Shown: piece by piece, positions 1 through 58,890 of the stretch | Position numbering within the stretch: the stretch's first letter is position 1 | How the letters are laid out: each line of letters begins with the position of its first letter | Origin: an uncultured bacterium | GTDB lineage: Bacteria > Verrucomicrobiota > Kiritimatiellia > PWTM01 | DNA: 58,890 nt | Assembly (NCBI GenBank): GCA_938010045.1 | Contig: CALLFZ010000035.1 | Coordinates: 1 to 58,890, forward strand | Direction of reading: 5' to 3' | Position numbers and translations under genes: made by a program | The notes under the pieces: generated by a model | Seen by the model: the letters and a program-made list of their open reading frames with translations, nothing else | The model's database searches: none | What the model was told of the DNA's origin: nothing

Positions 1-160
1 GTGTTGTGCCTGTCCCCAGAGAGCTCCAGAGAGCTCGGCCGACAGTTCGTGCCTGTCCCCACCAGTCGTTCGTGCCTGTCCCCACCAGTCCCCAGCGTTG
101 CAGCGTTGCAGCTGGCGCGGCGCTGTGCCGACAGTTCGTGCCTGTCCCCATCAGCCCCGG

Positions 161-270
161 CGTTGCAGCAGGCGCGGCGCTGTGCTGTAGCTCCGGCGCT
201 CTGCCGCCGGAGCTTTCTCCCCCAATCTTCCGCCGGGGGACCGGCGGAACTACAGCGGCCGTTGGATCCC
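161..270. repeat. Two-hairpin dispersed element, copy A
   Basis: This unit of about 110 bases lies between two GTGCCTGTCCCC copies. It contains two perfect 9-bp hairpins: GCTCCGGCG (190-198) pairs with 205-213 across a 6-base loop, and TTCCGCCGG (228-236) pairs with 241-249 across a 4-base loop. An outer imperfect inverted repeat starts with CTGTAGCTCCG at 185. Copy B (373-477) and copy C (58653-58764) are nearly the same. A 5' fragment lies at 92-123 and another runs off the right end of the window. It looks like a REP/MITE-type palindromic element with no coding capacity. Confidence 0.8.
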
Positions 271-372
271 GCGCGTGCCTGTCCCCATCCTTGCACTGTG
301 GGTCGCGCGTGCCTGTCCCCATCATCAGCGACGGCTATGGGCTGGCGTGTGCCTGTCCCCACCGGCCCCCAG

Positions 373-477
373 CCTTGCAGCTGGCGCAGCGCTGTGCTGT
401 AGCTCCGGCGCTCTGCCGCCGGAGCTTTCTCGCCCAGATCTTCCGCCGGAGGACCGGCGGAGCTACAGCGACCGTTG
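373..477. repeat. Two-hairpin dispersed element, copy B
   Basis: This is a second copy of the element at 161-270, diverged by several substitutions. Here the outer ends form a perfect 11-bp inverted repeat: CTGTAGCTCCG at 397-407 against CGGAGCTACAG at 458-468. The two internal hairpins are kept. The perfect outer arms suggest a folded cruciform or a mobile unit rather than chance similarity. Confidence 0.75.
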
Positions 478-921
478 GAGGGCCGGCTTCCACCCCGAGT
501 CTACGGCGTGGCGATCGCATGTCCAGCGAGGTGCCTGTCCCCAGTCCCTGTCCCCAGTCCCGAATCGAAGACGGCGACCGAACACTGGGGACAGGCACTT
601 GCGCGGCGCTCTACAGCGGCGGCCGGTCGGTGTTGTGCCTGTCCCCACCATCAGTCCCCACCATCAGCCCGCCCGGCACTGCGCCAGAGAGGTGCCTGTC
701 CCCATGCCTGTCCCCAGGGATGCCAGATCGCGTGCCTGTCCCCAACGGGCACCCCAACGGGCAGCGGCGCGCGCGCGAGGTGCCTGTCCCCAACGGCCCC
801 AGCGGCCGCCAACGGCCCCAACGGCCGTCCTAGGTGCCTGTCCCCAGATTGTCCACGGCCCCACCAACGGCCGCCAACGTCCTAGGTGCCTGTCCCCAGA
901 TTGTCCTAGGTGCCTGTCCCC

Positions 922-1236
922 AGATTGCAATCCCCAGATTGCATTCGTGATGTTGGGGGAGCGGGGGGGCGGGGAGAGACACTGGCGAATGGCGCGGCGT
1001 CGTGGGGTGATTGGGGTAAACAATATTTTCCCCGTTTCGCGACACCTCGAAATCCAGCTGATTCCCCGTAGCGCGGTGGGCTCCCGAAGCGTCGCACCCA
1101 CTCCGCGCAGCTGCCACAAAGTCGGTACCGCTGCGACCGAGCTTCGCGGACCCAGGGGGAGACCGTCCTCAACGCAAGTGGCGACCGCGCCGGCGTCAGC
1201 GTGGTCTTCGCATCGCCAGCGGTGGGCAGAACGACT
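922..1236. other. Non-coding stretch before the SPFH operon
   Basis: No gene is recognised. G-rich tracts lie at about 955-975 and a short AT-rich patch (AATATTTT) at about 1023-1030. The frame of the following permease is open from about 1072, so its N-terminus could begin further upstream than annotated. No convincing -35/-10 pair with standard spacing was found. Confidence 0.5.
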
Positions 1237-2220
1237 ATGCTGGAAGAGATGCGTGCGGCACTTCAGGCAGGCTGGGCGGTGGCGGCGGCGACGCGACGCG
1301 AAATGGCCCGCCAGCCGCTCACGCTGTTGCTGACCACCACGGCGGTGGTCGGCTGTGCGCTGATACCGCTGCTCACCACGCACACGTTGGACGAGGGAGA
1401 AAAAATCGTCGCCGACAGCGTGCTGGCGCTGCACCTGTTTCTTGGCATGTGGCTGGCGGGCACATCGGCCTGTCACTCGTTCACGAGCGAGTTACGGCGG
1501 GGTACCGCCGCGACGGTGCTGAGCAAACCGGTGGGCCGCGCGACATTTTTCCTCGGCAAGTTCGTGGGACTGGCAGCGGGAATGCTGATGTTTTCCCTCA
1601 CGGCGGCGCCCGCGACGATCATGGCGGCGCGCGTGGTCTCGGTGCCGTTCTTCTGGGATTGGGGTGTCGAACTACCGCTGTTGTTGTCGGTTCCGGTCGC
1701 GTGGATGCTGGCGGCGGCGTGGAACTTCTTCACGCGACGGCCGTTTGTGGCCGATGCGGGCGTGCTGCTCACCGCGTCGGTGTGGGTTGCCCTCTGGATC
1801 GGCGGAGGCCGTCCGCGGGAGGGAATCGCGCCGGCGTACGTTGGCCAGTTCTATTCGTTGCCGATGGTCGGCGCGAACGCTCTGATTGCGATCGCCCTGC
1901 TCCTGCTGGCGGCGATTGCGCTGGCCCTGGCGACGAGGTTCGAGGTGGTGGCGACGACGTCGCTCACGGCGGGAGTGTTTCTGGCGGGTCTCATGAGCGA
2001 TTACCTGTTCGGACGTCTCGCCGCCACGCGGTGGTGGGCGGCGATCGCATATTCACTGCTTCCGAATTGGCAGCATTTCTGGATGGCGGATGCGGTGAAT
2101 CTCGGCGTGCCCGTGCCGCTTCGCTATCTGGCGGGGGTTGGCGCTTATGCGGCACTGTACTTGATGGGCGTTCTCGCGATCGGTACGTTGATGTTTCGGT
2201 CAGCGGAAGTGAAGTCGTGA
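1237..2220 (+). CDS. ABC-2-type transporter permease-like membrane protein
   Basis: The 327-residue protein has about six hydrophobic segments and resembles the permease subunit of ABC-2 exporters. The segment LSKPVGRATFFLGKFVG matches the coupling region of that family. No ATP-binding subunit is encoded beside it, so it may borrow one or not work as a classical ABC transporter. The ATG at 1237 was chosen because it precedes a typical amphipathic N-terminus. A GTG at 1201 is also in frame, and neither start has a strong ribosome-binding site. The stop overlaps the start of the next gene (TGATG), so translation is probably coupled. It is the first gene of the operon of three SPFH proteins and a metal ATPase. 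Its substrate is unknown. Confidence 0.72.
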   Translation: MLEEMRAALQAGWAVAAATRREMARQPLTLLLTTTAVVGCALIPLLTTHTLDEGEKIVADSVLALHLFLGMWLAGTSACHSFTSELRRGTAATVLSKPVGRATFFLGKFVGLAAGMLMFSLTAAPATIMAARVVSVPFFWDWGVELPLLLSVPVAWMLAAAWNFFTRRPFVADAGVLLTASVWVALWIGGGRPREGIAPAYVGQFYSLPMVGANALIAIALLLLAAIALALATRFEVVATTSLTAGVFLAGLMSDYLFGRLAATRWWAAIAYSLLPNWQHFWMADAVNLGVPVPLRYLAGVGAYAALYLMGVLAIGTLMFRSAEVKS

Positions 2221-4100
2221 TGCAACGATCCGGTGAACGCGTCGCGCTGGCGGGAGCGCTGCTGGGCCTTGTCGCCGCGGTGATCGCGTCAACGGAAGGA
2301 TGGGAGGGCGCCGGTCTCGCCGCGCTGCATCTTTGGGCGGCCGCGACCTGCGCGGTGGTGGCGGCGAGGGCGTATTTCGCGCGTCGCGCGCGTGAGGAAG
2401 CGGAAGACATCCGGCGGGCGCGCGCCGAGCCATCTCCGACGCTGTTCGAGGAGGGGGGCGGGGATACCCTCGCACCGATGGGCCGCAGTGCTGCGGCGTT
2501 CGAGCGTTGGGTGGTGCCGTGGGTCGCGCCGCTGCTCGGGGCGGCGGCGCTGGCGGTGGCGGTCCGGGGCTGGCGGTCCACCGGAGGTGCGGCGGCGGAG
2601 GAGCTGGCGGCGACGCTGGCGCCGGCCGCGCGCCACGGCGCCACCGCGTTCGTGCTGCTGGTGGCGGCGCGCTACCTGCTTTCGTCGGCACGGCAGGCGG
2701 GGAATGAGCTGCTGCGGGGGGCGGGCGCGGCGCTTGGGGCGGCGGCGTTCGGAACGGCGCTGGTAACGGCCGGCGCGCTAGGGCGGCGGGCGGGTTTCGA
2801 ATCGGCGGAGGCGATCGGTCGGGCGGCGCTGGCGATCTGGACCGGCGTGCTGGGCGCCGAACAAGTGATTCGGGCGCTGCTGGAGCTGTATCGGCCGCGT
2901 CGCCCCGACGAGTCGCCCCCCGCGCCGTACGAAAGCGCGTTGACCGTGCGCCTTTTCGATCCCGCCTCGTGGTGGCGCGCGGCGGCGGAGTCGGTGGATT
3001 ACCAGTTCGGGTTCGAGTTTTCCCGCACGCAAGCCGCCCGGCGTATCGCGCGCGCGCTCGTGCCGTATCTCGTGGTGCAGGCGGCAGTGCTGTACGGCTG
3101 GACGTGCGTGACGATTTTGGGGCCGGATGAGGAGGGCGTGCGCGAGCGGTTCGGACGGCCGGTGGCGGGGCCGGCGGGCCATCTGGGGCCGGGATGGCAC
3201 TGGACCTGGCCGTGGCCGTTCGAAACGGTTCGGCGGGCGCCGGCTCGGCGCGTGCTTCATGTCTCGGTGGGTTTCGAAGGCGATGATGAGGTGCTGCCCG
3301 AGCTGCTCTGGAGCCGTCCGCACTATCGGCGGGAGGACCTGTTCCTGAGCGCGGTACGATCCGGGTCGGGCGGGGCGACGTCGTCCGTCGCACCGGTCAG
3401 CGTGCTTTCGATCAACCTGCCGATCGAATATCGCGTCACGAACGTCGCGCGGTATGTGTATGGAGCGGCGGATCCCACCGCGGTCCTGCGGGCGATGGTC
3501 AATCGGGCGCTCACGGCGGAGCTGGCGGGGCGCGACGTGTGGGAGGTGCTGGGGCCGGGACAGGCAGAATTCGGGCAGTCCTTGGTGGGTCGGATCCGAC
3601 GTGACGTCGGGCGGCTGGATCTCGGCGTCGAGGTGACATTCGTCGGGCTGCGCGGCGCGCATCCTCCGGTCGAGGTTGCCGAGGCGTTCGAGGACGTGGT
3701 GGCGGCGATCGAGCGGCGCGAGGCGGCGGTGCTGAAGGCGAAGGGCGATGTGGCGCGGATCGAAGCGGATGCGGCGGCGTCCGCGCGGGCTCGCCGTACC
3801 GCCGCGGAGGCGGCGCGTGATCGGCGCGTGGCCGTGGCGGCGGCGGAGGCGGACCGGTTCCGCTCGCGTCGAAAGGCCGCCGTAGCGAGCCCCTTGGTGT
3901 ATTCGGGGCGGGCTGCGCTCGACGCGGTGCGAGCGGCGCTGGCCCGGCCGCGGCTGTACCTCGTGGCGACGTCCGCGGATCGCGAGGTGGTGCAGTTGAA
4001 TCTCGAACCGAAGGTGGCATCGGTGCTGTGGGACATCGGCGTGCTGACGAATCGCGGCGCGGCGGCCGAGGCGGAACGCACCCAGGAGAGCGGACGATGA
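2220..4100 (+). CDS. HflK-like SPFH protein with multispan N-terminal domain
   Basis: The 626-residue protein is about 200 residues longer than ordinary HflK. The first ~300 residues contain about six hydrophobic segments separated by charged linkers (including RAREEAEDIRRARAE). The C-terminal half is an SPFH/band-7 domain, with the family signature GVRERFGRPVAGP followed by LGPGWHWTWPWPFE at the membrane exit. An Ala/Arg/Glu-rich coiled coil follows, near residues 500-560. SPFH proteins form large membrane-attached cages or microdomains that control proteases and transporters. The ATG at 2220 overlaps the previous stop. The next gene starts inside this stop (ATGA at 4097). It acts in the inner membrane. 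Whether it pairs with FtsH, as HflKC does, cannot be told. Confidence 0.85.
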   Translation: MQRSGERVALAGALLGLVAAVIASTEGWEGAGLAALHLWAAATCAVVAARAYFARRAREEAEDIRRARAEPSPTLFEEGGGDTLAPMGRSAAAFERWVVPWVAPLLGAAALAVAVRGWRSTGGAAAEELAATLAPAARHGATAFVLLVAARYLLSSARQAGNELLRGAGAALGAAAFGTALVTAGALGRRAGFESAEAIGRAALAIWTGVLGAEQVIRALLELYRPRRPDESPPAPYESALTVRLFDPASWWRAAAESVDYQFGFEFSRTQAARRIARALVPYLVVQAAVLYGWTCVTILGPDEEGVRERFGRPVAGPAGHLGPGWHWTWPWPFETVRRAPARRVLHVSVGFEGDDEVLPELLWSRPHYRREDLFLSAVRSGSGGATSSVAPVSVLSINLPIEYRVTNVARYVYGAADPTAVLRAMVNRALTAELAGRDVWEVLGPGQAEFGQSLVGRIRRDVGRLDLGVEVTFVGLRGAHPPVEVAEAFEDVVAAIERREAAVLKAKGDVARIEADAAASARARRTAAEAARDRRVAVAAAEADRFRSRRKAAVASPLVYSGRAALDAVRAALARPRLYLVATSADREVVQLNLEPKVASVLWDIGVLTNRGAAAEAERTQESGR

Positions 4101-5026
4101 ACTCGGGTACATCGGCGGGAGCGGCCGTGCGTCGGACCCCGGCGGCGCTCATGATCGCCGCCGTCCTACTGCTGCTGCTCACCCAACTGGTCATGGTGGT
4201 GCGCGAGGGAGAGGTCGCGGTGGTGACGACGTTTGGCCGTGTCGCCTCGGCGCCCCGCACGCGCGCGGGGCTCTACCTGCGCTGGCCGTGGCCGATCCAG
4301 ACCGCGCACCGATTCGATGCGCGCGTGCAGGTGCTCGAGGGCGGGCACGAGCAGACGCTCACGCGCGACGGGCGGCCGGTGACGATCGCGCTCTTTGCCA
4401 CCTGGCGCGTCGCGGATCCGGTGCGGTTCCTCGAGCGGGTCGGGACGTTCGAGCGGGCGCGCCGGAACTTGAACGGGCTGCTCGGCCATTGGCGCAACGC
4501 GGTGGTTGGCCGTCACGAGTTCGAGGCGCTTGTGCATCCGGATCCCGCCGCGCTGAAACTCGATGCGATCGAGTCGGCGATCGCCGCGGGGGCTGCGCCC
4601 GAGGCGCGCGAGCGGTACGGCATTGAACTGACGGCGGTCGGCATTCGTGCGCTCGGTCTGCCGCCCGCGATTCTCGAGCGCGTGTTTGAGCGGATGCGCG
4701 CGGAGCGCGCCGCGCTCGCCGAGACCTATCGCGCCCAGGGCGACGCCGAGGCCACGCGGCTGCGCGCGGAGGCCGAAGCGCGGCGCGAGCAGATGCTCGC
4801 GCAGGCTGAGGCCGATGCGCTGCGCCTGCGCGCGGAGGGAGACGCGGCCGCCGCCGAGGCCTACCGCGTGTTCGAGGAGGACCCAGAGCTGGCGCTGTTT
4901 CTCCGCAAACTGCAGGTGTTCGAGCAGACGCTGGGCCGGCGCGCCACGGTGATTCTGGGCACCGAGACCCCGCCCTTCGATCTGCTGTCGGCGCCGCCGA
5001 CCCGCGGGGACGCCCAGCCCAAGTGA
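4097..5026 (+). CDS. HflC-like SPFH membrane protein
   Basis: The 309-residue protein has a single N-terminal membrane anchor (about residues 20-40). An SPFH domain follows, opening with VREGEVAVVTTFGRV and YLRWPWPIQ. A long Ala/Glu/Arg coiled coil (about 205-270, with the HflC-like AETYRAQGDAEATRLRAEAE) and a short tail complete it. The layout and length match HflC. The start is supported by the ribosome-binding site AGGAGAG just upstream and the ATGA overlap with the preceding gene. The next gene begins at a GTG that overlaps this stop. It probably assembles with the flanking SPFH proteins into a hetero-oligomer in the inner membrane. Confidence 0.85.
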   Translation: MNSGTSAGAAVRRTPAALMIAAVLLLLLTQLVMVVREGEVAVVTTFGRVASAPRTRAGLYLRWPWPIQTAHRFDARVQVLEGGHEQTLTRDGRPVTIALFATWRVADPVRFLERVGTFERARRNLNGLLGHWRNAVVGRHEFEALVHPDPAALKLDAIESAIAAGAAPEARERYGIELTAVGIRALGLPPAILERVFERMRAERAALAETYRAQGDAEATRLRAEAEARREQMLAQAEADALRLRAEGDAAAAEAYRVFEEDPELALFLRKLQVFEQTLGRRATVILGTETPPFDLLSAPPTRGDAQPK

Positions 5027-6039
5027 ACAGCGAACCACCAGCCCCGGCGATGCCGCCGACGGCCTCTGCGTGGGCCGATGCGCTGGCGCTCGCGGCACGG
5101 ATCGTGCGCGGTGTGCTGCTGGCTCTGGCGCTGCTCTATGTGGCGTCCGGCGTGCATGTGATCCAGCCCCACGAACGGGCTGTGGTGCGCGTGCTCGGCC
5201 GGCTGCGCGCCGAAGCGTGGGGGCCGGGCGCGCACTGGACGTTGCCGCGGCCATTCGCCGAGGTCCTGCGGCTCGACGCGGCTCGGCTCCGATCGGTGGT
5301 CGTCGGCACCCCGGCGGCGCCGAACGACGCGCCGCGGTCGGACGTGGACCTCTGGCGGGAGGGCGTGCTCACCGCGGGCGCGAACCTTATCCGGGCCCGC
5401 TGGGCGGTGCGGTATGCGATCGAGGACCCCGTGGCGTGGGTGCTTGCAGCGCAGTCGCCGTCCGCCGTGATCTCCAATGAACTGCGCCGGGCGGTGGTGC
5501 GCGCGACGGCGGGGATGGAGCTCGACGCGGTGTTGAGGTCGGAGATCGAAACGCTGCGCGCGCGGATCGAGGATGAGGTGCGGCGGCGCCTGGCGGAGTG
5601 CGGGCTTGGTGTGCGGGTGGAGCGGGCGGAGGCGGTCGAGCTGGCGCCGCCGTTTTCGGTCGCGGCGGCGTTCGAGGACGTGACGCGGGCCGCTCAGGAG
5701 AGCGCGGCGCGGGTGGACGAGGCGCGGCGCGCGGCGGCGCGTCGGCTCAGCGAGGCCGGCGCCGAGGCGGCGCGGCGGCGTGCGGAAGCGGCCGCGGCGC
5801 GGGATCGGGATCTGGCCGCGGTCCGCGCCGACGCGGCGGCGTTTCGGGATCTGTTGCCGCGCGTGCGCGAGAACCGGTGTGTCGTGATGAGCGCCCTCTG
5901 GCAGGACGCGGTGCGGCGCGCGCTGGGCGCCGTCGCGGAGATCTACGTCGTACGGCCCCGAAACGATGGATCGCAGGAACTGCGGCTTTGGCTGGCGCCG
6001 GATCTGCCGGGCGCGGAGAACCATGCAGACGTCCCATAG
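5023..6039 (+). CDS. Third SPFH/HflK-like membrane protein
   Basis: The 338-residue protein has one membrane span at about residues 25-45. An SPFH domain begins with IQPHERAVVRVLGRL and WGPGAHWTLPRPF, and an Ala/Arg-rich coiled coil lies at about 225-275. The GTG start at 5023 overlaps the previous stop by four bases. Its own stop lies 14 bases inside the next gene. It diverges from the other two SPFH proteins, so this is not a recent tandem duplication. Its predicted role is a structural partner in the same membrane assembly. Confidence 0.8.
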   Translation: MNSEPPAPAMPPTASAWADALALAARIVRGVLLALALLYVASGVHVIQPHERAVVRVLGRLRAEAWGPGAHWTLPRPFAEVLRLDAARLRSVVVGTPAAPNDAPRSDVDLWREGVLTAGANLIRARWAVRYAIEDPVAWVLAAQSPSAVISNELRRAVVRATAGMELDAVLRSEIETLRARIEDEVRRRLAECGLGVRVERAEAVELAPPFSVAAAFEDVTRAAQESAARVDEARRAAARRLSEAGAEAARRRAEAAAARDRDLAAVRADAAAFRDLLPRVRENRCVVMSALWQDAVRRALGAVAEIYVVRPRNDGSQELRLWLAPDLPGAENHADVP

Positions 6040-7933
6040 AGCGCATCCGCAGCACAGCGGCGGGGGGGCCGGTCTGCTGGCCTGGGTGATCGTCGCCGTC
6101 GCGTTCGTCGCGGCCGGCTATCTCATCCCCCGGCTTCAACCCGAGAACACCGCCGCCGGCGATGTCGCGGCGGCGCTCGGCGCGGCGATGCTCGCGGTGC
6201 CGATCCTGCGCACCGCGGCGGCCGATCTTTTGGCCGGTCATCTGCACATGGACGGCCTCGTGGCGATCGCGGTGCTCGCGGCGCTGGCCCGCGGGGACCC
6301 GAGATCGGCCGGTGTGATCGCCGGTCTGATGTTGCTGTCGACCGTGATCGAAACTCGGACCGCGGCCGGCGCGCATCGCGCGATCGAGGGGCTTGTGCGG
6401 CTGGCGCCGACGGTGGCGCGCCGCCGCCGCGCGGAGGGGGAGGAGGAGGAGGTACCCGCGCATGAATTGCGCGTGGGCGACCGCATTTTGCTGCGCCCCG
6501 GAGACCTGGTGCCCGCCGACGGCCGGATTGTCTCCGGCCGCACTGCGGTGCAGGAGTCAACGATCACCGGCGAGCCCTTGCCCGTGGACAAGGCCGAGGG
6601 CGACGAAGTGTTCGCGGGAACGCAGAACGTCACCGGCGCGGTTGAGGTCGAGGTCACACGCGTAGGTCCGGACACCACACTGGGGCGTGTGCGCGAACTG
6701 ATTCTGCAGGCCGAGCGCACCCGGCTGCCGTTTGCGATGTTGATTGACCGCTACGTTGGCCACTACGCCCCATTGGTGCTCGCGGTCGCGGCGTTGACAT
6801 GGTTTTTCACCGACGATGGGGACCGCGTCGTGGCGATGCTCGTGTTTGCATGTCCCTGCGCACTGGTGTTGGCCACGCCGACGGCGATGGTCGCGGCGCT
6901 GGCCGCGGCCGCGCGTTCGGGCATTCTCGTGCGGCACGTGGCGCATCTCGAGGCGGTGGGCCGAACGGACGCGGTGGTCTTCGACAAGACGGGCACACTG
7001 ACCGCCGGCGAGCCCGAGGTGGCACGGCTGGCCCCGGTGCCGGGCGTGGCGCCCTCAGAGCTGCTGGCCGCCGCGGCGGCGGCGGAGCGCGGCAGCCAGC
7101 ATCCGGTGGCGTTGGCGATCCAACGGCTTGCGCGCGAGGCGGGTGTGGTGGTGCCCGAGGCGGGCGAATGCCTCGAAGAAGCTGGCCGCGGGGTGCGCGC
7201 GCGGGTGGAGGGGCGGGAAGTCCTGTGTGGACGCGCGGATTGGCTGCGCGAGGCGGGTGTGGCGGGCGTGGACGAGGGCGAGCCGACGGCCGCGAGGCAT
7301 TTGAGTGTGGTGCATGTCGCGGTGGACGGCCGCTACCTCGGATGGATCGGGCTCGAAGATCGAATTCGACCAACCGCGCGCGAGGCGGTGCGGCGGCTTC
7401 GCGAGCTCGGGATTCGCCGCGTGGCCATGGTCACCGGCGACCGCGAGCGGGCGGCGCGCAAAGTCGCGGAGACGATTGAATGCGGCGAGGTGCAGGCCGG
7501 GTGTCTGCCCGAAGGGAAGGTCGAGTTCGTGCGCCGCCTGCGCGGGGAGGGCCACCGGGTGGCGGTCGTTGGTGACGGCGTGAACGACGCGCCCGCGCTG
7601 GCCGCGGGCGACACTGGCATCGCGATGGGCGCCGCCGGCAGCGACGTGGCTCTACATACGGCGGCGATCGCGCTGATGGCCGATGATCTGCGGCGCGTGC
7701 CCCACCTGATTGCGCTGTCCCGGGCAGCCGTGCGCGTGGTCGCGCAGAACATCGCGGTCGGCGTGGTCTTCATCGTTGGCGGCATCGCGTTGGCCGGCGC
7801 AGGCCGCGTGCCGCCGATTCTCGCTGCGCTGCTCCACAACGTCGGCTCGCTGATCGTTGTGTTCAACAGCGGCCGCCTGATGCGGTTCGGCGAAGGGGGG
7901 ACGTCGCCCACGGCCGGCGTGGGCAGTCACTGA
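6023..7933 (+). CDS. P1B-type heavy-metal-translocating ATPase
   Basis: This 636-residue cation pump couples ATP hydrolysis to metal transport across the inner membrane. Visible motifs are the actuator TGEP (about 182-185), the transmembrane CPC metal site (277-279), the phosphorylation motif DKTGT (Asp321), the HP dipeptide of the nucleotide domain (360-361), and GDGVND (517-522). No N-terminal heavy-metal-binding domain is present; the N-terminus is short with only a few His. The last transmembrane segment reads HNVGSLIVVFN, which does not match the copper or zinc signatures I know, so the metal is undetermined. The ATG at 6023 has GGAGA upstream and overlaps the SPFH gene by 17 bases, which suggests co-regulation. 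It converges on the next gene with a 7-base overlap. Confidence 0.93.
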   Translation: MQTSHRAHPQHSGGGAGLLAWVIVAVAFVAAGYLIPRLQPENTAAGDVAAALGAAMLAVPILRTAAADLLAGHLHMDGLVAIAVLAALARGDPRSAGVIAGLMLLSTVIETRTAAGAHRAIEGLVRLAPTVARRRRAEGEEEEVPAHELRVGDRILLRPGDLVPADGRIVSGRTAVQESTITGEPLPVDKAEGDEVFAGTQNVTGAVEVEVTRVGPDTTLGRVRELILQAERTRLPFAMLIDRYVGHYAPLVLAVAALTWFFTDDGDRVVAMLVFACPCALVLATPTAMVAALAAAARSGILVRHVAHLEAVGRTDAVVFDKTGTLTAGEPEVARLAPVPGVAPSELLAAAAAAERGSQHPVALAIQRLAREAGVVVPEAGECLEEAGRGVRARVEGREVLCGRADWLREAGVAGVDEGEPTAARHLSVVHVAVDGRYLGWIGLEDRIRPTAREAVRRLRELGIRRVAMVTGDRERAARKVAETIECGEVQAGCLPEGKVEFVRRLRGEGHRVAVVGDGVNDAPALAAGDTGIAMGAAGSDVALHTAAIALMADDLRRVPHLIALSRAAVRVVAQNIAVGVVFIVGGIALAGAGRVPPILAALLHNVGSLIVVFNSGRLMRFGEGGTSPTAGVGSH

Positions 7934-9333
7934 CGCGCGGCGTCGCGCTCCGCGTCACGTCGGGCGCGCTCGATCACACGCTGGCGGGCAGCGTCCGGCA
8001 GGCCGCTGCGGTGCACCACATAGTCCACGGCTCCGGCGCGGTCGCGGCGATACCAATCCCACACGATCTGTTCCTCCGTGGCGGCGCGACGGCGTCCGTC
8101 CGCGATCGTCCGCATCCACTCGATCGCTTCCTCGACATTGCGCCGCGCGAGCGCAACCGCTCGCTCGGCGCGGACGCGGTCGAGCATTGGCGCGGGAGGT
8201 TGCGCCCGGAGCCATTCGGTGCACCCCTCCGGGTCGTACTGCATCCACCGATACAGGATGCGGTCGAGAATGCGGCCGTTCTGTTCCTCCGGCGGAAGAT
8301 CAAGAAACCAATTCACTGCGCCGGCGGGATCTACGCGCGCCCACGATTCTCCCAGTTCAATGCGCGCCGACACCAACTGGTCCGGCGATGCGATGCGCTC
8401 CATCCAGAGGCGCGCCGCCCAGGGATCGTAGCGGGCCCAGTGATCAATCACGCGGTCCACGGCCAGCCGCCGCAATTCGCCGTCCGGCAGCGCCTCGACA
8501 ACGGCGAGCGTTGCGGCCGGATCGCGTCCGAACGCCGCCCAAACAATCGCGCCCGCCTCGCTCGCGAACCGTTTGGGGTCGAGCTGCCGCACGAACTCCA
8601 GCGCCGTCCCCGTTTCGGCGTTCATCGCACCCTCGAACACGTCGCGCAGCCGGTGGGCGGCGGGCGTGCCGTCCGGATTGGATTCGATATACGCGAGCGC
8701 CTCCGCGGGCCGCACCGAAGCCCAACCGAGCATCGCCTGGCGGCGGAGCTCGTGCCGGCGCAACGGTTCCGCGACGCTCGCCGCCCAGGTGAGCGCGGCG
8801 GTCGGGTCGAGCTGTCCCCATCGACGCAAGAGGAGCGACTCGGCCGCGGCCCGCCGTGGCCCCGCCGGCCATTGCCCGACCGCTTCCAAAGCGACCCTCA
8901 CCTCCTCCGCCGTCAGGTGCGCAGCCGCGCCCGCATACGCGGAACCGACGCGATCGTCCTCGCCCTGTACTGCACGATGGAAGAACTCGTCCAGCGCGGT
9001 CGGCTCTTCGTCGTCTGTGCCGGTGGCGGCCTCGAAGGATGGAACGCGCGACAGCGTCGGATTCGGCAGAGCCGGCGGGGGAAGTTCGGACGTGCGAAGG
9101 GCGAGCGGACGGGGGAGGTCGGGCTCATCGCGGGAGCTGCTTGAGTCGGCGACGGGCCCAGCGGCCGTGCGACCCGCGGTGGGCCAGAGGCGCCCGGCCG
9201 CAAAACCGCCCAGCGCGGCTCCCAGCACCACCAGCGTCAGTACCGTCCATCGCCAACGCGGGCGGCCGCCGGCGGGGCTTGTCGCAGGCGCACAGGTCGG
9301 CACGACCGGCATACCACCATCATGGGGAACCAT
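7927..9333 (-). CDS. Membrane-anchored protein with W-DP-A helical repeats
   Basis: The 468-residue protein has a cytoplasmic N-terminus, one transmembrane anchor (about residues 25-45, ending GGFAAGRLWP), a Pro/Ser-rich linker, and about seven repeats of 30-37 residues. The repeats share W-x2-x-D-P-x-A-A-x2-W (for example WGQLDPTAALTW, WARYDPWAARLW, WARVDPAGAVNW, WMQYDPEGCTEW). They should fold as helical pairs of TPR/Sel1 character, which suggests a periplasmic scaffold. No enzyme motif was seen. The start at 9333 (ATG) is one of two near candidates; the other is 9312. A GTCCAA-CCT-TTGGAC palindrome lies about 104 bases upstream. The function is unknown. Confidence 0.75.
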   Translation of the reverse strand: MVPHDGGMPVVPTCAPATSPAGGRPRWRWTVLTLVVLGAALGGFAAGRLWPTAGRTAAGPVADSSSSRDEPDLPRPLALRTSELPPPALPNPTLSRVPSFEAATGTDDEEPTALDEFFHRAVQGEDDRVGSAYAGAAAHLTAEEVRVALEAVGQWPAGPRRAAAESLLLRRWGQLDPTAALTWAASVAEPLRRHELRRQAMLGWASVRPAEALAYIESNPDGTPAAHRLRDVFEGAMNAETGTALEFVRQLDPKRFASEAGAIVWAAFGRDPAATLAVVEALPDGELRRLAVDRVIDHWARYDPWAARLWMERIASPDQLVSARIELGESWARVDPAGAVNWFLDLPPEEQNGRILDRILYRWMQYDPEGCTEWLRAQPPAPMLDRVRAERAVALARRNVEEAIEWMRTIADGRRRAATEEQIVWDWYRRDRAGAVDYVVHRSGLPDAARQRVIERARRDAERDAARQ

Positions 9334-9436
9334 CGGCCGTGGCGCAATCGGCAATCGGGCTATGCGGAGCCGATTCGGCTGTGCGAAGGTCAGCGAATCG
9401 TGCCATTCGTGAGGCCCGCCGGCGCATTCGCACGCT

Positions 9437-9451
9437 GTCCAACCTTTGGAC
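9437..9451. promoter_or_regulatory. TCCAA-N3-TTGGA palindrome
   Basis: The sequence GTCCAACCTTTGGAC is a perfect 6-bp inverted repeat around a 3-base centre. It lies in the gap upstream of the minus-strand gene at 7927-9333. The same core recurs at 39179-39191 and 42918-42930, all intergenic. It could be an operator for a dimeric regulator or a small RNA hairpin. Confidence 0.45.
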
Positions 9452-9635
9452 GGTTGCCGGAGTGTGCCGTCCAAGCGTTGGGGCACATCACGGAGCGTGG
9501 AGTGGCGCAAACAGCGGGGCGACGGCCGAAGACGCGGGTCGGCGGCGAGCCAACGCGGTGCCGCGCTTCACGGCATCGCGTCCTCCCAACGCTGCGCTCG
9601 GCCCAGGTGCGGCGGCGGGCGCGCGCCCACATGCA

Positions 9636-10439
9636 TTACCCTAAGCCGGCCGAGGGACGCGGCCGGAATCGCCCCGCCAATGCGTCGCGGACCAGCTCTT
9701 TCACGTCCTCGGCGAACTCCTGGCGGAGCATCCATTCCAGGTATCGCCGGCCCTCGTCCCGCTCGACGAGCTCGCGGAGCGTACGGCCCTGATATCGGCC
9801 GAAGGCGAATTCCAACTCACCCTCCGCGTTCCAACGCAATTTGCCCTCGAGGTCCGCCGCGTTGGGATTCGGCGGAAAACACCATTCGCTCAGCTCAGCG
9901 ATCGCGCGGGGCAAATCGTCGTAGCGCTCAAGCTGGCGCTCCAGAACGCGGAGCGTCATCTCCGCGTCCGCGAGCGCCCCGTGGGCGCCGGTGTGTTCGA
10001 CGCCAACGTAGAACTTCGCCGCGGCGGATAGCGTGCGCGGCTCTTTGATATGGAAGATGCGCTGGGCGTCCACGAGGCGACGCCCCTTCAAGACGAATTT
10101 TCGGCCGGCGCGTTGGTATTCGGTCGCGAGCATTGGGACGTCGAATCGCGAGATGTTGAATCCGGCCAGATCCGCATCGCGGAACCAATGGTCGACCTCA
10201 TCCACCCTGTCGTTGAAGGCCGGCGCACTGCGCACGTCATCGTCCGTGATGCCGTGGATCGCGGTCGCAGACGGCGGGATGGGTTTGCCCGGCTTGAAAC
10301 GGAATTCGCGGGCCGAACGGGAGCCGTCGGGTTCGAGGCGGATCACCGCAAGATCAATGATGTAGTCGCTGGACGGGTCGGTGCCGGTGGATTCTATGTC
10401 GAACACCACCAGCGGCCGTTGGAGCTGCAGCAACGACAT
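9636..10439 (-). CDS. DnaQ-like 3'-5' exonuclease (DEDDh)
   Basis: This 267-residue cytoplasmic exonuclease resembles the proofreading subunit of DNA polymerase III but stands alone. The acidic residues of the DEDDh family are all visible: Asp14 and Glu16 in FDIESTGTD, Asp100 in FNISRFD, and His153 and Asp158 in HTGAHGALADAE. After the nuclease domain, about 80 residues (including FGRYQGRTLREL) form a C-terminal module common in stand-alone members. The ATG is preceded by AGGA at a suitable distance. Neighbours do not suggest a specific pathway; a general repair or degradation role is likely. Confidence 0.9.
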   Translation of the reverse strand: MSLLQLQRPLVVFDIESTGTDPSSDYIIDLAVIRLEPDGSRSAREFRFKPGKPIPPSATAIHGITDDDVRSAPAFNDRVDEVDHWFRDADLAGFNISRFDVPMLATEYQRAGRKFVLKGRRLVDAQRIFHIKEPRTLSAAAKFYVGVEHTGAHGALADAEMTLRVLERQLERYDDLPRAIAELSEWCFPPNPNAADLEGKLRWNAEGELEFAFGRYQGRTLRELVERDEGRRYLEWMLRQEFAEDVKELVRDALAGRFRPRPSAGLG

Positions 10440-10546
10440 ACGCTGATCCTAGCGACGATCACCGATCCACCACAAGCCCTTCCCCCGCCTCCTGCCTTCG
10501 TGGACACCACCGCGTGCCCCGCCGCCTTCGGGACGGCGGCGGCGCG

Positions 10547-11602
10547 TCAATCGAACCGACCGGGGCCCGAGCGGGCGCGGTACCGACGGGCGGTGATCGC
10601 CGAGACGGCGCCGAGCAGCGCGAGCAGGACCGTCTGCGGCTCCGGAATCCCGGTGACGCTGTCAATCCAGTTGGAGTAGGCGGGCACGTGGATGCCGCCG
10701 AGGCCCGAGCCGAAGCTGGGCGCGTTCGTGGTGTCCATGTCGAACGTGAAGGTGTTCACACTCACGATCTTCGGAATCGCGCCGTCCCAGATGAATCCGG
10801 GCCCTCCGGAGTCGCCGCCGCCGAGGGTCGTCTCGAGCCGATTGCCGACCGTCACGCCGCCCACAAAACCCCCATTGATTCCGTCGGGCCAGTCGAAGTC
10901 GCCGTACCAAACCTCAAAGACCGGGTTTGTGCCCTCGTCGTCCCAGTTCCAGATGCCGTCGACGTAGTTTGTGCCCGACCGCTTCACGACGAAACTGGGG
11001 CTGACGGTGTAGCCGATGTCGCCGTATCCTGACGCTCCATAACCGACGATGGTGATGGCCGTCTGATACACGAGCGATTTGCGGACAATGTCATAGATCG
11101 GCACGCCGGAGGGCAGCGGCGAGGCGAGCTCCACAATCGCGATATCGTCATTGAGATTGATTGTGTGGCCATGGTAGGCCGGGTGCAGGTACAGCGTCGA
11201 GGCAGTGACGATGTGGCTGGGGCTGTCGCCGTAGTTGAGCCAGAACTGCACATTGGATGGTGTTGTGTCCGGCACGCCATCGCCGTTGATGTCGAGCACA
11301 TGCGCGGCGGTCAGAATATGGCTCGGCGTCAAGGGTGTGCCGGTTCCGATGTAGGTGCTGGCGCCGACTTGTACGCGAACGCTGCCGACGCCCGCGTACG
11401 GTGAGGCGGTAGTGTTCGGATCCACGCGCGTCGCCGGCGACTCCGCGGGCGACACGTGGGAGCTGCCCGCGACCACCATGAGGTTCACGAGACCCGCGTC
11501 CCCCGGGACGCGCTGCACCAGGGACGTGCCGGCCGGAGAGGACACGGCGATGGCAAGAGAAACCAACGCCCCGGTCACCATTCGGGTGGGCAATCGCGTC
11601 AT
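10547..11602 (-). CDS. Trypsin-like serine protease with PEP-CTERM anchor
   Basis: This 351-residue exported protease has a signal peptide at residues 1-25 and a chymotrypsin-fold domain. The catalytic triad is visible as His101 (LTAAH), Asp153 (DDIAIVEL) and Ser265 (GGGDSGGP). The C-terminus is a PEP-CTERM sorting signal: PEP at 320-322, a hydrophobic segment, then an Arg-rich end. This predicts processing by an exosortase and surface or outer-membrane display. The start overlaps the stop of the upstream DUF6807 gene (ATGA), so the two are probably co-translated. An Asp/Gly stretch (DINGDGVPD, about 104-112) resembles a calcium loop. Its target is unknown. Confidence 0.9.
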   Translation of the reverse strand: MTRLPTRMVTGALVSLAIAVSSPAGTSLVQRVPGDAGLVNLMVVAGSSHVSPAESPATRVDPNTTASPYAGVGSVRVQVGASTYIGTGTPLTPSHILTAAHVLDINGDGVPDTTPSNVQFWLNYGDSPSHIVTASTLYLHPAYHGHTINLNDDIAIVELASPLPSGVPIYDIVRKSLVYQTAITIVGYGASGYGDIGYTVSPSFVVKRSGTNYVDGIWNWDDEGTNPVFEVWYGDFDWPDGINGGFVGGVTVGNRLETTLGGGDSGGPGFIWDGAIPKIVSVNTFTFDMDTTNAPSFGSGLGGIHVPAYSNWIDSVTGIPEPQTVLLALLGAVSAITARRYRARSGPGRFD

Positions 11603-12603
11603 GAGGGCACTCCATGTTCAAGGGACAGTACAACACCGGCCCCACGATTGCGAGACGTGACGGGGATGCCGCCGGCCGCCCATGTTCGCCACGCCGAGTC
11701 GACCGCGGCCGGCGCGGGGAGGCCAGGAACGATCGCGATGCGCCAGCGAAAGGCGATGAAACCCTGCGGCGCGATGCGAGACGGGGACGAAGGATCAGGC
11801 CATCGGAAGGCCGCCCGCGCAAAGGGATTAGCGGCCAACAGCCCGTAGGTGCGCACATGCCATCCGTTTGGGTGGCCCGGGTTCGAGGGGTGGTCGTACA
11901 ACAGCACGCTGACCACGCCGCCGCCATGCGACCCCGAGGCGCGGCACCACCGGGCGCGGCGCGCCCAGGCGGCGGCGCCGCTCTCACCCTCAGAGTTCAC
12001 CAGTGTGCCACCCCCCGGCGGATCGCACTGCAGCGCAGTCGCGAGCCGCAGCGCCAGGGTGCCCTCTTTCGTGTCGCCCAGCACCACCTCGTGATCCGGC
12101 GCGTACAAACGCCATTCAAGATCGAACGCAACGGATCCATCCTCGCCGACCGAGATCGTCCAATTGCGGGTGTCCGTGGCGATGATCTGCCCGGCCGCGA
12201 TCCAATGGTTGCTGGTGGCCAGGCGGCCCGCGAGATGGTCGAGTGCGAGCACCGCGACCTGTTCGATCCTCTCCCCCGTTGGGGAGGACCAGAAGTCGTG
12301 CCCGTTCACATCGCCGTGCGCAAGCCAGATGCCCCGGTGGTGGGGATGATCGCGCGATTCGCCTGGCACCTCCGCAAAGGGGTATTCGCGCAGCACGTTG
12401 GTGCCGGTCGGTCCGATCACCGGATGAAATGAGGGCGATCGCGGCCCGCCGAAGTGATACACGGCTACGAGATGGGTGCCCGAAAGGACGCGGATGGTGT
12501 GCTCACCGGTTTCAAAACGGATCGGAAGCGACCGGACGGCGCTCTCTGCCGCGCGCGCGGCGCCGGCCATCGCCGCGAGAGTGATCAGCCATCGGAGCAT
12601 CAT
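11599..12603 (-). CDS. DUF6807 (PmoA-like) exported protein
   Basis: The 334-residue protein has a signal peptide (about 1-19, ending ARAAE). It is a member of the family annotated PmoA or DUF6807, recognised by DHPHHRGIWLAHGDVNG and the following HDFWSS. The PmoA label is misleading: this family is unrelated to particulate methane monooxygenase and is common beside sugar-catabolic genes in Planctomycetes and Verrucomicrobia. The ATG at 12603 has a strong GGGGGA ribosome-binding site, so the longer upstream ORF was rejected. It overlaps ogt upstream and the protease downstream by four bases each. A periplasmic carbohydrate-related role is inferred. Confidence 0.85.
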   Translation of the reverse strand: MMLRWLITLAAMAGAARAAESAVRSLPIRFETGEHTIRVLSGTHLVAVYHFGGPRSPSFHPVIGPTGTNVLREYPFAEVPGESRDHPHHRGIWLAHGDVNGHDFWSSPTGERIEQVAVLALDHLAGRLATSNHWIAAGQIIATDTRNWTISVGEDGSVAFDLEWRLYAPDHEVVLGDTKEGTLALRLATALQCDPPGGGTLVNSEGESGAAAWARRARWCRASGSHGGGVVSVLLYDHPSNPGHPNGWHVRTYGLLAANPFARAAFRWPDPSSPSRIAPQGFIAFRWRIAIVPGLPAPAAVDSAWRTWAAGGIPVTSRNRGAGVVLSLEHGVPS

Positions 12604-13031
12604 GGCGAATTCCCCCGGCAGCCCGATCCCGCATGGACCGCGTGCGCGCCCCGTGGTGGTGCGCTTGACAGCTCCGGCCACCGCAGGATGCGCCACGGGT
12701 CCACCATCCGACCGCCGATAAAACGGATATCCTCCTTCGCGAGCAATGCCAGTTTGCGGCGAAGGGCCGGTCCGCTGCTGCGGCCCTCAAAGCCGCCCGG
12801 GCGGCCATCGGAGGCGATCACGCGATGGCAAGGAACGAAGGGCGCAAACGGGTTGCGTCGCAGCGCTTGTCCGACGGCACGGGGGCTACGGCAGCCAATC
12901 GCGCGTGCGAGGTCCGCGTAGGTCGTCACACGACCGCGCGGAATCTTGCGCAGCGTCTCATAGACACGCCGCTGAAAGTCGGAGATACGGGTCGGCGGCC
13001 CGGTGGGCGGCTGGGAGGAACGCGAATGCAC
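12600..13031 (-). CDS. ogt: Methylated-DNA--protein-cysteine methyltransferase
   Basis: The protein removes alkyl groups from O6-alkylguanine by irreversible transfer to its own cysteine. The active site PCHRVI is present (Cys68 from the GTG at 13031), together with the winged-helix part GRVTTYADLARAIG and RAVGQALRRNP. Only the C-terminal DNA-binding and catalytic domain is present. The start is uncertain: the frame is open up to 13181, but the upstream residues do not look conserved. No clear ribosome-binding site was found. The stop overlaps the DUF6807 start, which places a DNA repair gene at the head of an export/protease operon. Confidence 0.88.
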   Translation of the reverse strand: MHSRSSQPPTGPPTRISDFQRRVYETLRKIPRGRVTTYADLARAIGCRSPRAVGQALRRNPFAPFVPCHRVIASDGRPGGFEGRSSGPALRRKLALLAKEDIRFIGGRMVDPWRILRWPELSSAPPRGAHAVHAGSGCRGNSP

Positions 13032-13821
13032 GAACCGAACGTAGGAAAAAGGGCGACCGGCGTCAAGGAGGTCTGGGTGGGGAACCCATGGGGATACACC
13101 GATCGCCCACTCAACGTACGCGCGTTTTTGTGCCGCGCAAGTGAGGATCGGTTGCGCTCCGCTTCTCGGCGGCCGGGCCATAACTTAGAGTCTCGCGATG
13201 CGGCTCTCCTACCGCGGATGGGTTCCGCCCGGCGCGGAGGATGGCGGCGGCCGGCGACTGGCGTAGGGGCCGCGCGTCTCGATCACGCGATTTGGAGTGC
13301 GGCGCCCAGTGAAGCGCGGCTGGCCTTGGCTCGCTGCAAAGTGCGCGAACGCAGAACGCGTTCTCGCGGACCCACCGGCCGTGTCGCCGTACGCCGAAAG
13401 TGGCGCGGGGGCACTACCCGAGCGGTCGCGCTCGCGTCCTGTTCACCACGGCGCCGCCCGCGGGTACGAGTCCGGGCAACCGGGCCGAGGCATTGCGCGC
13501 CCCGCACGGTCGGAGGGCGATGGCCCCCGTGGCGTAGATTCGGCGCACGCCAGGCCTCCCCCGCCGCCTGTTTCACTCAGCGAAACAAGGTGGCCGGCAC
13601 CCGCGGGCTGGGTCGTGCGATGGTTCTGCTCCCAGCCGATCAGGCAGCCGAGTTCCTCTGTCGGCTGTGTATCCGATAGTTTGGGGAGCGAGACGCACCG
13701 GGGAGCCGCGGGAGCGCAATTGCATTTTTTTTCTTTCCCAATGCTTGACAGCGTGCGGAGCGTGTGTAGGATAGTGTGGCAAAGGTTCGCACTGTCGCGC
13801 GAACCGGGTGGAGAGCGTCCG
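13032..13821. other. Long intergenic region upstream of the giant gene
   Basis: About 790 bases separate the divergent ogt and giant surface-protein genes. ORFs exist but have no coding character. A T-rich tract (13727-13738) precedes a good sigma70-type promoter at 13745-13772. Nothing else was recognised. Confidence 0.5.
13745..13772 (+). promoter_or_regulatory. Sigma70-type promoter of the giant surface protein
   Basis: The -35 box TTGACA (13745-13750) is followed after 16 bases by TAGGAT (13767-13772). A T-rich tract lies just upstream. The predicted transcript starts about 40 bases before the ATG at 13822, leaving room for the GGAGAG ribosome-binding site. Confidence 0.65.
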
Positions 13822-16800
13822 ATGAACAGAATGAGGGGATGGTCGCTACGTTCGTGGGTTATTGCGATTGCAGGGACACTCGCGATGACAGGTGCGGTTC
13901 GTGCGCAGGTCACCGGATATTGGGCCACGACGTTTGGCGGTGAATGGAATGTCACGGCCCGATGGAGCAACAACGTCATCCCGAACGCCGTCGGCGATTG
14001 GGCGTGGCTCACTGGCAACAACAACCTAGGCGGAGGTTTTGGCGGCACGCCGACGATCACCCAGAACATGGACGTCACACTCGGTTACGTATTTCTGGGG
14101 GACGTCGACCGCGGCACCGCGATCCGATGGCATGGCGATCCAGGGCGGACGCTGACGTTCAACACGAGCTCCGGCAGCGACGGCATCCGAGCGTTGCTGT
14201 CGAAAGGCTCCGGAGACCTCCACCAACCCGGTGTCGCGGGCAAACATTTCAACATCGGCAACGACGGCGACTGGATGAACGTCGGGATCCGCGTGGACGA
14301 CCCGGATGGGCTCTACATCGAGAACTTTTACAACCTAACTCTCCTCGGCGGCAACACAAACTCCCGTGCACTGGACGCGCAAGGGCGCGATATCGTCAAG
14401 GCGGAGGATGGCCTATTGACGATCACCCGCGTCGTAACAAATGTGAATAATTTCTACGTTCGCGACGGTCGCGTGATCGTGCAGCTCGAAGGCAACACGG
14501 GCGCTAACACGATCTATGCGACCCGGCCGGACATCACGAACATCGTCATCGGCGTTGCGCCCGGCGTGCTGGATCACGGCGAGTGGCACCCGCTGAACGT
14601 CCAGACCAACATCGGCGAGGGCACCGCGCAGGATCGCTATCAGGTGCCGTACTTCCAGATCACCGGCGACAATGACACGAACGCTACCGCATCCCCGTAT
14701 CTTCATCCGTACAACGTCACACTGAACCGCGGCTCTTTCCGAACGTTTTCGCGCCCTCTCCTTGCCGATCAGGCGAATTGGACGAACCACATCGCGGTGT
14801 ACACCGGCACCTGGACGCTCAACGGCGACGCGCGCGAAATCCAGATCTATAACGAGGTTCAAGACAATGGGAGTCTGACCAGTAACGTGCGCCAGCAGGT
14901 GTGGTCCGGCACGTTGACCGGCCCGGGCGGTTTCACCAAGGCCGGCTCGTCTGAAATGACGTTAATTGGCACGAACGACTTTCAGGGGGCCATTATCGCG
15001 ACTCGCGAGTTCGACCGTGGCCGCGGCCGGTACGGCTCGATCGGTCTGCGCATGGGCGGCATCTTGACCGATTCGGAGGGTATTCGTTTCGACCGAATCG
15101 GGAGCATTTATCTCGACAACAAGGACGTGAATATCAACGACCGCTTGCCCGATGACTTCTACGTCGTCAACCGAAACTGGGGACGCTTCGAGATCCGTGG
15201 GAACCCGACGGAGTCGACGACCGAGACCATCGGCTCGGTGACGAATCTCGGCGGCACTCTCTTCCTGGTGATGGATCTCGATGACGCACAGGCTCAGTCC
15301 ATGACGCTCAACCTCGGCAGTCTGGTCCGCACTTCGGGTTCGATTGTGCAGATCCACGTTAAGGACGTTCTTCAGGGGGCGCTGCACACCAATGCGGGCG
15401 CTGTCGCGACGGTGAATCTACTCGATGGTGGGGCGTCGCTCCAACAAGTAGGGGGCGGTGGAGGAGTTGGCGCGGTGAACCGGTCGCTCGCGCTCGGCGT
15501 GTTTGGCGGCGATGCATCCGATATCAGCTTCCACGATAATCCCAACGTCGATCCGCTGGCGCTCAATCCGACGCGCGCGGACCAGTTCATGACGGTGGAC
15601 AACGGCCGTTTGCGGACGCTGCGCGACGACGAGATGGTCCACCTCGGCGATCGGCAGACCAACTTCCTTGCGATCACTCAGGCCGACGCCGCGACCGACG
15701 CCAACGTCAACCTCGCGTACCGCGCCACGGTCGTTTACCTCAACACTTCGACCAACGGTCCGTCCGGTTCGCTGAACATGATCAAGAACCGCATCCTCGG
15801 CGACGTGACGTGGAATGCCCTGCGTACCGGTATTGCAACCAATGAGGGCACAACCGCCGCCAATCAGTATGGCGCGGCCGTGCTACTCGACCACGGAGCG
15901 CGGCTGACGCTCGAGTCGGGCATGCTGCTGGCTGGGCGCGATACTCGGAGCAGTCGCGGTGATGACGCAGCGGGGATCGACGTTTGGCTCGCGCGGGGCA
16001 TACTGGATCTGGACGGTACCAACAACAACCGAGAAGCCATCATTCAAGTGGCGAATGGGCATGCGCTGTATGTACTCAGTCGGATCGAAGCTCGCAACGG
16101 GCTAACCAAGGGCGGGGAAAACAGCCTGGTGCTCCAGGGGGCGAATGCGATCAGCGGCACGGTGTCCGTCACGCGAGGCGGCTTGTATCTGCGCCATCCC
16201 GAGGCGCTCGGCGGCGCGACACAGGTGGTGCTCTCTGCGGATGGTGCGCTCCGTCTTCAGTTTGGCGGTTCGTTCAACGCGGCGGATTTGGCCCCTCAGG
16301 CACAAATCTCTCAACGGGCGTTTTTATATTCAGAGTCTTCTGTCCACAATCAGTGGAACGGGCGCATCATTCTGAACAACGTGGATGAGGCGGGAACTCT
16401 CTACCATCCCGATATGGCGATTGTGGTCGGCGAAAATGCTCAGAACGCGGTGTTGACGCTGGCCGGCGACATTGCGGCCGATAGCGCGAGTGCGTCGTCC
16501 GATATCGTCCTCTACGATCCGGTCCGGCTCACCACTGGCTCTTCAGGCGGCATTCTGAACCTCAAAGGTCGGGTCGGGGACCGGTTCGTGAACGGCGTCG
16601 CGATGCCGATCGATCCCGCCGGCGCGACGTACAATCGGGTACACGCCGGTGACATCACCAACCGCATCGCGAGCGAAAACTCGGCCCTGCGGTTCCGAAT
16701 TGACGGCCCCTCGCTCAGCAACTTCGGCGACGAGCTGGCGGTTCACATCTATCGTCCTTGGCGCGCGACGGGCCGCATCTACGCTGAGCAGGGCACGATC

Positions 16801-19800
16801 CGTTTCCTCGGCGATCCCGCGGCCGGCGAAGGCGAGTTCTGGGATCCGATCGCCCTGACCAACGCCAATTTTGCAAATGGGATGAGTGGGTTCCAACTCG
16901 GCGGCCCCGGTACCGACGCCGGCGGCAGCGTGACGCTCCTCTTGACGCGGGACGGACAGGTTTTCAATGCGGAGCGATGGACCGCCGCAACCGATAACAC
17001 CAACAACACCGTCACGATCGGATTGGAGCACTTCGGCGCCAACAATGCCACCGTTACCATCGGCAATACGTATAACGATGGGAGTCCCGCGGGGGAGGAC
17101 AACCGGATCACGATGGATCGTGCCGTGCGATTTTTCGCCCATAACGGTTACGATTCCGCCTCGGGTATGGAAAGCACCGGCCGCGTCAACATTGTGCAAA
17201 CACTGCGCGGCAACGTTGCCTCCCGGTTCGTAAAGGTCGGCAGCGGGCAGGTGTGGCTGCAAGGGCCCGACAATGCTTCGTACAGCGAGGGCAACGACAT
17301 CTCCGGCTTTGTGCTGCTGGGCGGCGAGCTAGTGCTTGATCGTAGCCCCGGCTCGTCGGCCAATCTTAGTCATCGCCGCACGCGCGACAACGGAGCGCAA
17401 TTGGTCCTCGCCGGCGGGGATCTAACGTTCCATGGCAGCGCCAATAGTAGTTTTGCGACAGAATTACTCAACAGCAACCTCCTCGTCCGCCCCGGCGAAT
17501 CCGTGATTCGCGTCCGTCCGGCCGGACCCACTCAGTCCAACCTCCTGCATGTGGCCAACTTTGCCGGCTCCACGGTCACCCGCCAGACGGGCGGCACCGT
17601 CCACATGATCTTCGATACGGAACTGGGCGGAGGCGCGGGCTTGCTCTTCGGCCAGACGCCCAATAGCCGCATCGGATCGTGGGCCGTGTTCAGCAGCAAT
17701 ACGACCTATGAATCGCTCACGTGGGCGAAGACGCAAATCGGCAGTGTCTACGTCGAGCCGTTTACGGGGTACACCATCGATTTCTATGGAGCGGCTTCGT
17801 ATCATACAGAGGTTCGCGACGGCACGCCAAGCCTGAATCCTTCCGAGATCGTCGGGTCGCTTCGGTTCGACACGAACCTGTATGTCAATCTTGATCTCGG
17901 CGGCAGCGAGCTGAACATCGCTGACGGTGGGATTTTGGTGACCCGCGGTTCGGGAGACGGTTTCGGCGGCCCGCAGGGCATTGCCAACGGCACCCTTGGA
18001 AGCCAGTCGGGCGAACTGATTATTCACAACTACGCGCCCTACGGATTCAACATCTCGGCGGCGATCACCGGCCCCGTCCACCTGACCCATTCCGGCATTT
18101 CGACCACGTACCTCTCGAGCGCGAACACGTTCGGCGGGCGCGTGTATCACGTCGGTGGCGTGTTGCCGGTGAACTCGCTCTCGCAGTTGGGTGCCTTCAC
18201 CGCCGCGGGAACGAACACCATCGCCCTGCTGGGGGGCGTGCTCCAAGTGACCGACAATCTCAACTTCTTGGCTAACACCGTCGAGGTCGGCGGCGATGGA
18301 GGCCGAATCTGGGTTGCCGCCGACCGAGCCGCAACATTCGGAGGAAGGATCCTGTCGGAACCCAACTTCTTCCCCTCGACGACCCCCCTCCAGAACAACG
18401 GCCACGGCGATCTGATCAAGACCGGTCCCGGCGCACTGGTCATCGCGGGGCACTCGAACGTCGTGAACTCCATCCAGGGCTTGATTGACATCCGGCAGGG
18501 CTCGATCGTCATTAACCGTCCGGCCAACACCAACGACGTTCTATTCGGCACCAGCCACTCGTACTACGACGGGATCGTGATTCGCAATGGCGGCTCGCTG
18601 GTCATCAGCAATCTCCCGTTTTGGACGGGGAGTGCTCGCATTACGACGGACATCCGCGACTGGCTGACGCTCGAACAGGGATCCAGGCTCGAGGTCTGGG
18701 ACCGTGATACCACAAGCTATCAGACCTGGCGATGGAATGCGCCGATTCATTTTGCCGGCGATGCCACGATCTACGTGAGCGGAGACGAATTGAACATCAA
18801 TCCGGATGCCGGCTACCTGGAGGGCTCCGGAAACCTAATCAAGGAGGGGGACGGTCGGCTCACTATCTTTGGTTTCAGCCCCGACTATACCGGTGCCATC
18901 GTTCTGCAGGACGGCTATCTCGATATCAATGTCATCCACCAGAACCTTCTACCGAACGTTTCGAAGTACGTGATCGGCTACAGCGCGAACGAGAACCGCG
19001 GGATAGTAAACTTGAACGTGCGGCCGGAACGCGGGAACGTCGTGGCTGAAACAGTAATATCGCAGAAGATTGAGGTGCTGGGCGAGAGCGATGACACCGC
19101 GATTGGGTTGTTCCGGCCGGACCACAATGACTCGGTTCGGTTTACCGGCGACATTGACCTCGTCGGATTCGACACGTACAACAACCTTCGCGAGTTTCGC
19201 TTGAAACGGTGGGAAGAGAACGTGTCGGGCGGCCGCCAACTCGAAGGCGGCGACTCGTTCGATGAGAGGTCTTTCATCTGGCTGGAAGGCAGCATCATCG
19301 GCACCAACAAGCGCATCCGCACGCTTGTTCAGCAAAGCTACTCGCCGAATAACTTGCCGAACACGATGAACAACCCGACCAACCTACAAATGAAAGCGGT
19401 GTGGACGTTCAGTGGTACGAATGACACCTGGCTTGGTACGCTCGAGCTCGGCAATCGCCAGGGAACAGATGCTACGTGGCAGGGCCAGGACTCGGACAAG
19501 GAGCACTACGTCCGCTTCGGCCGCAACGACGGCAACCCGACGCCCGCGATTTCGTCGAATGTGGTCGTCGTGCTGCGCCACGATGCGCACCTCCAGGCCT
19601 TCGGCAGCCAGGTGACGATCGGGACCCTGTTCACGGACGGCAGAGCCAATAACGTCACGGTGGACTATTTTGGCAGCGATTTGACAACCAACTCGTTCAT
19701 CGAGAACGCGGGCACGCAGCCCGGTAGTTTCCGGATCTGCCAGTTCACGAACGCGACGATCTCGGCGACGATTCGCGACGGAACCTACTGGTCGCCAACC

Positions 19801-20508
19801 GAGAAAGATCAGCCCGCCGCCGCGCTCAGCATCTACAAGGATGGCCCGGCGACGCTGACCTTGCTGGCGAGCAACTCGTTCAGCGGGCTGGCTCGTGTGA
19901 TGAGCGGGACTCTGGCCTTGTCCGGTACCGGCTCGATCCGGAATGCCCACACGATCCAGATCGACGCGGGCGCGACATTGGACGCCACGCCGCGGACGGA
20001 TGGCACCCTGTCGCTGGCGGCGGGCCAGACGCTGCAGGGCCACGGCACGGTCAACGGCGGTCTGATCGCAGAAGCCGGTTCGTTCGTGAAACCCGGCACC
20101 AGCCCGGGCACGCTGACGGTCACCGGAGACGTGACGTTCGAGAGCGGCTCGACGTTCGAAGTCGAATTGCTCGGCACGCTGTCCGGTCAGTGGGACCAGA
20201 TCCTGATGACGGGCGTGTACGAGGTGACACTCAACGGCGCGACGCTGTCCGTGCTGGCGCCCAATCCGCTGACGATCGGCTACGTGTTCCCGATCATCGA
20301 GAACTGGGGATCGATCGATTCGAGCACATTTAGCGGCCTGCCCGACGGCACGACGTTCGTGGCCGGGGCGAATACGTTCCAGATCAATTACGGTACATTG
20401 CCGGGATACGCCAACGACGTGACGCTGACGGTGATCCCGGAACCCTCGACGTTGGGGCTTGTGGGTATGATCGTGGCGGCGGTGCTGCTGCGGCGGCGGC
20501 TGCGCTGA
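13822..20508 (+). CDS. Giant PEP-CTERM protein with autotransporter beta-strand repeats
   Basis: The 2,228-residue exported protein starts with a signal peptide (about 1-29, cleaved after VRA). Most of it is predicted beta-solenoid rich in Gly, Asn and Thr. At least six segments match the autotransporter-associated beta strand repeat, a KxGxGxLxLxGxNxxxG pattern. Examples are TKAGSSEMTLIGTNDFQG (near 14940), TKGGENSLVLQGANAISG (near 16100), IKEGDGRLTIFGF (near 18840) and YKDGPATLTLLASNSFSG (near 19835). It lacks an autotransporter beta-barrel and instead ends in a PEP-CTERM tail (IPEPSTLGLVGMIVAAVLL then RRRLR). It is probably a surface adhesin or sheath protein sorted by exosortase. The ATG at 13822 has GGAGAG upstream. 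The gene is a single transcription unit with its own promoter and terminator. Confidence 0.92.
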   Translation: MNRMRGWSLRSWVIAIAGTLAMTGAVRAQVTGYWATTFGGEWNVTARWSNNVIPNAVGDWAWLTGNNNLGGGFGGTPTITQNMDVTLGYVFLGDVDRGTAIRWHGDPGRTLTFNTSSGSDGIRALLSKGSGDLHQPGVAGKHFNIGNDGDWMNVGIRVDDPDGLYIENFYNLTLLGGNTNSRALDAQGRDIVKAEDGLLTITRVVTNVNNFYVRDGRVIVQLEGNTGANTIYATRPDITNIVIGVAPGVLDHGEWHPLNVQTNIGEGTAQDRYQVPYFQITGDNDTNATASPYLHPYNVTLNRGSFRTFSRPLLADQANWTNHIAVYTGTWTLNGDAREIQIYNEVQDNGSLTSNVRQQVWSGTLTGPGGFTKAGSSEMTLIGTNDFQGAIIATREFDRGRGRYGSIGLRMGGILTDSEGIRFDRIGSIYLDNKDVNINDRLPDDFYVVNRNWGRFEIRGNPTESTTETIGSVTNLGGTLFLVMDLDDAQAQSMTLNLGSLVRTSGSIVQIHVKDVLQGALHTNAGAVATVNLLDGGASLQQVGGGGGVGAVNRSLALGVFGGDASDISFHDNPNVDPLALNPTRADQFMTVDNGRLRTLRDDEMVHLGDRQTNFLAITQADAATDANVNLAYRATVVYLNTSTNGPSGSLNMIKNRILGDVTWNALRTGIATNEGTTAANQYGAAVLLDHGARLTLESGMLLAGRDTRSSRGDDAAGIDVWLARGILDLDGTNNNREAIIQVANGHALYVLSRIEARNGLTKGGENSLVLQGANAISGTVSVTRGGLYLRHPEALGGATQVVLSADGALRLQFGGSFNAADLAPQAQISQRAFLYSESSVHNQWNGRIILNNVDEAGTLYHPDMAIVVGENAQNAVLTLAGDIAADSASASSDIVLYDPVRLTTGSSGGILNLKGRVGDRFVNGVAMPIDPAGATYNRVHAGDITNRIASENSALRFRIDGPSLSNFGDELAVHIYRPWRATGRIYAEQGTIRFLGDPAAGEGEFWDPIALTNANFANGMSGFQLGGPGTDAGGSVTLLLTRDGQVFNAERWTAATDNTNNTVTIGLEHFGANNATVTIGNTYNDGSPAGEDNRITMDRAVRFFAHNGYDSASGMESTGRVNIVQTLRGNVASRFVKVGSGQVWLQGPDNASYSEGNDISGFVLLGGELVLDRSPGSSANLSHRRTRDNGAQLVLAGGDLTFHGSANSSFATELLNSNLLVRPGESVIRVRPAGPTQSNLLHVANFAGSTVTRQTGGTVHMIFDTELGGGAGLLFGQTPNSRIGSWAVFSSNTTYESLTWAKTQIGSVYVEPFTGYTIDFYGAASYHTEVRDGTPSLNPSEIVGSLRFDTNLYVNLDLGGSELNIADGGILVTRGSGDGFGGPQGIANGTLGSQSGELIIHNYAPYGFNISAAITGPVHLTHSGISTTYLSSANTFGGRVYHVGGVLPVNSLSQLGAFTAAGTNTIALLGGVLQVTDNLNFLANTVEVGGDGGRIWVAADRAATFGGRILSEPNFFPSTTPLQNNGHGDLIKTGPGALVIAGHSNVVNSIQGLIDIRQGSIVINRPANTNDVLFGTSHSYYDGIVIRNGGSLVISNLPFWTGSARITTDIRDWLTLEQGSRLEVWDRDTTSYQTWRWNAPIHFAGDATIYVSGDELNINPDAGYLEGSGNLIKEGDGRLTIFGFSPDYTGAIVLQDGYLDINVIHQNLLPNVSKYVIGYSANENRGIVNLNVRPERGNVVAETVISQKIEVLGESDDTAIGLFRPDHNDSVRFTGDIDLVGFDTYNNLREFRLKRWEENVSGGRQLEGGDSFDERSFIWLEGSIIGTNKRIRTLVQQSYSPNNLPNTMNNPTNLQMKAVWTFSGTNDTWLGTLELGNRQGTDATWQGQDSDKEHYVRFGRNDGNPTPAISSNVVVVLRHDAHLQAFGSQVTIGTLFTDGRANNVTVDYFGSDLTTNSFIENAGTQPGSFRICQFTNATISATIRDGTYWSPTEKDQPAAALSIYKDGPATLTLLASNSFSGLARVMSGTLALSGTGSIRNAHTIQIDAGATLDATPRTDGTLSLAAGQTLQGHGTVNGGLIAEAGSFVKPGTSPGTLTVTGDVTFESGSTFEVELLGTLSGQWDQILMTGVYEVTLNGATLSVLAPNPLTIGYVFPIIENWGSIDSSTFSGLPDGTTFVAGANTFQINYGTLPGYANDVTLTVIPEPSTLGLVGMIVAAVLLRRRLR

Positions 20509-20522
20509 GCGTGCCACCGCAT

Positions 20523-20573
20523 TGATCCGACGGATGAGACTGATCGGTCTGATCCGTCGGATCAGCTTTTTTT
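20523..20573 (+). terminator. Intrinsic terminator after the giant gene
   Basis: A perfect 13-bp inverted repeat (TGATCCGACGGAT at 20523-20535 with 20552-20564) encloses a 16-base loop that can itself pair (GAC/GTC). Two bases later comes a run of seven T (20567-20573). It lies 15 bases after the stop codon. Confidence 0.9.
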
Positions 20574-20613
20574 GGGGGGGGCGAAGCCGCGCGGGCTGGC
20601 GCGCGGCAGCGCA

Positions 20614-20642
20614 TTGACCGTGCGCGCGCTGCCATGGACAAT
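20614..20642 (+). promoter_or_regulatory. Possible promoter for the eda-kinase pair
   Basis: TTGACC (20614-20619), a 17-base spacer, and GACAAT (20637-20642) form a fair sigma70-type match. It lies after the terminator and just before the strong ribosome-binding site of the aldolase gene. Confidence 0.4.
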
Positions 20643-20667
20643 ACTGCGACGCATTGAGGAGGTTGTG

Positions 20668-21363
20668 ATGAATGCGTTTGATCCGGCGTTGGCGGCGCGA
20701 ATCCGGGAGATGGGCGTGGTGGCGGTGCTTGTGGTGGAGCGGGCGGAGGACGGCCCGCCGTTAGCGCGCGCGTTGCTCGAGGGAGGGGTGGGGGCGATGG
20801 AGCTGACGCTTCGGACGCCCGCCGCGCTCGATGCGTTGCGACGGATTCGGACGGAAGTGCCGGAGATGCTGGCCGGGGTCGGCACGATCCTGACGCCGGA
20901 GCAGGTGGAGGCCGCGCGTGAGGCCGGCGCGGCGTTCGGGGTCTCGCCGGGCACGAATCCGCGCGTACTGGAGGCGGCGGTGCGCGTGGGGCTTTCGTTT
21001 GCGCCGGGGGTGGCGACTCCTTCGGACATCGAGCGCGCGCTCGAGTACGGATGCACGCTCCTCAAACTCTTTCCGGCCGAACCGCTGGGCGGCATTGCGT
21101 ACCTTCGGGCCATGACGGCGCCGTATGCGCATCTCGGTGTGAAGTTCATTCCGCTGGGCGGATTGACGCAGGGCAACGTGACGCAATGGCTTGCGGAGCC
21201 GCTGGTGCTGGCGGTGGGTGGGTCGTGGCTCGCCCCGAAGGAGGCGATCCGGGCCCGCGACTGGGAGGCGATCCGCGCGCTAGCCGAGGCGGCGCGGACT
21301 GCCGTAGTGCAGACGCGGCAGGCGCAGGCCAATGGCGGCTCGCGACCCGGCAGCGCGGGTTGA
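20668..21363 (+). CDS. eda: KDPG/KHG aldolase
   Basis: This 231-residue class I aldolase cleaves 2-keto-3-deoxy-6-phosphogluconate to pyruvate and glyceraldehyde 3-phosphate. Conserved residues are Glu45 in AMELTLRTP, Arg49, and the Schiff-base Lys133 in LLKLFPAE. GVSPGTNP and FAPGVATPSD match the family. The strong ribosome-binding site GAGGAGG (20655-20661) fixes the start. The adjacent KDG-kinase-like gene supplies the substrate, so the pair forms the lower Entner-Doudoroff/uronate route, used in degradation of pectin or alginate monomers. The protein is cytoplasmic, and a trimer is expected from the family. Confidence 0.94.
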   Translation: MNAFDPALAARIREMGVVAVLVVERAEDGPPLARALLEGGVGAMELTLRTPAALDALRRIRTEVPEMLAGVGTILTPEQVEAAREAGAAFGVSPGTNPRVLEAAVRVGLSFAPGVATPSDIERALEYGCTLLKLFPAEPLGGIAYLRAMTAPYAHLGVKFIPLGGLTQGNVTQWLAEPLVLAVGGSWLAPKEAIRARDWEAIRALAEAARTAVVQTRQAQANGGSRPGSAG

Positions 21364-21425
21364 GCGAAGAGGAGGCGAAGGGGACCGGCGAAGGGGCGGA
21401 GGAGAGGACGGAGACGATTCGGGCG

Positions 21426-22517
21426 ATGAAGCAGGTGGTGACCTTCGGCGAGGTGATGGGGCGGATTTCGCCGCCCGGCGTTGCGCGATGGGCGCAGACG
21501 CTGCCGGGCCATGTGCAATGGACCTTCGGTGGTGCGGAGGCGAACGTTGCGGCCGGGCTGGCGTGCCTCGGCGCGCGGGCGGCGTTCGTGACGGCTTTAC
21601 CCGCGCATGCGGTGGCCGACGCCTGCGTGCGGCAGTTGCGGGGGTTGGGCGTGGAGACGCGCTGGATCGTGCGCACGAACGCGGGCCGCCTCGGGCTGTA
21701 TTTTGCGGAAACCGGAGCGAATCAGCGGCCCAGCGTTGTGATCTACGACCGGGACGGGTCGGCCCTGTCGCTGACGCCACCCGGCGCTTATGACTGGGCG
21801 GGCGCGATGGCGGAGGCGGACTGGTTCCACACCACCGGCATCACGCCCTCCATCTCGCGTGCGTCGGCCGAGGCGGCGGAGCGCGGCATGCGCGAAGCCA
21901 AGTCGCGAGGGCTCACGGTGTCGTGCGACCTCAATTACCGCAAAAAATTGTGGCGATGGGAGCCCGGCATGACGCCCCGCGATCTCGCCGAACGTACGAT
22001 GCGCGCCTTGTTGCCGATGGTGGACGTGCTGATCGCCAACGAGGAGGACGCAGCCGACGTGCTCGGCATCCGCGCAAGCGGCACGGACGTGGAGGCGGGA
22101 CGGCTGGCGGTGGACCGCTATCCCGAGGTCGCGCGGGAGATCGTTCGGCAGTTTCCGAACCTGCGCTGTGTGGCGATCACACTGCGCGAGAGCATCTCGG
22201 CCAACCACAACAACTGGGGGGCCATGCTGTATGAGGCGGCGACCGACACGGCCGTGTTGGCGCCGATGCGGGACGGCCACTACACGCCCTACGAGATTCG
22301 GGACATTGTGGATCGAATCGGGGGCGGCGACGCGTTTGGCGCGGGGTTGATCTTCGCGCTGCGCACGCCGGAATTGGCGGCCCCGGCGACGGCGGTGGCG
22401 TTCGCGGCGGCGGCCTCCTGCCTCGCCCACTCGATTCCGGGCGACTACAACCTCGTGGGCCGGGCGGAGGTCGAGGCGTTGATGACGGGCAGCGGGACCG
22501 GCCGCGTTCAACGCTGA
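21426..22517 (+). CDS. kdgK: PfkB-family sugar kinase, probably 2-keto-3-deoxygluconate kinase
   Basis: The 363-residue ribokinase-fold kinase has the N-terminal substrate region FGGAEANVAAGLACLGA. The C-terminal signature IGGGDAFGAGLI contains the catalytic Asp. The sequence DLNYRKKLW in the middle is typical of KDG kinases. It phosphorylates 2-keto-3-deoxygluconate at O6, feeding the aldolase encoded 62 bases upstream. The ribosome-binding site at the ATG is weak, but translation may follow on from eda. A related kinase lies at 29340-30422. Fructokinase or another sugar specificity cannot be excluded from sequence alone. Confidence 0.85.
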   Translation: MKQVVTFGEVMGRISPPGVARWAQTLPGHVQWTFGGAEANVAAGLACLGARAAFVTALPAHAVADACVRQLRGLGVETRWIVRTNAGRLGLYFAETGANQRPSVVIYDRDGSALSLTPPGAYDWAGAMAEADWFHTTGITPSISRASAEAAERGMREAKSRGLTVSCDLNYRKKLWRWEPGMTPRDLAERTMRALLPMVDVLIANEEDAADVLGIRASGTDVEAGRLAVDRYPEVAREIVRQFPNLRCVAITLRESISANHNNWGAMLYEAATDTAVLAPMRDGHYTPYEIRDIVDRIGGGDAFGAGLIFALRTPELAAPATAVAFAAAASCLAHSIPGDYNLVGRAEVEALMTGSGTGRVQR

Positions 22518-22980
22518 ATGGATCGCCCGCCGTTTTTCGCGGCTGCAGGCTCCCGAGACGATTGCGAGGCCACTGTTGCGGACTGCAGCGATCCGACGAG
22601 TGGCGCGATGTGGTCATCCCGAAGTCCGCGCGCGAGGCTCCCACGACCGTGCCGTCGCCGCACGCGTGGATCACGGCTTCCGGAGTGCAGGGCCCGGCGA
22701 AGCGCAGCCGTATTTGGAACTGCCGTTGGGCGGTGGGTGCGGAGCTGGGGCACTGGCCCTCTTCGCTTGCGTGGCCACTGGTGTGATGGCTGGTTCCACC
22801 GCCCATGCACGGCCCTCAAGGCCCGTGGCTCAGGTAGAGCGGGCTCCGCTTGACGCTGAGCGTAGATGGATGGCGGCGGGGAGTTCTGCCCCCCTCGGGA
22901 ACCGCAGCGCATTTGCCGATCAGGTTGCCGCCCAGGCGTCATCCGTTGGCCCGGCTGGTCGGATGGCGAGGGCTGTGCGG
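22518..22980. other. Intergenic region, no gene seen
   Basis: About 460 bases lie between convergent genes. Small ORFs in several frames overlap each other and have no recognisable products. No terminator with a T run was found. Nothing further can be supported. Confidence 0.4.
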
Positions 22981-23658
22981 TCAGCGCGGGTTCGGCGGCT
23001 TGGGCGCGTGGCGCGAGAGGGCGCCGCGGGTCAGATCATCGAGCGTCGCGGCGGCCCGCTCCTTTCGGATCCACGTTGGCACCGAGTCCCGATAGGTCTC
23101 CATCTGCAGCAGCCGCAAAGCCTCCACCAGCTCGTAGTAGGCCAGAATCACGCGCGAGCGTAGATCTGTTTCGGCGGCCTCACGGTCAAGCCGGACCCGC
23201 TCGGCCTCGAGGCGGGCTCGCCGCACATCAATTTCCTCGGGACGGAACAACCGCTGAGAAAAGTCCCACACCAAGCCCACCTCCCACGTGTTCAACCACT
23301 CAGGCTCGTCGCCGATGCCGTAACTGTCCAGCCCCTCGACCGGACGGTTGACGATGCCGTAGCGCCGCAGCCCTTGTTCGCCGATCCCGTATCTCACCTC
23401 GAGGCGCGGCACCCATGCGGCACGGCGCATGCGCCGGCTCCAGTCGGGCCAGTCATCGGACTCCGAAGTTGCATTCGTGGCGGCCAACATGAACACTTCC
23501 AGCGGGGGCAGATTCGTCAGCGTGAGCCACGCGTAGCGCTGGTCTGGCCGCGGGGCGGGCGCGTCCGACGGCGGAGCGGATGTCTGTGCGGACGCACGCG
23601 GTGCGGCCATCAGCAGTCCGACGGCAAGAGCGACGATCGGGGACCAGGATCGGTTCAT
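22981..23658 (-). CDS. Exported protein with efflux-like helical tail
   Basis: The 225-residue protein has a signal peptide (about 1-25, ending RASA). A mid part carries YAWLTLTNLPPLEV and RYGIGEQGLRRYG, and the C-terminal third is charged and helical. That third (EIDVRRARLEAERVRLD, then ILAYYELVEALRLLQ) resembles the periplasmic helices of TolC-family outer membrane proteins. The protein is far shorter than TolC (about 450 residues) and lacks the second half, so it may be a separate family or a truncated relative. The ATG at 23658 is preceded by GAGGTG. It stands alone; the function is unknown. Confidence 0.7.
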   Translation of the reverse strand: MNRSWSPIVALAVGLLMAAPRASAQTSAPPSDAPAPRPDQRYAWLTLTNLPPLEVFMLAATNATSESDDWPDWSRRMRRAAWVPRLEVRYGIGEQGLRRYGIVNRPVEGLDSYGIGDEPEWLNTWEVGLVWDFSQRLFRPEEIDVRRARLEAERVRLDREAAETDLRSRVILAYYELVEALRLLQMETYRDSVPTWIRKERAAATLDDLTRGALSRHAPKPPNPR

Positions 23659-23896
23659 GCGCACCTCAACACTGCGGATCGATACAAAATGCTAACCGTC
23701 CGCTTCTGGGCTGGCGAGTCGAACTGGCCGGTCCGGGGCCGGATCTAAAAGTTTACCTTTGGGCGAGGGGATCCCCGGATCGAATGCCGGAATGAGCGCC
23801 CCTCGTCGGAGTGGCGCGCCTTGGCGTTGCCCCCTGCCTCGCGTGTCGGCTACTGGGTCCCCCCCCGCCGCCGATTTTGCGCTTGTGCCTGCGCTT

Positions 23897-24450
23897 GTGC
23901 CTGTCCCCAACCGACCAATCGAAGACAAGGGGACAGACACCGGACAACCCCGCTAGCTCCCACGCATCGCTCCGGCGGCGGAGCGCCGGAGCTGCAACGT
24001 CGCGGCAACCATTCGGCCAGCTTTGCCGGCTGCAGGAGGCGGCGTCGCAGTAGGAGGCGGCGTCGCGGCTCACAGGCTCCGGAGTGGAGGCGCTCGACAT
24101 CGATCGCGGCGCGAAGTGGGGACAGGAAGTGGGGACAGGCACCCGTCAAGACGTCACAGTGGGGAGATTGTTGCGTCGTCTGCGCTTCTGCCGGTCACCA
24201 ATCGGAGGTGGGGAACAGACACCGAAGACCGGCCGAGGCCCAATAGGGATAGCCACCTGGCACCCGCTGGCAACCCCAGGTGTGCCTGTCCAGAGCGCGG
24301 GCTCCTGCCGACCCCATTCGGTTTTCTGCGCCCGCTGCGGCCCTGCGGCGAACATGGTGCCCGTCTCCATGCCGACTCGATGGCGGCTGACGCCCAGTGC
24401 CCGGCCGACCGTACGTGCCTGTCCCCAATTGACCGTACGTGCCTGTCCCC
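23897..24450. repeat. GTGCCTGTCCCC dodecamer cluster 2
   Basis: Exact forward copies lie at 23897-23908, 24415-24426 and 24439-24450. An exact inverted copy lies at 24131-24142. Degenerate copies are at 23929-23940 (GGGGACAGACAC), near 24118 and near 24291. The two copies at 24415 and 24439 form a 24-base tandem repeat with CGTAC before each. Confidence 0.85.
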
Positions 24451-24535
24451 AATGGCCCCAATGTCCTTTCGCGGTTGCCTGTATTGGCCGCCGAGTTTCA
24501 ATGGCGCACTCGGCTCTGAGCCGGATAGGTTGGGG

Positions 24536-24563
24536 TTGCATAACGCGCTCAGGAAGGTATTCT
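24536..24563 (+). promoter_or_regulatory. Possible promoter for dynamin-like gene
   Basis: TTGCAT (24536-24541), a 16-base spacer and TATTCT (24558-24563) resemble sigma70 boxes. They lie about 125 bases before the annotated ATG. Confidence 0.35.
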
Positions 24564-24688
24564 AGTATGGTGTGGGGATGGAGTCCCCCCTTGGAACCGC
24601 CTTGAACGGCTGATGACTCCTGCCCGTCCGTGGGACGGCGTGGGTGGTTCGTCGGTCGGATCCCCGGACGGATGGTGTGGAACTCACG

Positions 24689-26509
24689 ATGAACATCACC
24701 GGGGATGTGTTGGACGGAACAGCCTCGCCGCACGGGGTGGACACGATGAATGGGCTGCCGGCACGGGTCGCAACGGATGCGTTCGCGACCGCGGCGGTTC
24801 AATTGCGGGCGTTGGGGGGGGACTTCGAGCCGTTGGCGCGCCGGCTCGAGGACTTGCGTCGCCGTCGCGAGCAGGGCCGGTTTCACCTTGCGGTGCTCGG
24901 CCAGTTCAAGCGGGGGAAAAGCACGTTCCTGAACGCACTGATCGGCGAGCCGGTGCTGCCGACCGCCTCCGTGCCGGTCACCGCGATTCCGACCTTTCTG
25001 CGCCATTCGCCCGAGCGCCGCCTGCGGGTGATGCTGCGCGGCCGGGCCGACCCGATCGAGGCGATTTTCGAGGATTGCGCGGCGCTCCGCGCGGAGCTGG
25101 AGCAGTACGTGACGGAGCGGGGCAATCCGAAGAATCAACGCGACGTCGAATCGGTGGAGGTGAGCCTGCCCTCCGCGCTGCTCGGCCGCGGGGTGGTGCT
25201 CATCGACACGCCGGGCATCGGCTCCACGTTTCGCCACAACACCGAAGCGACGTTGAACTTTCTGCCCCAGTGCGATGCCGCCGTATTCCTCGTCTCGGCC
25301 GACCCACCGATGACCGAGACCGAGGTCGAGTTTTTGAAGCTGGTGCGCGCGCGTGTGGCACGCCTGTTTTTCGTGCTCAACAAGAAAGATTACCTCGATG
25401 ACCAGGAGCTGGCCGATGCGCTCGCGTTTTTCCGCGGCGTTCTGACGGGGCCGGTGGGGCTCTCGGAGCCGCTCGACGTGTTTTGCGTCTCGTCGAAACT
25501 CGCGATCGAGGCGCGGATGCGGGGCGACCCTGCGGCGTGGACTCGTAGTGGCTTGGGCGAGGTGGAGCAGCACCTGACGAACTTCCTCGCCGGCGAGAAA
25601 ACCGCCGTGCTGAACCGCGCGCTGGCGCGTAAAGCCCGGGACGTTCTGTCGGAGGCGGTGATGCGGATCCGGCTGGCGCTCCGTGCGCTCGAGATGCCCA
25701 TCGAGGAGATCGAGCGGCGCCTCAGCGTGTTCGATCGGACCCTCGAGGAGGCACGGCTCCAGCGCCAGATTGCGGCGGATCTGCTCGCGGGCGACCACCG
25801 TCGCTTGCAGGAGGTCATCGAATCGCTGGCCGAGCGGCTTCGGGGTGAGGCCCGCCGCCATTTTGAGGGCGTGCTGGCCGTGGCGCTCACCCGCGACCGC
25901 GAGCGGTTTGGCGAGTCCGAGCTGCGGGCGACGATGGCCGAGGAGGTGCCGGGGTTCTTCGAACATCACGCGGGCCGGATGACCTCCGAAGTGGGCGCGC
26001 GTGTCGCGGAGGCGTTACGCCCCCACCAGCGTCGCGCGGACGAACTGATTGAGAACGTTCGGCGCGCGGCGGCGGAGCTCTTCGAAATTCCGTATCGTGC
26101 GCCGGACAGCGATTCGGCCTTTGAAATCGTCCGCGATCCCTACTGGGAAACGCACCGCTGGTCGAGCACGTTGAGCCCGTTGCCGCCGGGCTGGCTCGAG
26201 GGCCTGATGCCGGCTCGCCTGCGCGAGCGCCGCCGGGCGCGCCGGTGGCGCCATCAAATCGCGGACCTCATCATGGTCAACGTCGAGAACCTGCGCTGGT
26301 CGCTCCGGCAGAGCGTAGACCAAACGGTGCGGCGGTTTGGCTCGGCGCTGGACGAACGTCTGGCCGACACGATCGAGGCCACGCGGGGCGCAATTCGCGC
26401 GGCGCTTGACGAGCGGCGCGCGCGAAGCGAGCTCGTGGCCGCGCAGCGGGAACGTCTGGCTGCGGCGGCCGCGGAGCTGGAACGGATGGCATCGGCGCTG
26501 TCGAGCTGA
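24689..26509 (+). CDS. Dynamin-like large GTPase
   Basis: The 606-residue bacterial dynamin-like protein has G motifs GQFKRGKST (71-79), a Thr-containing switch near VPVTAIPT, DTPG (173-176) and NKKD (231-234). A long helical stalk follows. A moderately hydrophobic stretch around SPLPPGWLEGLMP may touch membrane, and a C-terminal coiled coil is rich in Arg, Glu and Ala. Such proteins remodel or protect membranes using GTP. The start at 24689 is preceded by GTGTGGAACT; an alternative ATG lies at 24746. The antiporter gene follows after 42 bases, so a shared transcript is likely. Many bacterial dynamins occur as pairs; only one is present here. Confidence 0.88.
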   Translation: MNITGDVLDGTASPHGVDTMNGLPARVATDAFATAAVQLRALGGDFEPLARRLEDLRRRREQGRFHLAVLGQFKRGKSTFLNALIGEPVLPTASVPVTAIPTFLRHSPERRLRVMLRGRADPIEAIFEDCAALRAELEQYVTERGNPKNQRDVESVEVSLPSALLGRGVVLIDTPGIGSTFRHNTEATLNFLPQCDAAVFLVSADPPMTETEVEFLKLVRARVARLFFVLNKKDYLDDQELADALAFFRGVLTGPVGLSEPLDVFCVSSKLAIEARMRGDPAAWTRSGLGEVEQHLTNFLAGEKTAVLNRALARKARDVLSEAVMRIRLALRALEMPIEEIERRLSVFDRTLEEARLQRQIAADLLAGDHRRLQEVIESLAERLRGEARRHFEGVLAVALTRDRERFGESELRATMAEEVPGFFEHHAGRMTSEVGARVAEALRPHQRRADELIENVRRAAAELFEIPYRAPDSDSAFEIVRDPYWETHRWSSTLSPLPPGWLEGLMPARLRERRRARRWRHQIADLIMVNVENLRWSLRQSVDQTVRRFGSALDERLADTIEATRGAIRAALDERRARSELVAAQRERLAAAAAELERMASALSS

Positions 26510-26551
26510 ACGAGAGCCGGCGCCGAATCTCAACCCACAGGAGTGATGACG

Positions 26552-27757
26552 ATGGAGGCATTGTTTGCCCATGCGGCGGTATGGCTGGGCCTCGCGCTGG
26601 GGGCGGCCATCCTTGCGCACCACCTGAACGTGTCGGTGGCGCTGATGGAGATCTGCGTCGGCGTTGCGGCGGCCGCGGTGGTCGAACGGATTTGGGGACC
26701 CGGAGCGGTGCGCAATCAGGAGGAATGGCTGAACTTCCTCGCGGCGTCGGGCGCGGTGCTGCTCACGTTTTTGGCGGGCGCCGAACTCGATCCGGCTGTG
26801 ATGCGCACAAAGCTGCGGGAGGTGTGGGTTGTGGGGCTGGTGGGGTTTGCGGCGCCGTTCCTCGGGTGCACCGCGGTCGCGCGGTGGGTGTTGGGATGGG
26901 ATTCGCGGGCGAGCTGGCTGGCGGGGATTGCCCTCTCCACCACCTCCATGGCGGTCGTCTACGCCGTACTGCTCGAAAGTGGCCTCAACCGCACTGAGTT
27001 TGGCAAAGGCATTCTCGGCGCCTGTTTCATCAACGATCTGGGCACGGTCATTGCGCTCGGGTTGATATTCGCCCCCTTCACGCTGCGCAGCGTTGTTTTC
27101 CTTGTGGCCAGCGCGGTTGCGTTCGTCGCGCTGCCGCCGCTGTCGCGAGCGATCGCGCGGCGCTATGGGTTCCGAACCGCGGCCATCCGCACGAAGTGGT
27201 TGACGTTCATACTCTTCGCGTTGGGAGCTCTCGCGCTCTGGGCGGGTAGCGAGGCCGTGCTGCCGGCCTACATCGCGGGCATGGTGCTGGCCGAGTTCGC
27301 CGACGCGGACGTCCATTTCATGCGGCGGCTCCGCACCCTCACCGTCGGGTTTCTGACGCCCTTTTATTTCCTGCGAGCGGGCTCGCTGGTGTCCGTCCCG
27401 GCGCTCACCGCGGCGCCGCTGGTGATGCTGGCTTTGCTCGGGGGCAAGGTCGCCTCGAAAATCTTCGGGCTGTACGGCGTCATCGCGAGATTTCGCGAGG
27501 ACCGCGGTGAACGCTGGTACTACACGCTGCTGATGTCCACCGGCCTGACCTTCGGCACGATCTCGGCGCTGTACGGCTATTCCCACGGCATCGTGTCGCA
27601 GTCGCAGTACTCGATGCTCGTGGCCGCGGTGATCGCGAGCGCGGTGATTCCGACCCTGATCGCGAACGCCATCTTCCTCCCCCGCCATCTTTTGCCGGCC
27701 GCCGTTCCGGCGCCGACGGCCGAGCCAAAAGCCGAGGAGGACGTGGCCGACGAATGA
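26552..27757 (+). CDS. CPA2-type cation:proton antiporter
   Basis: This 401-residue inner-membrane protein has about 12 hydrophobic segments and belongs to the NapA/KefB-like monovalent cation:proton antiporters. The core NDLGTVIALG near residue 167 carries the conserved Asn-Asp pair expected for this family. TFLAGAELDP and SALYGYSHGI are also typical. No TrkA-N regulatory domain follows, unlike KefB/KefC. The ATG at 26552 was chosen because AGGAG (26539-26543) has an 8-base spacing to it; two in-frame starts lie just upstream. It sits between a dynamin-like GTPase and gnd. Whether it exchanges Na+ or K+ is unknown. Confidence 0.87.
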   Translation: MEALFAHAAVWLGLALGAAILAHHLNVSVALMEICVGVAAAAVVERIWGPGAVRNQEEWLNFLAASGAVLLTFLAGAELDPAVMRTKLREVWVVGLVGFAAPFLGCTAVARWVLGWDSRASWLAGIALSTTSMAVVYAVLLESGLNRTEFGKGILGACFINDLGTVIALGLIFAPFTLRSVVFLVASAVAFVALPPLSRAIARRYGFRTAAIRTKWLTFILFALGALALWAGSEAVLPAYIAGMVLAEFADADVHFMRRLRTLTVGFLTPFYFLRAGSLVSVPALTAAPLVMLALLGGKVASKIFGLYGVIARFREDRGERWYYTLLMSTGLTFGTISALYGYSHGIVSQSQYSMLVAAVIASAVIPTLIANAIFLPRHLLPAAVPAPTAEPKAEEDVADE

Positions 27758-27845
27758 GGGCTCGGGCCGCCGGTCCGCGTTGACAATCGAACGCCCAGGA
27801 GTACCCTTCAACGCCGTCATCCCTGAACCCGGAAAGGATCGAATC

Positions 27846-29303
27846 ATGAACGCGCAGGCGGACATTGGCATGATTGGGCTGGCCGTGATGGGCGAGAACC
27901 TCGTCCTGAACATGGTCCACCACGGCTACACGGTGGCGGTGTACAACCGGACGACCAGCAAGGTCACCGATTTTGTGAACGGCCGCGCGAAGGGCCTCAG
28001 CGTGATCGGTTGCATGTCGCCGCAGGAGCTCGTCGCGGCGCTGAAGCGGCCCCGGAAGATTATGATGCTGGTCAAGGCCGGCAAGGCGGTGGACGACTTG
28101 ATCGAGCAGCTCATCCCGCTGCTCGAGCCGGGCGATATCCTGATTGACGGCGGCAACTCCCACTTTCCCGACACGATCCGCCGCACCGCCTACGTGGAGA
28201 GCAAAGGGCTGCTCTACATCGGCACGGGTGTGTCCGGCGGCGAGGAAGGCGCGCTGCGCGGTCCCTCGATGATGCCCGGCGGGTCGCCCGCGGCTTGGCC
28301 GCACGTGAAAGAGATCTTCCAATCTATCTGCGCCAAAACGCCCGAGGGCGAGCCGTGTTGCGACTGGATCGGCGAGAACGGCGCGGGCCACTTCGTGAAG
28401 ATGGTGCACAACGGCATCGAGTACGGCGACATGCAGATGATCTGCGAGACCTACCACATGATGCGGGACGGTCTCCGCATGTCGAATGAGGACATGCACA
28501 AGGTGTTCGCGGAGTGGTATGAGGGGGAGCTGAACTCCTACTTGATCGAGATCACGCGCGACATCCTCGCGTACCGTGACGAGAACGGCCAGTACACGCT
28601 CGACCTGATCCTCGACGCGGCGGGTCAGAAGGGCACCGGCAAGTGGACCGTGATCGCGGCGTTGGACACGGGCCAGCCCCTCACGCTGATCGCCGAGGCG
28701 GTGTTCGCGCGCTGTCTTTCATCGCTCAAAGAGGAGCGAGTCGAGGCCTCGAAGGTGCTGAGCGGGCCCTCGGCGAAACTGCCGCGGCGCGACCGAGCTG
28801 CGATTTTGGACGACCTGCGCCGGGCGCTGTACGCCTCGAAGATCGTATCGTACGCGCAGGGATACCAGCTCATGCGTGCGGCCGCGAAGGAGTACAACTG
28901 GAACTTGAACTACGGCGGCATCGCGCTGGTCTGGCGCGGCGGTTGCATCATCCGGTCGGTCTTCCTTGGCGAGATCAAGAAAGCGTTCGACCGCAATCCG
29001 AATCTTGTGAACCTTCTGCTCGATCCATTTTTCCGCAAGGCTGTCCGGCGCGGCCTGTCCGCGTGGCGCCGCACGGTCACGCTGGGCGTCAAGCTCGGCA
29101 TTCCGATGCCGGCGATGTCGTCGGCGCTCGCCTACTACGACGGCTACCGCACGGCGCGGCTGCCCGCGAACCTGTTGCAGGCGCAGCGCGACTACTTCGG
29201 CGCGCACACCTACGAGCGCGTGGATCGGCCGCGCGGCGAGTTTTTCCACACGAACTGGACCGGCCGGGGCGGCACGACCTCGGCGAGCACCTACACGGTG
29301 TGA
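27846..29303 (+). CDS. gnd: 6-phosphogluconate dehydrogenase, decarboxylating
   Basis: The 485-residue enzyme oxidises 6-phosphogluconate to ribulose 5-phosphate and CO2 with NAD(P)+. The Rossmann start is IGMIGLAVMGENLVLNM. The substrate motifs GVSGGEEGALRGPSMMPGG and GAGHFVKMVHNGIEYGDMQ (with the catalytic Lys) are complete. The C-terminal helical domain and tail (FFHTNWTGRGG) are intact. AAAGGA lies at a suitable distance upstream of the ATG. A PfkB kinase follows after 36 bases and may be co-transcribed. This adds the oxidative pentose-phosphate branch to the KDG/KDPG genes of the window. Confidence 0.96.
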   Translation: MNAQADIGMIGLAVMGENLVLNMVHHGYTVAVYNRTTSKVTDFVNGRAKGLSVIGCMSPQELVAALKRPRKIMMLVKAGKAVDDLIEQLIPLLEPGDILIDGGNSHFPDTIRRTAYVESKGLLYIGTGVSGGEEGALRGPSMMPGGSPAAWPHVKEIFQSICAKTPEGEPCCDWIGENGAGHFVKMVHNGIEYGDMQMICETYHMMRDGLRMSNEDMHKVFAEWYEGELNSYLIEITRDILAYRDENGQYTLDLILDAAGQKGTGKWTVIAALDTGQPLTLIAEAVFARCLSSLKEERVEASKVLSGPSAKLPRRDRAAILDDLRRALYASKIVSYAQGYQLMRAAAKEYNWNLNYGGIALVWRGGCIIRSVFLGEIKKAFDRNPNLVNLLLDPFFRKAVRRGLSAWRRTVTLGVKLGIPMPAMSSALAYYDGYRTARLPANLLQAQRDYFGAHTYERVDRPRGEFFHTNWTGRGGTTSASTYTV

Positions 29304-29339
29304 GCACGGTTCGGGTTCGAACGAAAGGAGTCACCTGCC

Positions 29340-30422
29340 ATGACCCATGAACTGAAGATTCCGTCGGGCGGCGCGATCGATCTGCTCTCTCTGGGCGCGC
29401 TCGTGCATCGGCTCGATCCGGACATTGTGCCGTTTCGCAAGGCGACGGTCTGCCGTATCCACGTCAGCGGCGGGGAGTACAACGTCGCCGCGAATCTCTC
29501 CGACTGCTTCGGCATGCGCACGGCGATCGCGACCGCGATGGTGCGCTATCCGGTTGGCGATCTGATCGCGGAACGCGTGCGCGCGATGGGTGTGCGCGGC
29601 ATCTACAAGTACTTCGACCATGACGGCGTGCGCGGGCCGAACATGGCGACCGTCTACAGCGACCGCGGGTTCGGCGTGCGGCCGCCGGTCGTGTTCTACA
29701 ACCGGTGCAACGAAGCTGCCGCGCTGTTGAAGCCCGATGATTTCGACTGGGCGGCCATCTTTGGCGAGGGCGTGCGGTGGTTCCACAGCGGCGGCATCTT
29801 CGCCTCACTCTCGCCCACGACGGCCGAGACCGTCATCGCAGCGATGACGGCGGCGAAGGCCGCGGGCGCGGTGACCTCGTTCGACCTGAACTACCGCGCG
29901 AAACTCTGGAAAGTGTCCGGCGGTGAGGGCCGCGCGGTCGAGACACTGCGACGCATCGTCGAGCACGTGGATGTGCTTGTGGGCAACGAGGAGGACTTGC
30001 AGAAAGGCCTCGGGCTGAAGGGGCCGGAGGTCGCGGCCGCCTCGAAGCTCGATCCGAGCGCGTTTGTCGCGATGATGCAGACGGTCGTGGAGCGCTTTCC
30101 GAACGTGAAGGTCGTCGCGACGACGCTGCGCGAGGTTCTGAGCTCGAACCGCCACAACTGGAGCGCGGTCGCGTGGATCGGCGGTCAGATCGTCCAGGCG
30201 CCGACCTGCCAGCTCGATGTGTACGACCGGGTGGGCGGCGGTGATGGATTCGCGGCCGGCTTCTTCTACGGGCTCATGGCCGGTCGACCCGCGGAGGAGG
30301 CGGTGCGACTGGGTTGGGCACACGGCGCGCTGCTCACAACGTTCCCAGGCGATACGACGATGGCCTCGGCCGCGGACGTCGAAGCCTTCGCGAAGGGCGG
30401 ATCGGCCCGCATCCAGCGCTAA
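29340..30422 (+). CDS. Second PfkB-family sugar kinase (KDG-kinase-like)
   Basis: The 360-residue ribokinase-fold kinase has SGGEYNVAANLSDCFGM near the N-terminus, DLNYRAKLW in the centre and GGGDGFAAGFFYG with the catalytic Asp near the C-terminus. It is related to the kinase at 21426-22517 (shared DLNYR-KLW and S-NHNW/S-NRHNW segments) but diverged. The ribosome-binding site AAGGAG lies 9 bases before the ATG. Following gnd, it may phosphorylate a sugar acid or keto-deoxy sugar. The exact substrate cannot be assigned. Confidence 0.85.
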   Translation: MTHELKIPSGGAIDLLSLGALVHRLDPDIVPFRKATVCRIHVSGGEYNVAANLSDCFGMRTAIATAMVRYPVGDLIAERVRAMGVRGIYKYFDHDGVRGPNMATVYSDRGFGVRPPVVFYNRCNEAAALLKPDDFDWAAIFGEGVRWFHSGGIFASLSPTTAETVIAAMTAAKAAGAVTSFDLNYRAKLWKVSGGEGRAVETLRRIVEHVDVLVGNEEDLQKGLGLKGPEVAAASKLDPSAFVAMMQTVVERFPNVKVVATTLREVLSSNRHNWSAVAWIGGQIVQAPTCQLDVYDRVGGGDGFAAGFFYGLMAGRPAEEAVRLGWAHGALLTTFPGDTTMASAADVEAFAKGGSARIQR

Positions 30423-30822
30423 CGGTCGCGGGCACGCTGCCGCGCACATGGCGCGGGGCGGCGTGCTGTTCGCGGCGCGTGTTCAGCCCAGATCTTGCCG
30501 TTGACTTGTCATTAAAATTGTAAGTTCTTCACGGCGATTCAGTTCCGAAGAACGAACGAATCGCCAACAAGCGAAGAACGAACCATCGCAGCTGCCTGTC
30601 CCCACCCAGGGTCGGCCGAACATCCACGCTTCGCTCCGTCCCCGCCATGTTCTCTGCGTCTCGGAGGTGGTGAAACTAAGGAACCGCCAAGGGTCTGCCC
30701 CCAACCGGCGCATGTCCACAACCGGCGCCAACGATCAGAGGGTGAAACCAGCCTCGGTCTGCCCAAACGCAAAATATGGGTTCAATGTCGGCTTCGAGTT
30801 CGCCGCGGCGGCGCGGCGAGCC
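30423..30822. other. Intergenic region with small inverted and direct repeats
   Basis: There is no gene. GGCGATTC (30533-30540) pairs with 30558-30565, and TTCTTC (30525-30530) pairs with 30547-30552. GAAGAACGAAC is directly repeated at 30547-30557 and 30574-30584. One degenerate dodecamer, CTGCCTGTCCCC, is at 30592-30603. An AT-rich patch (30505-30525) stands out from the GC-rich surroundings. Confidence 0.5.
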
Positions 30823-32079
30823 TCACGGCGTGGACGCTGCGGCGGAATTGATCGCGGTGCCGAAGACCACACGGACCGCCTTCAGGTAGCCGTAGCCGTG
30901 CCGTGTGCAGCGCAACGGGTAGCTGCCCTTGCACATTCGTTTCAGGCGTTGATCGTGATCAGCGGCGTCTGGTTCGTGTGCGCATCGGCCCGCGCGCGCG
31001 AACGCGCCGCAGCGCCACCGCCAACTCCGGCGGGCCGTTGCTGGGGATGATCGCGCGCTGCAGCTCGACGAACCTCGCGTTGTTGTCCCAGCCGGCTGAG
31101 ATGTGGGCGAAGTACGGCGGGCCATAGGACCGTTCAGTCTTCGCCCACTCCGGCTCAGTGATCTCCACAAGCTTCGGCAGTGGGTTGCGCACGTTGAAAA
31201 CAATGGCAGAACGGGTAGTGCGTGAGACTGTCGAATCCGAGCGGCCGCACGGCCGCCTCCTGCGACACGGCCAGCCGGGAGTCGTTGACGCCGAATACAT
31301 TGAACCCGCTGCCGCGGAATCTGCATTGCAGATGGAGGCCGGGCAGCCCCGCGCACGCCGCCTCCTCGCGGAACCGCAAGAGAGCCTCGGCGGCCGGTTT
31401 CAGGCCTCCCAATCCCTGGCCGAACGCGTTCAGGTCGTAGATCGCCAACACCGGCCGCCGCCAACCTGGTCATGGGCCGGATGCCGGAGATCACGAACAA
31501 GCACGTACCGAGCGAGCCGCTTGAATCTCGATCGGTCCACCGCGCCGCGGTCGAGCACCGTCGTGCGGTCCCAACTGTTGCGGATGTTCCATGGATACTT
31601 GATGCCGTCGTTCGCCCACATCAGATAGAACTTCACGAGGCCGCAATTGCGTGCCTTCAGATATCCGTTGGTTAGGCAGTTCTCGACAAAGGGCCGCCCG
31701 TCGAACCCGGACCAGTCGTAGATGAAGACCTTGATGCCGTGGTCCGCCGCGGCTTGGATCTGCATTTCCATGATTGAGCTAGGATTGAGCCGGGTTGGCG
31801 TCGTTGACATCGCCCCACAACGGGCTGCGACGACACTGGTGGCCGGGGAGCTTTGGGCGCGCCTGGCGAACCCGTTCCCACTCGCCCATGTGTTCGGGCC
31901 ACGCCGAGCGGAGCTCCGCGCATCGCTGTAAGCGGGCCACACGTAGGCCGCGACGTCGTAGGACTTGTGGGGGGATGGGGCCGCGGTGTCCTCGTCTGCC
32001 GCCGTCCGCCCGAGTGCGACACCCAGCGCGGGCGCGATGAGTGCTTGGAATAAAAACCGAGTTCAGCGAGGCATATCAT
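30823..32079 (-). pseudogene. Broken WbsX/GH99-like glycan-active protein
   Basis: Pieces of one protein are spread over several minus-strand frames, in order. They are SYDVAAYVWPAYSD near 31930, PEHMGEWERVRQARPKLPGH near 31870, MEMQIQAAADHGIKVFIYDW and GLVKFYLMWANDG (31430-31780), and VEITEPEWAKTERSYGPPYF with AHISAGWDNNARF near 31100. The tail near 30850-30930 reads TRHGYGYLKAVRVVFG. This matches the order of WbsX/GH99-like domains, which act on glycans or in polysaccharide synthesis. At least three frameshifts and internal stops separate the pieces, so no intact product is possible. It was probably exported; a hydrophobic segment lies at the N-terminus. Confidence 0.8.
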
Positions 32080-33253
32080 TCCGTCGCATCGTGCACCGTC
32101 TGAGCGGCCGGGTCCGGCCGGCCTCGAGCCGATTCACGATTCCAGCCGAGCATCGGTGTCCTCCACCCCAGGGTTGCGGTGCCGAGCCGATTGCGTTGTG
32201 GGTGTTGGTGTTGGGGAATGAGTGGCCGATCACAGGCGTCAGGAAAGTGTGGCAAACACCTCCTATGGTGGGGACAGGCAGTTCGTCGGGCGGGGCATCC
32301 TGGGGTATATCGCGTGATGGGGACAGGCACTTTTTGAGGCGCAGTGGGCGCAGTAAACCGAAGGGGGTGACCAATCGCCTCTACCCACCTGTACCCCTTG
32401 GGCCAGCCATCGGGCACCTACGGCCATGCCTGTCCCCAGTCGGTTGCTCCCGTCCGTGACTTCGGAACGCGATTGGCGTGATTGGGGACATGCACAAATG
32501 CATACGGCGCAACATTCACGCTGTTAATCCACTATGACTTGTTATCGGGTGCCTGTCCCCATTTGCATGTCCCCATTTGCATCGGGTACCTGTCCCCATT
32601 TGCAGATGCGATCGTGGTCGAGCGACCCCACGCCGAAGCCCGCCTGCAGGGACGGCCGTTGGGAAAAGGCACATCGCAGGCTGCTGAAGGCAGGCAGGTA
32701 CGGTCGGCGGTGCACATCGGTGAGAGTGGCTTCGCGTCAGCCGCCATGGAGTCGTCATAGCCGCCGTGGGGGGGGGACATCGCCCCATGGTGGGGACAGG
32801 CAGCTCGTCGGGCGGGACGTTCTTGGGGGACAGGCCCAAGCGCAACGTCCGTGGGGGTCTGCCTGGGCAGCCCGCACGCAGGGCAGGGAGGGTAAAGCGC
32901 CAAGTCCGGCCGCCGCCAGGAGGGGTGGCTCGTGGACGGCATCCGGTCCGGGGGCCACCCTCGCCGGAAACTCAAATCTTGATTCGGCTAAAAAACCCGA
33001 CTATCGCATCACTTTAGATTCGTTATGCGCGCTCGAACGCCCTGTACAGCTCCATTCCAAATCGGTCCTTGTGTTTTGGAGCACCTGAACATCGTTGCAG
33101 CTTGCATTGCGAACGGGGGGCTCATCGGAATCAAATCTTTCAATGCGACCTCGGCTCGCCAAACAATCCCCGGCGCAAACGGCTCCCTCTGCGGTGATGG
33201 CCGAAGTGTGGGTGAGGCGCTGATGGGCGGCCGGCCGCCGTTGGAGCGTCGGG
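32080..33253. other. Repeat-rich non-coding region
   Basis: About 1.2 kb without a supported gene contains the third dodecamer cluster and a 9-base G tract near 32768. Two related segments, GGTGGGGACAGGCAG followed by TCGTCGGGCGGG, lie near 32268 and 32790. ORFs here are repeat translations. Confidence 0.5.
32270..32803. repeat. GGGGACAGGCA[C/G] / GTGCCTGTCCCC cluster 3
   Basis: Inverted-sense copies lie at 32270-32281 (ending G), 32319-32330 (exact) and 32792-32803 (ending G). Forward copies lie at 32426-32437 (ATG variant), 32549-32560 (exact) and 32586-32597 (GTACCTGTCCCC). Both orientations are mixed, unlike the left array, which is nearly all forward. Confidence 0.8.
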
Positions 33254-34039
33254 CTAATACAATTCCCGCGAGGCGGTCACGGCTTCGTGTAAAATGTCGA
33301 TGGCTGCCGAGCGGGACCGCGGCACCCGGAAGTCGCAGATCAATGGCAGGTGATCTGAGAGCAGGACGTTGCCCAGTTCAAACCGGTCCACCACGATATC
33401 CGGGCTGTGGAGGATCACGTCGAGCTGCCGGTGCGGGCGCCAGCTCGGCCAGGTGGGGCGGTTCTCGGGGTCCGCGCTTCGGAGCCCGCAAGCGGCGCGA
33501 AACAGTTCAATCTCGTGCCGGCCCCAGAACGCGTTGAAATCGCCCGCGAGCAGCACCGGTTTCGTCGCGGAGCGGACCAGATCGTACAGCGTGTGCATCT
33601 GCTGCAGGCGGACTCGTCCGCCGAGCGCCAGGTGCACAAGGAACACTGCGACATCCGGCATTTCGAGCTCGAGCACGAGGCGTTTGACGCCATTCGTGAA
33701 ATAGTGAAACCGCACTGGCCGATCCGCGTCGCGCACGATGATCGCGTTGCCTTGCCGCCGAAGGATCGGGATGCGATGCGCGAACGAATTGACCGCGTAC
33801 TTCGAGCGGTACGCGTGGGTGTGGCCCAGCGCCTCCGCGATCACGCGCGATTGGTGGCGGCGCCGGGATCGGACCGATCCGGAGTCCACTTCGAGGAGGC
33901 CGGCGATGTCCGGCTTCACGCTGCGGATATAGGCGACGATTTCGTCGAGCAGCTGTTTCGATGGCCGGAGGAACTGCAGCGGGCCGCGACCCGGCAGCCC
34001 TCCTGTGGCGTACCGGATGTTGTACAGCAAAAACCGCAT
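33254..34039 (-). CDS. Endonuclease/exonuclease/phosphatase family protein
   Basis: The 261-residue protein has the EEP (DNase I-like) fold. It begins MRFLLYNIRYATG, with the metal-binding Asn. PDIAGLLEVDSG holds the metal-binding Glu, LLAGDFNAF the Asp-Asn pair, and LLSDHLPLICDF the C-terminal Ser-Asp-His. All key motifs are present, so a metal-dependent phosphodiesterase or phosphatase is likely. The substrate could be nucleic acid, a phospholipid or a sugar phosphate. No signal peptide is obvious. The start at 34039 fits the conserved first strand; the frame is open far upstream, and an alternative ATG lies at 34090. It is divergent from the ROK-ppx-ppk operon. Confidence 0.88.
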   Translation of the reverse strand: MRFLLYNIRYATGGLPGRGPLQFLRPSKQLLDEIVAYIRSVKPDIAGLLEVDSGSVRSRRRHQSRVIAEALGHTHAYRSKYAVNSFAHRIPILRRQGNAIIVRDADRPVRFHYFTNGVKRLVLELEMPDVAVFLVHLALGGRVRLQQMHTLYDLVRSATKPVLLAGDFNAFWGRHEIELFRAACGLRSADPENRPTWPSWRPHRQLDVILHSPDIVVDRFELGNVLLSDHLPLICDFRVPRSRSAAIDILHEAVTASRELY

Positions 34040-34168
34040 GCGCAACGGAAGCAATGTACGTAGCCTCGGGCGCCGGATCAACCTCCGCATCGACCGTGGC
34101 GGTCGCTTGAAGTGACCGGGCGGAGGCCGCCGGCTAGAATGCGATGCGTTCGCACGGAGGACACGAGC

Positions 34169-35158
34169 ATGAGCCGGACGGAAGGCCGGAACGGGCGACA
34201 CTGGATCGGGTTCGATCTGGGGGGCACCAAGATGTTTTGCGCCGCCTTCGACGGCGCGATGCGGATGCGCGCCGCGCTGCGGCAGGCGACCAGTGCCGAG
34301 GATGGGACTGCCGGTCTCGACCAGATCGAGACGATGATCCGCGCGGTGATGCGAAAGGCCGGTCTTGGACGCCGCGAGCTGGGGGGGATCGGCATCGGTA
34401 CGCCGGGACCGCTCGATCTCGACCGCGGTGTGCTGTTGTTCGCTCCGAACCTCGGCTGGCGCAATGTGCCGTTGCGGCGGCGGCTCGAAACGGCCTTGGG
34501 CTGTCCGGTCGTCGTGGCGAACGACGTGGACGCCGGCACCTATGGCGAGTATGTGAGCGGCGCGGCGCGTGGCGCCCGTACGGCGGTGGGCATTTTCCCG
34601 GGCACGGGCATTGGCGGCGCGTGCGTCTACGAGGGGCGGCTGCTGCGCGGTCGGCGTCGTTCCTGCATGGAGATCGGTCACATGAAGCTGCTGCCGCGCG
34701 GCCCGTTGTGCGGCTGTGGCCGCCGCGGCTGCCTCGAAGCGATGGCTAGCCGGCTGGCGATTGCGGCGGCCGCGGCCGCTGCCGCCTACCGCGGCGAGGC
34801 CCCTGTGCTGCGCAAGCTCGTGGGGACGGACGTCGCGCGCATCCGGAGCCGCGCGCTCGCCGAGTCCGTGCGGCGGGGCGACACGGTCGTGGAGCGGATC
34901 GTGCGCCGCGCGGCCCGGCACATCGGGCTCGCCGCTGCGAACGTGGTCAATTTGCTGGCGCCGGACATCATCGTGCTCGGCGGCGGACTGGTCGAGGCGA
35001 TGCCGAAGCTCTTCGTGGAGGAAGTGCGCGACGTTGCCGAGCGGGAGGCGATGGATGCCTTTCGCGGCACGTTCCGCGTGGTGGCCGCGAAACTGGGCGA
35101 CCAGGCGACGGTGCTCGGCGCCGCGGCGCTCGCGCGAGCGGAGGCCCGCCTCGCATGA
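34169..35158 (+). CDS. ROK-family sugar kinase (glucokinase-like)
   Basis: This 329-residue cytoplasmic kinase has the phosphate loop FDLGGT (15-20) and catalytic Asp119 in VANDVDAG. The ROK zinc site is His171 with CGCGRRGCLE (Cys181, Cys183, Cys188). There is no N-terminal winged helix, so it is a kinase and not a repressor. GGAGG lies 8 bases before the ATG. The stop overlaps the ppx start (ATGA), and ppx in turn overlaps ppk. Coupling to polyphosphate genes raises the possibility of a polyphosphate-dependent glucokinase, but the sequence does not prove it; ATP-glucokinase is the default. Confidence 0.88.
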   Translation: MSRTEGRNGRHWIGFDLGGTKMFCAAFDGAMRMRAALRQATSAEDGTAGLDQIETMIRAVMRKAGLGRRELGGIGIGTPGPLDLDRGVLLFAPNLGWRNVPLRRRLETALGCPVVVANDVDAGTYGEYVSGAARGARTAVGIFPGTGIGGACVYEGRLLRGRRRSCMEIGHMKLLPRGPLCGCGRRGCLEAMASRLAIAAAAAAAAYRGEAPVLRKLVGTDVARIRSRALAESVRRGDTVVERIVRRAARHIGLAAANVVNLLAPDIIVLGGGLVEAMPKLFVEEVRDVAEREAMDAFRGTFRVVAAKLGDQATVLGAAALARAEARLA

Positions 35159-36753
35159 ACCGGCGCCGGCCACCCGCACCTCCACCCGAGCCGCCGCGCC
35201 TTGTCGCGGTGCTGGATATCGGCACCACGGCGATCCGCATGGAAATCGCGGAGCTCGCGGCGGATCACCCGCCGCGGACGCTCGAATCGCTCTCACAGCC
35301 CGTCGGGCTTGGCAAGGACACTTTCACGATCGGTTCGATCCGGCGGGAGACGATCGAGGAGAGCGTCCGAATCCTGCGTGGCTACGCCGATCTTATGCGG
35401 GAGTACAAGATCACCGATCCCTCCTGCATCCGTGCAATCGCGACGAGCGCGGTGAAGGAAGCCGCCAACCGGGATGCGTTCCTCGACCGCGTCTACGTCG
35501 CGACCGGCATACCGGTCGAGTGCGCAGAAGACGCCGACCTCGTTCGACTCACCTACCTCGCGGTGCGGAACCTCCGCTGGACGCGGGCCAGCCGTACCGC
35601 GGGGCCGGTGCTGGTCGTCGAGGTCGGGGGCGGAAGCACCGAGGTGCTGTTGCTCGATCGCGGCCGCGTGGGCTTCTACGAGACGTACCCGCTCGGCGCG
35701 GTGCGCCTGCGCGAGACGCTGGACGCCGGCCGTGTGCCCGCGCCCCGCCAGCGCGCCATGCTGGTGCAGGACATGCGGCGCACGGTCGAGCAGATGGTCG
35801 AGGCCTCGCCGGTGCGTCGCGTGCACACGTTGATCGCGGTCTCCGGCGACGTGCGGTTCGCGGCCGAGCGGCTGACCGACGATTGGGACCGGGTACGCAT
35901 CGGCTCACTGACGCCTGCGCGCCTTGCCAAGTTCGCGGACCAGCTGCTCGAGATGTCGCCGGAGGAGATCGCCGCCGAACACGGGCTTTCGTTCGTTGAG
36001 GCGGAGACCGTTGGTCCGTCGTTGCTGGCCTACAGCGAGATCGCGGCCGCATTCGGCGTGCGGCGCATCGTGGTGCCCAAAGTCCACCTGCGCACCGCCC
36101 TCGAGGTCGAGATGTCGATCCGCTCTGAGCTGGCCGCGGAGTTTCGCGAACATGTGCGGCATGCGGCGCGCATGCTCGCCGACCGATACCGAGCGGATCG
36201 CCGGCACGCGGATCAGGTCGCGGCGCTCGCCGTGACGCTGTTTCGCGAGCTGCGCGAATTGCACGGTCTCGGGTCGCGGTACGAGTTTTTGCTCGAGATC
36301 GCGGCGCGGCTGCACGAGGTCGGCCTGTACGTGAGCAACCGCAGCCACCACAAGCACTCGATGTACCTCATCCAGAACAGCGAACTGTTCGGGGTTTCGA
36401 GCGAGGATCTGACGCTCATCGCGCTGGTGGCCCGCTACCACCGCAAGTCGCCGCCGCGGCCCGACCACGCTGTGTACGGCGCGCTGCCCCGACCGCAGCG
36501 CGTCGTCGTGCAGAAGATGGCGGCGCTGCTGCGTGTGGCCGACGCGCTCGACCGCTCGCACCAGCGACGGGTCGCCGAGTTGCGCATCGAACGGCGCGAC
36601 CACCGCGTGATCCTCGCCGTGCCGGGCGGCGGCGATCTTACAATCGAACGGATGGCGCTACGCGAGAAGGGCGCGATGTTCGAAGATCTGTTCGGCGTTT
36701 CGCTCGAATTGATCGGCATCGCGGAGCGCGGGGAGGGCGCCGATGAGCTCTGA
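35155..36753 (+). CDS. ppx: Exopolyphosphatase / Ppx-GppA phosphatase
   Basis: The 532-residue protein has the ASKHA start AVLDIGTTAIRMEIAE, the phosphate-binding VVEVGGGSTEVLLLD, and a C-terminal HD-like domain (RLHEVGLYV then HKHSMYLIQN). It releases terminal phosphate from polyphosphate, or hydrolyses pppGpp. The HD-like C-terminal region and the ppk neighbour favour exopolyphosphatase. It starts within the stop of the ROK kinase and ends within the start of ppk. The three genes should therefore be translated together, which would place polyphosphate breakdown and synthesis under one control. Confidence 0.92.
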   Translation: MNRRRPPAPPPEPPRLVAVLDIGTTAIRMEIAELAADHPPRTLESLSQPVGLGKDTFTIGSIRRETIEESVRILRGYADLMREYKITDPSCIRAIATSAVKEAANRDAFLDRVYVATGIPVECAEDADLVRLTYLAVRNLRWTRASRTAGPVLVVEVGGGSTEVLLLDRGRVGFYETYPLGAVRLRETLDAGRVPAPRQRAMLVQDMRRTVEQMVEASPVRRVHTLIAVSGDVRFAAERLTDDWDRVRIGSLTPARLAKFADQLLEMSPEEIAAEHGLSFVEAETVGPSLLAYSEIAAAFGVRRIVVPKVHLRTALEVEMSIRSELAAEFREHVRHAARMLADRYRADRRHADQVAALAVTLFRELRELHGLGSRYEFLLEIAARLHEVGLYVSNRSHHKHSMYLIQNSELFGVSSEDLTLIALVARYHRKSPPRPDHAVYGALPRPQRVVVQKMAALLRVADALDRSHQRRVAELRIERRDHRVILAVPGGGDLTIERMALREKGAMFEDLFGVSLELIGIAERGEGADEL

Positions 36754-38968
36754 CCGCCGATTCGATCGCTCCGCTCGCTATTTGAACCGTGAGCTATCCT
36801 GGCTGGAGTTCGACCGCCGGGTGCTCGAACAGGCGTCGGATCCGGCCATGCCGCTGCTCGAGCGCGTCCGATTCTTGGCGATCAGTGCGTCGAACCTCGA
36901 CGAGTTTTTCATGGTACGGGTCGGCGGGCTCTGGATGCTGGCCCGTCAGGGGCGCGCCCAGCGCGACATTTCCGGGCGGACGCCGCGCGAGCAGTTGGCG
37001 GCGATCGCGGAGCGCGTGCGGGAGCTGGTGGATCGTCAGTACGCCCTGTGGGAACGGGAGCTTGAACCGGCGCTCGCCCGCGCGGGCCTCCAGCGGCTCA
37101 CCTGGGAAGAACTCAACGCCGAGTCGCGGCGCCATGTGGAGCGCGTCTGGGAGGACGAGGTGTTGCCGCTGCTCACGCCGCGCGCGGTCTTTCCCGATGA
37201 ACCGTGGCCGCGACTGGCCGGCCTCACCCTGCACATGGCTGCCCGAATCCGGCGGCCCGCCGAGGGTCCGTGGCTGGGCGGCGAGGGGTGGGCGATCGTC
37301 GCGATTCCGCGCTCGCTGCCGCGATGGTTTGCGCTGCCGGATGAGGGACTCTTACGGTTCGTGCTCATCGAGGATCTCGTGCGCGGATTCGCGGCGCGGC
37401 TATGGCCGGGCGCCGAGGTGCTGGACACGGCGATGTTCCGCATCACCCGCAACGCGGACCTCGAACTGGCCGAAGATCAGGCAGCCGACCTGCTCGCGGG
37501 CATGGAGGACATCCTCGCCGCGCGGCGGGAAAGCGACGTGGTGCGGCTCGAGATCGACGCGGGGGTTCCGCCGGCGACGGCGGAGTGGCTTCGTGCTGGA
37601 CTCGGCGTGCCGGCCGCCCACGTCACGCGCGCGCCCGGGCCGTTGGGTCTAGCCGACCTGATGCGCATGGCCGATCTGCCCGGCGCTGAACGGTTGCGGT
37701 TCGCGCCTTGGCCTCCCGCCGATCCGGCTGGCTGGCGGCGCGGCGAACCGCTCATGCCCCAGCTCGCCCGCCGCGACATGCTCCTCTACGCGCCGTTCGA
37801 AAGCTACGATCCGGTCGTTCAGTTCATCGAGGAGGCCGCCGACGATCCCGACGTGCTCGCGATCAAACAAACCCTCTATCGCACCAGCCGCAACAGCCCG
37901 GTGATCGCAGCGCTGATCCGCGCCGCCGAAAACGGCAAGCAGGTCACCGCGGTGGTTGAGCTGAAGGCCCGCTTCGATGAGGAGCGCAACATCGAGTGGG
38001 CCCGCGCGCTGGAACGCGCCGGTGTGCAGGTGATCGCGGGCGTGCGCGGCTACAAGGTGCACGCGAAATGCTGCCTCATCGTGCGGCGCGAGGCGGGCGG
38101 CATCCGACGCTACGTGCACTTCGGTACCGGCAACTACAATGAGCGCACCGCCCGGCAGTACTGCGACATCAGCCTGCTCTCCGCGAGCGACGACTATGGT
38201 GCTGATGCGGCCGCGTTCTTCAACGCCGTGACCGGCCTCGCGCAGCCGTGTGCGTTCCGCCGTATCGAGATGGCCCCGCTCGGCCTTCGGCGCCGTCTGC
38301 TCGAATTGATCGAGGGGGAGCGGCGGCACGCCGAGGCCGGCGGCCGCGCGCGCATCGTCGCGAAGATGAACTCGCTGTCGGATCGCGAACTGATCGACGC
38401 GCTCTATGCCGCCTCGCGCGCCGGGGTGGACATCACTCTGCTCGTTCGCGGCATCTGTTGCCTGCGGCCCGGTGTGCGGGGGCTGAGCGAACGGATCCGC
38501 GTGGTCAGCGTGGTGGACCGGTTCCTCGAGCACGCGCGCATCTTCTGGTTCCACCGGGGCGGAGATCCGGCCATCTTCATCTCGAGCGCCGACTGGATGC
38601 CGCGTAATCTCGACAAGCGCGTCGAGCTGCTGATCGAGGTCGTGGATCCCGCCGCACGCCGCCGTTTGGAGTCCATCCTCGATGTGTGCGCGGCGGACAA
38701 CGTGCAGGCGTGGGAACTTCGGCCGGATGGCACCTACGAACGTCGGCGCCCGCCCAGCCGCGGAACGCGGGTGCGGAGCCAGCAGCGTCTCTACGAACTA
38801 GCGCAGCGCGCGGCGCGCCTCGCGCAACAGGCCGGCCGGCGACGTCTCGACCCCTACCGGCTCGAGGTCGGTCGCGGCGGCGGGCCCGCGCAAGCTCCGG
38901 GCTCGGCGGTGCAACGGCCGCGCAGCTCGCAAAGCCGGCAGCGAGCCAGCGCCACCGCGCGCCGGTAG
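36743..38968 (+). CDS. ppk1: Polyphosphate kinase 1
   Basis: The 741-residue enzyme makes polyphosphate reversibly from ATP. The N-terminal domain starts NRELSWLEFDRRVLEQA. The phosphorylated His is in YKVHAKCCL (His440), and the second catalytic His is in FLEHARIF. SSADWMPRNLDKRVELL lies near the C-terminus. The last ~60 residues (Arg/Gln/Ser-rich) are beyond the usual end and have little conservation. A small ORF on the other strand (38854-39099) overlaps this tail, so the tail may be a late extension of the reading frame. The start overlaps ppx by 11 bases. Confidence 0.95.
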   Translation: MSSDRRFDRSARYLNRELSWLEFDRRVLEQASDPAMPLLERVRFLAISASNLDEFFMVRVGGLWMLARQGRAQRDISGRTPREQLAAIAERVRELVDRQYALWERELEPALARAGLQRLTWEELNAESRRHVERVWEDEVLPLLTPRAVFPDEPWPRLAGLTLHMAARIRRPAEGPWLGGEGWAIVAIPRSLPRWFALPDEGLLRFVLIEDLVRGFAARLWPGAEVLDTAMFRITRNADLELAEDQAADLLAGMEDILAARRESDVVRLEIDAGVPPATAEWLRAGLGVPAAHVTRAPGPLGLADLMRMADLPGAERLRFAPWPPADPAGWRRGEPLMPQLARRDMLLYAPFESYDPVVQFIEEAADDPDVLAIKQTLYRTSRNSPVIAALIRAAENGKQVTAVVELKARFDEERNIEWARALERAGVQVIAGVRGYKVHAKCCLIVRREAGGIRRYVHFGTGNYNERTARQYCDISLLSASDDYGADAAAFFNAVTGLAQPCAFRRIEMAPLGLRRRLLELIEGERRHAEAGGRARIVAKMNSLSDRELIDALYAASRAGVDITLLVRGICCLRPGVRGLSERIRVVSVVDRFLEHARIFWFHRGGDPAIFISSADWMPRNLDKRVELLIEVVDPAARRRLESILDVCAADNVQAWELRPDGTYERRRPPSRGTRVRSQQRLYELAQRAARLAQQAGRRRLDPYRLEVGRGGGPAQAPGSAVQRPRSSQSRQRASATARR

Positions 38969-39099
38969 TCCTCCGGATCCATCGCGTCGTACGCGATGTA
39001 ATTGTTCGTGTACTCTTCGGCCTCGGGGTAGCCGTCGTCCACAAAAATCACTGCATTCGGTTTATGGCTCGCTCTCATGCGCCACCATTCCTCGTCCAC
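38854..39099 (-). CDS. Small Cys-rich acidic protein
   Basis: The 81-residue ORF is not recognised. Its first 50 residues have ordinary coding composition (acidic and aromatic: VDDGYPEAEEYTNNYIAYD). Four Cys follow in the spacing Cx2Cx5Cx6C (54, 57, 63, 70), suggesting metal binding. The GTG start is preceded by GGGGAGG at good distance and by a candidate promoter (TTGAAA, 17 bases, TCTAAC). The 3' part overlaps the non-conserved tail of ppk on the other strand by 115 bases. It is probably a real gene, but the overlap lowers certainty. Confidence 0.55.
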   Translation of the reverse strand: MDEEWWRMRASHKPNAVIFVDDGYPEAEEYTNNYIAYDAMDPEDYRRAVALARCRLCELRGRCTAEPGACAGPPPRPTSSR

Positions 39100-39123
39100 G
39101 ACTACGATCCTCCCCTCGTGTTA

Positions 39124-39152
39124 GACTGGCGTTATCGAGAGGTTTCAATGCA
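39124..39152 (-). promoter_or_regulatory. Candidate promoter of small Cys-rich ORF
   Basis: On the minus strand, TTGAAA, a 17-base spacer and TCTAAC precede the GGGGAGG ribosome-binding site and GTG start at 39099. The TCCAA-N3-TTGGA palindrome lies about 30 bases further upstream. Confidence 0.4.
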
Positions 39153-39178
39153 GCGAAATCGCCGGCATGTGCTTGCCG

Positions 39179-39191
39179 TCCAACCTTTGGA
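39179..39191. promoter_or_regulatory. TCCAA-N3-TTGGA palindrome
   Basis: TCCAACCTTTGGA has the same 13 bases as the site at 9438-9450. It lies about 80 bases upstream of the GTG of the small ORF at 38854-39099, followed on the plus strand by an A-rich run. Confidence 0.45.
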
Positions 39192-39369
39192 AAAAACTTT
39201 GTGAATACGCCAGAACAATCTCGTGGGACGAAACAAGGATCAACAACCGGCGCAAGCTTTAGACGGAATCACCGATGATGAGGCGATGTCCGGACGCGCG
39301 TTGGTCCGCAGCGCCGATCGCGTTGCGGGGCGGTCGTCGGCCGTCGGAGAAGAACGGGGCCGCTGGAGA

Positions 39370-40632
39370 TCAGACTGGCCGAATCGTCCGTGCTGCGGCG
39401 TCGTAGAGGACCTTGCGGCCGGTCTCGTAGGACTTCATCGCCATTAACACGGCCACGGCGTGCGCATAGCCGGCCTCGATCGGCGCGTTCGGCGTGCGGC
39501 CGCTCCGGATACACTGCAGCCAGTCGAGGAAATGATCCGGATGCTCCAGGGGCGGGACGGGATTCTCCCCGCGAATCGTGCCTTGGGCACGTTTCGGACC
39601 CCCCTCGGCGGAGTACGTCGGCGCGGACCAGTTGTCGAACTTCAGGGTGCCATACTCGCCGTACAGGCGCTTCAGGTTGCCCGCTCCGTTGCCAAAGTTG
39701 GTTACGTAGCTGACGAGGAACCCTTCGGGATAGATCCAGAGGGCCTGACACTGATCCGGCGCCGTGAACTCGTGCTCATCCTTCCAGTAGAACGTCCCAC
39801 CGAGGCACACGCAGCTGGCCGGGGCGGTCGCGCCGGTCATGTAGTGGACCAAATCAATGAAGTGGCTGCCCAGGCCCGGGACGGGGCCCTGGGAGAACTC
39901 GTAGTAGCCGTACCACCCCGTGAAGACGTCGGCGCGAAAGGGGCGGTCGGGCCGGTCACCGAGAAACTCCTTCCAGTCGACATCCTCCGCGGTGGCGTCC
40001 TTTAGGTAGTTGTACCAATAGGGCCGCTCAGCGTTCCGCACTTCCTCGACGCGCGTGATCTTGCCGAACGTGCCGGCCTGCACGAGCGCGCGGCAGCCGA
40101 CGATCGTCGGAAGGCTGCGGATCTGTGTTCCGACCTGGCAGACGATCCCCGCCTCCTGTACGGCGTCCACGGCGCGCACGAGCCGATCGAACTCCGTGGC
40201 GAGCGGCTTTTCCACGTACGCGTGCCGGCCGGTCCGGGCGGCCGCTTCCAAATGCGCCGTATGCCAGTGGTCGGGCGAGGCGATCATGACTGCGTCCACC
40301 TCGTCGTCGGCCATCAGGTCGCGATAGGACACATACGCCTTCGGCTCGCGGCCAAACCACTCCTTCGCGCAGGCGACGGCTCGCTCGCGCGCAATGCGCC
40401 AAGGGTCGCACACCGCGGAAAACTCCACATTCATCTCCTTCGCGAACTTGCGAACCGTCCCCATGTGCACATCCACACCGCGGCTACCGCATCCGATCAA
40501 TCCGATCCGCAGTCGGTCGTTCGCGCCAATCGAGCGGGCACGCACCGCCGCCGTCACCGTCCCGCTCACCGCCGCCACGGTCGCCGCGGCGCCGGTCCTG
40601 CCCAAAAAAAGCCTTCGCGTGTATCGGTTCAT
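39370..40632 (-). CDS. Tat-exported Gfo/Idh/MocA-family oxidoreductase
   Basis: The 420-residue protein has a twin-arginine signal (RRLFLGRTGAAATVAAVSG). The NAD(P)-binding Rossmann start is LRIGLIGCGSRG, and the family motif YVEKPLA contains the catalytic Lys. The C-terminal part has GLGSHFIDLVHYMTGA. Such enzymes oxidise or rearrange sugars or inositol-like compounds; the exported PVC members sit in polysaccharide-use regions. A purine-rich ribosome-binding site, GAAGGTGG, precedes the ATG at 40632; the longer frame was rejected because the Tat signal should be N-terminal. It is divergent from the next gene, with which it shares the promoter region. Confidence 0.92.
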   Translation of the reverse strand: MNRYTRRLFLGRTGAAATVAAVSGTVTAAVRARSIGANDRLRIGLIGCGSRGVDVHMGTVRKFAKEMNVEFSAVCDPWRIARERAVACAKEWFGREPKAYVSYRDLMADDEVDAVMIASPDHWHTAHLEAAARTGRHAYVEKPLATEFDRLVRAVDAVQEAGIVCQVGTQIRSLPTIVGCRALVQAGTFGKITRVEEVRNAERPYWYNYLKDATAEDVDWKEFLGDRPDRPFRADVFTGWYGYYEFSQGPVPGLGSHFIDLVHYMTGATAPASCVCLGGTFYWKDEHEFTAPDQCQALWIYPEGFLVSYVTNFGNGAGNLKRLYGEYGTLKFDNWSAPTYSAEGGPKRAQGTIRGENPVPPLEHPDHFLDWLQCIRSGRTPNAPIEAGYAHAVAVLMAMKSYETGRKVLYDAAARTIRPV

Positions 40633-40781
40633 CGTCACCACCTTCGGGTTCGATCGCTCGCCGGTCGAGTCTTCCACCAAAGGGTCGCGCGATCAATCCC
40701 GGCGCGCCGGTCCTCCGGCGCGCAGCGGCTATCGCAGGAGAAGGCGGGCACGTGTGCCATTGGCTGGACATGCGAATGGAC

Positions 40782-40809
40782 TTGCTCATGGTGGATGCTA
40801 CGTTATGCT
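40782..40809 (+). promoter_or_regulatory. Possible promoter of the TIM-barrel gene
   Basis: TTGCTC (40782-40787), 16 bases and TATGCT (40804-40809) lie about 29 bases before the ATG at 40838, within the region shared by two divergent genes. Confidence 0.4.
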
Positions 40810-40837
40810 GAGCTGCGAACCCGAAGGAGATTCAGCC

Positions 40838-41668
40838 ATGACGCTGTCCCGCAGGTCATTTCTTTCCCGATCCGTCGCCGTCGCCGCCCTTGGTGCCTTC
40901 GCGCCGCAACGGCTGGCCGCCATGTCGCCGCGGATCCGCGTGGGCACCTGCACGCTCGGGCTCAAGGCGGCGAAGGAGGCTGGTCTGGACGGGGTGGAGG
41001 TTCGAGCCGGCAACGCGGCCGATACGCTCGAGATCGCGGACCCGAAGAGAATTGACTCCTACAAGGCCGAGATGGCCGAGACGGGCTTGCCGATTTGCTC
41101 CATCATGATGGGCCTGCTCAACTCGTATCCGCTGGCTAGCGATCCTCGCGCACCGGCCTGGCTCGAGCAGACCATCGCCGGCGCCGCGGCGCTCGGGGCG
41201 AAGAACATCCTCGTGGCGTTCTTCGGGAAGGGGAGCCTGCTCGAGAACAACCGGCTTAAGGACGACGATTTCCGAGTCGTCGTCGAGCGACTCAAGGCGG
41301 CCGCGCCGCGCGCCGCCGATGCGGGTGTGATCCTCGCCGTCGAGAACACGCTCACCGCCGAGCAGAATGAGCGGTTGCTCGACGCGGTCGGACATCCGGC
41401 CGTGCGGGTCTACTACGATGTTTACAACACGAAGAGCTACGGCGTGCCCGGAGAGATCCGCCGCCTTGGCACGCGCATCTCTCAACTCCATTACAAAAAT
41501 GGCCCGAAGTACCTCGATGAGGATGCGGACTACTTCCAGGAGGTCACCGCGGCCGTGAAGGACGTGGGGTTCTCGGGCTGGATCGTGCTCGAGACGTCGA
41601 GCCCGTCGAAGGACGGCGTCGCCGATGCGCGCCGAAACGGTGAGTTCGTCCGCCGGCTGTTCGCATGA
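40838..41668 (+). CDS. Tat-exported sugar phosphate isomerase/epimerase-like protein
   Basis: The 276-residue protein has a twin-arginine signal (SRRSFLSRSVAVAALG). It has a xylose-isomerase-like TIM barrel: GLDGVEVRAGN, metal-ligand Glu in ILAVENTL, VRVYYDVYNTKSYG, and SQLHYKNGP, with a final Glu in WIVLETSSP. The metal-binding Glu/Asp/His set is present. GAAGGAGA lies 8 bases upstream of the ATG. It probably works with the divergent oxidoreductase on an exported sugar substrate. Confidence 0.9.
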   Translation: MTLSRRSFLSRSVAVAALGAFAPQRLAAMSPRIRVGTCTLGLKAAKEAGLDGVEVRAGNAADTLEIADPKRIDSYKAEMAETGLPICSIMMGLLNSYPLASDPRAPAWLEQTIAGAAALGAKNILVAFFGKGSLLENNRLKDDDFRVVVERLKAAAPRAADAGVILAVENTLTAEQNERLLDAVGHPAVRVYYDVYNTKSYGVPGEIRRLGTRISQLHYKNGPKYLDEDADYFQEVTAAVKDVGFSGWIVLETSSPSKDGVADARRNGEFVRRLFA

Positions 41669-41887
41669 TGACAAGCCGCTCGATGACCGCGGGTGTGCGC
41701 CGGGGACCGGCGCGCGTGCCGTGCGGTCGCGCCTCCGGCTCACGCCGCCCATTCGCGGGGGGATCTCGCGGTCTGCCGGGCTTCGCCGCCGTCGCTCGGA
41801 CTTCACACAAAACTCACGGGGCGGCGATGGCGCAATCCACGAAGTTGGGTGCGCTGAGAACGCTGATTTCATGAACGCGGCGGATCG

Positions 41888-42753
41888 ATGAGCATCTCTC
41901 GTACGGCAGTGTGACTGGCGGCGGGGGGCCGTCACGGCGTGCGCTCACATCTCCTCCACCGTGCCGGGTCCGATCGATGCCGAATCGTTCGACACGCGGC
42001 CCTTTACCCCGAACAATGGCTCGAGTAGTTGGACCCACAACGGTACGCTTCCTGGCTGGTACTTGGTCAATTCGCTGAACAATCCAGCGGTCGATATCGG
42101 CATCCGCCGTGGTGACACCACCACGGGCCGCTGTTACAGCTTTGGCTCGGTCGGTGACCCGGAACGAGCGTTGGGCGGCATCGGGTCGGGAGGCACTTAT
42201 TTTTGGATCGCCAGCGAGCGGTGCGCTGGCGGGCTCCTGGGGTGTCAAGATTCACAACAACACCGGCCTCACCCTGAGCGAATTTGACGTCGAGTACACG
42301 ATCGAGCAATGGCGCGACGCGAGCACCAGCTCGCCGCAGCTGGTCGCCGAGTGGGCGATCGATCCTCCGGGCTAGAACGGCACGGGCTGGAACGCGGGCG
42401 CGTCCACGCCGTCCCCCGCCGTCAATTTCGGCGCAGGCGCCTGGCTCGATGGCAACCACCGGGCCAGCCGCGTGACCGGCGTCACCTTCTCGGCGACCGG
42501 TCTCACATGGACGCCCGGCCAAATGCTCTGGATCCGGTTCCGCGAGCTGAACGATATCGGCAACGATCACGGTCTGGCGATGGATGATTTTCGCTTCAAG
42601 GTGGTGCCCGAACCTGCAGTCGGGGGTCTGATGCTCACCGCGGCGGTGATGCTGTTGCTGCGCCGCCGTCTGAGCGGTGATCGGTCGCAGAGCGACCGTC
42701 CATCGGCAGATCGGAACACCCGCAGGGTTGGTTCGCGGCCGCCCGCGGGTTGA
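41888..42753 (+). pseudogene. Broken PEP-CTERM protein gene
   Basis: A start-like ATG with MSISRTAV is followed by a stop. The following frame encodes PGPIDAESFDTRPFTPNN and continues to about 42200. There the meaningful frame shifts (GSWGVKIHNNTGLTLSEFDV). An in-frame TAG at 42373-42375 interrupts this frame, which then resumes and ends in a PEP-CTERM tail (VVPEPAVGGLMLTAAVMLLL then RRRL). Two frameshifts and one stop are needed to explain it, so it is not expressed as one protein unless the assembly is wrong. The beta-rich body resembles PVC exported proteins. Confidence 0.75.
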
Positions 42754-42883
42754 ACGTCCTTCGGCTGTCTCCGGTCTCGAGCTCAACGGTTTGATCGGGG
42801 TCGCCGGGGAGCGGCGGCCTGTTGCCAAACTTGGCCGGTCCGGGCGTCGCGTCGGCCATGGCAGTTAGAGACCGATGGTCGAC

Positions 42884-42930
42884 TGTCCCAGCATTGGACG
42901 AGGCAGGTGCACCGCCGTCCAAACCTTGGA
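42884..42930. promoter_or_regulatory. Pair of TCCAA/TTGGA palindromes
   Basis: TCCAAACCTTGGA (42918-42930) is a perfect 5-bp inverted repeat around 3 bases. An imperfect copy, TCCCAGCATTGGA, lies about 30 bases before it. Both sit between the 3' ends of the broken PEP-CTERM gene and the beta-helix gene, so here they are not upstream of a start codon. Confidence 0.4.
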
Positions 42931-42938
42931 GAGAATCT

Positions 42939-44927
42939 TCAGCGGTGGGCTTCGGGCCGTCGCTCTGTGCCGCTCCCGCCGGACAAGGGGGCGGGATCAA
43001 GCCAGGGCGCGCAACCGCTGAGGGTGACGCTGTAGTCTTCGAGCCGTCCGACACTCGGACGCGAACACCGAAGTTGTACGATGCCGTCCTCGACCGGTCG
43101 GCCGCGAAGGACGACCGGCCGGATGATGTTGTCGGCCGCGCCGAGGACGCGGCCGGCACGGTCGGTGAGTTCGGCGCGCACGGCCTCATCGGGCTCCGAG
43201 CCCACCACCACGATCGCCCACTGGTCCGAGTGGGGCGGTACCCGCAGCGCGAACGCGCCCTCCCAGCCGAACAGATGCACGACGGAGTCTGCGCACAAGC
43301 GGAGGTTCCCGCGCCGGTTCGAGAGTGAAATGGCTGCAGTGTTGCCGTGGAGCTTTAGTCTCCATGGCGGAGAACCGTGGGGCCCGAATTGCCAGATGAC
43401 CGAGGCGCTCGGTGAGAGATTCGTCGCCAGCACCGTTCGCCCGTCAGCTCCGATCGCACGGGCTTCGATTCGATCCGCCTGACCCGACCGGCCGATTTCG
43501 ATCGCGACCTCTCCGACGCCGTCGGCGTCAGGCCAAAGTAGGGCTTCGGCGTCGTGCCGGAGGCGCCAACGCACAGAACGCAGCTCGCGGGCGGGCGGAC
43601 ATTCCGTGGAGCGGATCGCCAAGGGGGGCAGATCCGCGAACGTCAGCTCCGGTTGCCATTCCCGCAGCCGGGCGGCTGTGAAGGGGTCCGTTCGCCGTTC
43701 CTCGGGTGGTTCGACGACGTGTAGGTGTCCGCCCAGCCGATCGAGTCGAGGAAGGGCGGATTCGTACCGGACCGCGGCTGGTGGAGTCTCGCGATCCGGC
43801 AGGCGCACTTGCACATCTTCCATTTGAATTCCGCCCAAGGGGTGGATGAATCCCCGCTGACTGCGCAGCACCACCGGGGGCTGTCGCGCCGCGCCGCTTT
43901 CGACGTTGACGCGGCGAAACACCAGGCTGAGCGCGCCAGCGCCGCAATTCCGGATATCGATCGGGGATACGGTCCCCGACCGCAACTCGCAGTCGCTGAC
44001 GATGATCTCGCCGCGCGTCGGGCCGCGATCGCGCGCGCCGGTCCACTCAAACGCCGCGCGCCGGTTTCCATGGGCTCGGCAGCGCTCCAGGCGGATCGCG
44101 ACCGGTGTGGACGTGGCATGGAGGTTCGCAAGGTGAAACTGAAAGCCTGCGCCGTGGTTGTCTGCTGAGACACAGTCCAGGATGCGTACGCCGGTGACTT
44201 GCTCCCAAGGGTGGTTCGGCTCCACGTCAAGCCCCGACCGGGGGGCGGTACCGCACGTTCCCTGCATCACGACTCGTTCGAGGAGTAGGTCATCCACCGT
44301 GATGACGCTGATTCCCTGGCGATGGTGGCGATCGAAGACAACGTCGCGGACGACGATGTTCCGAGATGGCTCGCGGCTCGGTCCGGCGCCCACGTAGAGG
44401 CCGTCGCCGCCGCTACGTTCGATGCGGAGTGTGTCGATGCGCACGTTCACTGCGCCGTGAAGGCGCACTGTGTGCCGCCACTCCGACGGACGGTAGGTCG
44501 GTCCCGCGTAGTCCTCTGGCCACATGCGGAGGGTGCCCCCGCCGGTCAGCGTTACGTTCGACACCGCCCGCAAAGTCAGCAGGGAGTCCCCCGGGCCGTG
44601 GAAGGCTCCTCGCATGGCCTCGAGCACGGCGCCGCGCTCGATCACAATCTCGCGATCGCCGGCCACCACCAGCGGAAGAACAATCCAAGGTCCTGGGGCG
44701 GGCCTCAGTACGACCCGGGACACCGGCGCGGTGAAGGCGGCCTGCACGCGGGTGGTCGTGTTGGTGGGGTTCCATGCGTCCACGTCGAGCACGATCTCTG
44801 CCGCGGCGGCCGAGGACGCTTGTACTGCTGCCCACAAGACCAGGACGGCGGCGAACCGTCGCGCGGCCCGGTGTGGGTGCATGGCGGTGATCCGCCCGAC
44901 GCGATTCGGTTTCGGCGTTCCGCGCAT
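42939..44927 (-). CDS. Exported right-handed beta-helix protein
   Basis: The 662-residue protein has a signal peptide (hydrophobic RRFAAVLVLWAAVQASSAAAA near residues 24-45). A parallel beta-helix core follows, with strand repeats such as VTLTGGGTLRMW, GDGLYVGAG, VVRDVVFDRHHRQGISV and DCVSADNHGAGFQF. A C-terminal beta domain of about 170 residues completes it. This architecture fits polysaccharide lyases and glycan hydrolases (pectate-lyase fold), but I see no diagnostic catalytic triad. The ATG at 44927 is preceded by AAAGGA; ATG 44882 is an alternative. It is the last gene of the minus-strand cluster, 35 bases after larC. Confidence 0.82.
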   Translation of the reverse strand: MRGTPKPNRVGRITAMHPHRAARRFAAVLVLWAAVQASSAAAAEIVLDVDAWNPTNTTTRVQAAFTAPVSRVVLRPAPGPWIVLPLVVAGDREIVIERGAVLEAMRGAFHGPGDSLLTLRAVSNVTLTGGGTLRMWPEDYAGPTYRPSEWRHTVRLHGAVNVRIDTLRIERSGGDGLYVGAGPSREPSRNIVVRDVVFDRHHRQGISVITVDDLLLERVVMQGTCGTAPRSGLDVEPNHPWEQVTGVRILDCVSADNHGAGFQFHLANLHATSTPVAIRLERCRAHGNRRAAFEWTGARDRGPTRGEIIVSDCELRSGTVSPIDIRNCGAGALSLVFRRVNVESGAARQPPVVLRSQRGFIHPLGGIQMEDVQVRLPDRETPPAAVRYESALPRLDRLGGHLHVVEPPEERRTDPFTAARLREWQPELTFADLPPLAIRSTECPPARELRSVRWRLRHDAEALLWPDADGVGEVAIEIGRSGQADRIEARAIGADGRTVLATNLSPSASVIWQFGPHGSPPWRLKLHGNTAAISLSNRRGNLRLCADSVVHLFGWEGAFALRVPPHSDQWAIVVVGSEPDEAVRAELTDRAGRVLGAADNIIRPVVLRGRPVEDGIVQLRCSRPSVGRLEDYSVTLSGCAPWLDPAPLSGGSGTERRPEAHR

Positions 44928-44962
44928 GACCCGATGTCCTTTCGGCATCGTCGCGGCCATCG

Positions 44963-46174
44963 TCAGGCTTGGCTGGCCAGCCGCATCGCGGCCTCGTACA
45001 CGTGGCGCGGCGGGACTCCGTGCGCCTCGGCGCGCGCGATACAGTCCTCCATTTCCGGCGCGCGGGTCACGATCTGGCCCTTCCAGATGCCCAGCTTGAC
45101 GCGCACTTGGCCCCAGGGTGTTTCGACGGACGTGCAGCGGCGTTCCAATACGGTGCGAGCCGCGCGAGATTCGCGCACGCCGAAGGTGGGGGAGTGGCGG
45201 AAGATCGTCTCGAGCATCGTGTCGCGCCGCGCCGGGTCGCAGAGCACGGTCACAAGAATGCCCGGCCGATGTTTTTTCATCTGGACTGCTGTCGTATACA
45301 CGTCGAGCGCACCGAGCGCGCGCAGCCGTTCGACCAGCACGCCGATCCATTCGCCGGTCGCATCGTCGAGGTGGGTTTCCATCACGATGCACTCCTCCGG
45401 CGAGCCCGCTTCGGGCGCGATCGTTTCGTAGAGAACGGCGCGCGCGCAGTTCGGGCGTCCGCGCAACCGCCGGTGGCCCCAGCCGAGGCCGGTCGCTCGG
45501 ATCGCGCGCGCCTCCGATGACGGCCGCGCCGCCCCCGCCCATGCCGTCAGCAGCGCGGCGCCGGTCGGTGTCACTGTTTCGGCTTCTTCCTCGATGTTGC
45601 GCAGGGGCCATCCTTTGAGGAGCTCCGCCACCGCCGGGGCGGGCAGGGGGTAGATGCCGTGCGCGCACCGCACCTCGCCGTGCCCGAGCGGGAAGGGGCC
45701 GACCTCGACGACGTCGACGCCGAGCGAGTCAAGCGCCATGCAGGCGCCGACGATGTCGGCGATGGAGTCCGCCGCGCCGATTTCGTGGAACTCGACCTCG
45801 TCGGCCGGGATCCCATGGACACGTCCCTCGGCTTCGGCGAGCCGAGCGAATACCGCAACGGCGAGCGTCTTCGCGCGCAGGGGTAGGGCGGCGGTTTCAA
45901 TGATCGCGCGGATCTCGCGCCACGCGCGGTGCGCGTGAGTGTGGGAATGACCGCGCTGGCCCTGTTGCGCCTCCAGGGCCGGCGTTCGAACGTGGACGCG
46001 CAGGCCGGTCAATCCGCCCTCGCGCACCGCTTCGACCTGAATCTGCACGTCGTTCAGGCCGCAGGCACGGACGGCCGACTCCACGGCGGTGCGGTCCGCG
46101 CCCAAGTCCAGCAAGGCCGCGAGGGCCATGTCGCCCGAGATGCCGCCGACCAGGTCCCATCGGAGAATCTTCAC
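44963..46174 (-). CDS. larC: LarC: nickel insertion into pincer nucleotide cofactor
   Basis: This 403-residue cytoplasmic protein inserts nickel into the pyridinium dithiocarboxylate mononucleotide to finish the nickel-pincer cofactor of lactate racemase-type enzymes. The start LRWDLVGGISGDMALAALLD, the His-rich HSHTHAHR and VEFHEIGAADSIADIVG are typical. The C-terminal domain (ECIVMETHLDDATGEWIG onward) is fused in one frame. In some lactobacilli LarC is made by a ribosomal frameshift; none is needed here. The GTG start at 46174 has GGAGG just upstream and overlaps the larB stop. LarA and LarE are not encoded in the window. Confidence 0.93.
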   Translation of the reverse strand: MKILRWDLVGGISGDMALAALLDLGADRTAVESAVRACGLNDVQIQVEAVREGGLTGLRVHVRTPALEAQQGQRGHSHTHAHRAWREIRAIIETAALPLRAKTLAVAVFARLAEAEGRVHGIPADEVEFHEIGAADSIADIVGACMALDSLGVDVVEVGPFPLGHGEVRCAHGIYPLPAPAVAELLKGWPLRNIEEEAETVTPTGAALLTAWAGAARPSSEARAIRATGLGWGHRRLRGRPNCARAVLYETIAPEAGSPEECIVMETHLDDATGEWIGVLVERLRALGALDVYTTAVQMKKHRPGILVTVLCDPARRDTMLETIFRHSPTFGVRESRAARTVLERRCTSVETPWGQVRVKLGIWKGQIVTRAPEMEDCIARAEAHGVPPRHVYEAAMRLASQA

Positions 46175-46926
46175 TGTGCCTCCAATGCCCGCCGGTTGAT
46201 CAGTCCGGCCGCGACGCCCGCGCCGAAGCCGTTGTCCACGTTCACCACCGTCACGCCCGGTACGCACGAATTGAGCATCGCGAGCAGTGGAGCGAGCCCT
46301 CCCATGTGCGCGCCGTAGCCGACGCTGACCGGCACGGCGATGACCGGGCGGTCGACGAGGCCCGCGACGACCGAAGGCAGCGCGCCTTCCATGCCGGCGA
46401 CGACGACGACCGCATTCGCTGCGCGCAGCGTTGCAAGGTGTGGCAGTAGACGATGAAGCCCGGCCACACCGCAGTCCCAGATGCGGTCCACCGCCGCCCC
46501 CATGCGTTCAGCCGTGAGGGCGGCCTCCTCGCCGACGGGTAGGTCGGCTGTGCCGCCCGAGACCACCGCCACGCGGCCGCGCGGCGGCGACAGCGGTTCG
46601 AGGTCGGCGGTCACGCATCGCGCGGCCGCGTGGTGCACCGCGCCGGGCAACGCCTCGCACAACGCGCTCGCCTGCTCGGCCGATACGCGGCTGGCCATCA
46701 CGTGCCGCTCGCGTTCCAGGAGCTGACGCGAAATCTCAACAATTTGCTCGACGGATTTTCCGGGGCCAAACACCACCTCCGGCACGCCGCACCGCCGGCG
46801 CCGATCGAGGTCCAGCCGCGCAAAGCCGAGCCCGAGCTCGATGCGGGATGCGATCGCAGCGGCGGCGTCGGAGGGCGAGAGTTCGCCGCGCGCCACCTGT
46901 CGTAGAAGTGCCTCGAGATGCTCCAT
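46171..46926 (-). CDS. larB: LarB: nicotinate adenine dinucleotide carboxylase/hydrolase
   Basis: The 251-residue PurE-like protein carboxylates nicotinic acid adenine dinucleotide, the first step of nickel-pincer nucleotide synthesis. The C-terminal half resembles AIR carboxylase (RVAVVSGGTADLPVGEEAA, DCGVAGLHRLLPHL, VVAGMEGALPSVVAGL, SVGYGAHMGGL). The N-terminal ~90 residues are helical, as in LarB. The ATG is preceded by GGAG. The stop overlaps larC, so the two are translated together. An earlier annotation style calls this family NCAIR mutase-like. Confidence 0.93.
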   Translation of the reverse strand: MEHLEALLRQVARGELSPSDAAAAIASRIELGLGFARLDLDRRRRCGVPEVVFGPGKSVEQIVEISRQLLERERHVMASRVSAEQASALCEALPGAVHHAAARCVTADLEPLSPPRGRVAVVSGGTADLPVGEEAALTAERMGAAVDRIWDCGVAGLHRLLPHLATLRAANAVVVVAGMEGALPSVVAGLVDRPVIAVPVSVGYGAHMGGLAPLLAMLNSCVPGVTVVNVDNGFGAGVAAGLINRRALEAQ

Positions 46927-46997
46927 TGTTCGGTCTCCGTCCGGTTCCGCGGCGTGCGGCCGGACGTGCTGCTGCTTACGACAACCCGGCGTTGGGA

Positions 46998-48296
46998 TCA
47001 ACCCGGTCCGGCCGCGGATTCGAGCGCAGGCTCTTCGACCCATCGGTACTCGGTCGATTCCCGCGCCGCCCGCGCCGCATCCTCGGCGGCGCGAAGCACC
47101 GCCGCGAGCCAGGCGCTCGCCGTCGGGAACGAATCCGGTCGCAGCCAAACCCAACGGCGGTGGTGGGCCTCGAACATGCGGTGAGCGATTTCCGCGCCGA
47201 TCCGCCCCCAATTCACCATGCCCGAGGCGCGCGGCATCGCCGCGCGCCGAGCCGTGATGACCTCCCAGAGCGTTCGCAATCGTCGGGACGGCGGCCGGGC
47301 TACTCGCAGGCGCAGCTGCCAGAGTCCGGAGGCAGGGCGCCAGGCGAAGATCTCCGCACAGTCCGCGTTGACCGAGGCAGCGACGATCGCGATTGGGGTT
47401 AGAGATCGAGGGTGACGACTGTGGTCGGGTCGGATCTCGACGACCTTGTTCATGAGCGGCCGCCAGCGGCGGATCCATCGGTCCTCATAGAGCCTGGCCT
47501 CCAACACGGAGCCGACCTCGCGGTACTCGATCGCCCGCACGCGCCGCGCCAGTTCCAGCGTTTTGGGTGTGGGCGAGTCGGTCGGGCGCAGATGCTCGGC
47601 CATGCGGCGGCGGAGGTTGCCGGTCTGGCCGATGTAGATCACGTGGCGTGAGGCATCGAGCAACCGGTAGACCGCTGGCCGTTGAGGCAGCCGTTCAAGA
47701 TCTTCGCGCCGGAGCGACACAGCGCCGCTGGCCACCCATGAACGAGGACGTGACGCGCGGCAGAACAGCTCGTTCCAGCTCCAACCGCGCTCCTGCGCCT
47801 CTCGCAGCACCGCCCACAGCAGCTCGCCAACGCGGTCATCCATCGCCGATTCCTCATTCGCGACGCCGCCCACACCCATCGCGGCGAGCAGCGCCTCGCC
47901 CGAGGCGCGTGCGGGCAGTGGGGGCCTCAGTGCGAGCACGGCGCGGCGCAGGTCGAGCAGGCGGTGGCTCGCCCGCGCCGCGATCGTGGCGGCGCGTACA
48001 AGAAACTGGCGGGCCGCGCCGCCCCAAATTACGAGTACGTGCGGCGGCGACGCCACCTGCCCAAGCGCCTCGCGGAGGGTTTCGTCAACATTGCACTCGC
48101 CGGTCCGTAGATCGAGCTCGCCGCGCGCGTCGCCGATGAGTCGCCCACCATCGTACTGCAGCAGCCGTGCTCGAAGACGATGGTTCGCCCCATCGGTCGC
48201 CGCGCCGAGCAATGCGATTCGAACGCCGTCCTGCAGCGCCTCATCCAGCAAGCGGTCGGTGGGGCGGGCGCGGGTCAAACCGTCTACCGGTTCCAT
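46998..48296 (-). CDS. GIY-YIG domain protein of unknown function
   Basis: The 432-residue protein has a central GIY-YIG-type nuclease module (PAVYRLLDASRHVIYIGQTGNLRRRM, about 220-250). Conserved Arg and Glu follow (RAIEYREVGSVLEARLYED). This resembles the endonuclease part of UvrC or Cho, but the rest matches neither. The N-terminal ~200 residues look like a separate alpha/beta domain and the C-terminal ~130 are basic and helical. No zinc fingers were seen. It may act on DNA repair intermediates, which would fit the glycosylase in the same cluster. The start at 48296 overlaps the SGNH gene by 13 bases. Confidence 0.8.
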   Translation of the reverse strand: MEPVDGLTRARPTDRLLDEALQDGVRIALLGAATDGANHRLRARLLQYDGGRLIGDARGELDLRTGECNVDETLREALGQVASPPHVLVIWGGAARQFLVRAATIAARASHRLLDLRRAVLALRPPLPARASGEALLAAMGVGGVANEESAMDDRVGELLWAVLREAQERGWSWNELFCRASRPRSWVASGAVSLRREDLERLPQRPAVYRLLDASRHVIYIGQTGNLRRRMAEHLRPTDSPTPKTLELARRVRAIEYREVGSVLEARLYEDRWIRRWRPLMNKVVEIRPDHSRHPRSLTPIAIVAASVNADCAEIFAWRPASGLWQLRLRVARPPSRRLRTLWEVITARRAAMPRASGMVNWGRIGAEIAHRMFEAHHRRWVWLRPDSFPTASAWLAAVLRAAEDAARAARESTEYRWVEEPALESAAGPG

Positions 48297-49180
48297 TGGG
48301 TGACGAGGCACCCCAGGCTCCGCGGCCCGCTCCGTTCGTGTGGCGCGAGGGACACAGTGAGGCCTCGCACCGCCGCGCCGATCCGGCTGGCGGGCCAAGC
48401 ATCGCCACAACCGACGACACGACGTTCGCTCACTCCGGTTCCATCGGCGGTGTCCGTGGCGGTCATGCCGTACGGGGACTCCGGCTCGAGACGGTCGGCT
48501 CCGGGGAGGCGGGATCGCAGTCCTTCATACACGAGCGCGGCGATCGCCCGCGCGCCCTCCTCGTCCGGATGCACCCCGTCGGGGAAACGGTCACGGGCGC
48601 CGAGCAGCGGCGTATGTAGGTCGATCACGTGCGCCCGGCATTCGGCGGCCACTTCGCACCACCGCAGAATGACGAACTTCCGCAGAAGTGAGCCGTCGAC
48701 GCCGTGCGGGTTCTCCCAGGCCGGGGTGGGCAGCGCGACGAAGACCCTGGGACGCGACGGAAGCGCCTGAAACCGGCGCACGAGATCGGCGGCGTCGCGT
48801 TTGAATTCGCCGAGTTTCGGCCGGTTCGGCGGCCGGGTGTCGTTGGCGCCGAGCAGCACGACGACGGCGTCGGGCGCAAACGCTGTGGCGGCGCGGAACT
48901 CGGAGGTCCGCAAGTATGGGTGGTCGCCGTCGCGCAGGAGCGTGCGCCCGGGCGCGCCGAAGTTGCCGACCACCACACGGCCGGTGGGAAAGCGTTCAGC
49001 GAGGCGGGCCGGATAGCTGCGGGTGGCCGGCGCGGCGAGACCGGCACCGTACGTAATGCTGTCGCCGACGCACGCGATGCGAAACCGTGCCGAACTGCTC
49101 GTGAGGTGGGAGAGGGTGTCCGCCGCACCGATGGCGGCGGGCAGCGCGAGAACCGCGCCCAATGCCGCTGCCCACCTCAC
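48284..49180 (-). CDS. Exported SGNH/GDSL-type esterase
   Basis: The 298-residue protein has a signal peptide (about 1-20, ALGAVLALPAAIGAA). SGNH hydrolase blocks follow: GDSITYGAG with the nucleophile Ser, GAND, and DGVHPDEEGA with the catalytic Asp and His. A family member would deacetylate or de-esterify glycans or lipids outside the cytoplasm. The last ~60 residues are an unconserved basic tail. The GTG at 49180 overlaps the stop of the upstream redoxin-like gene (GTGA). Confidence 0.88.
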   Translation of the reverse strand: MRWAAALGAVLALPAAIGAADTLSHLTSSSARFRIACVGDSITYGAGLAAPATRSYPARLAERFPTGRVVVGNFGAPGRTLLRDGDHPYLRTSEFRAATAFAPDAVVVLLGANDTRPPNRPKLGEFKRDAADLVRRFQALPSRPRVFVALPTPAWENPHGVDGSLLRKFVILRWCEVAAECRAHVIDLHTPLLGARDRFPDGVHPDEEGARAIAALVYEGLRSRLPGADRLEPESPYGMTATDTADGTGVSERRVVGCGDAWPASRIGAAVRGLTVSLAPHERSGPRSLGCLVTQWNR

Positions 49181-50184
49181 GGCGATTCCGTCAACAGCCG
49201 CGCGACCGCGTCGGCCAGCGCCGCGCCGGTCAGGTTGCGTGCACGGATCCGCCCCTCCCGATCCAGCAAAAAGCTCGCGTTCTCGCCGGGAATTCCCAAC
49301 CGTATGATCAGGCTGCGCGCGGTGCGGCCCTCGACCTGCGGCCACGCCATTCCCGGCCGCTGCGCGATGTACTGCCGGATCGCCGCCGCGTCGAGATTTT
49401 GACAGATGCCAAGGATCTCGAAGCCCTGAGCGGCGAATCTCTGCCGGGTCCGGACCCGAAACGGAATCTCACGCTCGTACGGCACCGAGCCGGCCACCCA
49501 GACGTCGATCAGCACCACGCGTCCCCGCATCGAACCTGGCGAGTATTGGAGCCCGTCAATGTCCGTGAGCAGGAAGTCCGGCATACGCGCGCCAGGGGCG
49601 GCGAGCGCCGCATCGAGATACTTTTGCATCGCGAGCATCACCGGCGACTCGGTCTGCGGTGAGCGTGGCCGCACCATGGCCACCACCGGCGCGGGATCGG
49701 GCGTTGCGGTATAGGCGAAGGCCGGCGGATCGTAGACGGGACTCACGCGGTACTCGGTCATGAGCCGACGGATCGCATCGGCGTCACCGAGCTTCGAGAG
49801 CATTTCCGCCTCGGTCAAATAGAGCTGCCGCACCTCGGGCCACGGCTTTGAGCCATGGCGCGCGCGGGCCGAGCGCACGAGCGACACCGCGCGCGAGGGG
49901 TCGCGCCGCAGCTCCCCCCAGGCGCGCGCTTGTGCGACGACCGCAAGTACTTCAATCTGGCCTTCGCCCGCCGAGCGCGCCCGGGCTGCGAGTGCATCCA
50001 GATCGCCGATCAACTGAGCCCACTGCGACTCTGAGATCACGCGGTCGCCCATCGCTTGCAACTGGGTCTGCAGGCGGTTCAACTCGCTCCGGAGGTCCTG
50101 TGCCCGTGCCGTTGGGCCGACAAGCTGTCCGAGCAGAATCACCGTACCAGTCATCGCCGCGATGTGTCGAAGTATTCGCGTCAT
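49177..50184 (-). CDS. Exported thioredoxin-fold protein lacking the CxxC motif
   Basis: The 335-residue protein has a signal peptide (about 1-28, ending ARA) and a helical N-terminal half. The C-terminal domain (about 195-335) has the TlpA/AhpC-TSA layout: MPDFLLTDIDG, VVLIDVWVAGSVPYERE, FEILGICQNLD and ASFLLDREGRI. Where redox members have W-C-x-x-C the sequence reads VWVAGSVPYE, with no Cys. The usual cis-Pro loop is also altered. It is therefore probably not an oxidoreductase but a binding or structural relative. GGGAG lies 9 bases before the ATG. Confidence 0.82.
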   Translation of the reverse strand: MTRILRHIAAMTGTVILLGQLVGPTARAQDLRSELNRLQTQLQAMGDRVISESQWAQLIGDLDALAARARSAGEGQIEVLAVVAQARAWGELRRDPSRAVSLVRSARARHGSKPWPEVRQLYLTEAEMLSKLGDADAIRRLMTEYRVSPVYDPPAFAYTATPDPAPVVAMVRPRSPQTESPVMLAMQKYLDAALAAPGARMPDFLLTDIDGLQYSPGSMRGRVVLIDVWVAGSVPYEREIPFRVRTRQRFAAQGFEILGICQNLDAAAIRQYIAQRPGMAWPQVEGRTARSLIIRLGIPGENASFLLDREGRIRARNLTGAALADAVARLLTESP

Positions 50185-50365
50185 GTCGTCGTCTCCCGCC
50201 GACATCTTACCCGACGGCAACCGCGCGCGCGACTCCGCCGAGGTGGATGTGTCCGTACGGCGCAGTGACATTCACCGAGAATCTGTACCATCACAAGGTG
50301 GAGGCGCGCACGCCGATGGACGGGCCGAGCGGAAGGGGTGGACGCATTCGCCACTCCATCCGCCG

Positions 50366-50950
50366 TCAACAAGTTGGCTGTGGCGGACCGCCGGTGGCCG
50401 GCACGCCCAACTCCCGTAGGGTCCGAACCCAGATGGTCGTTTTGTTTCGCTCCGGCGATGTTGCGTGGGCGGGGCTTGTAGATGGCAATCGCACAAACTC
50501 AAGGTGCTGCGCGCGGCCTCTGAGGCGGGGGAGAATCCGCCGGCGGAACATCTGCTCGGAGAATCGGCCGTTGAACACCACGGCCAGCACGGACGGATGG
50601 CGCCGGAGCCAGCCGGCCACGTCATGGAGTCGCAGCCCCTCCCGCTCGATCGCTTGGTCCGAGCTGCCCGCCCGACGGCATTCCGCCACCACATCCCACA
50701 ACGCCAGCCCGACGCGCCGCAGGCCGTCGCACCTCACGTGATACGGTGCGTCGGCGGGGACGCCCGTCACGCGTTGCATCACGCGCCAGAAGCAGTTGGA
50801 CGGGTGCGCGTAGTATTGCCGAGCCGCCAGCGAGGCGGGCCCCGGCATTGAGCCGAGGATCAACACACGAGGCCGCGCTCCCGTGACCGGCCCGAAAGCG
50901 CGCAATCGCGGCGACGGTCGTCTCACCTGGCCGCGCCGTTCGCGTCCCAT
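50366..50950 (-). CDS. DNA-deoxyinosine glycosylase-like (UDG superfamily)
   Basis: The 194-residue protein has an N-terminal LILGSMPGPASLAARQYYAHPSN, split here by the family loop, matching hypoxanthine/uracil DNA glycosylases of the UDG superfamily. NCFWRVM, LALWDVVAECRRAGSSD and VVFNGRFSEQMF follow. Such an enzyme cuts the base from deaminated adenine (hypoxanthine) to start base excision repair. The ATG at 50950 lies 28 bases inside the PsiE-like gene; no strong ribosome-binding site was seen, so translation is probably coupled. Confidence 0.87.
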   Translation of the reverse strand: MGRERRGQVRRPSPRLRAFGPVTGARPRVLILGSMPGPASLAARQYYAHPSNCFWRVMQRVTGVPADAPYHVRCDGLRRVGLALWDVVAECRRAGSSDQAIEREGLRLHDVAGWLRRHPSVLAVVFNGRFSEQMFRRRILPRLRGRAQHLEFVRLPSTSPAHATSPERNKTTIWVRTLRELGVPATGGPPQPTC

Positions 50951-51351
50951 CGTCGCGAGAATCGCAGCAGGAACAGAGCGGCGGCCAGAGAGGTCACCAC
51001 CGCGGAGATGCCGAGCAGCAGCGCCGGTTCGTTTCGCTCGAGGTCGAAGACGACGATCTTGCGCGCAATCGCGATCAGCGCCACCATGAGGACCACCTCG
51101 ACATCGAAGTGTCGTCCCTCAAGGTAGAGCCGCACCACGTAAACCAGCTCGATCGCGATCAAAACCACGAGGAAAAGACCCAACAAGCGCAGCAGTTCGG
51201 CGACGTCGAGACGACCGATCGGCGGCGTGACCAGATCGAGCGCGAGCGTGACGCCGAGGTCCACGGCGCCCGCGATCACCACGACGGTGAGCATCCACAT
51301 CAACGCGGCGGCCACCCAGCGGATCGCCCGGTCAATCCAGGGGAATGTCAC
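50923..51351 (-). CDS. psiE: PsiE-family inner membrane protein
   Basis: The 142-residue protein has four hydrophobic helices and matches the phosphate-starvation-inducible PsiE family. It shows IELVYVVRLYLEGRHFDVEVVLMV, split by charged residues, then ALIAIARKIVVFDLE. The GTG start at 51351 is preceded by GGAG at 9 bases. The role of PsiE is poorly known; it has been tied to phosphate stress. The link to the polyphosphate genes 12 kb away is only suggestive. It is the first intact gene of the minus-strand cluster. Confidence 0.85.
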   Translation of the reverse strand: MTFPWIDRAIRWVAAALMWMLTVVVIAGAVDLGVTLALDLVTPPIGRLDVAELLRLLGLFLVVLIAIELVYVVRLYLEGRHFDVEVVLMVALIAIARKIVVFDLERNEPALLLGISAVVTSLAAALFLLRFSRRWDANGAAR

Positions 51352-52228
51352 GTGTCGTCTCCGTGGTCGCCACAGGGTGAACGGAGGCGGAGGAAGACGC
51401 CCGGCTGCGCCCATTCCGCCGGCACATTCGTGGCTGAGATGCCCGCCGTGTCGGCCACATCACCCCATGCGGTTGCCGCGCCGAGCTCCGCCGCATTGGT
51501 TTGCAGCGTCCATCCTTTGTACTCCGCCGGCCACGCATGCGCGATCTGGGCCCCGCTTGCGGCGGCGGCCAGGGCGGGCGGCGCAAAGGGCGAAATTGGC
51601 GTGATGACCAACTCATCGAGTTCATGCTCCGTCGAATCGCCGAAAACCGCATGGCTGCCGCCGCCGCCCACACGAATCCGCGTGATCTTGACGTAGTCCA
51701 CATCGGTCGTCCAGCTCTGGCCCCCGATCGCCGTGGCGGCGGATTCCGGTTGAGAGAGATCTCGATTGACCCGGAACGCCACGCGCTCGGGTCCGGCCTG
51801 CATGTCCACTCCCTTGGCCGATGAGAGCACGTTCGGTGCCGCCGTCGAACAGTCCCACGCCGTGGTATCGTCCATTTCCGTTCACGTTTCGCGCGAGAAA
51901 CCGGATGTACCAGGTGCCGGCGGTGATCGCGGGTGAGAGGTCGCGATACGCGGTCGTCGTGGTGCCGGTTCCGCCGGGCCAGCTCGCGTAGAGCCGCCCG
52001 CCCGAGCTGGTGATCTGTGGATGGGGGAGCGATCCGGCCTGGATCGTCATTCCGCCGTTGCCGCCTGGCGGTGTCCATGGCCCACCCCATTTGAGCCCGC
52101 CGTTTTGATTGCTGAGCGAACTGCCCGGCGGATAATCGAATGGTTCCACGTTTGGCGTCGCGCCCCGAACCATCGCGGCCACGAATAATCCCGGCGGCCA
52201 TCCCTCGATGGAGGCCTGGTCTCTTCAT
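51348..52228 (-). pseudogene. Frameshifted exported beta-rich protein
   Basis: Two minus-strand frames together make one protein. The first gives NVEPFDYPPGSSLSNQNGG, ITAGTWYIRFLARNVNGNG and YHGVGLFDGGTERALIG. The second, from about 51820 down, gives VDMQAGPERVAFRVNRD, WTTDVDYVKITRIRVGGGG, DELVITPI and a C-terminus PAEWAQPGVFLRLRSP. The N-terminal start (ATG at 52228, with GGGAG upstream) is in yet another frame. The body looks like a concanavalin/LamG-type exported domain, and the ending -RLR is common in PVC secreted proteins. It is either a recent pseudogene or contains assembly errors. Confidence 0.7.
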
Positions 52229-52490
52229 GGTTCGCTCTCCCGTTCCTCCACGTGGTCCACGTTTTTACCTAACGTGGGTTCGAAGGCCTGTCAATTCCAA
52301 CGACCCCGGGGGCAAGCGGCGGCATGCGCGGACGACAGGTCTGAGTTGTCGCAGTCATAGTGACTGCGGCACCGCGGCCCGAATATCGCCTCCTCGCGAG
52401 GCCCTCCCATGGGTGGCGGGCAATTCGACATGGCCGCCGCTCGCCCATAGTCTGTTCCGGAGAGAAAGCCAGTTTGCTCAGGAGCTAGCC

Positions 52491-53231
52491 ATGGAGCGCC
52501 GTCGTCAGCCCAACGCCAAGATGGTTTCTCGGTTGATCGCCGCACTGATTGTGTTCGGAGGGGCGGCCACCGATGGGGAGGAGTTCCGGCTGCTGTTCAA
52601 CGGGCGCGATCTGAGCGGCTGGGTGAATGTGAACACGTCGCCCCAGACCTGGCAGGTCCGTGAAGAGGGAGTCCTGTATTGCACCGGCACGCCGACGGGG
52701 GTGATCCGGACGGACCGGCAGTACGAAAACTTCATCCTCGAACTCGAATGGCGGCACCTGAAGCCCGCGGGCAACTCGGGCGTGATGATCTGGGCGTCGC
52801 CGGAGCCAGAACCAGGCAAGCCGTTTCCGAAGGCGATCGAGGTGCAGATTCTGGACCACCAGTTCTATACGAACTACGTGGCGTCGGGGAAGTCGCCTGG
52901 ATGGTTCACGACGGACGGTGATGTGTTCGCGATCATGGGCGCGCGTATGACGCCCTTCGAGCCGAACGACGGGAAGATGCGTAGCTTCCCACGCGAGCGC
53001 CGCACGCGGGGTTCGCCCGAGTGGAATCACTACCGCATCGTGGCGAGCAACGGTGTCGTGACGCTGGCGGTGAACGGCGCCGTGGTTTCAGGCGGCTCGA
53101 ACTGCGTGTGGCGGAAGGGCTATATCTGCCTCGAAGCCGAAGGCAGCCCGATCGAGTTTCGCAATATTCGGATCTGTGAGCTGCCATCCACCGGGCCGGC
53201 GCCCGACGAGGTCGCGCCCGAGGCGAAGTGA
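52491..53231 (+). CDS. DUF1080 / 3-keto-disaccharide hydrolase family protein
   Basis: The 246-residue protein has a hydrophobic signal-like segment (about 14-28). A DUF1080 domain follows: FRLLFNGRDLSGWVNVN, WQVREEGVLYCTG, FILELEWRHLKPAGNSGVM, AIEVQILDH and EGSPIEFRNIRI. Family members act on 3-keto glycosides outside the cytoplasm or bind carbohydrates. The ATG is preceded by AGGAG. The DUF5060 gene follows after 40 bases, suggesting a glycan-use operon. Confidence 0.92.
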   Translation: MERRRQPNAKMVSRLIAALIVFGGAATDGEEFRLLFNGRDLSGWVNVNTSPQTWQVREEGVLYCTGTPTGVIRTDRQYENFILELEWRHLKPAGNSGVMIWASPEPEPGKPFPKAIEVQILDHQFYTNYVASGKSPGWFTTDGDVFAIMGARMTPFEPNDGKMRSFPRERRTRGSPEWNHYRIVASNGVVTLAVNGAVVSGGSNCVWRKGYICLEAEGSPIEFRNIRICELPSTGPAPDEVAPEAK

Positions 53232-53271
53232 GGGGCGCGGTTCGTCCCAGCGAAACTGCCAAGGAGGCCAT

Positions 53272-55167
53272 ATGAACATCAATGAACATGCGCGGGGTGT
53301 GGGGATCGTTGTGGGAGCGATCTGGGCGGCGTGCGGCTTCGCGGTGCCGGCGCCGGAGGTGTCGGGCGAGCTGAAGCAATGGCACCCGGTCACCCTGACG
53401 TTCCGCGGGCCGCAGGCCTCGGAGGGCGATGACAACCCGAATCCGTTTCGCGACTACCGCCTCACCGTGACGTTTCGGCACGAGGGCGGCGGACGCCCCT
53501 ATCGCGTGCCCGGCTACTTCGCGGCGGATGGGCAAGCGGCGGAAACCGGTGCGGAGCGCGGCGACGCGTGGCGCGTCAAGTTCGCGCCGGATCAGCCTGG
53601 GCGCTGGGTATGGTCGGTCGAGTTTGTGCGCGGACGAGATGCGGCGGTGTCTGAGACGGCCGGGGAACCGGTCGCGCCGTGGCACGGGCGTCGGGGCGAC
53701 CTCGAGATCGGGCCGTCGGACAAGGTTGCACCGGACTTGCGCGCGCGCGGGCGGCTCGTGACGACGGGCACGCGCTACCGGCGCTTCGCGGGCGACGGCA
53801 CGTGGTTCCTCAAGGCCGGTCCCGACGCGCCCGAGACGCTGCTGGCGTATGCGGACTTCGACGGGACGGAGGCGCGCCGCCCAACGGCGCCGCTCAAGAC
53901 CTGGGCGCCACACGTCCGCGACTGGCGTCCCGGGGATCCGACCTGGCGAGGCGGCCGGGGCAAGGGGCTACTTGGAGCGCTGAACTATCTGTCCGAAGTC
54001 GGGATGAATTCAGTTTCGATGATGTTGTACAACGCGGGCGGGGACGGCGATAACGTTTGGCCATTCCGCTCGCGCGACGACAAATTCCATTACGACTGTT
54101 CGAAGCTGGATCAGTGGGCGATCGTGTTCGAGCATGCGGCGCGCCGCGGCCTGCATCTGCACTTCAAACTGCAGGAAACTGAGAACGACGACGATCGTCC
54201 GGCCGGCGGCCGGAGGGGGCAGGTACGCGAATCGCTCGACGGTGGGCGCCTCGGCCCGGAGCGGCGTCTATATCTTCGCGAGATGGTTGCGCGTTTTTCC
54301 CACCTGCCCGCACTCACATGGAACCTTGGTGAGGAGTGCACGCTTTCGACGGATGAGATTGTGGATATGGCCCGCCACTTGAGGACGCTCGACCCGTATG
54401 GGCATCACGTCGTGGTCCATACGTTTCCGAACGGGCAGGAGAAGGTGTACCGTCCGCTGCTCGGCCGTCCTGACGTGCTCACGGGCGTTTCGTTGCAGAA
54501 CCACTGGCGTGAGGCCCACCGCCTGACGTGCCAATGGCTGCGCGAATCGGCGGCGTCGGGCCATCGCTGGGTGGTGGCCCACGACGAGCAGAACCCGGCG
54601 GATCTCGGGGTGCCGCCCGATGAAGGATATGCCGGTTTCGACGGCATTGCGCGGCCAGGCAACTCGAAGGGCCAGGCGCCGTATTCGCGGCATGATATCC
54701 GACGATACTGCCTCTGGGGCACGCTCATGGCTGGGGGCGAGGGGGTCGAGTATTACTTTGGGTACAAGCTGCCACAGAACGATCTTAACTGTGAAGACTT
54801 CCGCAGTCGTGAGCGTTCGTGGGCCGACGCGCGCCGCGCGCTGGAGCTCTTCAGGCGCGAGCGGTTCCCGATTCAAGAACTGGAGAACCATGACGAGCTG
54901 GTCGGCAATCCGAAGCACGACAATTCCGTTTACTGCCTCGCGAAGCCGGGCGAGTTATATTTGGTCTACCTGCCCCGGGGCGGATCGGTGAAGTTGGATC
55001 TGACGGGCGTGTCCGGTCGGTTCGACCTGCGTTGGTTCAACCCGCGAGCCGATACCGCGGCGATGCCGGGCCACCCAGCGGAGACGAACGGCGGCCGCCA
55101 TGTCTCGATCGGTCCACCGCCCGAGGAGCCGGAGGAAGACTGGCTCGCCGTGCTTCGGCGGCGCTGA
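53272..55167 (+). CDS. DUF5060 glycosidase-like exported protein
   Basis: This 631-residue exported protein has a signal peptide at about 1-25. An N-terminal DUF5060 beta-sandwich follows (QWHPVTLTFRGPQASE, NPFRDYRLTVTFRHEG). A central TIM barrel contains YLSEVGMNSVSMMLYN, LHLHFKLQETEND, LPALTWNLGEEC and WVVAHDEQNPADLG; the Glu in NLGEE and in HDEQN are catalytic candidates. The C-terminal domain (YCLAKPGELYLVYLPRGG, FDLRWFNPR) matches putative collagen-binding/carbohydrate-binding modules. The ribosome-binding site AAGGAGG precedes the ATG. The substrate is unknown, probably a plant or algal glycan. Confidence 0.88.
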   Translation: MNINEHARGVGIVVGAIWAACGFAVPAPEVSGELKQWHPVTLTFRGPQASEGDDNPNPFRDYRLTVTFRHEGGGRPYRVPGYFAADGQAAETGAERGDAWRVKFAPDQPGRWVWSVEFVRGRDAAVSETAGEPVAPWHGRRGDLEIGPSDKVAPDLRARGRLVTTGTRYRRFAGDGTWFLKAGPDAPETLLAYADFDGTEARRPTAPLKTWAPHVRDWRPGDPTWRGGRGKGLLGALNYLSEVGMNSVSMMLYNAGGDGDNVWPFRSRDDKFHYDCSKLDQWAIVFEHAARRGLHLHFKLQETENDDDRPAGGRRGQVRESLDGGRLGPERRLYLREMVARFSHLPALTWNLGEECTLSTDEIVDMARHLRTLDPYGHHVVVHTFPNGQEKVYRPLLGRPDVLTGVSLQNHWREAHRLTCQWLRESAASGHRWVVAHDEQNPADLGVPPDEGYAGFDGIARPGNSKGQAPYSRHDIRRYCLWGTLMAGGEGVEYYFGYKLPQNDLNCEDFRSRERSWADARRALELFRRERFPIQELENHDELVGNPKHDNSVYCLAKPGELYLVYLPRGGSVKLDLTGVSGRFDLRWFNPRADTAAMPGHPAETNGGRHVSIGPPPEEPEEDWLAVLRRR

Positions 55168-55175
55168 CCGTGGCG

Positions 55176-58127
55176 ATGAGCGAGAAGTCGATCGCTTCCG
55201 ATTCATCCTCGGCCGATCATAGATCTTCGAGCTGGGCAGACTCACTCACGAGGGAGCTCGCGGGCGAGTTGGACCTGTCACCCTTCGCCCGGCGCCTCTA
55301 CGCGCAGGACGCCTCAATCTATGAGCAACAGCCGCTCGGCGTGGCGCGACCGCGCCATGCGGACGACTGCGTCGCGATCGTGCGCGCGGCCACCACGAAC
55401 GGTTTCAGCGTAATCGCTCGCGGGGGCGGCACGAGCCTTGCCGGTCAGTGTGTCGGCGAGGGGCTCGTCATCGAGTTCACGCGCCACATGAACCGGATTC
55501 TTGAGCTCGATCCGGCGACGGCCTCCGCATGGGTTGAACCCGGGGTGGTCCAAGATGACCTAAACGATGCGGCCGCGCCCCACGGGCTCATGTTTGCGCC
55601 GGACACCTCGACCTCACGGCAGGCGGCGATCGGCGGCATGATTGGCAATAACTCGTGCGGTGCCTTCTCGGTGCGGTTCGGCACGACGCGCGAGCATGTC
55701 GAATCGCTCGATGTGGTGCTCGCGGACGGTTCCCGCGCAACGATGGGTCCGCTGGAGGAGCAGGCGTTCCGCCGTCGGGTGGCCGAAGACTCGTCCATCG
55801 GCCGGATTACCCGCGAGGTCTTCGAGCTGGTGGACAAGCATCGCGCGACGATCTTGCAAAATGCTCCGAAACCGACGGTGCGCCGTCGGAATGCCGGGTA
55901 TGCTCTCGATGCGCTGGCCGAGGGGCGGCCCTGGAATCCAGACGGACCACCGTTCAATCTCGCACGGCTGATCTGCGGCAGCGAGGGCACGTTGGCGCTC
56001 GTCACGGCGGCGCGGGTCCGGTTGGTGCCGCGGCCGCGTGCTCGCGGTCTCATGTGCATTCACTTTGCCTCAGTGCTTGAGGCCTGCGCGGCGGTCCCTC
56101 GGCTGCTAGAGCACTCGCCGGCCGCGATCGAACTGATGGATGGCGCGCTGCTCGAAGCGACCGGTCACCATCCGGAATATCGGCGCGACCGTTTCTGGGT
56201 TGTGGGTGCGCCCGGCGCAGTGCTCGCGGTGGAGCAGTGGGCGGAGAGCGACAGTGAGCTGGCCCGCCACATGACCGAGTTGGAGGCCGATGCCGCGGCG
56301 TTGGGCCTGGGATACGCGCGGCCGGTTATCCCGGCCGACCGTATGGCTCGCGTATGGGCACTGCGCAAGGCGGGCCTGGGACTGTTGACCGGCATTCCGG
56401 GCGACGCGAAGCCCGCGACGGCGATCGAGGACATCGCCGTGGCGCCGGCGGATCTCGCCGACTTCGTGCGCGATCTGGGGGGGCTGCTCGCGCAGTTCGG
56501 CACATCGTGTGTCTACTACGGCCATGCATCGGTGGGACTGCTGCACTATCGGCCGATGCTCAACCTGAAAGATCCGGCCGATTTCGAGAAGTTTCAGAAG
56601 CTGTGCGCCGCGGTCGTGCCGCTGGTGCGCCGCTACCGTGGCTCGATCTCCGGCGAACACGGCGATGGGCGGCTTCGGTCGCCGTTCCTCCGCGAAGCGC
56701 TCGGGCCGGATCTCTACGAGCTGTGCGTACGGCTCAAACGCATCTTCGACCCGCGGAATGTCTTGAATCCCGGAAAGATTGTTGATGCACGACCCCTCGT
56801 GGCGGATCTGCGCACCTCGCCCGCCACGCGCACTGCCACGATACCGACCGAATACGACTGGTCCCGCACGCTCGGCTACGTGCGGGCGGTGGAGTCCTGC
56901 AACGGGGTGGGCCAGTGCCGACAGAGTCCGGGGCGCGGGCTGATGTGCCCCACCTACATGGCCACCGGCGATGAAGCACTGACGACCCGCGCGCGCGCAA
57001 ACATCCTGCGGCAGGCGTTGACCCAGGGCGATCCGGAGGCCGCGTGGTTCGATCCGCACGTCGCTGCCGTGCTCGACACCTGCGTGATGTGCAAGGGGTG
57101 CCGCACCGAGTGTCCCTCCGGCGTGGACATGGCGCGAATGAAGGCCGAGTGGCTCCAGCAACGGCATGTGCGACGCCGACCGGACGCTCGCACGCTCATG
57201 TTTGCAGGATTTGTGGCACTTGCGCGCCGGGCACGATTGGCCCCGCGTTGGGCCTCGGCCATCGCGAATCTACCGGCTCTGAAGCGATGGCTGCGCATCG
57301 CCCCGTCTCGCGAGATTCCGGCGTGGGCGCCGGTTTCGTTCTCGGAGGGGTGGCGACGGCGGGCGGTGCGGCGCACCGGCGAACGCGGCACCGTCGCGCT
57401 TTTTTGCGATGAGTTTTCGGACTATCTCGAGCCACACATCGCATGGGCGGCGGTCGCCGTTTTGGAAGCCTTTGGGTGGAGTGTCGAGGTGGTGACCGGA
57501 GTCGAGTCGGCCCGATCGCTGATCTCGAAGGGATTCCTTCGCGCGGCGAGACGGCGACTGGACCGCGCCGTCGTCCACCTCGATCGCTGGGCCTCGCGGG
57601 GGGTTCCCATCATCGGGCTGGAACCCTCGGCATTGCTCACCTTCGTGGACGAGGCACCGGATCTCGTCTCGCCGAAGCGTCGAGCCGAGGCGCTTCGTGT
57701 GAAGTCGGCCTGCGTGCTGTTTGATCATTTCATTGCCGAACACGGAGACCCTCCGTCATCGCTCATGCGGCGGCCGTTGCCGGCCTCGCACGTGCTGCTG
57801 CATCCTCACTGTCACCAACGCGCACTGGTGGGATCGGCAGGCACTCGGCGCGCCCTGTCGTTCATACCCGGCTTGCGCGTGACCGAGCTCTCGACCGCGT
57901 GCTGCGGAATGGCTGGCGCGTTTGGCTACGAGGAGGAGCATTACGAGCTTTCAATGCAACTGGCCAATCAGATTCTCTTTCCCGCGATCCGCCGGGAGCC
58001 GGAGGCGTGGGTTTGCGCGACCGGGACCAGTTGCCGCCGGCAGATTCTGGATGGTACGGGCCGTCGTGCGTGGTCGGCGGCCGAGCTGCTCGCGATGTCG
58101 TTCGGCGTGTATCCGCCGTCTGGGTGA
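55176..58127 (+). CDS. Fused FAD-linked 2-hydroxyacid dehydrogenase with Fe-S domain (YdiJ-like)
   Basis: The 983-residue protein oxidises a D-2-hydroxyacid such as lactate or 2-hydroxyglutarate and passes electrons on through Fe-S clusters. The FAD-binding PCMH-type domain is at the N-terminus (IARGGGTSLAGQCVG, GGMIGNNSCGAFS, ICGSEGTLALV). The substrate/FAD-C domain follows (YYGHASVGLLHYRP, SGEHGDGRLRS). The ferredoxin-like part has CNGVGQC with MCPTYMA, and CVMCKGCRTECPSG. The C-terminal CCG domain has HPHCHQRAL, ACCGMAGAFGYE and TGTSCRRQI. E. coli YdiJ has the same order and about the same length. ATG 55176 is annotated; GTG 55170 is also possible. It follows the DUF5060 gene after 8 bases. 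Confidence 0.92.
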   Translation: MSEKSIASDSSSADHRSSSWADSLTRELAGELDLSPFARRLYAQDASIYEQQPLGVARPRHADDCVAIVRAATTNGFSVIARGGGTSLAGQCVGEGLVIEFTRHMNRILELDPATASAWVEPGVVQDDLNDAAAPHGLMFAPDTSTSRQAAIGGMIGNNSCGAFSVRFGTTREHVESLDVVLADGSRATMGPLEEQAFRRRVAEDSSIGRITREVFELVDKHRATILQNAPKPTVRRRNAGYALDALAEGRPWNPDGPPFNLARLICGSEGTLALVTAARVRLVPRPRARGLMCIHFASVLEACAAVPRLLEHSPAAIELMDGALLEATGHHPEYRRDRFWVVGAPGAVLAVEQWAESDSELARHMTELEADAAALGLGYARPVIPADRMARVWALRKAGLGLLTGIPGDAKPATAIEDIAVAPADLADFVRDLGGLLAQFGTSCVYYGHASVGLLHYRPMLNLKDPADFEKFQKLCAAVVPLVRRYRGSISGEHGDGRLRSPFLREALGPDLYELCVRLKRIFDPRNVLNPGKIVDARPLVADLRTSPATRTATIPTEYDWSRTLGYVRAVESCNGVGQCRQSPGRGLMCPTYMATGDEALTTRARANILRQALTQGDPEAAWFDPHVAAVLDTCVMCKGCRTECPSGVDMARMKAEWLQQRHVRRRPDARTLMFAGFVALARRARLAPRWASAIANLPALKRWLRIAPSREIPAWAPVSFSEGWRRRAVRRTGERGTVALFCDEFSDYLEPHIAWAAVAVLEAFGWSVEVVTGVESARSLISKGFLRAARRRLDRAVVHLDRWASRGVPIIGLEPSALLTFVDEAPDLVSPKRRAEALRVKSACVLFDHFIAEHGDPPSSLMRRPLPASHVLLHPHCHQRALVGSAGTRRALSFIPGLRVTELSTACCGMAGAFGYEEEHYELSMQLANQILFPAIRREPEAWVCATGTSCRRQILDGTGRRAWSAAELLAMSFGVYPPSG

Positions 58128-58303
58128 AGTCATCGCCGGATTCGAGCCGTCCGACGAAATGCGCGATTCGTCCTCAAACGCTGCGTGGGTTGCCGTCCCG
58201 CGTCGGGCGAGAGAGCGTCCAAGGTGCCTAGGGTGGCGATTGCGCGGTGATTTTTATTTTGAGGGGTGAGACGAGGAGTCTGGAGGCACTTGTGCCAGCA
58301 CTT
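58128..58303. other. Short intergenic stretch before right-end repeats
   Basis: No gene or terminator with a clear T run is seen between the dehydrogenase stop and the first dodecamer. An AT-rich patch (TGATTTTTATTTTGAGG) lies at about 58249-58265. Confidence 0.4.
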
Positions 58304-58853
58304 GTGCCTGTCCCCAATCGGCAGCACTTGTGCCTGTCCCCAATCGGAGACCGGGGACAGGCAGCTGGCTCGAGAGGGGACAGGCAGCTGGCCCGAGAGC
58401 AGACCCCGACCGCCACGCTCCGCCCGACACCATTAGGCCACCTTCTTTCGCGAAACGATAAAGGCGGCGAGAATGAGTGCCAGCAGAAATTGGGGCCCCA
58501 AATGGGGACAGGCACCAACCCAAAAGTCGCAATAAATTGATCGTAAGATTATTGTGTATTATACCCATGTGCCTGTCCCCAATTACCCAACCCCGAGCCT
58601 ACGGCGCAGCGATCGCAGGTCCAGCGAGGTGCCTGTCCCCACCAGCCCCCAGCGTTGCAGCTGGCGCGGCGCTGTGCTGTAGCTCCGGCGCTCTGCCGCC
58701 GGAGCTTTTTTCCCCAAAATCTTCCGCCGGGGGACCGGCGGAACTACAGCGGCCGTTGGATCCCGCGTGTGCCTGTCCCCATCAGCGGCGGCTATGGGCT
58801 GGCGTGTGCCTGTCCCCACCAGCCCCACCAGCCCCAGTTACATGCCTGTCCCC
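58304..58853. repeat. GTGCCTGTCCCC dodecamer array (right end)
   Basis: Forward exact copies lie at 58304, 58330, 58569, 58629, 58769 and 58806, with an ATG variant at 58842-58853. Inverted copies are at 58353 and 58376 (ending G) and 58504-58515 (exact). The block 58629-58817 repeats the order seen at the left end: dodecamer, two-hairpin element, dodecamer, GGCTATGGGCTGGC, dodecamer. Confidence 0.88.
58653..58764. repeat. Two-hairpin dispersed element, copy C
   Basis: This copy is nearly identical to copy A at 161-270, including both 9-bp hairpins and the ending GTTGGATCCC. It differs mainly in the T-run between hairpins (GCTTTTTTCCCC against GCTTTCTCCCCC). A further partial copy begins at about 58863 and runs off the end of the window. 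Confidence 0.8.
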
Positions 58854-58890
58854 ACCAGTCCCCGGCGTTGCAGCAGGCGCGGCGCTGTGC

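What the first reader, a model, noticed from the sequence alone, without database searches (positions are those of the whole stretch)
1237..7933. Operon of ABC-2 permease, three different SPFH proteins and a P1B metal ATPase
Five genes overlap or abut (TGATG, ATGA, GTGA, 17-base overlap), so they should be made together. Three divergent HflK/HflC-like proteins in a row, one with a multispan domain, next to a P1B ATPase and an orphan ABC permease, is not the standard hflKC-ftsH arrangement. Inference: the SPFH proteins form a membrane enclosure or microdomain that houses or regulates the metal pump and permease. I have a general impression of similar clusters in PVC genomes but cannot verify it here. 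I know of no functional description.
Basis: partly seen in the sequence, partly recalled or inferred. Interest (0 to 1): 0.75.

Follow-up and report, generated by a model that had tools for sequence, protein, structure and literature searches.

The report
Conserved SPFH-cage and metal-pump operon
Many bacteria of the Planctomycetes-Verrucomicrobia-Chlamydiae (PVC) group carry an undescribed operon in which three cage-forming membrane proteins (SPFH family) travel with a metal-type ion pump, and often with an ABC exporter, suggesting that SPFH cages can be dedicated to a pump instead of to the protease FtsH.

Summary
The five genes and their overlaps are real. The order ABC-2 permease / HflK-like / HflC-like / HflK-like / P1B ATPase is conserved across the window's class. 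The trio plus P1B is widespread beyond it: the first SPFH protein's N-domain occurs in 151 of 388 phylum genomes. In 60 loci picked from these, P1B follows the trio in 50 of 53 with room. Planctomycetota have relatives. Ordinary stand-alone hflKC pairs in the class have no P1B nearby (0 of 14).

The genome's only other P1B ATPase is fused in one polypeptide to an HflK-like protein beside another HflC/HflK pair. Fused P1Bs fall outside the operon P1B clade, so coupling probably arose at least twice.

The 'multispan domain' of the first SPFH protein is probably a degenerate cation-diffusion-facilitator (CDF) membrane domain that lost its metal residues but keeps one invariant glutamate. The 'orphan' permease belongs to a class-wide ABC module (PERM-ABC-PERM2-TPR); its ATPase lies on another contig here, and in many relatives ABC-PERM2-TPR follows P1B.

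Best reading: a dedicated three-component SPFH enclosure around a P1B pump, linked to an ABC-2 exporter. Physical enclosure and metal substrate are inferred. CPC and His-rich tails are absent in some lineages. New variant of a known kind.

The parts
1237..2220 (+). ABC-2-type permease (PERM), 327 aa, about 7 TM; ABC partner genes are on contig C10 (L121)
   Evidence: PF12679/PF12730, below cut-off; next to SPFH-1 in 18 of 20 class loci; next to ABC ATPase in genomes without the SPFH operon
2217..4100 (+). SPFH-1 (K1): 6-TM N-terminal domain + HflK-like SPFH domain (3114-3749) + coiled coil; start GTG 2217 or ATG 2220
   Evidence: AlphaFold model; Foldseek: HflK/C, stomatin
2220..2891 (+). 6-TM domain of K1, probable degenerate CDF/cation-efflux membrane domain; invariant Glu at 2859-2861 (E214 counted from the ATG)
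   Evidence: YiiP/ZnT7/ZnT8 among hits after SPFH; PF01545 best E 7.4e-4 for a relative; hhalign prob 79.7, P 1.5e-5; metal residues lost, Glu 100%
4097..5026 (+). SPFH-2, HflC-like, one N-terminal TM
   Evidence: (TIGR01932 hflC 138.1 bits, cut-off 134.4)
5023..6039 (+). SPFH-3 (K3), HflK-like, one N-terminal TM
   Evidence: (TIGR01933 106.9 bits, cut-off 159.4)
6023..7933 (+). P1B-type ATPase, 636 aa, no HMA domain; CPC at 6851-6859, DKTGT from 6983, TM8 HNVGS at 7835-7849
   Evidence: TIGR01525/TIGR01512 pass, copper TIGR01511 misses cut-off; nearest solved 7qbz

Best explanation
The operon encodes a dedicated hetero-oligomeric SPFH assembly (K1, C, K3) whose client is the P1B ATPase, not FtsH. 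K1 is anchored by a six-helix, CDF-derived domain that no longer carries the CDF metal residues and so probably acts as an in-membrane contact for the pump or neighbouring lipids. K1, C and K3 would form a periplasmic HflK/C-like ring or dome around the pump. The pump ejects a cation into this enclosed patch, and the linked ABC-2 exporter (PERM + ABC ATPase + PERM2, with a TPR protein) works with it on envelope or cation homeostasis. Shown: conserved order, co-inheritance, separate clades, natural P1B-HflK fusions, HflK/C-type predicted fold of K1, a relocated ABC partner. Inferred: enclosure of the pump, transition metal (probably zinc-type) as substrate in lineages with CPC and a His/Cys-rich tail, and joint action with the ABC exporter.
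For: Conserved order and overlapping genes. K1 N-domain in 151/388 phylum genomes; in 60 sampled loci P1B on the same strand after the trio in 50/53 with room. Stand-alone hflKC: 0/14 with P1B. K1, C and K3 each one clade apart from standard HflK/HflC. Fused P1B-HflK (1004 aa) + HflC + HflK in own genome and relatives, ~1,100 aa in Planctomycetaceae. Operon P1Bs form one clade that includes unlinked P1Bs of two Phycisphaerae whose operon lacks it; fused P1Bs fall outside. Own genome has only two TIGR01525 hits, both SPFH-linked. Catalytic DKTGT and GDGxND motifs kept. K1 fold; CDF link. His/Cys-rich tails in many CPC-type P1Bs; zinc-uptake ABC genes next to one operon. Precedents: PMC12407830, PMC9374683.
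Against: No interaction, expression or structure of the complex is available. CPC is replaced (CPI, CPV, VPA, LPC) in several operon P1Bs, so transition-metal transport is not universal. K1 occurs without HflC/HflK/P1B in three loci of one genus (L148, L164, L165). P1B is unlinked in Phycisphaerae and missing next to the trio in L156, L186, L195 (L195 has a Ser/Thr kinase there). The genome has one FtsH and no separate hflKC pair, so the SPFH proteins could also serve FtsH.
Confidence: 0.55

Rival explanations
1. The SPFH trio primarily scaffolds the ABC-2 exporter (PERM, ABC, PERM2, TPR) for an envelope substrate; the P1B ATPase is an accessory of that machine.
For: Phycisphaerae operons L110, L112, L115 keep SPFH trio + ABC + PERM2 + TPR without P1B in the operon. 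ABC follows P1B in 41/48 sampled loci with room, PERM2 in 26/40. In the window's class PERM sits next to K1 (18/20 loci) and is then missing from the separate ABC site in all six such sites examined.
Against: P1B-HflK fusion loci L009, L061, L062, L064 show no ABC-2 genes beside them. P1B is at least as tightly linked as ABC, and PERM is present in only 10/51 phylum loci. Phycisphaerae L108/L110 genomes keep a P1B of the operon clade elsewhere. The ABC module is widespread in genomes without the trio.
Confidence: 0.22
2. These are ordinary HflK/HflC-type modulators of FtsH; the P1B neighbour is co-transcribed or is an FtsH substrate whose turnover they control.
For: HflC-like protein passes the hflC equivalog cut-off. 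The genome has one FtsH and no other hflKC pair. HflK/C enclose FtsH in E. coli (PMC12048511).
Against: Genomes such as G007, G014, G015, G030 and G041 have a standard hflKC pair in addition to the trio; the two sets are separate clades. Standard pairs lack P1B. Fusion of HflK to P1B is hard to explain by co-transcription alone.
Confidence: 0.15
3. The P-type ATPase is not a heavy-metal pump; it moves another cation or acts as an ATP-driven regulator inside the SPFH patch.
For: CPC replaced by CPI, CPV, VPA or LPC and TM8 motif variable across operon P1Bs; His-rich tails mostly absent where CPC is lost.
Against: CPC kept in the window protein and most relatives; Cys/His-rich tails in many CPC types; TIGR01512 passes its cut-off.
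Confidence: 0.12

Closest known systems
E. coli HflK/HflC-FtsH complex
   Same: K1, C and K3 have HflK/C SPFH domains; Foldseek top hits of the K1 model are HflK/C structures
   Different: Three subunits, one with an extra 6-TM domain; genetically tied to a P1B ATPase, not to FtsH; separate clades from standard HflK/C in the class
Stomatin dome around aquaporin-1 / urea transporter-B (PMC12407830)
   Same: An SPFH oligomer housing a transporter, the proposed architecture
   Different: Human, one SPFH protein, cytoplasm-facing; no P-type ATPase
Mycobacterial PacL1-CtpC metal efflux platforms (PMC9374683)
   Same: A scaffold protein encoded with a P1B ATPase and needed for its stability in membrane foci
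   Different: PacL is a DUF1490 single-TM protein, not SPFH; the foci exclude the flotillin FloT
P1B ATPases (sCoaT 7qbz, CopA, ZntA)
   Same: P-type ATPase core, CPC in the window protein, histidine in TM8 as in sCoaT HEGST
   Different: No HMA domain; TM8 HNVGS; SPFH-linked clade; CPC variable within the clade
CDF transporters (YiiP, ZnT7/8)
   Same: Six-helix fold, collinear profile alignment with the K1 N-domain
   Different: TM2/TM5 metal residues lost, no cytoplasmic CDF domain, fused to HflK
SPFH-NfeD operons (QmcA-YbbJ etc.; PMC2636767)
   Same: SPFH genes with a conserved membrane partner
   Different: No NfeD gene here; the 2009 survey of prokaryotic SPFH operons contains no mention of ATPases

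Membership tests
HflK/HflC (FtsH modulators) | SPFH/Band_7 domain after an N-terminal TM helix | tested here: met
HflK/HflC (FtsH modulators) | Passes the NCBIfam hflK or hflC equivalog cut-off | tested here: inconclusive
   C passes hflC (138.1 vs 134.4); K1 (91.6) and K3 (106.9) fail hflK (159.4)
HflK/HflC (FtsH modulators) | Groups with standard hflK/hflC of the same class | tested here: not met
   Separate supported clades
HflK/HflC (FtsH modulators) | Binds FtsH | not testable with these tools
   FtsH gene present but unlinked
P1B heavy-metal ATPase | E1-E2 ATPase and HAD domains, DKTGT, TGES/TGEP, GDGxND | tested here: met
P1B heavy-metal ATPase | TIGR01525 above cut-off | tested here: met
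   529.7 vs 346.25 bits
P1B heavy-metal ATPase | CPx metal motif in the membrane | tested here: met
   CPC in the window protein; replaced in some operon relatives
P1B heavy-metal ATPase | Transports a transition metal | not testable with these tools
   Needs assay
CDF (cation efflux) | PF01545 above its gathering score | tested here: not met
   Best relative 19.8 vs 26.6 bits; window protein no hit
CDF (cation efflux) | Six-TM CDF fold | tested here: inconclusive
   Foldseek E 0.03-0.2 with YiiP/ZnT; hhalign prob 79.7, controls at most 3.2
CDF (cation efflux) | (D/H)xxxD metal residues in TM2 and TM5 | tested here: not met
   D/E/H at most 5% in the core TM2 and TM5 columns over 114 sequences; up to 27% only at the TM2 edge
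ABC-2 exporter | Permease with a cognate ABC ATPase gene | tested here: met
   ABC ATPase adjacent in relatives; in this genome at C10 (L121)
PacL metal efflux platform | DUF1490 PacL protein encoded with the P1B gene | tested here: not met
   The operon neighbours are SPFH and ABC-2 genes only; no DUF1490 hit in the Pfam scan

The most novel reading that the evidence does not exclude
PVC bacteria have a new class of SPFH machine: a three-component HflK/C-type periplasmic enclosure, anchored by a domesticated, metal-dead CDF transporter domain, that houses a P1B pump and docks an ABC-2 exporter, so that cations are pumped into a closed membrane chamber rather than the open periplasm; in two lineages the pump has been welded directly onto the cage subunit.
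Probability: 0.3. Interest if true: 0.88.

Novelty: new variant of a known kind. Interest (0 to 1): 0.72.

Why it matters
SPFH proteins are known in bacteria mainly as the shell around FtsH or as partners of NfeD; what most others enclose is unknown. A conserved operon plus natural P1B-HflK fusions makes the client testable: one polypeptide ties a named pump to a cage subunit. It would extend the 'SPFH dome around a transporter' seen for human stomatin to bacteria, add an SPFH version of mycobacterial metal efflux platforms, and show a CDF transporter fold reused as a structural anchor. It is common in the PVC group (about 39% of the sampled phylum genomes), and no description was found in the papers searched.

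Tried and rejected
Riboswitch or RNA regulator upstream: none in ten loci apart from tRNAs, and only an unrelated fluoride riboswitch in the window. Metal type from TM8 against solved P1Bs by a short peptide query: no hits. hhalign of the small K1 N-domain set against CDF was weak (prob 11); with 114 sequences it rose to 79.7 while controls stayed at or below 3.2. 'P1B is merely optional' was first suggested by Phycisphaerae operons without it, then weakened when two of those genomes proved to hold a P1B of the operon clade elsewhere. TPR protein (c7) fold: only generic TPR hits. Flotillin-like SPFH pair on C18 (L010) looked unrelated to the trio by order and domain layout and was not followed. 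Literature searches for SPFH with P-type ATPase, CDF or PVC terms gave no description.

Full report
Observation. The five genes are present at the stated places with the stated overlaps. Pfam and NCBIfam name a weak ABC-2 permease, three Band_7 proteins (HflK-, HflC-, HflK-like) and a P1B ATPase that passes TIGR01525 and TIGR01512 but misses the copper model's cut-off. The window is the whole of contig C35 of a 3.2-Mb, 49-contig, 98%-complete genome.

Own genome. Band_7 finds eight sites: the window trio, a second trio on C31, and two differently organised SPFH proteins on C18. On C31 one ORF of 1004 aa contains a complete P1B ATPase followed by a TM helix and an HflK-like SPFH domain (E1-E2_ATPase, Hydrolase, Band_7 in one protein), then HflC-like and HflK-like genes. 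These two ATPases are the only TIGR01525 hits in the genome. FtsH is single and unlinked; no separate hflKC pair was found.

Conservation in the class. A search with SPFH-1 over 58 relatives gave 32 with any hit; about 20 match over most of the protein, including its membrane domain, and two of the more distant ones (L059, L060) carry a divergent copy. Gene calling in 20 loci shows P1B beside the trio wherever the contig continues (in L060 it is upstream; L043 and L046 end inside the operon, and loci L063 and L079 of the same genomes carry the HflK-P1B part), and the permease upstream in 18 of 20. Stand-alone hflKC pairs of the same class have no P1B nearby (0 of 14).

Conservation beyond. A scan of one genome per species found the family in Kiritimatiellae, Lentisphaerae, Verrucomicrobia, Phycisphaerae, a Brocadiaceae bacterium and Planctomycetaceae; only one peptide pattern was used, so absence elsewhere is not shown. 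In the window's phylum, the membrane domain of SPFH-1 occurs in 151 of 388 genomes. I picked 60 of those loci by hand across families. Trio complete in 55; P1B next on the same strand in 50 of 53 with room; ABC ATPase after it in 41 of 48; second permease in 26 of 40; first permease upstream in 10 of 51. Contig ends and divergence make these lower bounds.

The permease. Across the class a four-gene module PERM-ABC-PERM2-TPR exists without the SPFH genes (L122, L124, L125, L127, L136, L137 show all or nearly all of it). In genomes with the operon, PERM sits beside SPFH-1 and the ABC-PERM2-TPR site lacks it (L121, L130, L131, L132, L135, L140). G037 (L059/L123) has the operon without PERM and keeps PERM with ABC. 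So the 'orphan' is a split-off ABC subunit. In L056, L057, L111, L114 and others all eight genes form one run. The TPR protein has one TM helix and a TPR-type fold.

SPFH families. A maximum-likelihood tree of 84 SPFH proteins puts operon K1 (96/89), C (100/97) and K3 (100/94) each in one clade spanning Kiritimatiellota, Lentisphaerota and Planctomycetota, apart from standard HflK and HflC and from the fusion-locus proteins. The three genes were thus inherited as a set.

P1B family. Operon P1Bs form one clade (100/100). Inside it fall two P1Bs from the Phycisphaerae genomes of L108 and L110, whose operons lack a P1B; they sit alone elsewhere in those genomes. A high-scoring P1B of the L112 genome (L248) is likewise unlinked but was not in the tree. 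Fused P1Bs fall outside the clade; whether the two fused groups share an origin is unresolved. The simplest reading is at least two independent couplings of a P1B to HflK-type proteins. Catalytic motifs are kept. The CPC motif is kept in the window protein but replaced in several relatives, and Cys/His-rich N-terminal tails, common in CPC types, are mostly absent where it is replaced. Zinc-uptake ABC genes lie directly upstream of one operon (L054); this is one case only.

The multispan domain. AlphaFold gives six long helices, then a further TM helix, the SPFH domain and a long coiled coil (mean pLDDT 78.6). Foldseek finds HflK/C, stomatin, erlin and prohibitin first; the remaining hits are other SPFH-type domains (and vault protein, FliL) and CDF transporters (YiiP, ZnT7, ZnT8; E 0.03-0.2), which is suggestive and not significant alone. 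Pfam's cation-efflux family is the commonest weak hit among 24 homologues (best E 7.4e-4, below the curated cut-off). With 114 homologues, hhalign against 16 CDF proteins gives probability 79.7 and P 1.5e-5 over 202 collinear columns; six other families and reversed profiles give at most 3.2. The CDF metal residues in TM2 and TM5 are gone and one Glu in TM6 is invariant. I take CDF descent as probable (about 0.65), transport by this domain as unlikely.

Topology (inference). A P1B core has eight TM helices and ends in the cytoplasm; the extra helix in the fusion then puts its SPFH domain outside, as for HflK. Six TM helices plus one in K1 give the same result. Both architectures therefore place the SPFH domain in the periplasm.

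Mechanism. Shown: conserved order, co-inheritance, fusion, predicted folds. Inferred: a K1/C/K3 ring around the pump. HflK/C form 24-subunit shells around FtsH (PMC12048511); stomatin encloses aquaporin-1 and urea transporter-B (PMC12407830); a scaffold-P1B platform is known in mycobacteria with a non-SPFH scaffold (PMC9374683). I give 0.55 to a dedicated SPFH-P1B machine, 0.22 to an ABC-centred scaffold, 0.15 to FtsH modulators, 0.12 to a P-type ATPase that is not a metal pump; the last can be true together with the first.

Limits. Most relatives are metagenome-assembled genomes; phylum loci were picked by hand; HMMs for the tallies were built from earlier loci; no interaction or expression data exist; literature was searched only in the open library held.

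Noticed in passing
window 6-921, 23897-24450, 30592-32837, 58304-58853: 42 copies (one mismatch allowed) of GTGCCTGTCCCC on both strands, against 0.4 expected by chance, clustered between genes and at both contig ends; a dispersed repeat that may have broken the assembly.
   Followed up: partly
window 24565-24629: Fluoride riboswitch (crcB motif, 50.3 bits) directly upstream of a dynamin-family GTPase gene (24677-26509), not an obvious fluoride exporter; an unusual pairing.
   Followed up: partly
L009:9336-9791 (own contig C31): Small membrane protein (weak Rv0361-type hit) follows the P1B-HflK fusion operon in all four genomes of the genus examined.
   Followed up: partly
L195:12592-15360: A Ser/Thr protein kinase (922 aa) sits in the P1B position after K1-C-K3.
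   Followed up: partly
L148, L164, L165: K1 (6-TM + HflK) occurs without HflC, K3 or P1B neighbours in three genomes of one genus.
   Followed up: partly
L010:5618-9060 (own contig C18): Two adjacent SPFH proteins with repeated N-terminal segments, of a type different from the trio.
   Followed up: no
L054:3677-6622: ZnuA/ZnuC/ZnuB-type zinc uptake genes directly upstream of the operon in one relative.
   Followed up: partly
window 13885-20508: A 2207-aa protein with a weak autotransporter passenger repeat match and a PEP-CTERM-like C-terminus (PEPSTLGLVG...RRR); the trypsin-like protein at 10547-11602 has a similar tail.
   Followed up: no
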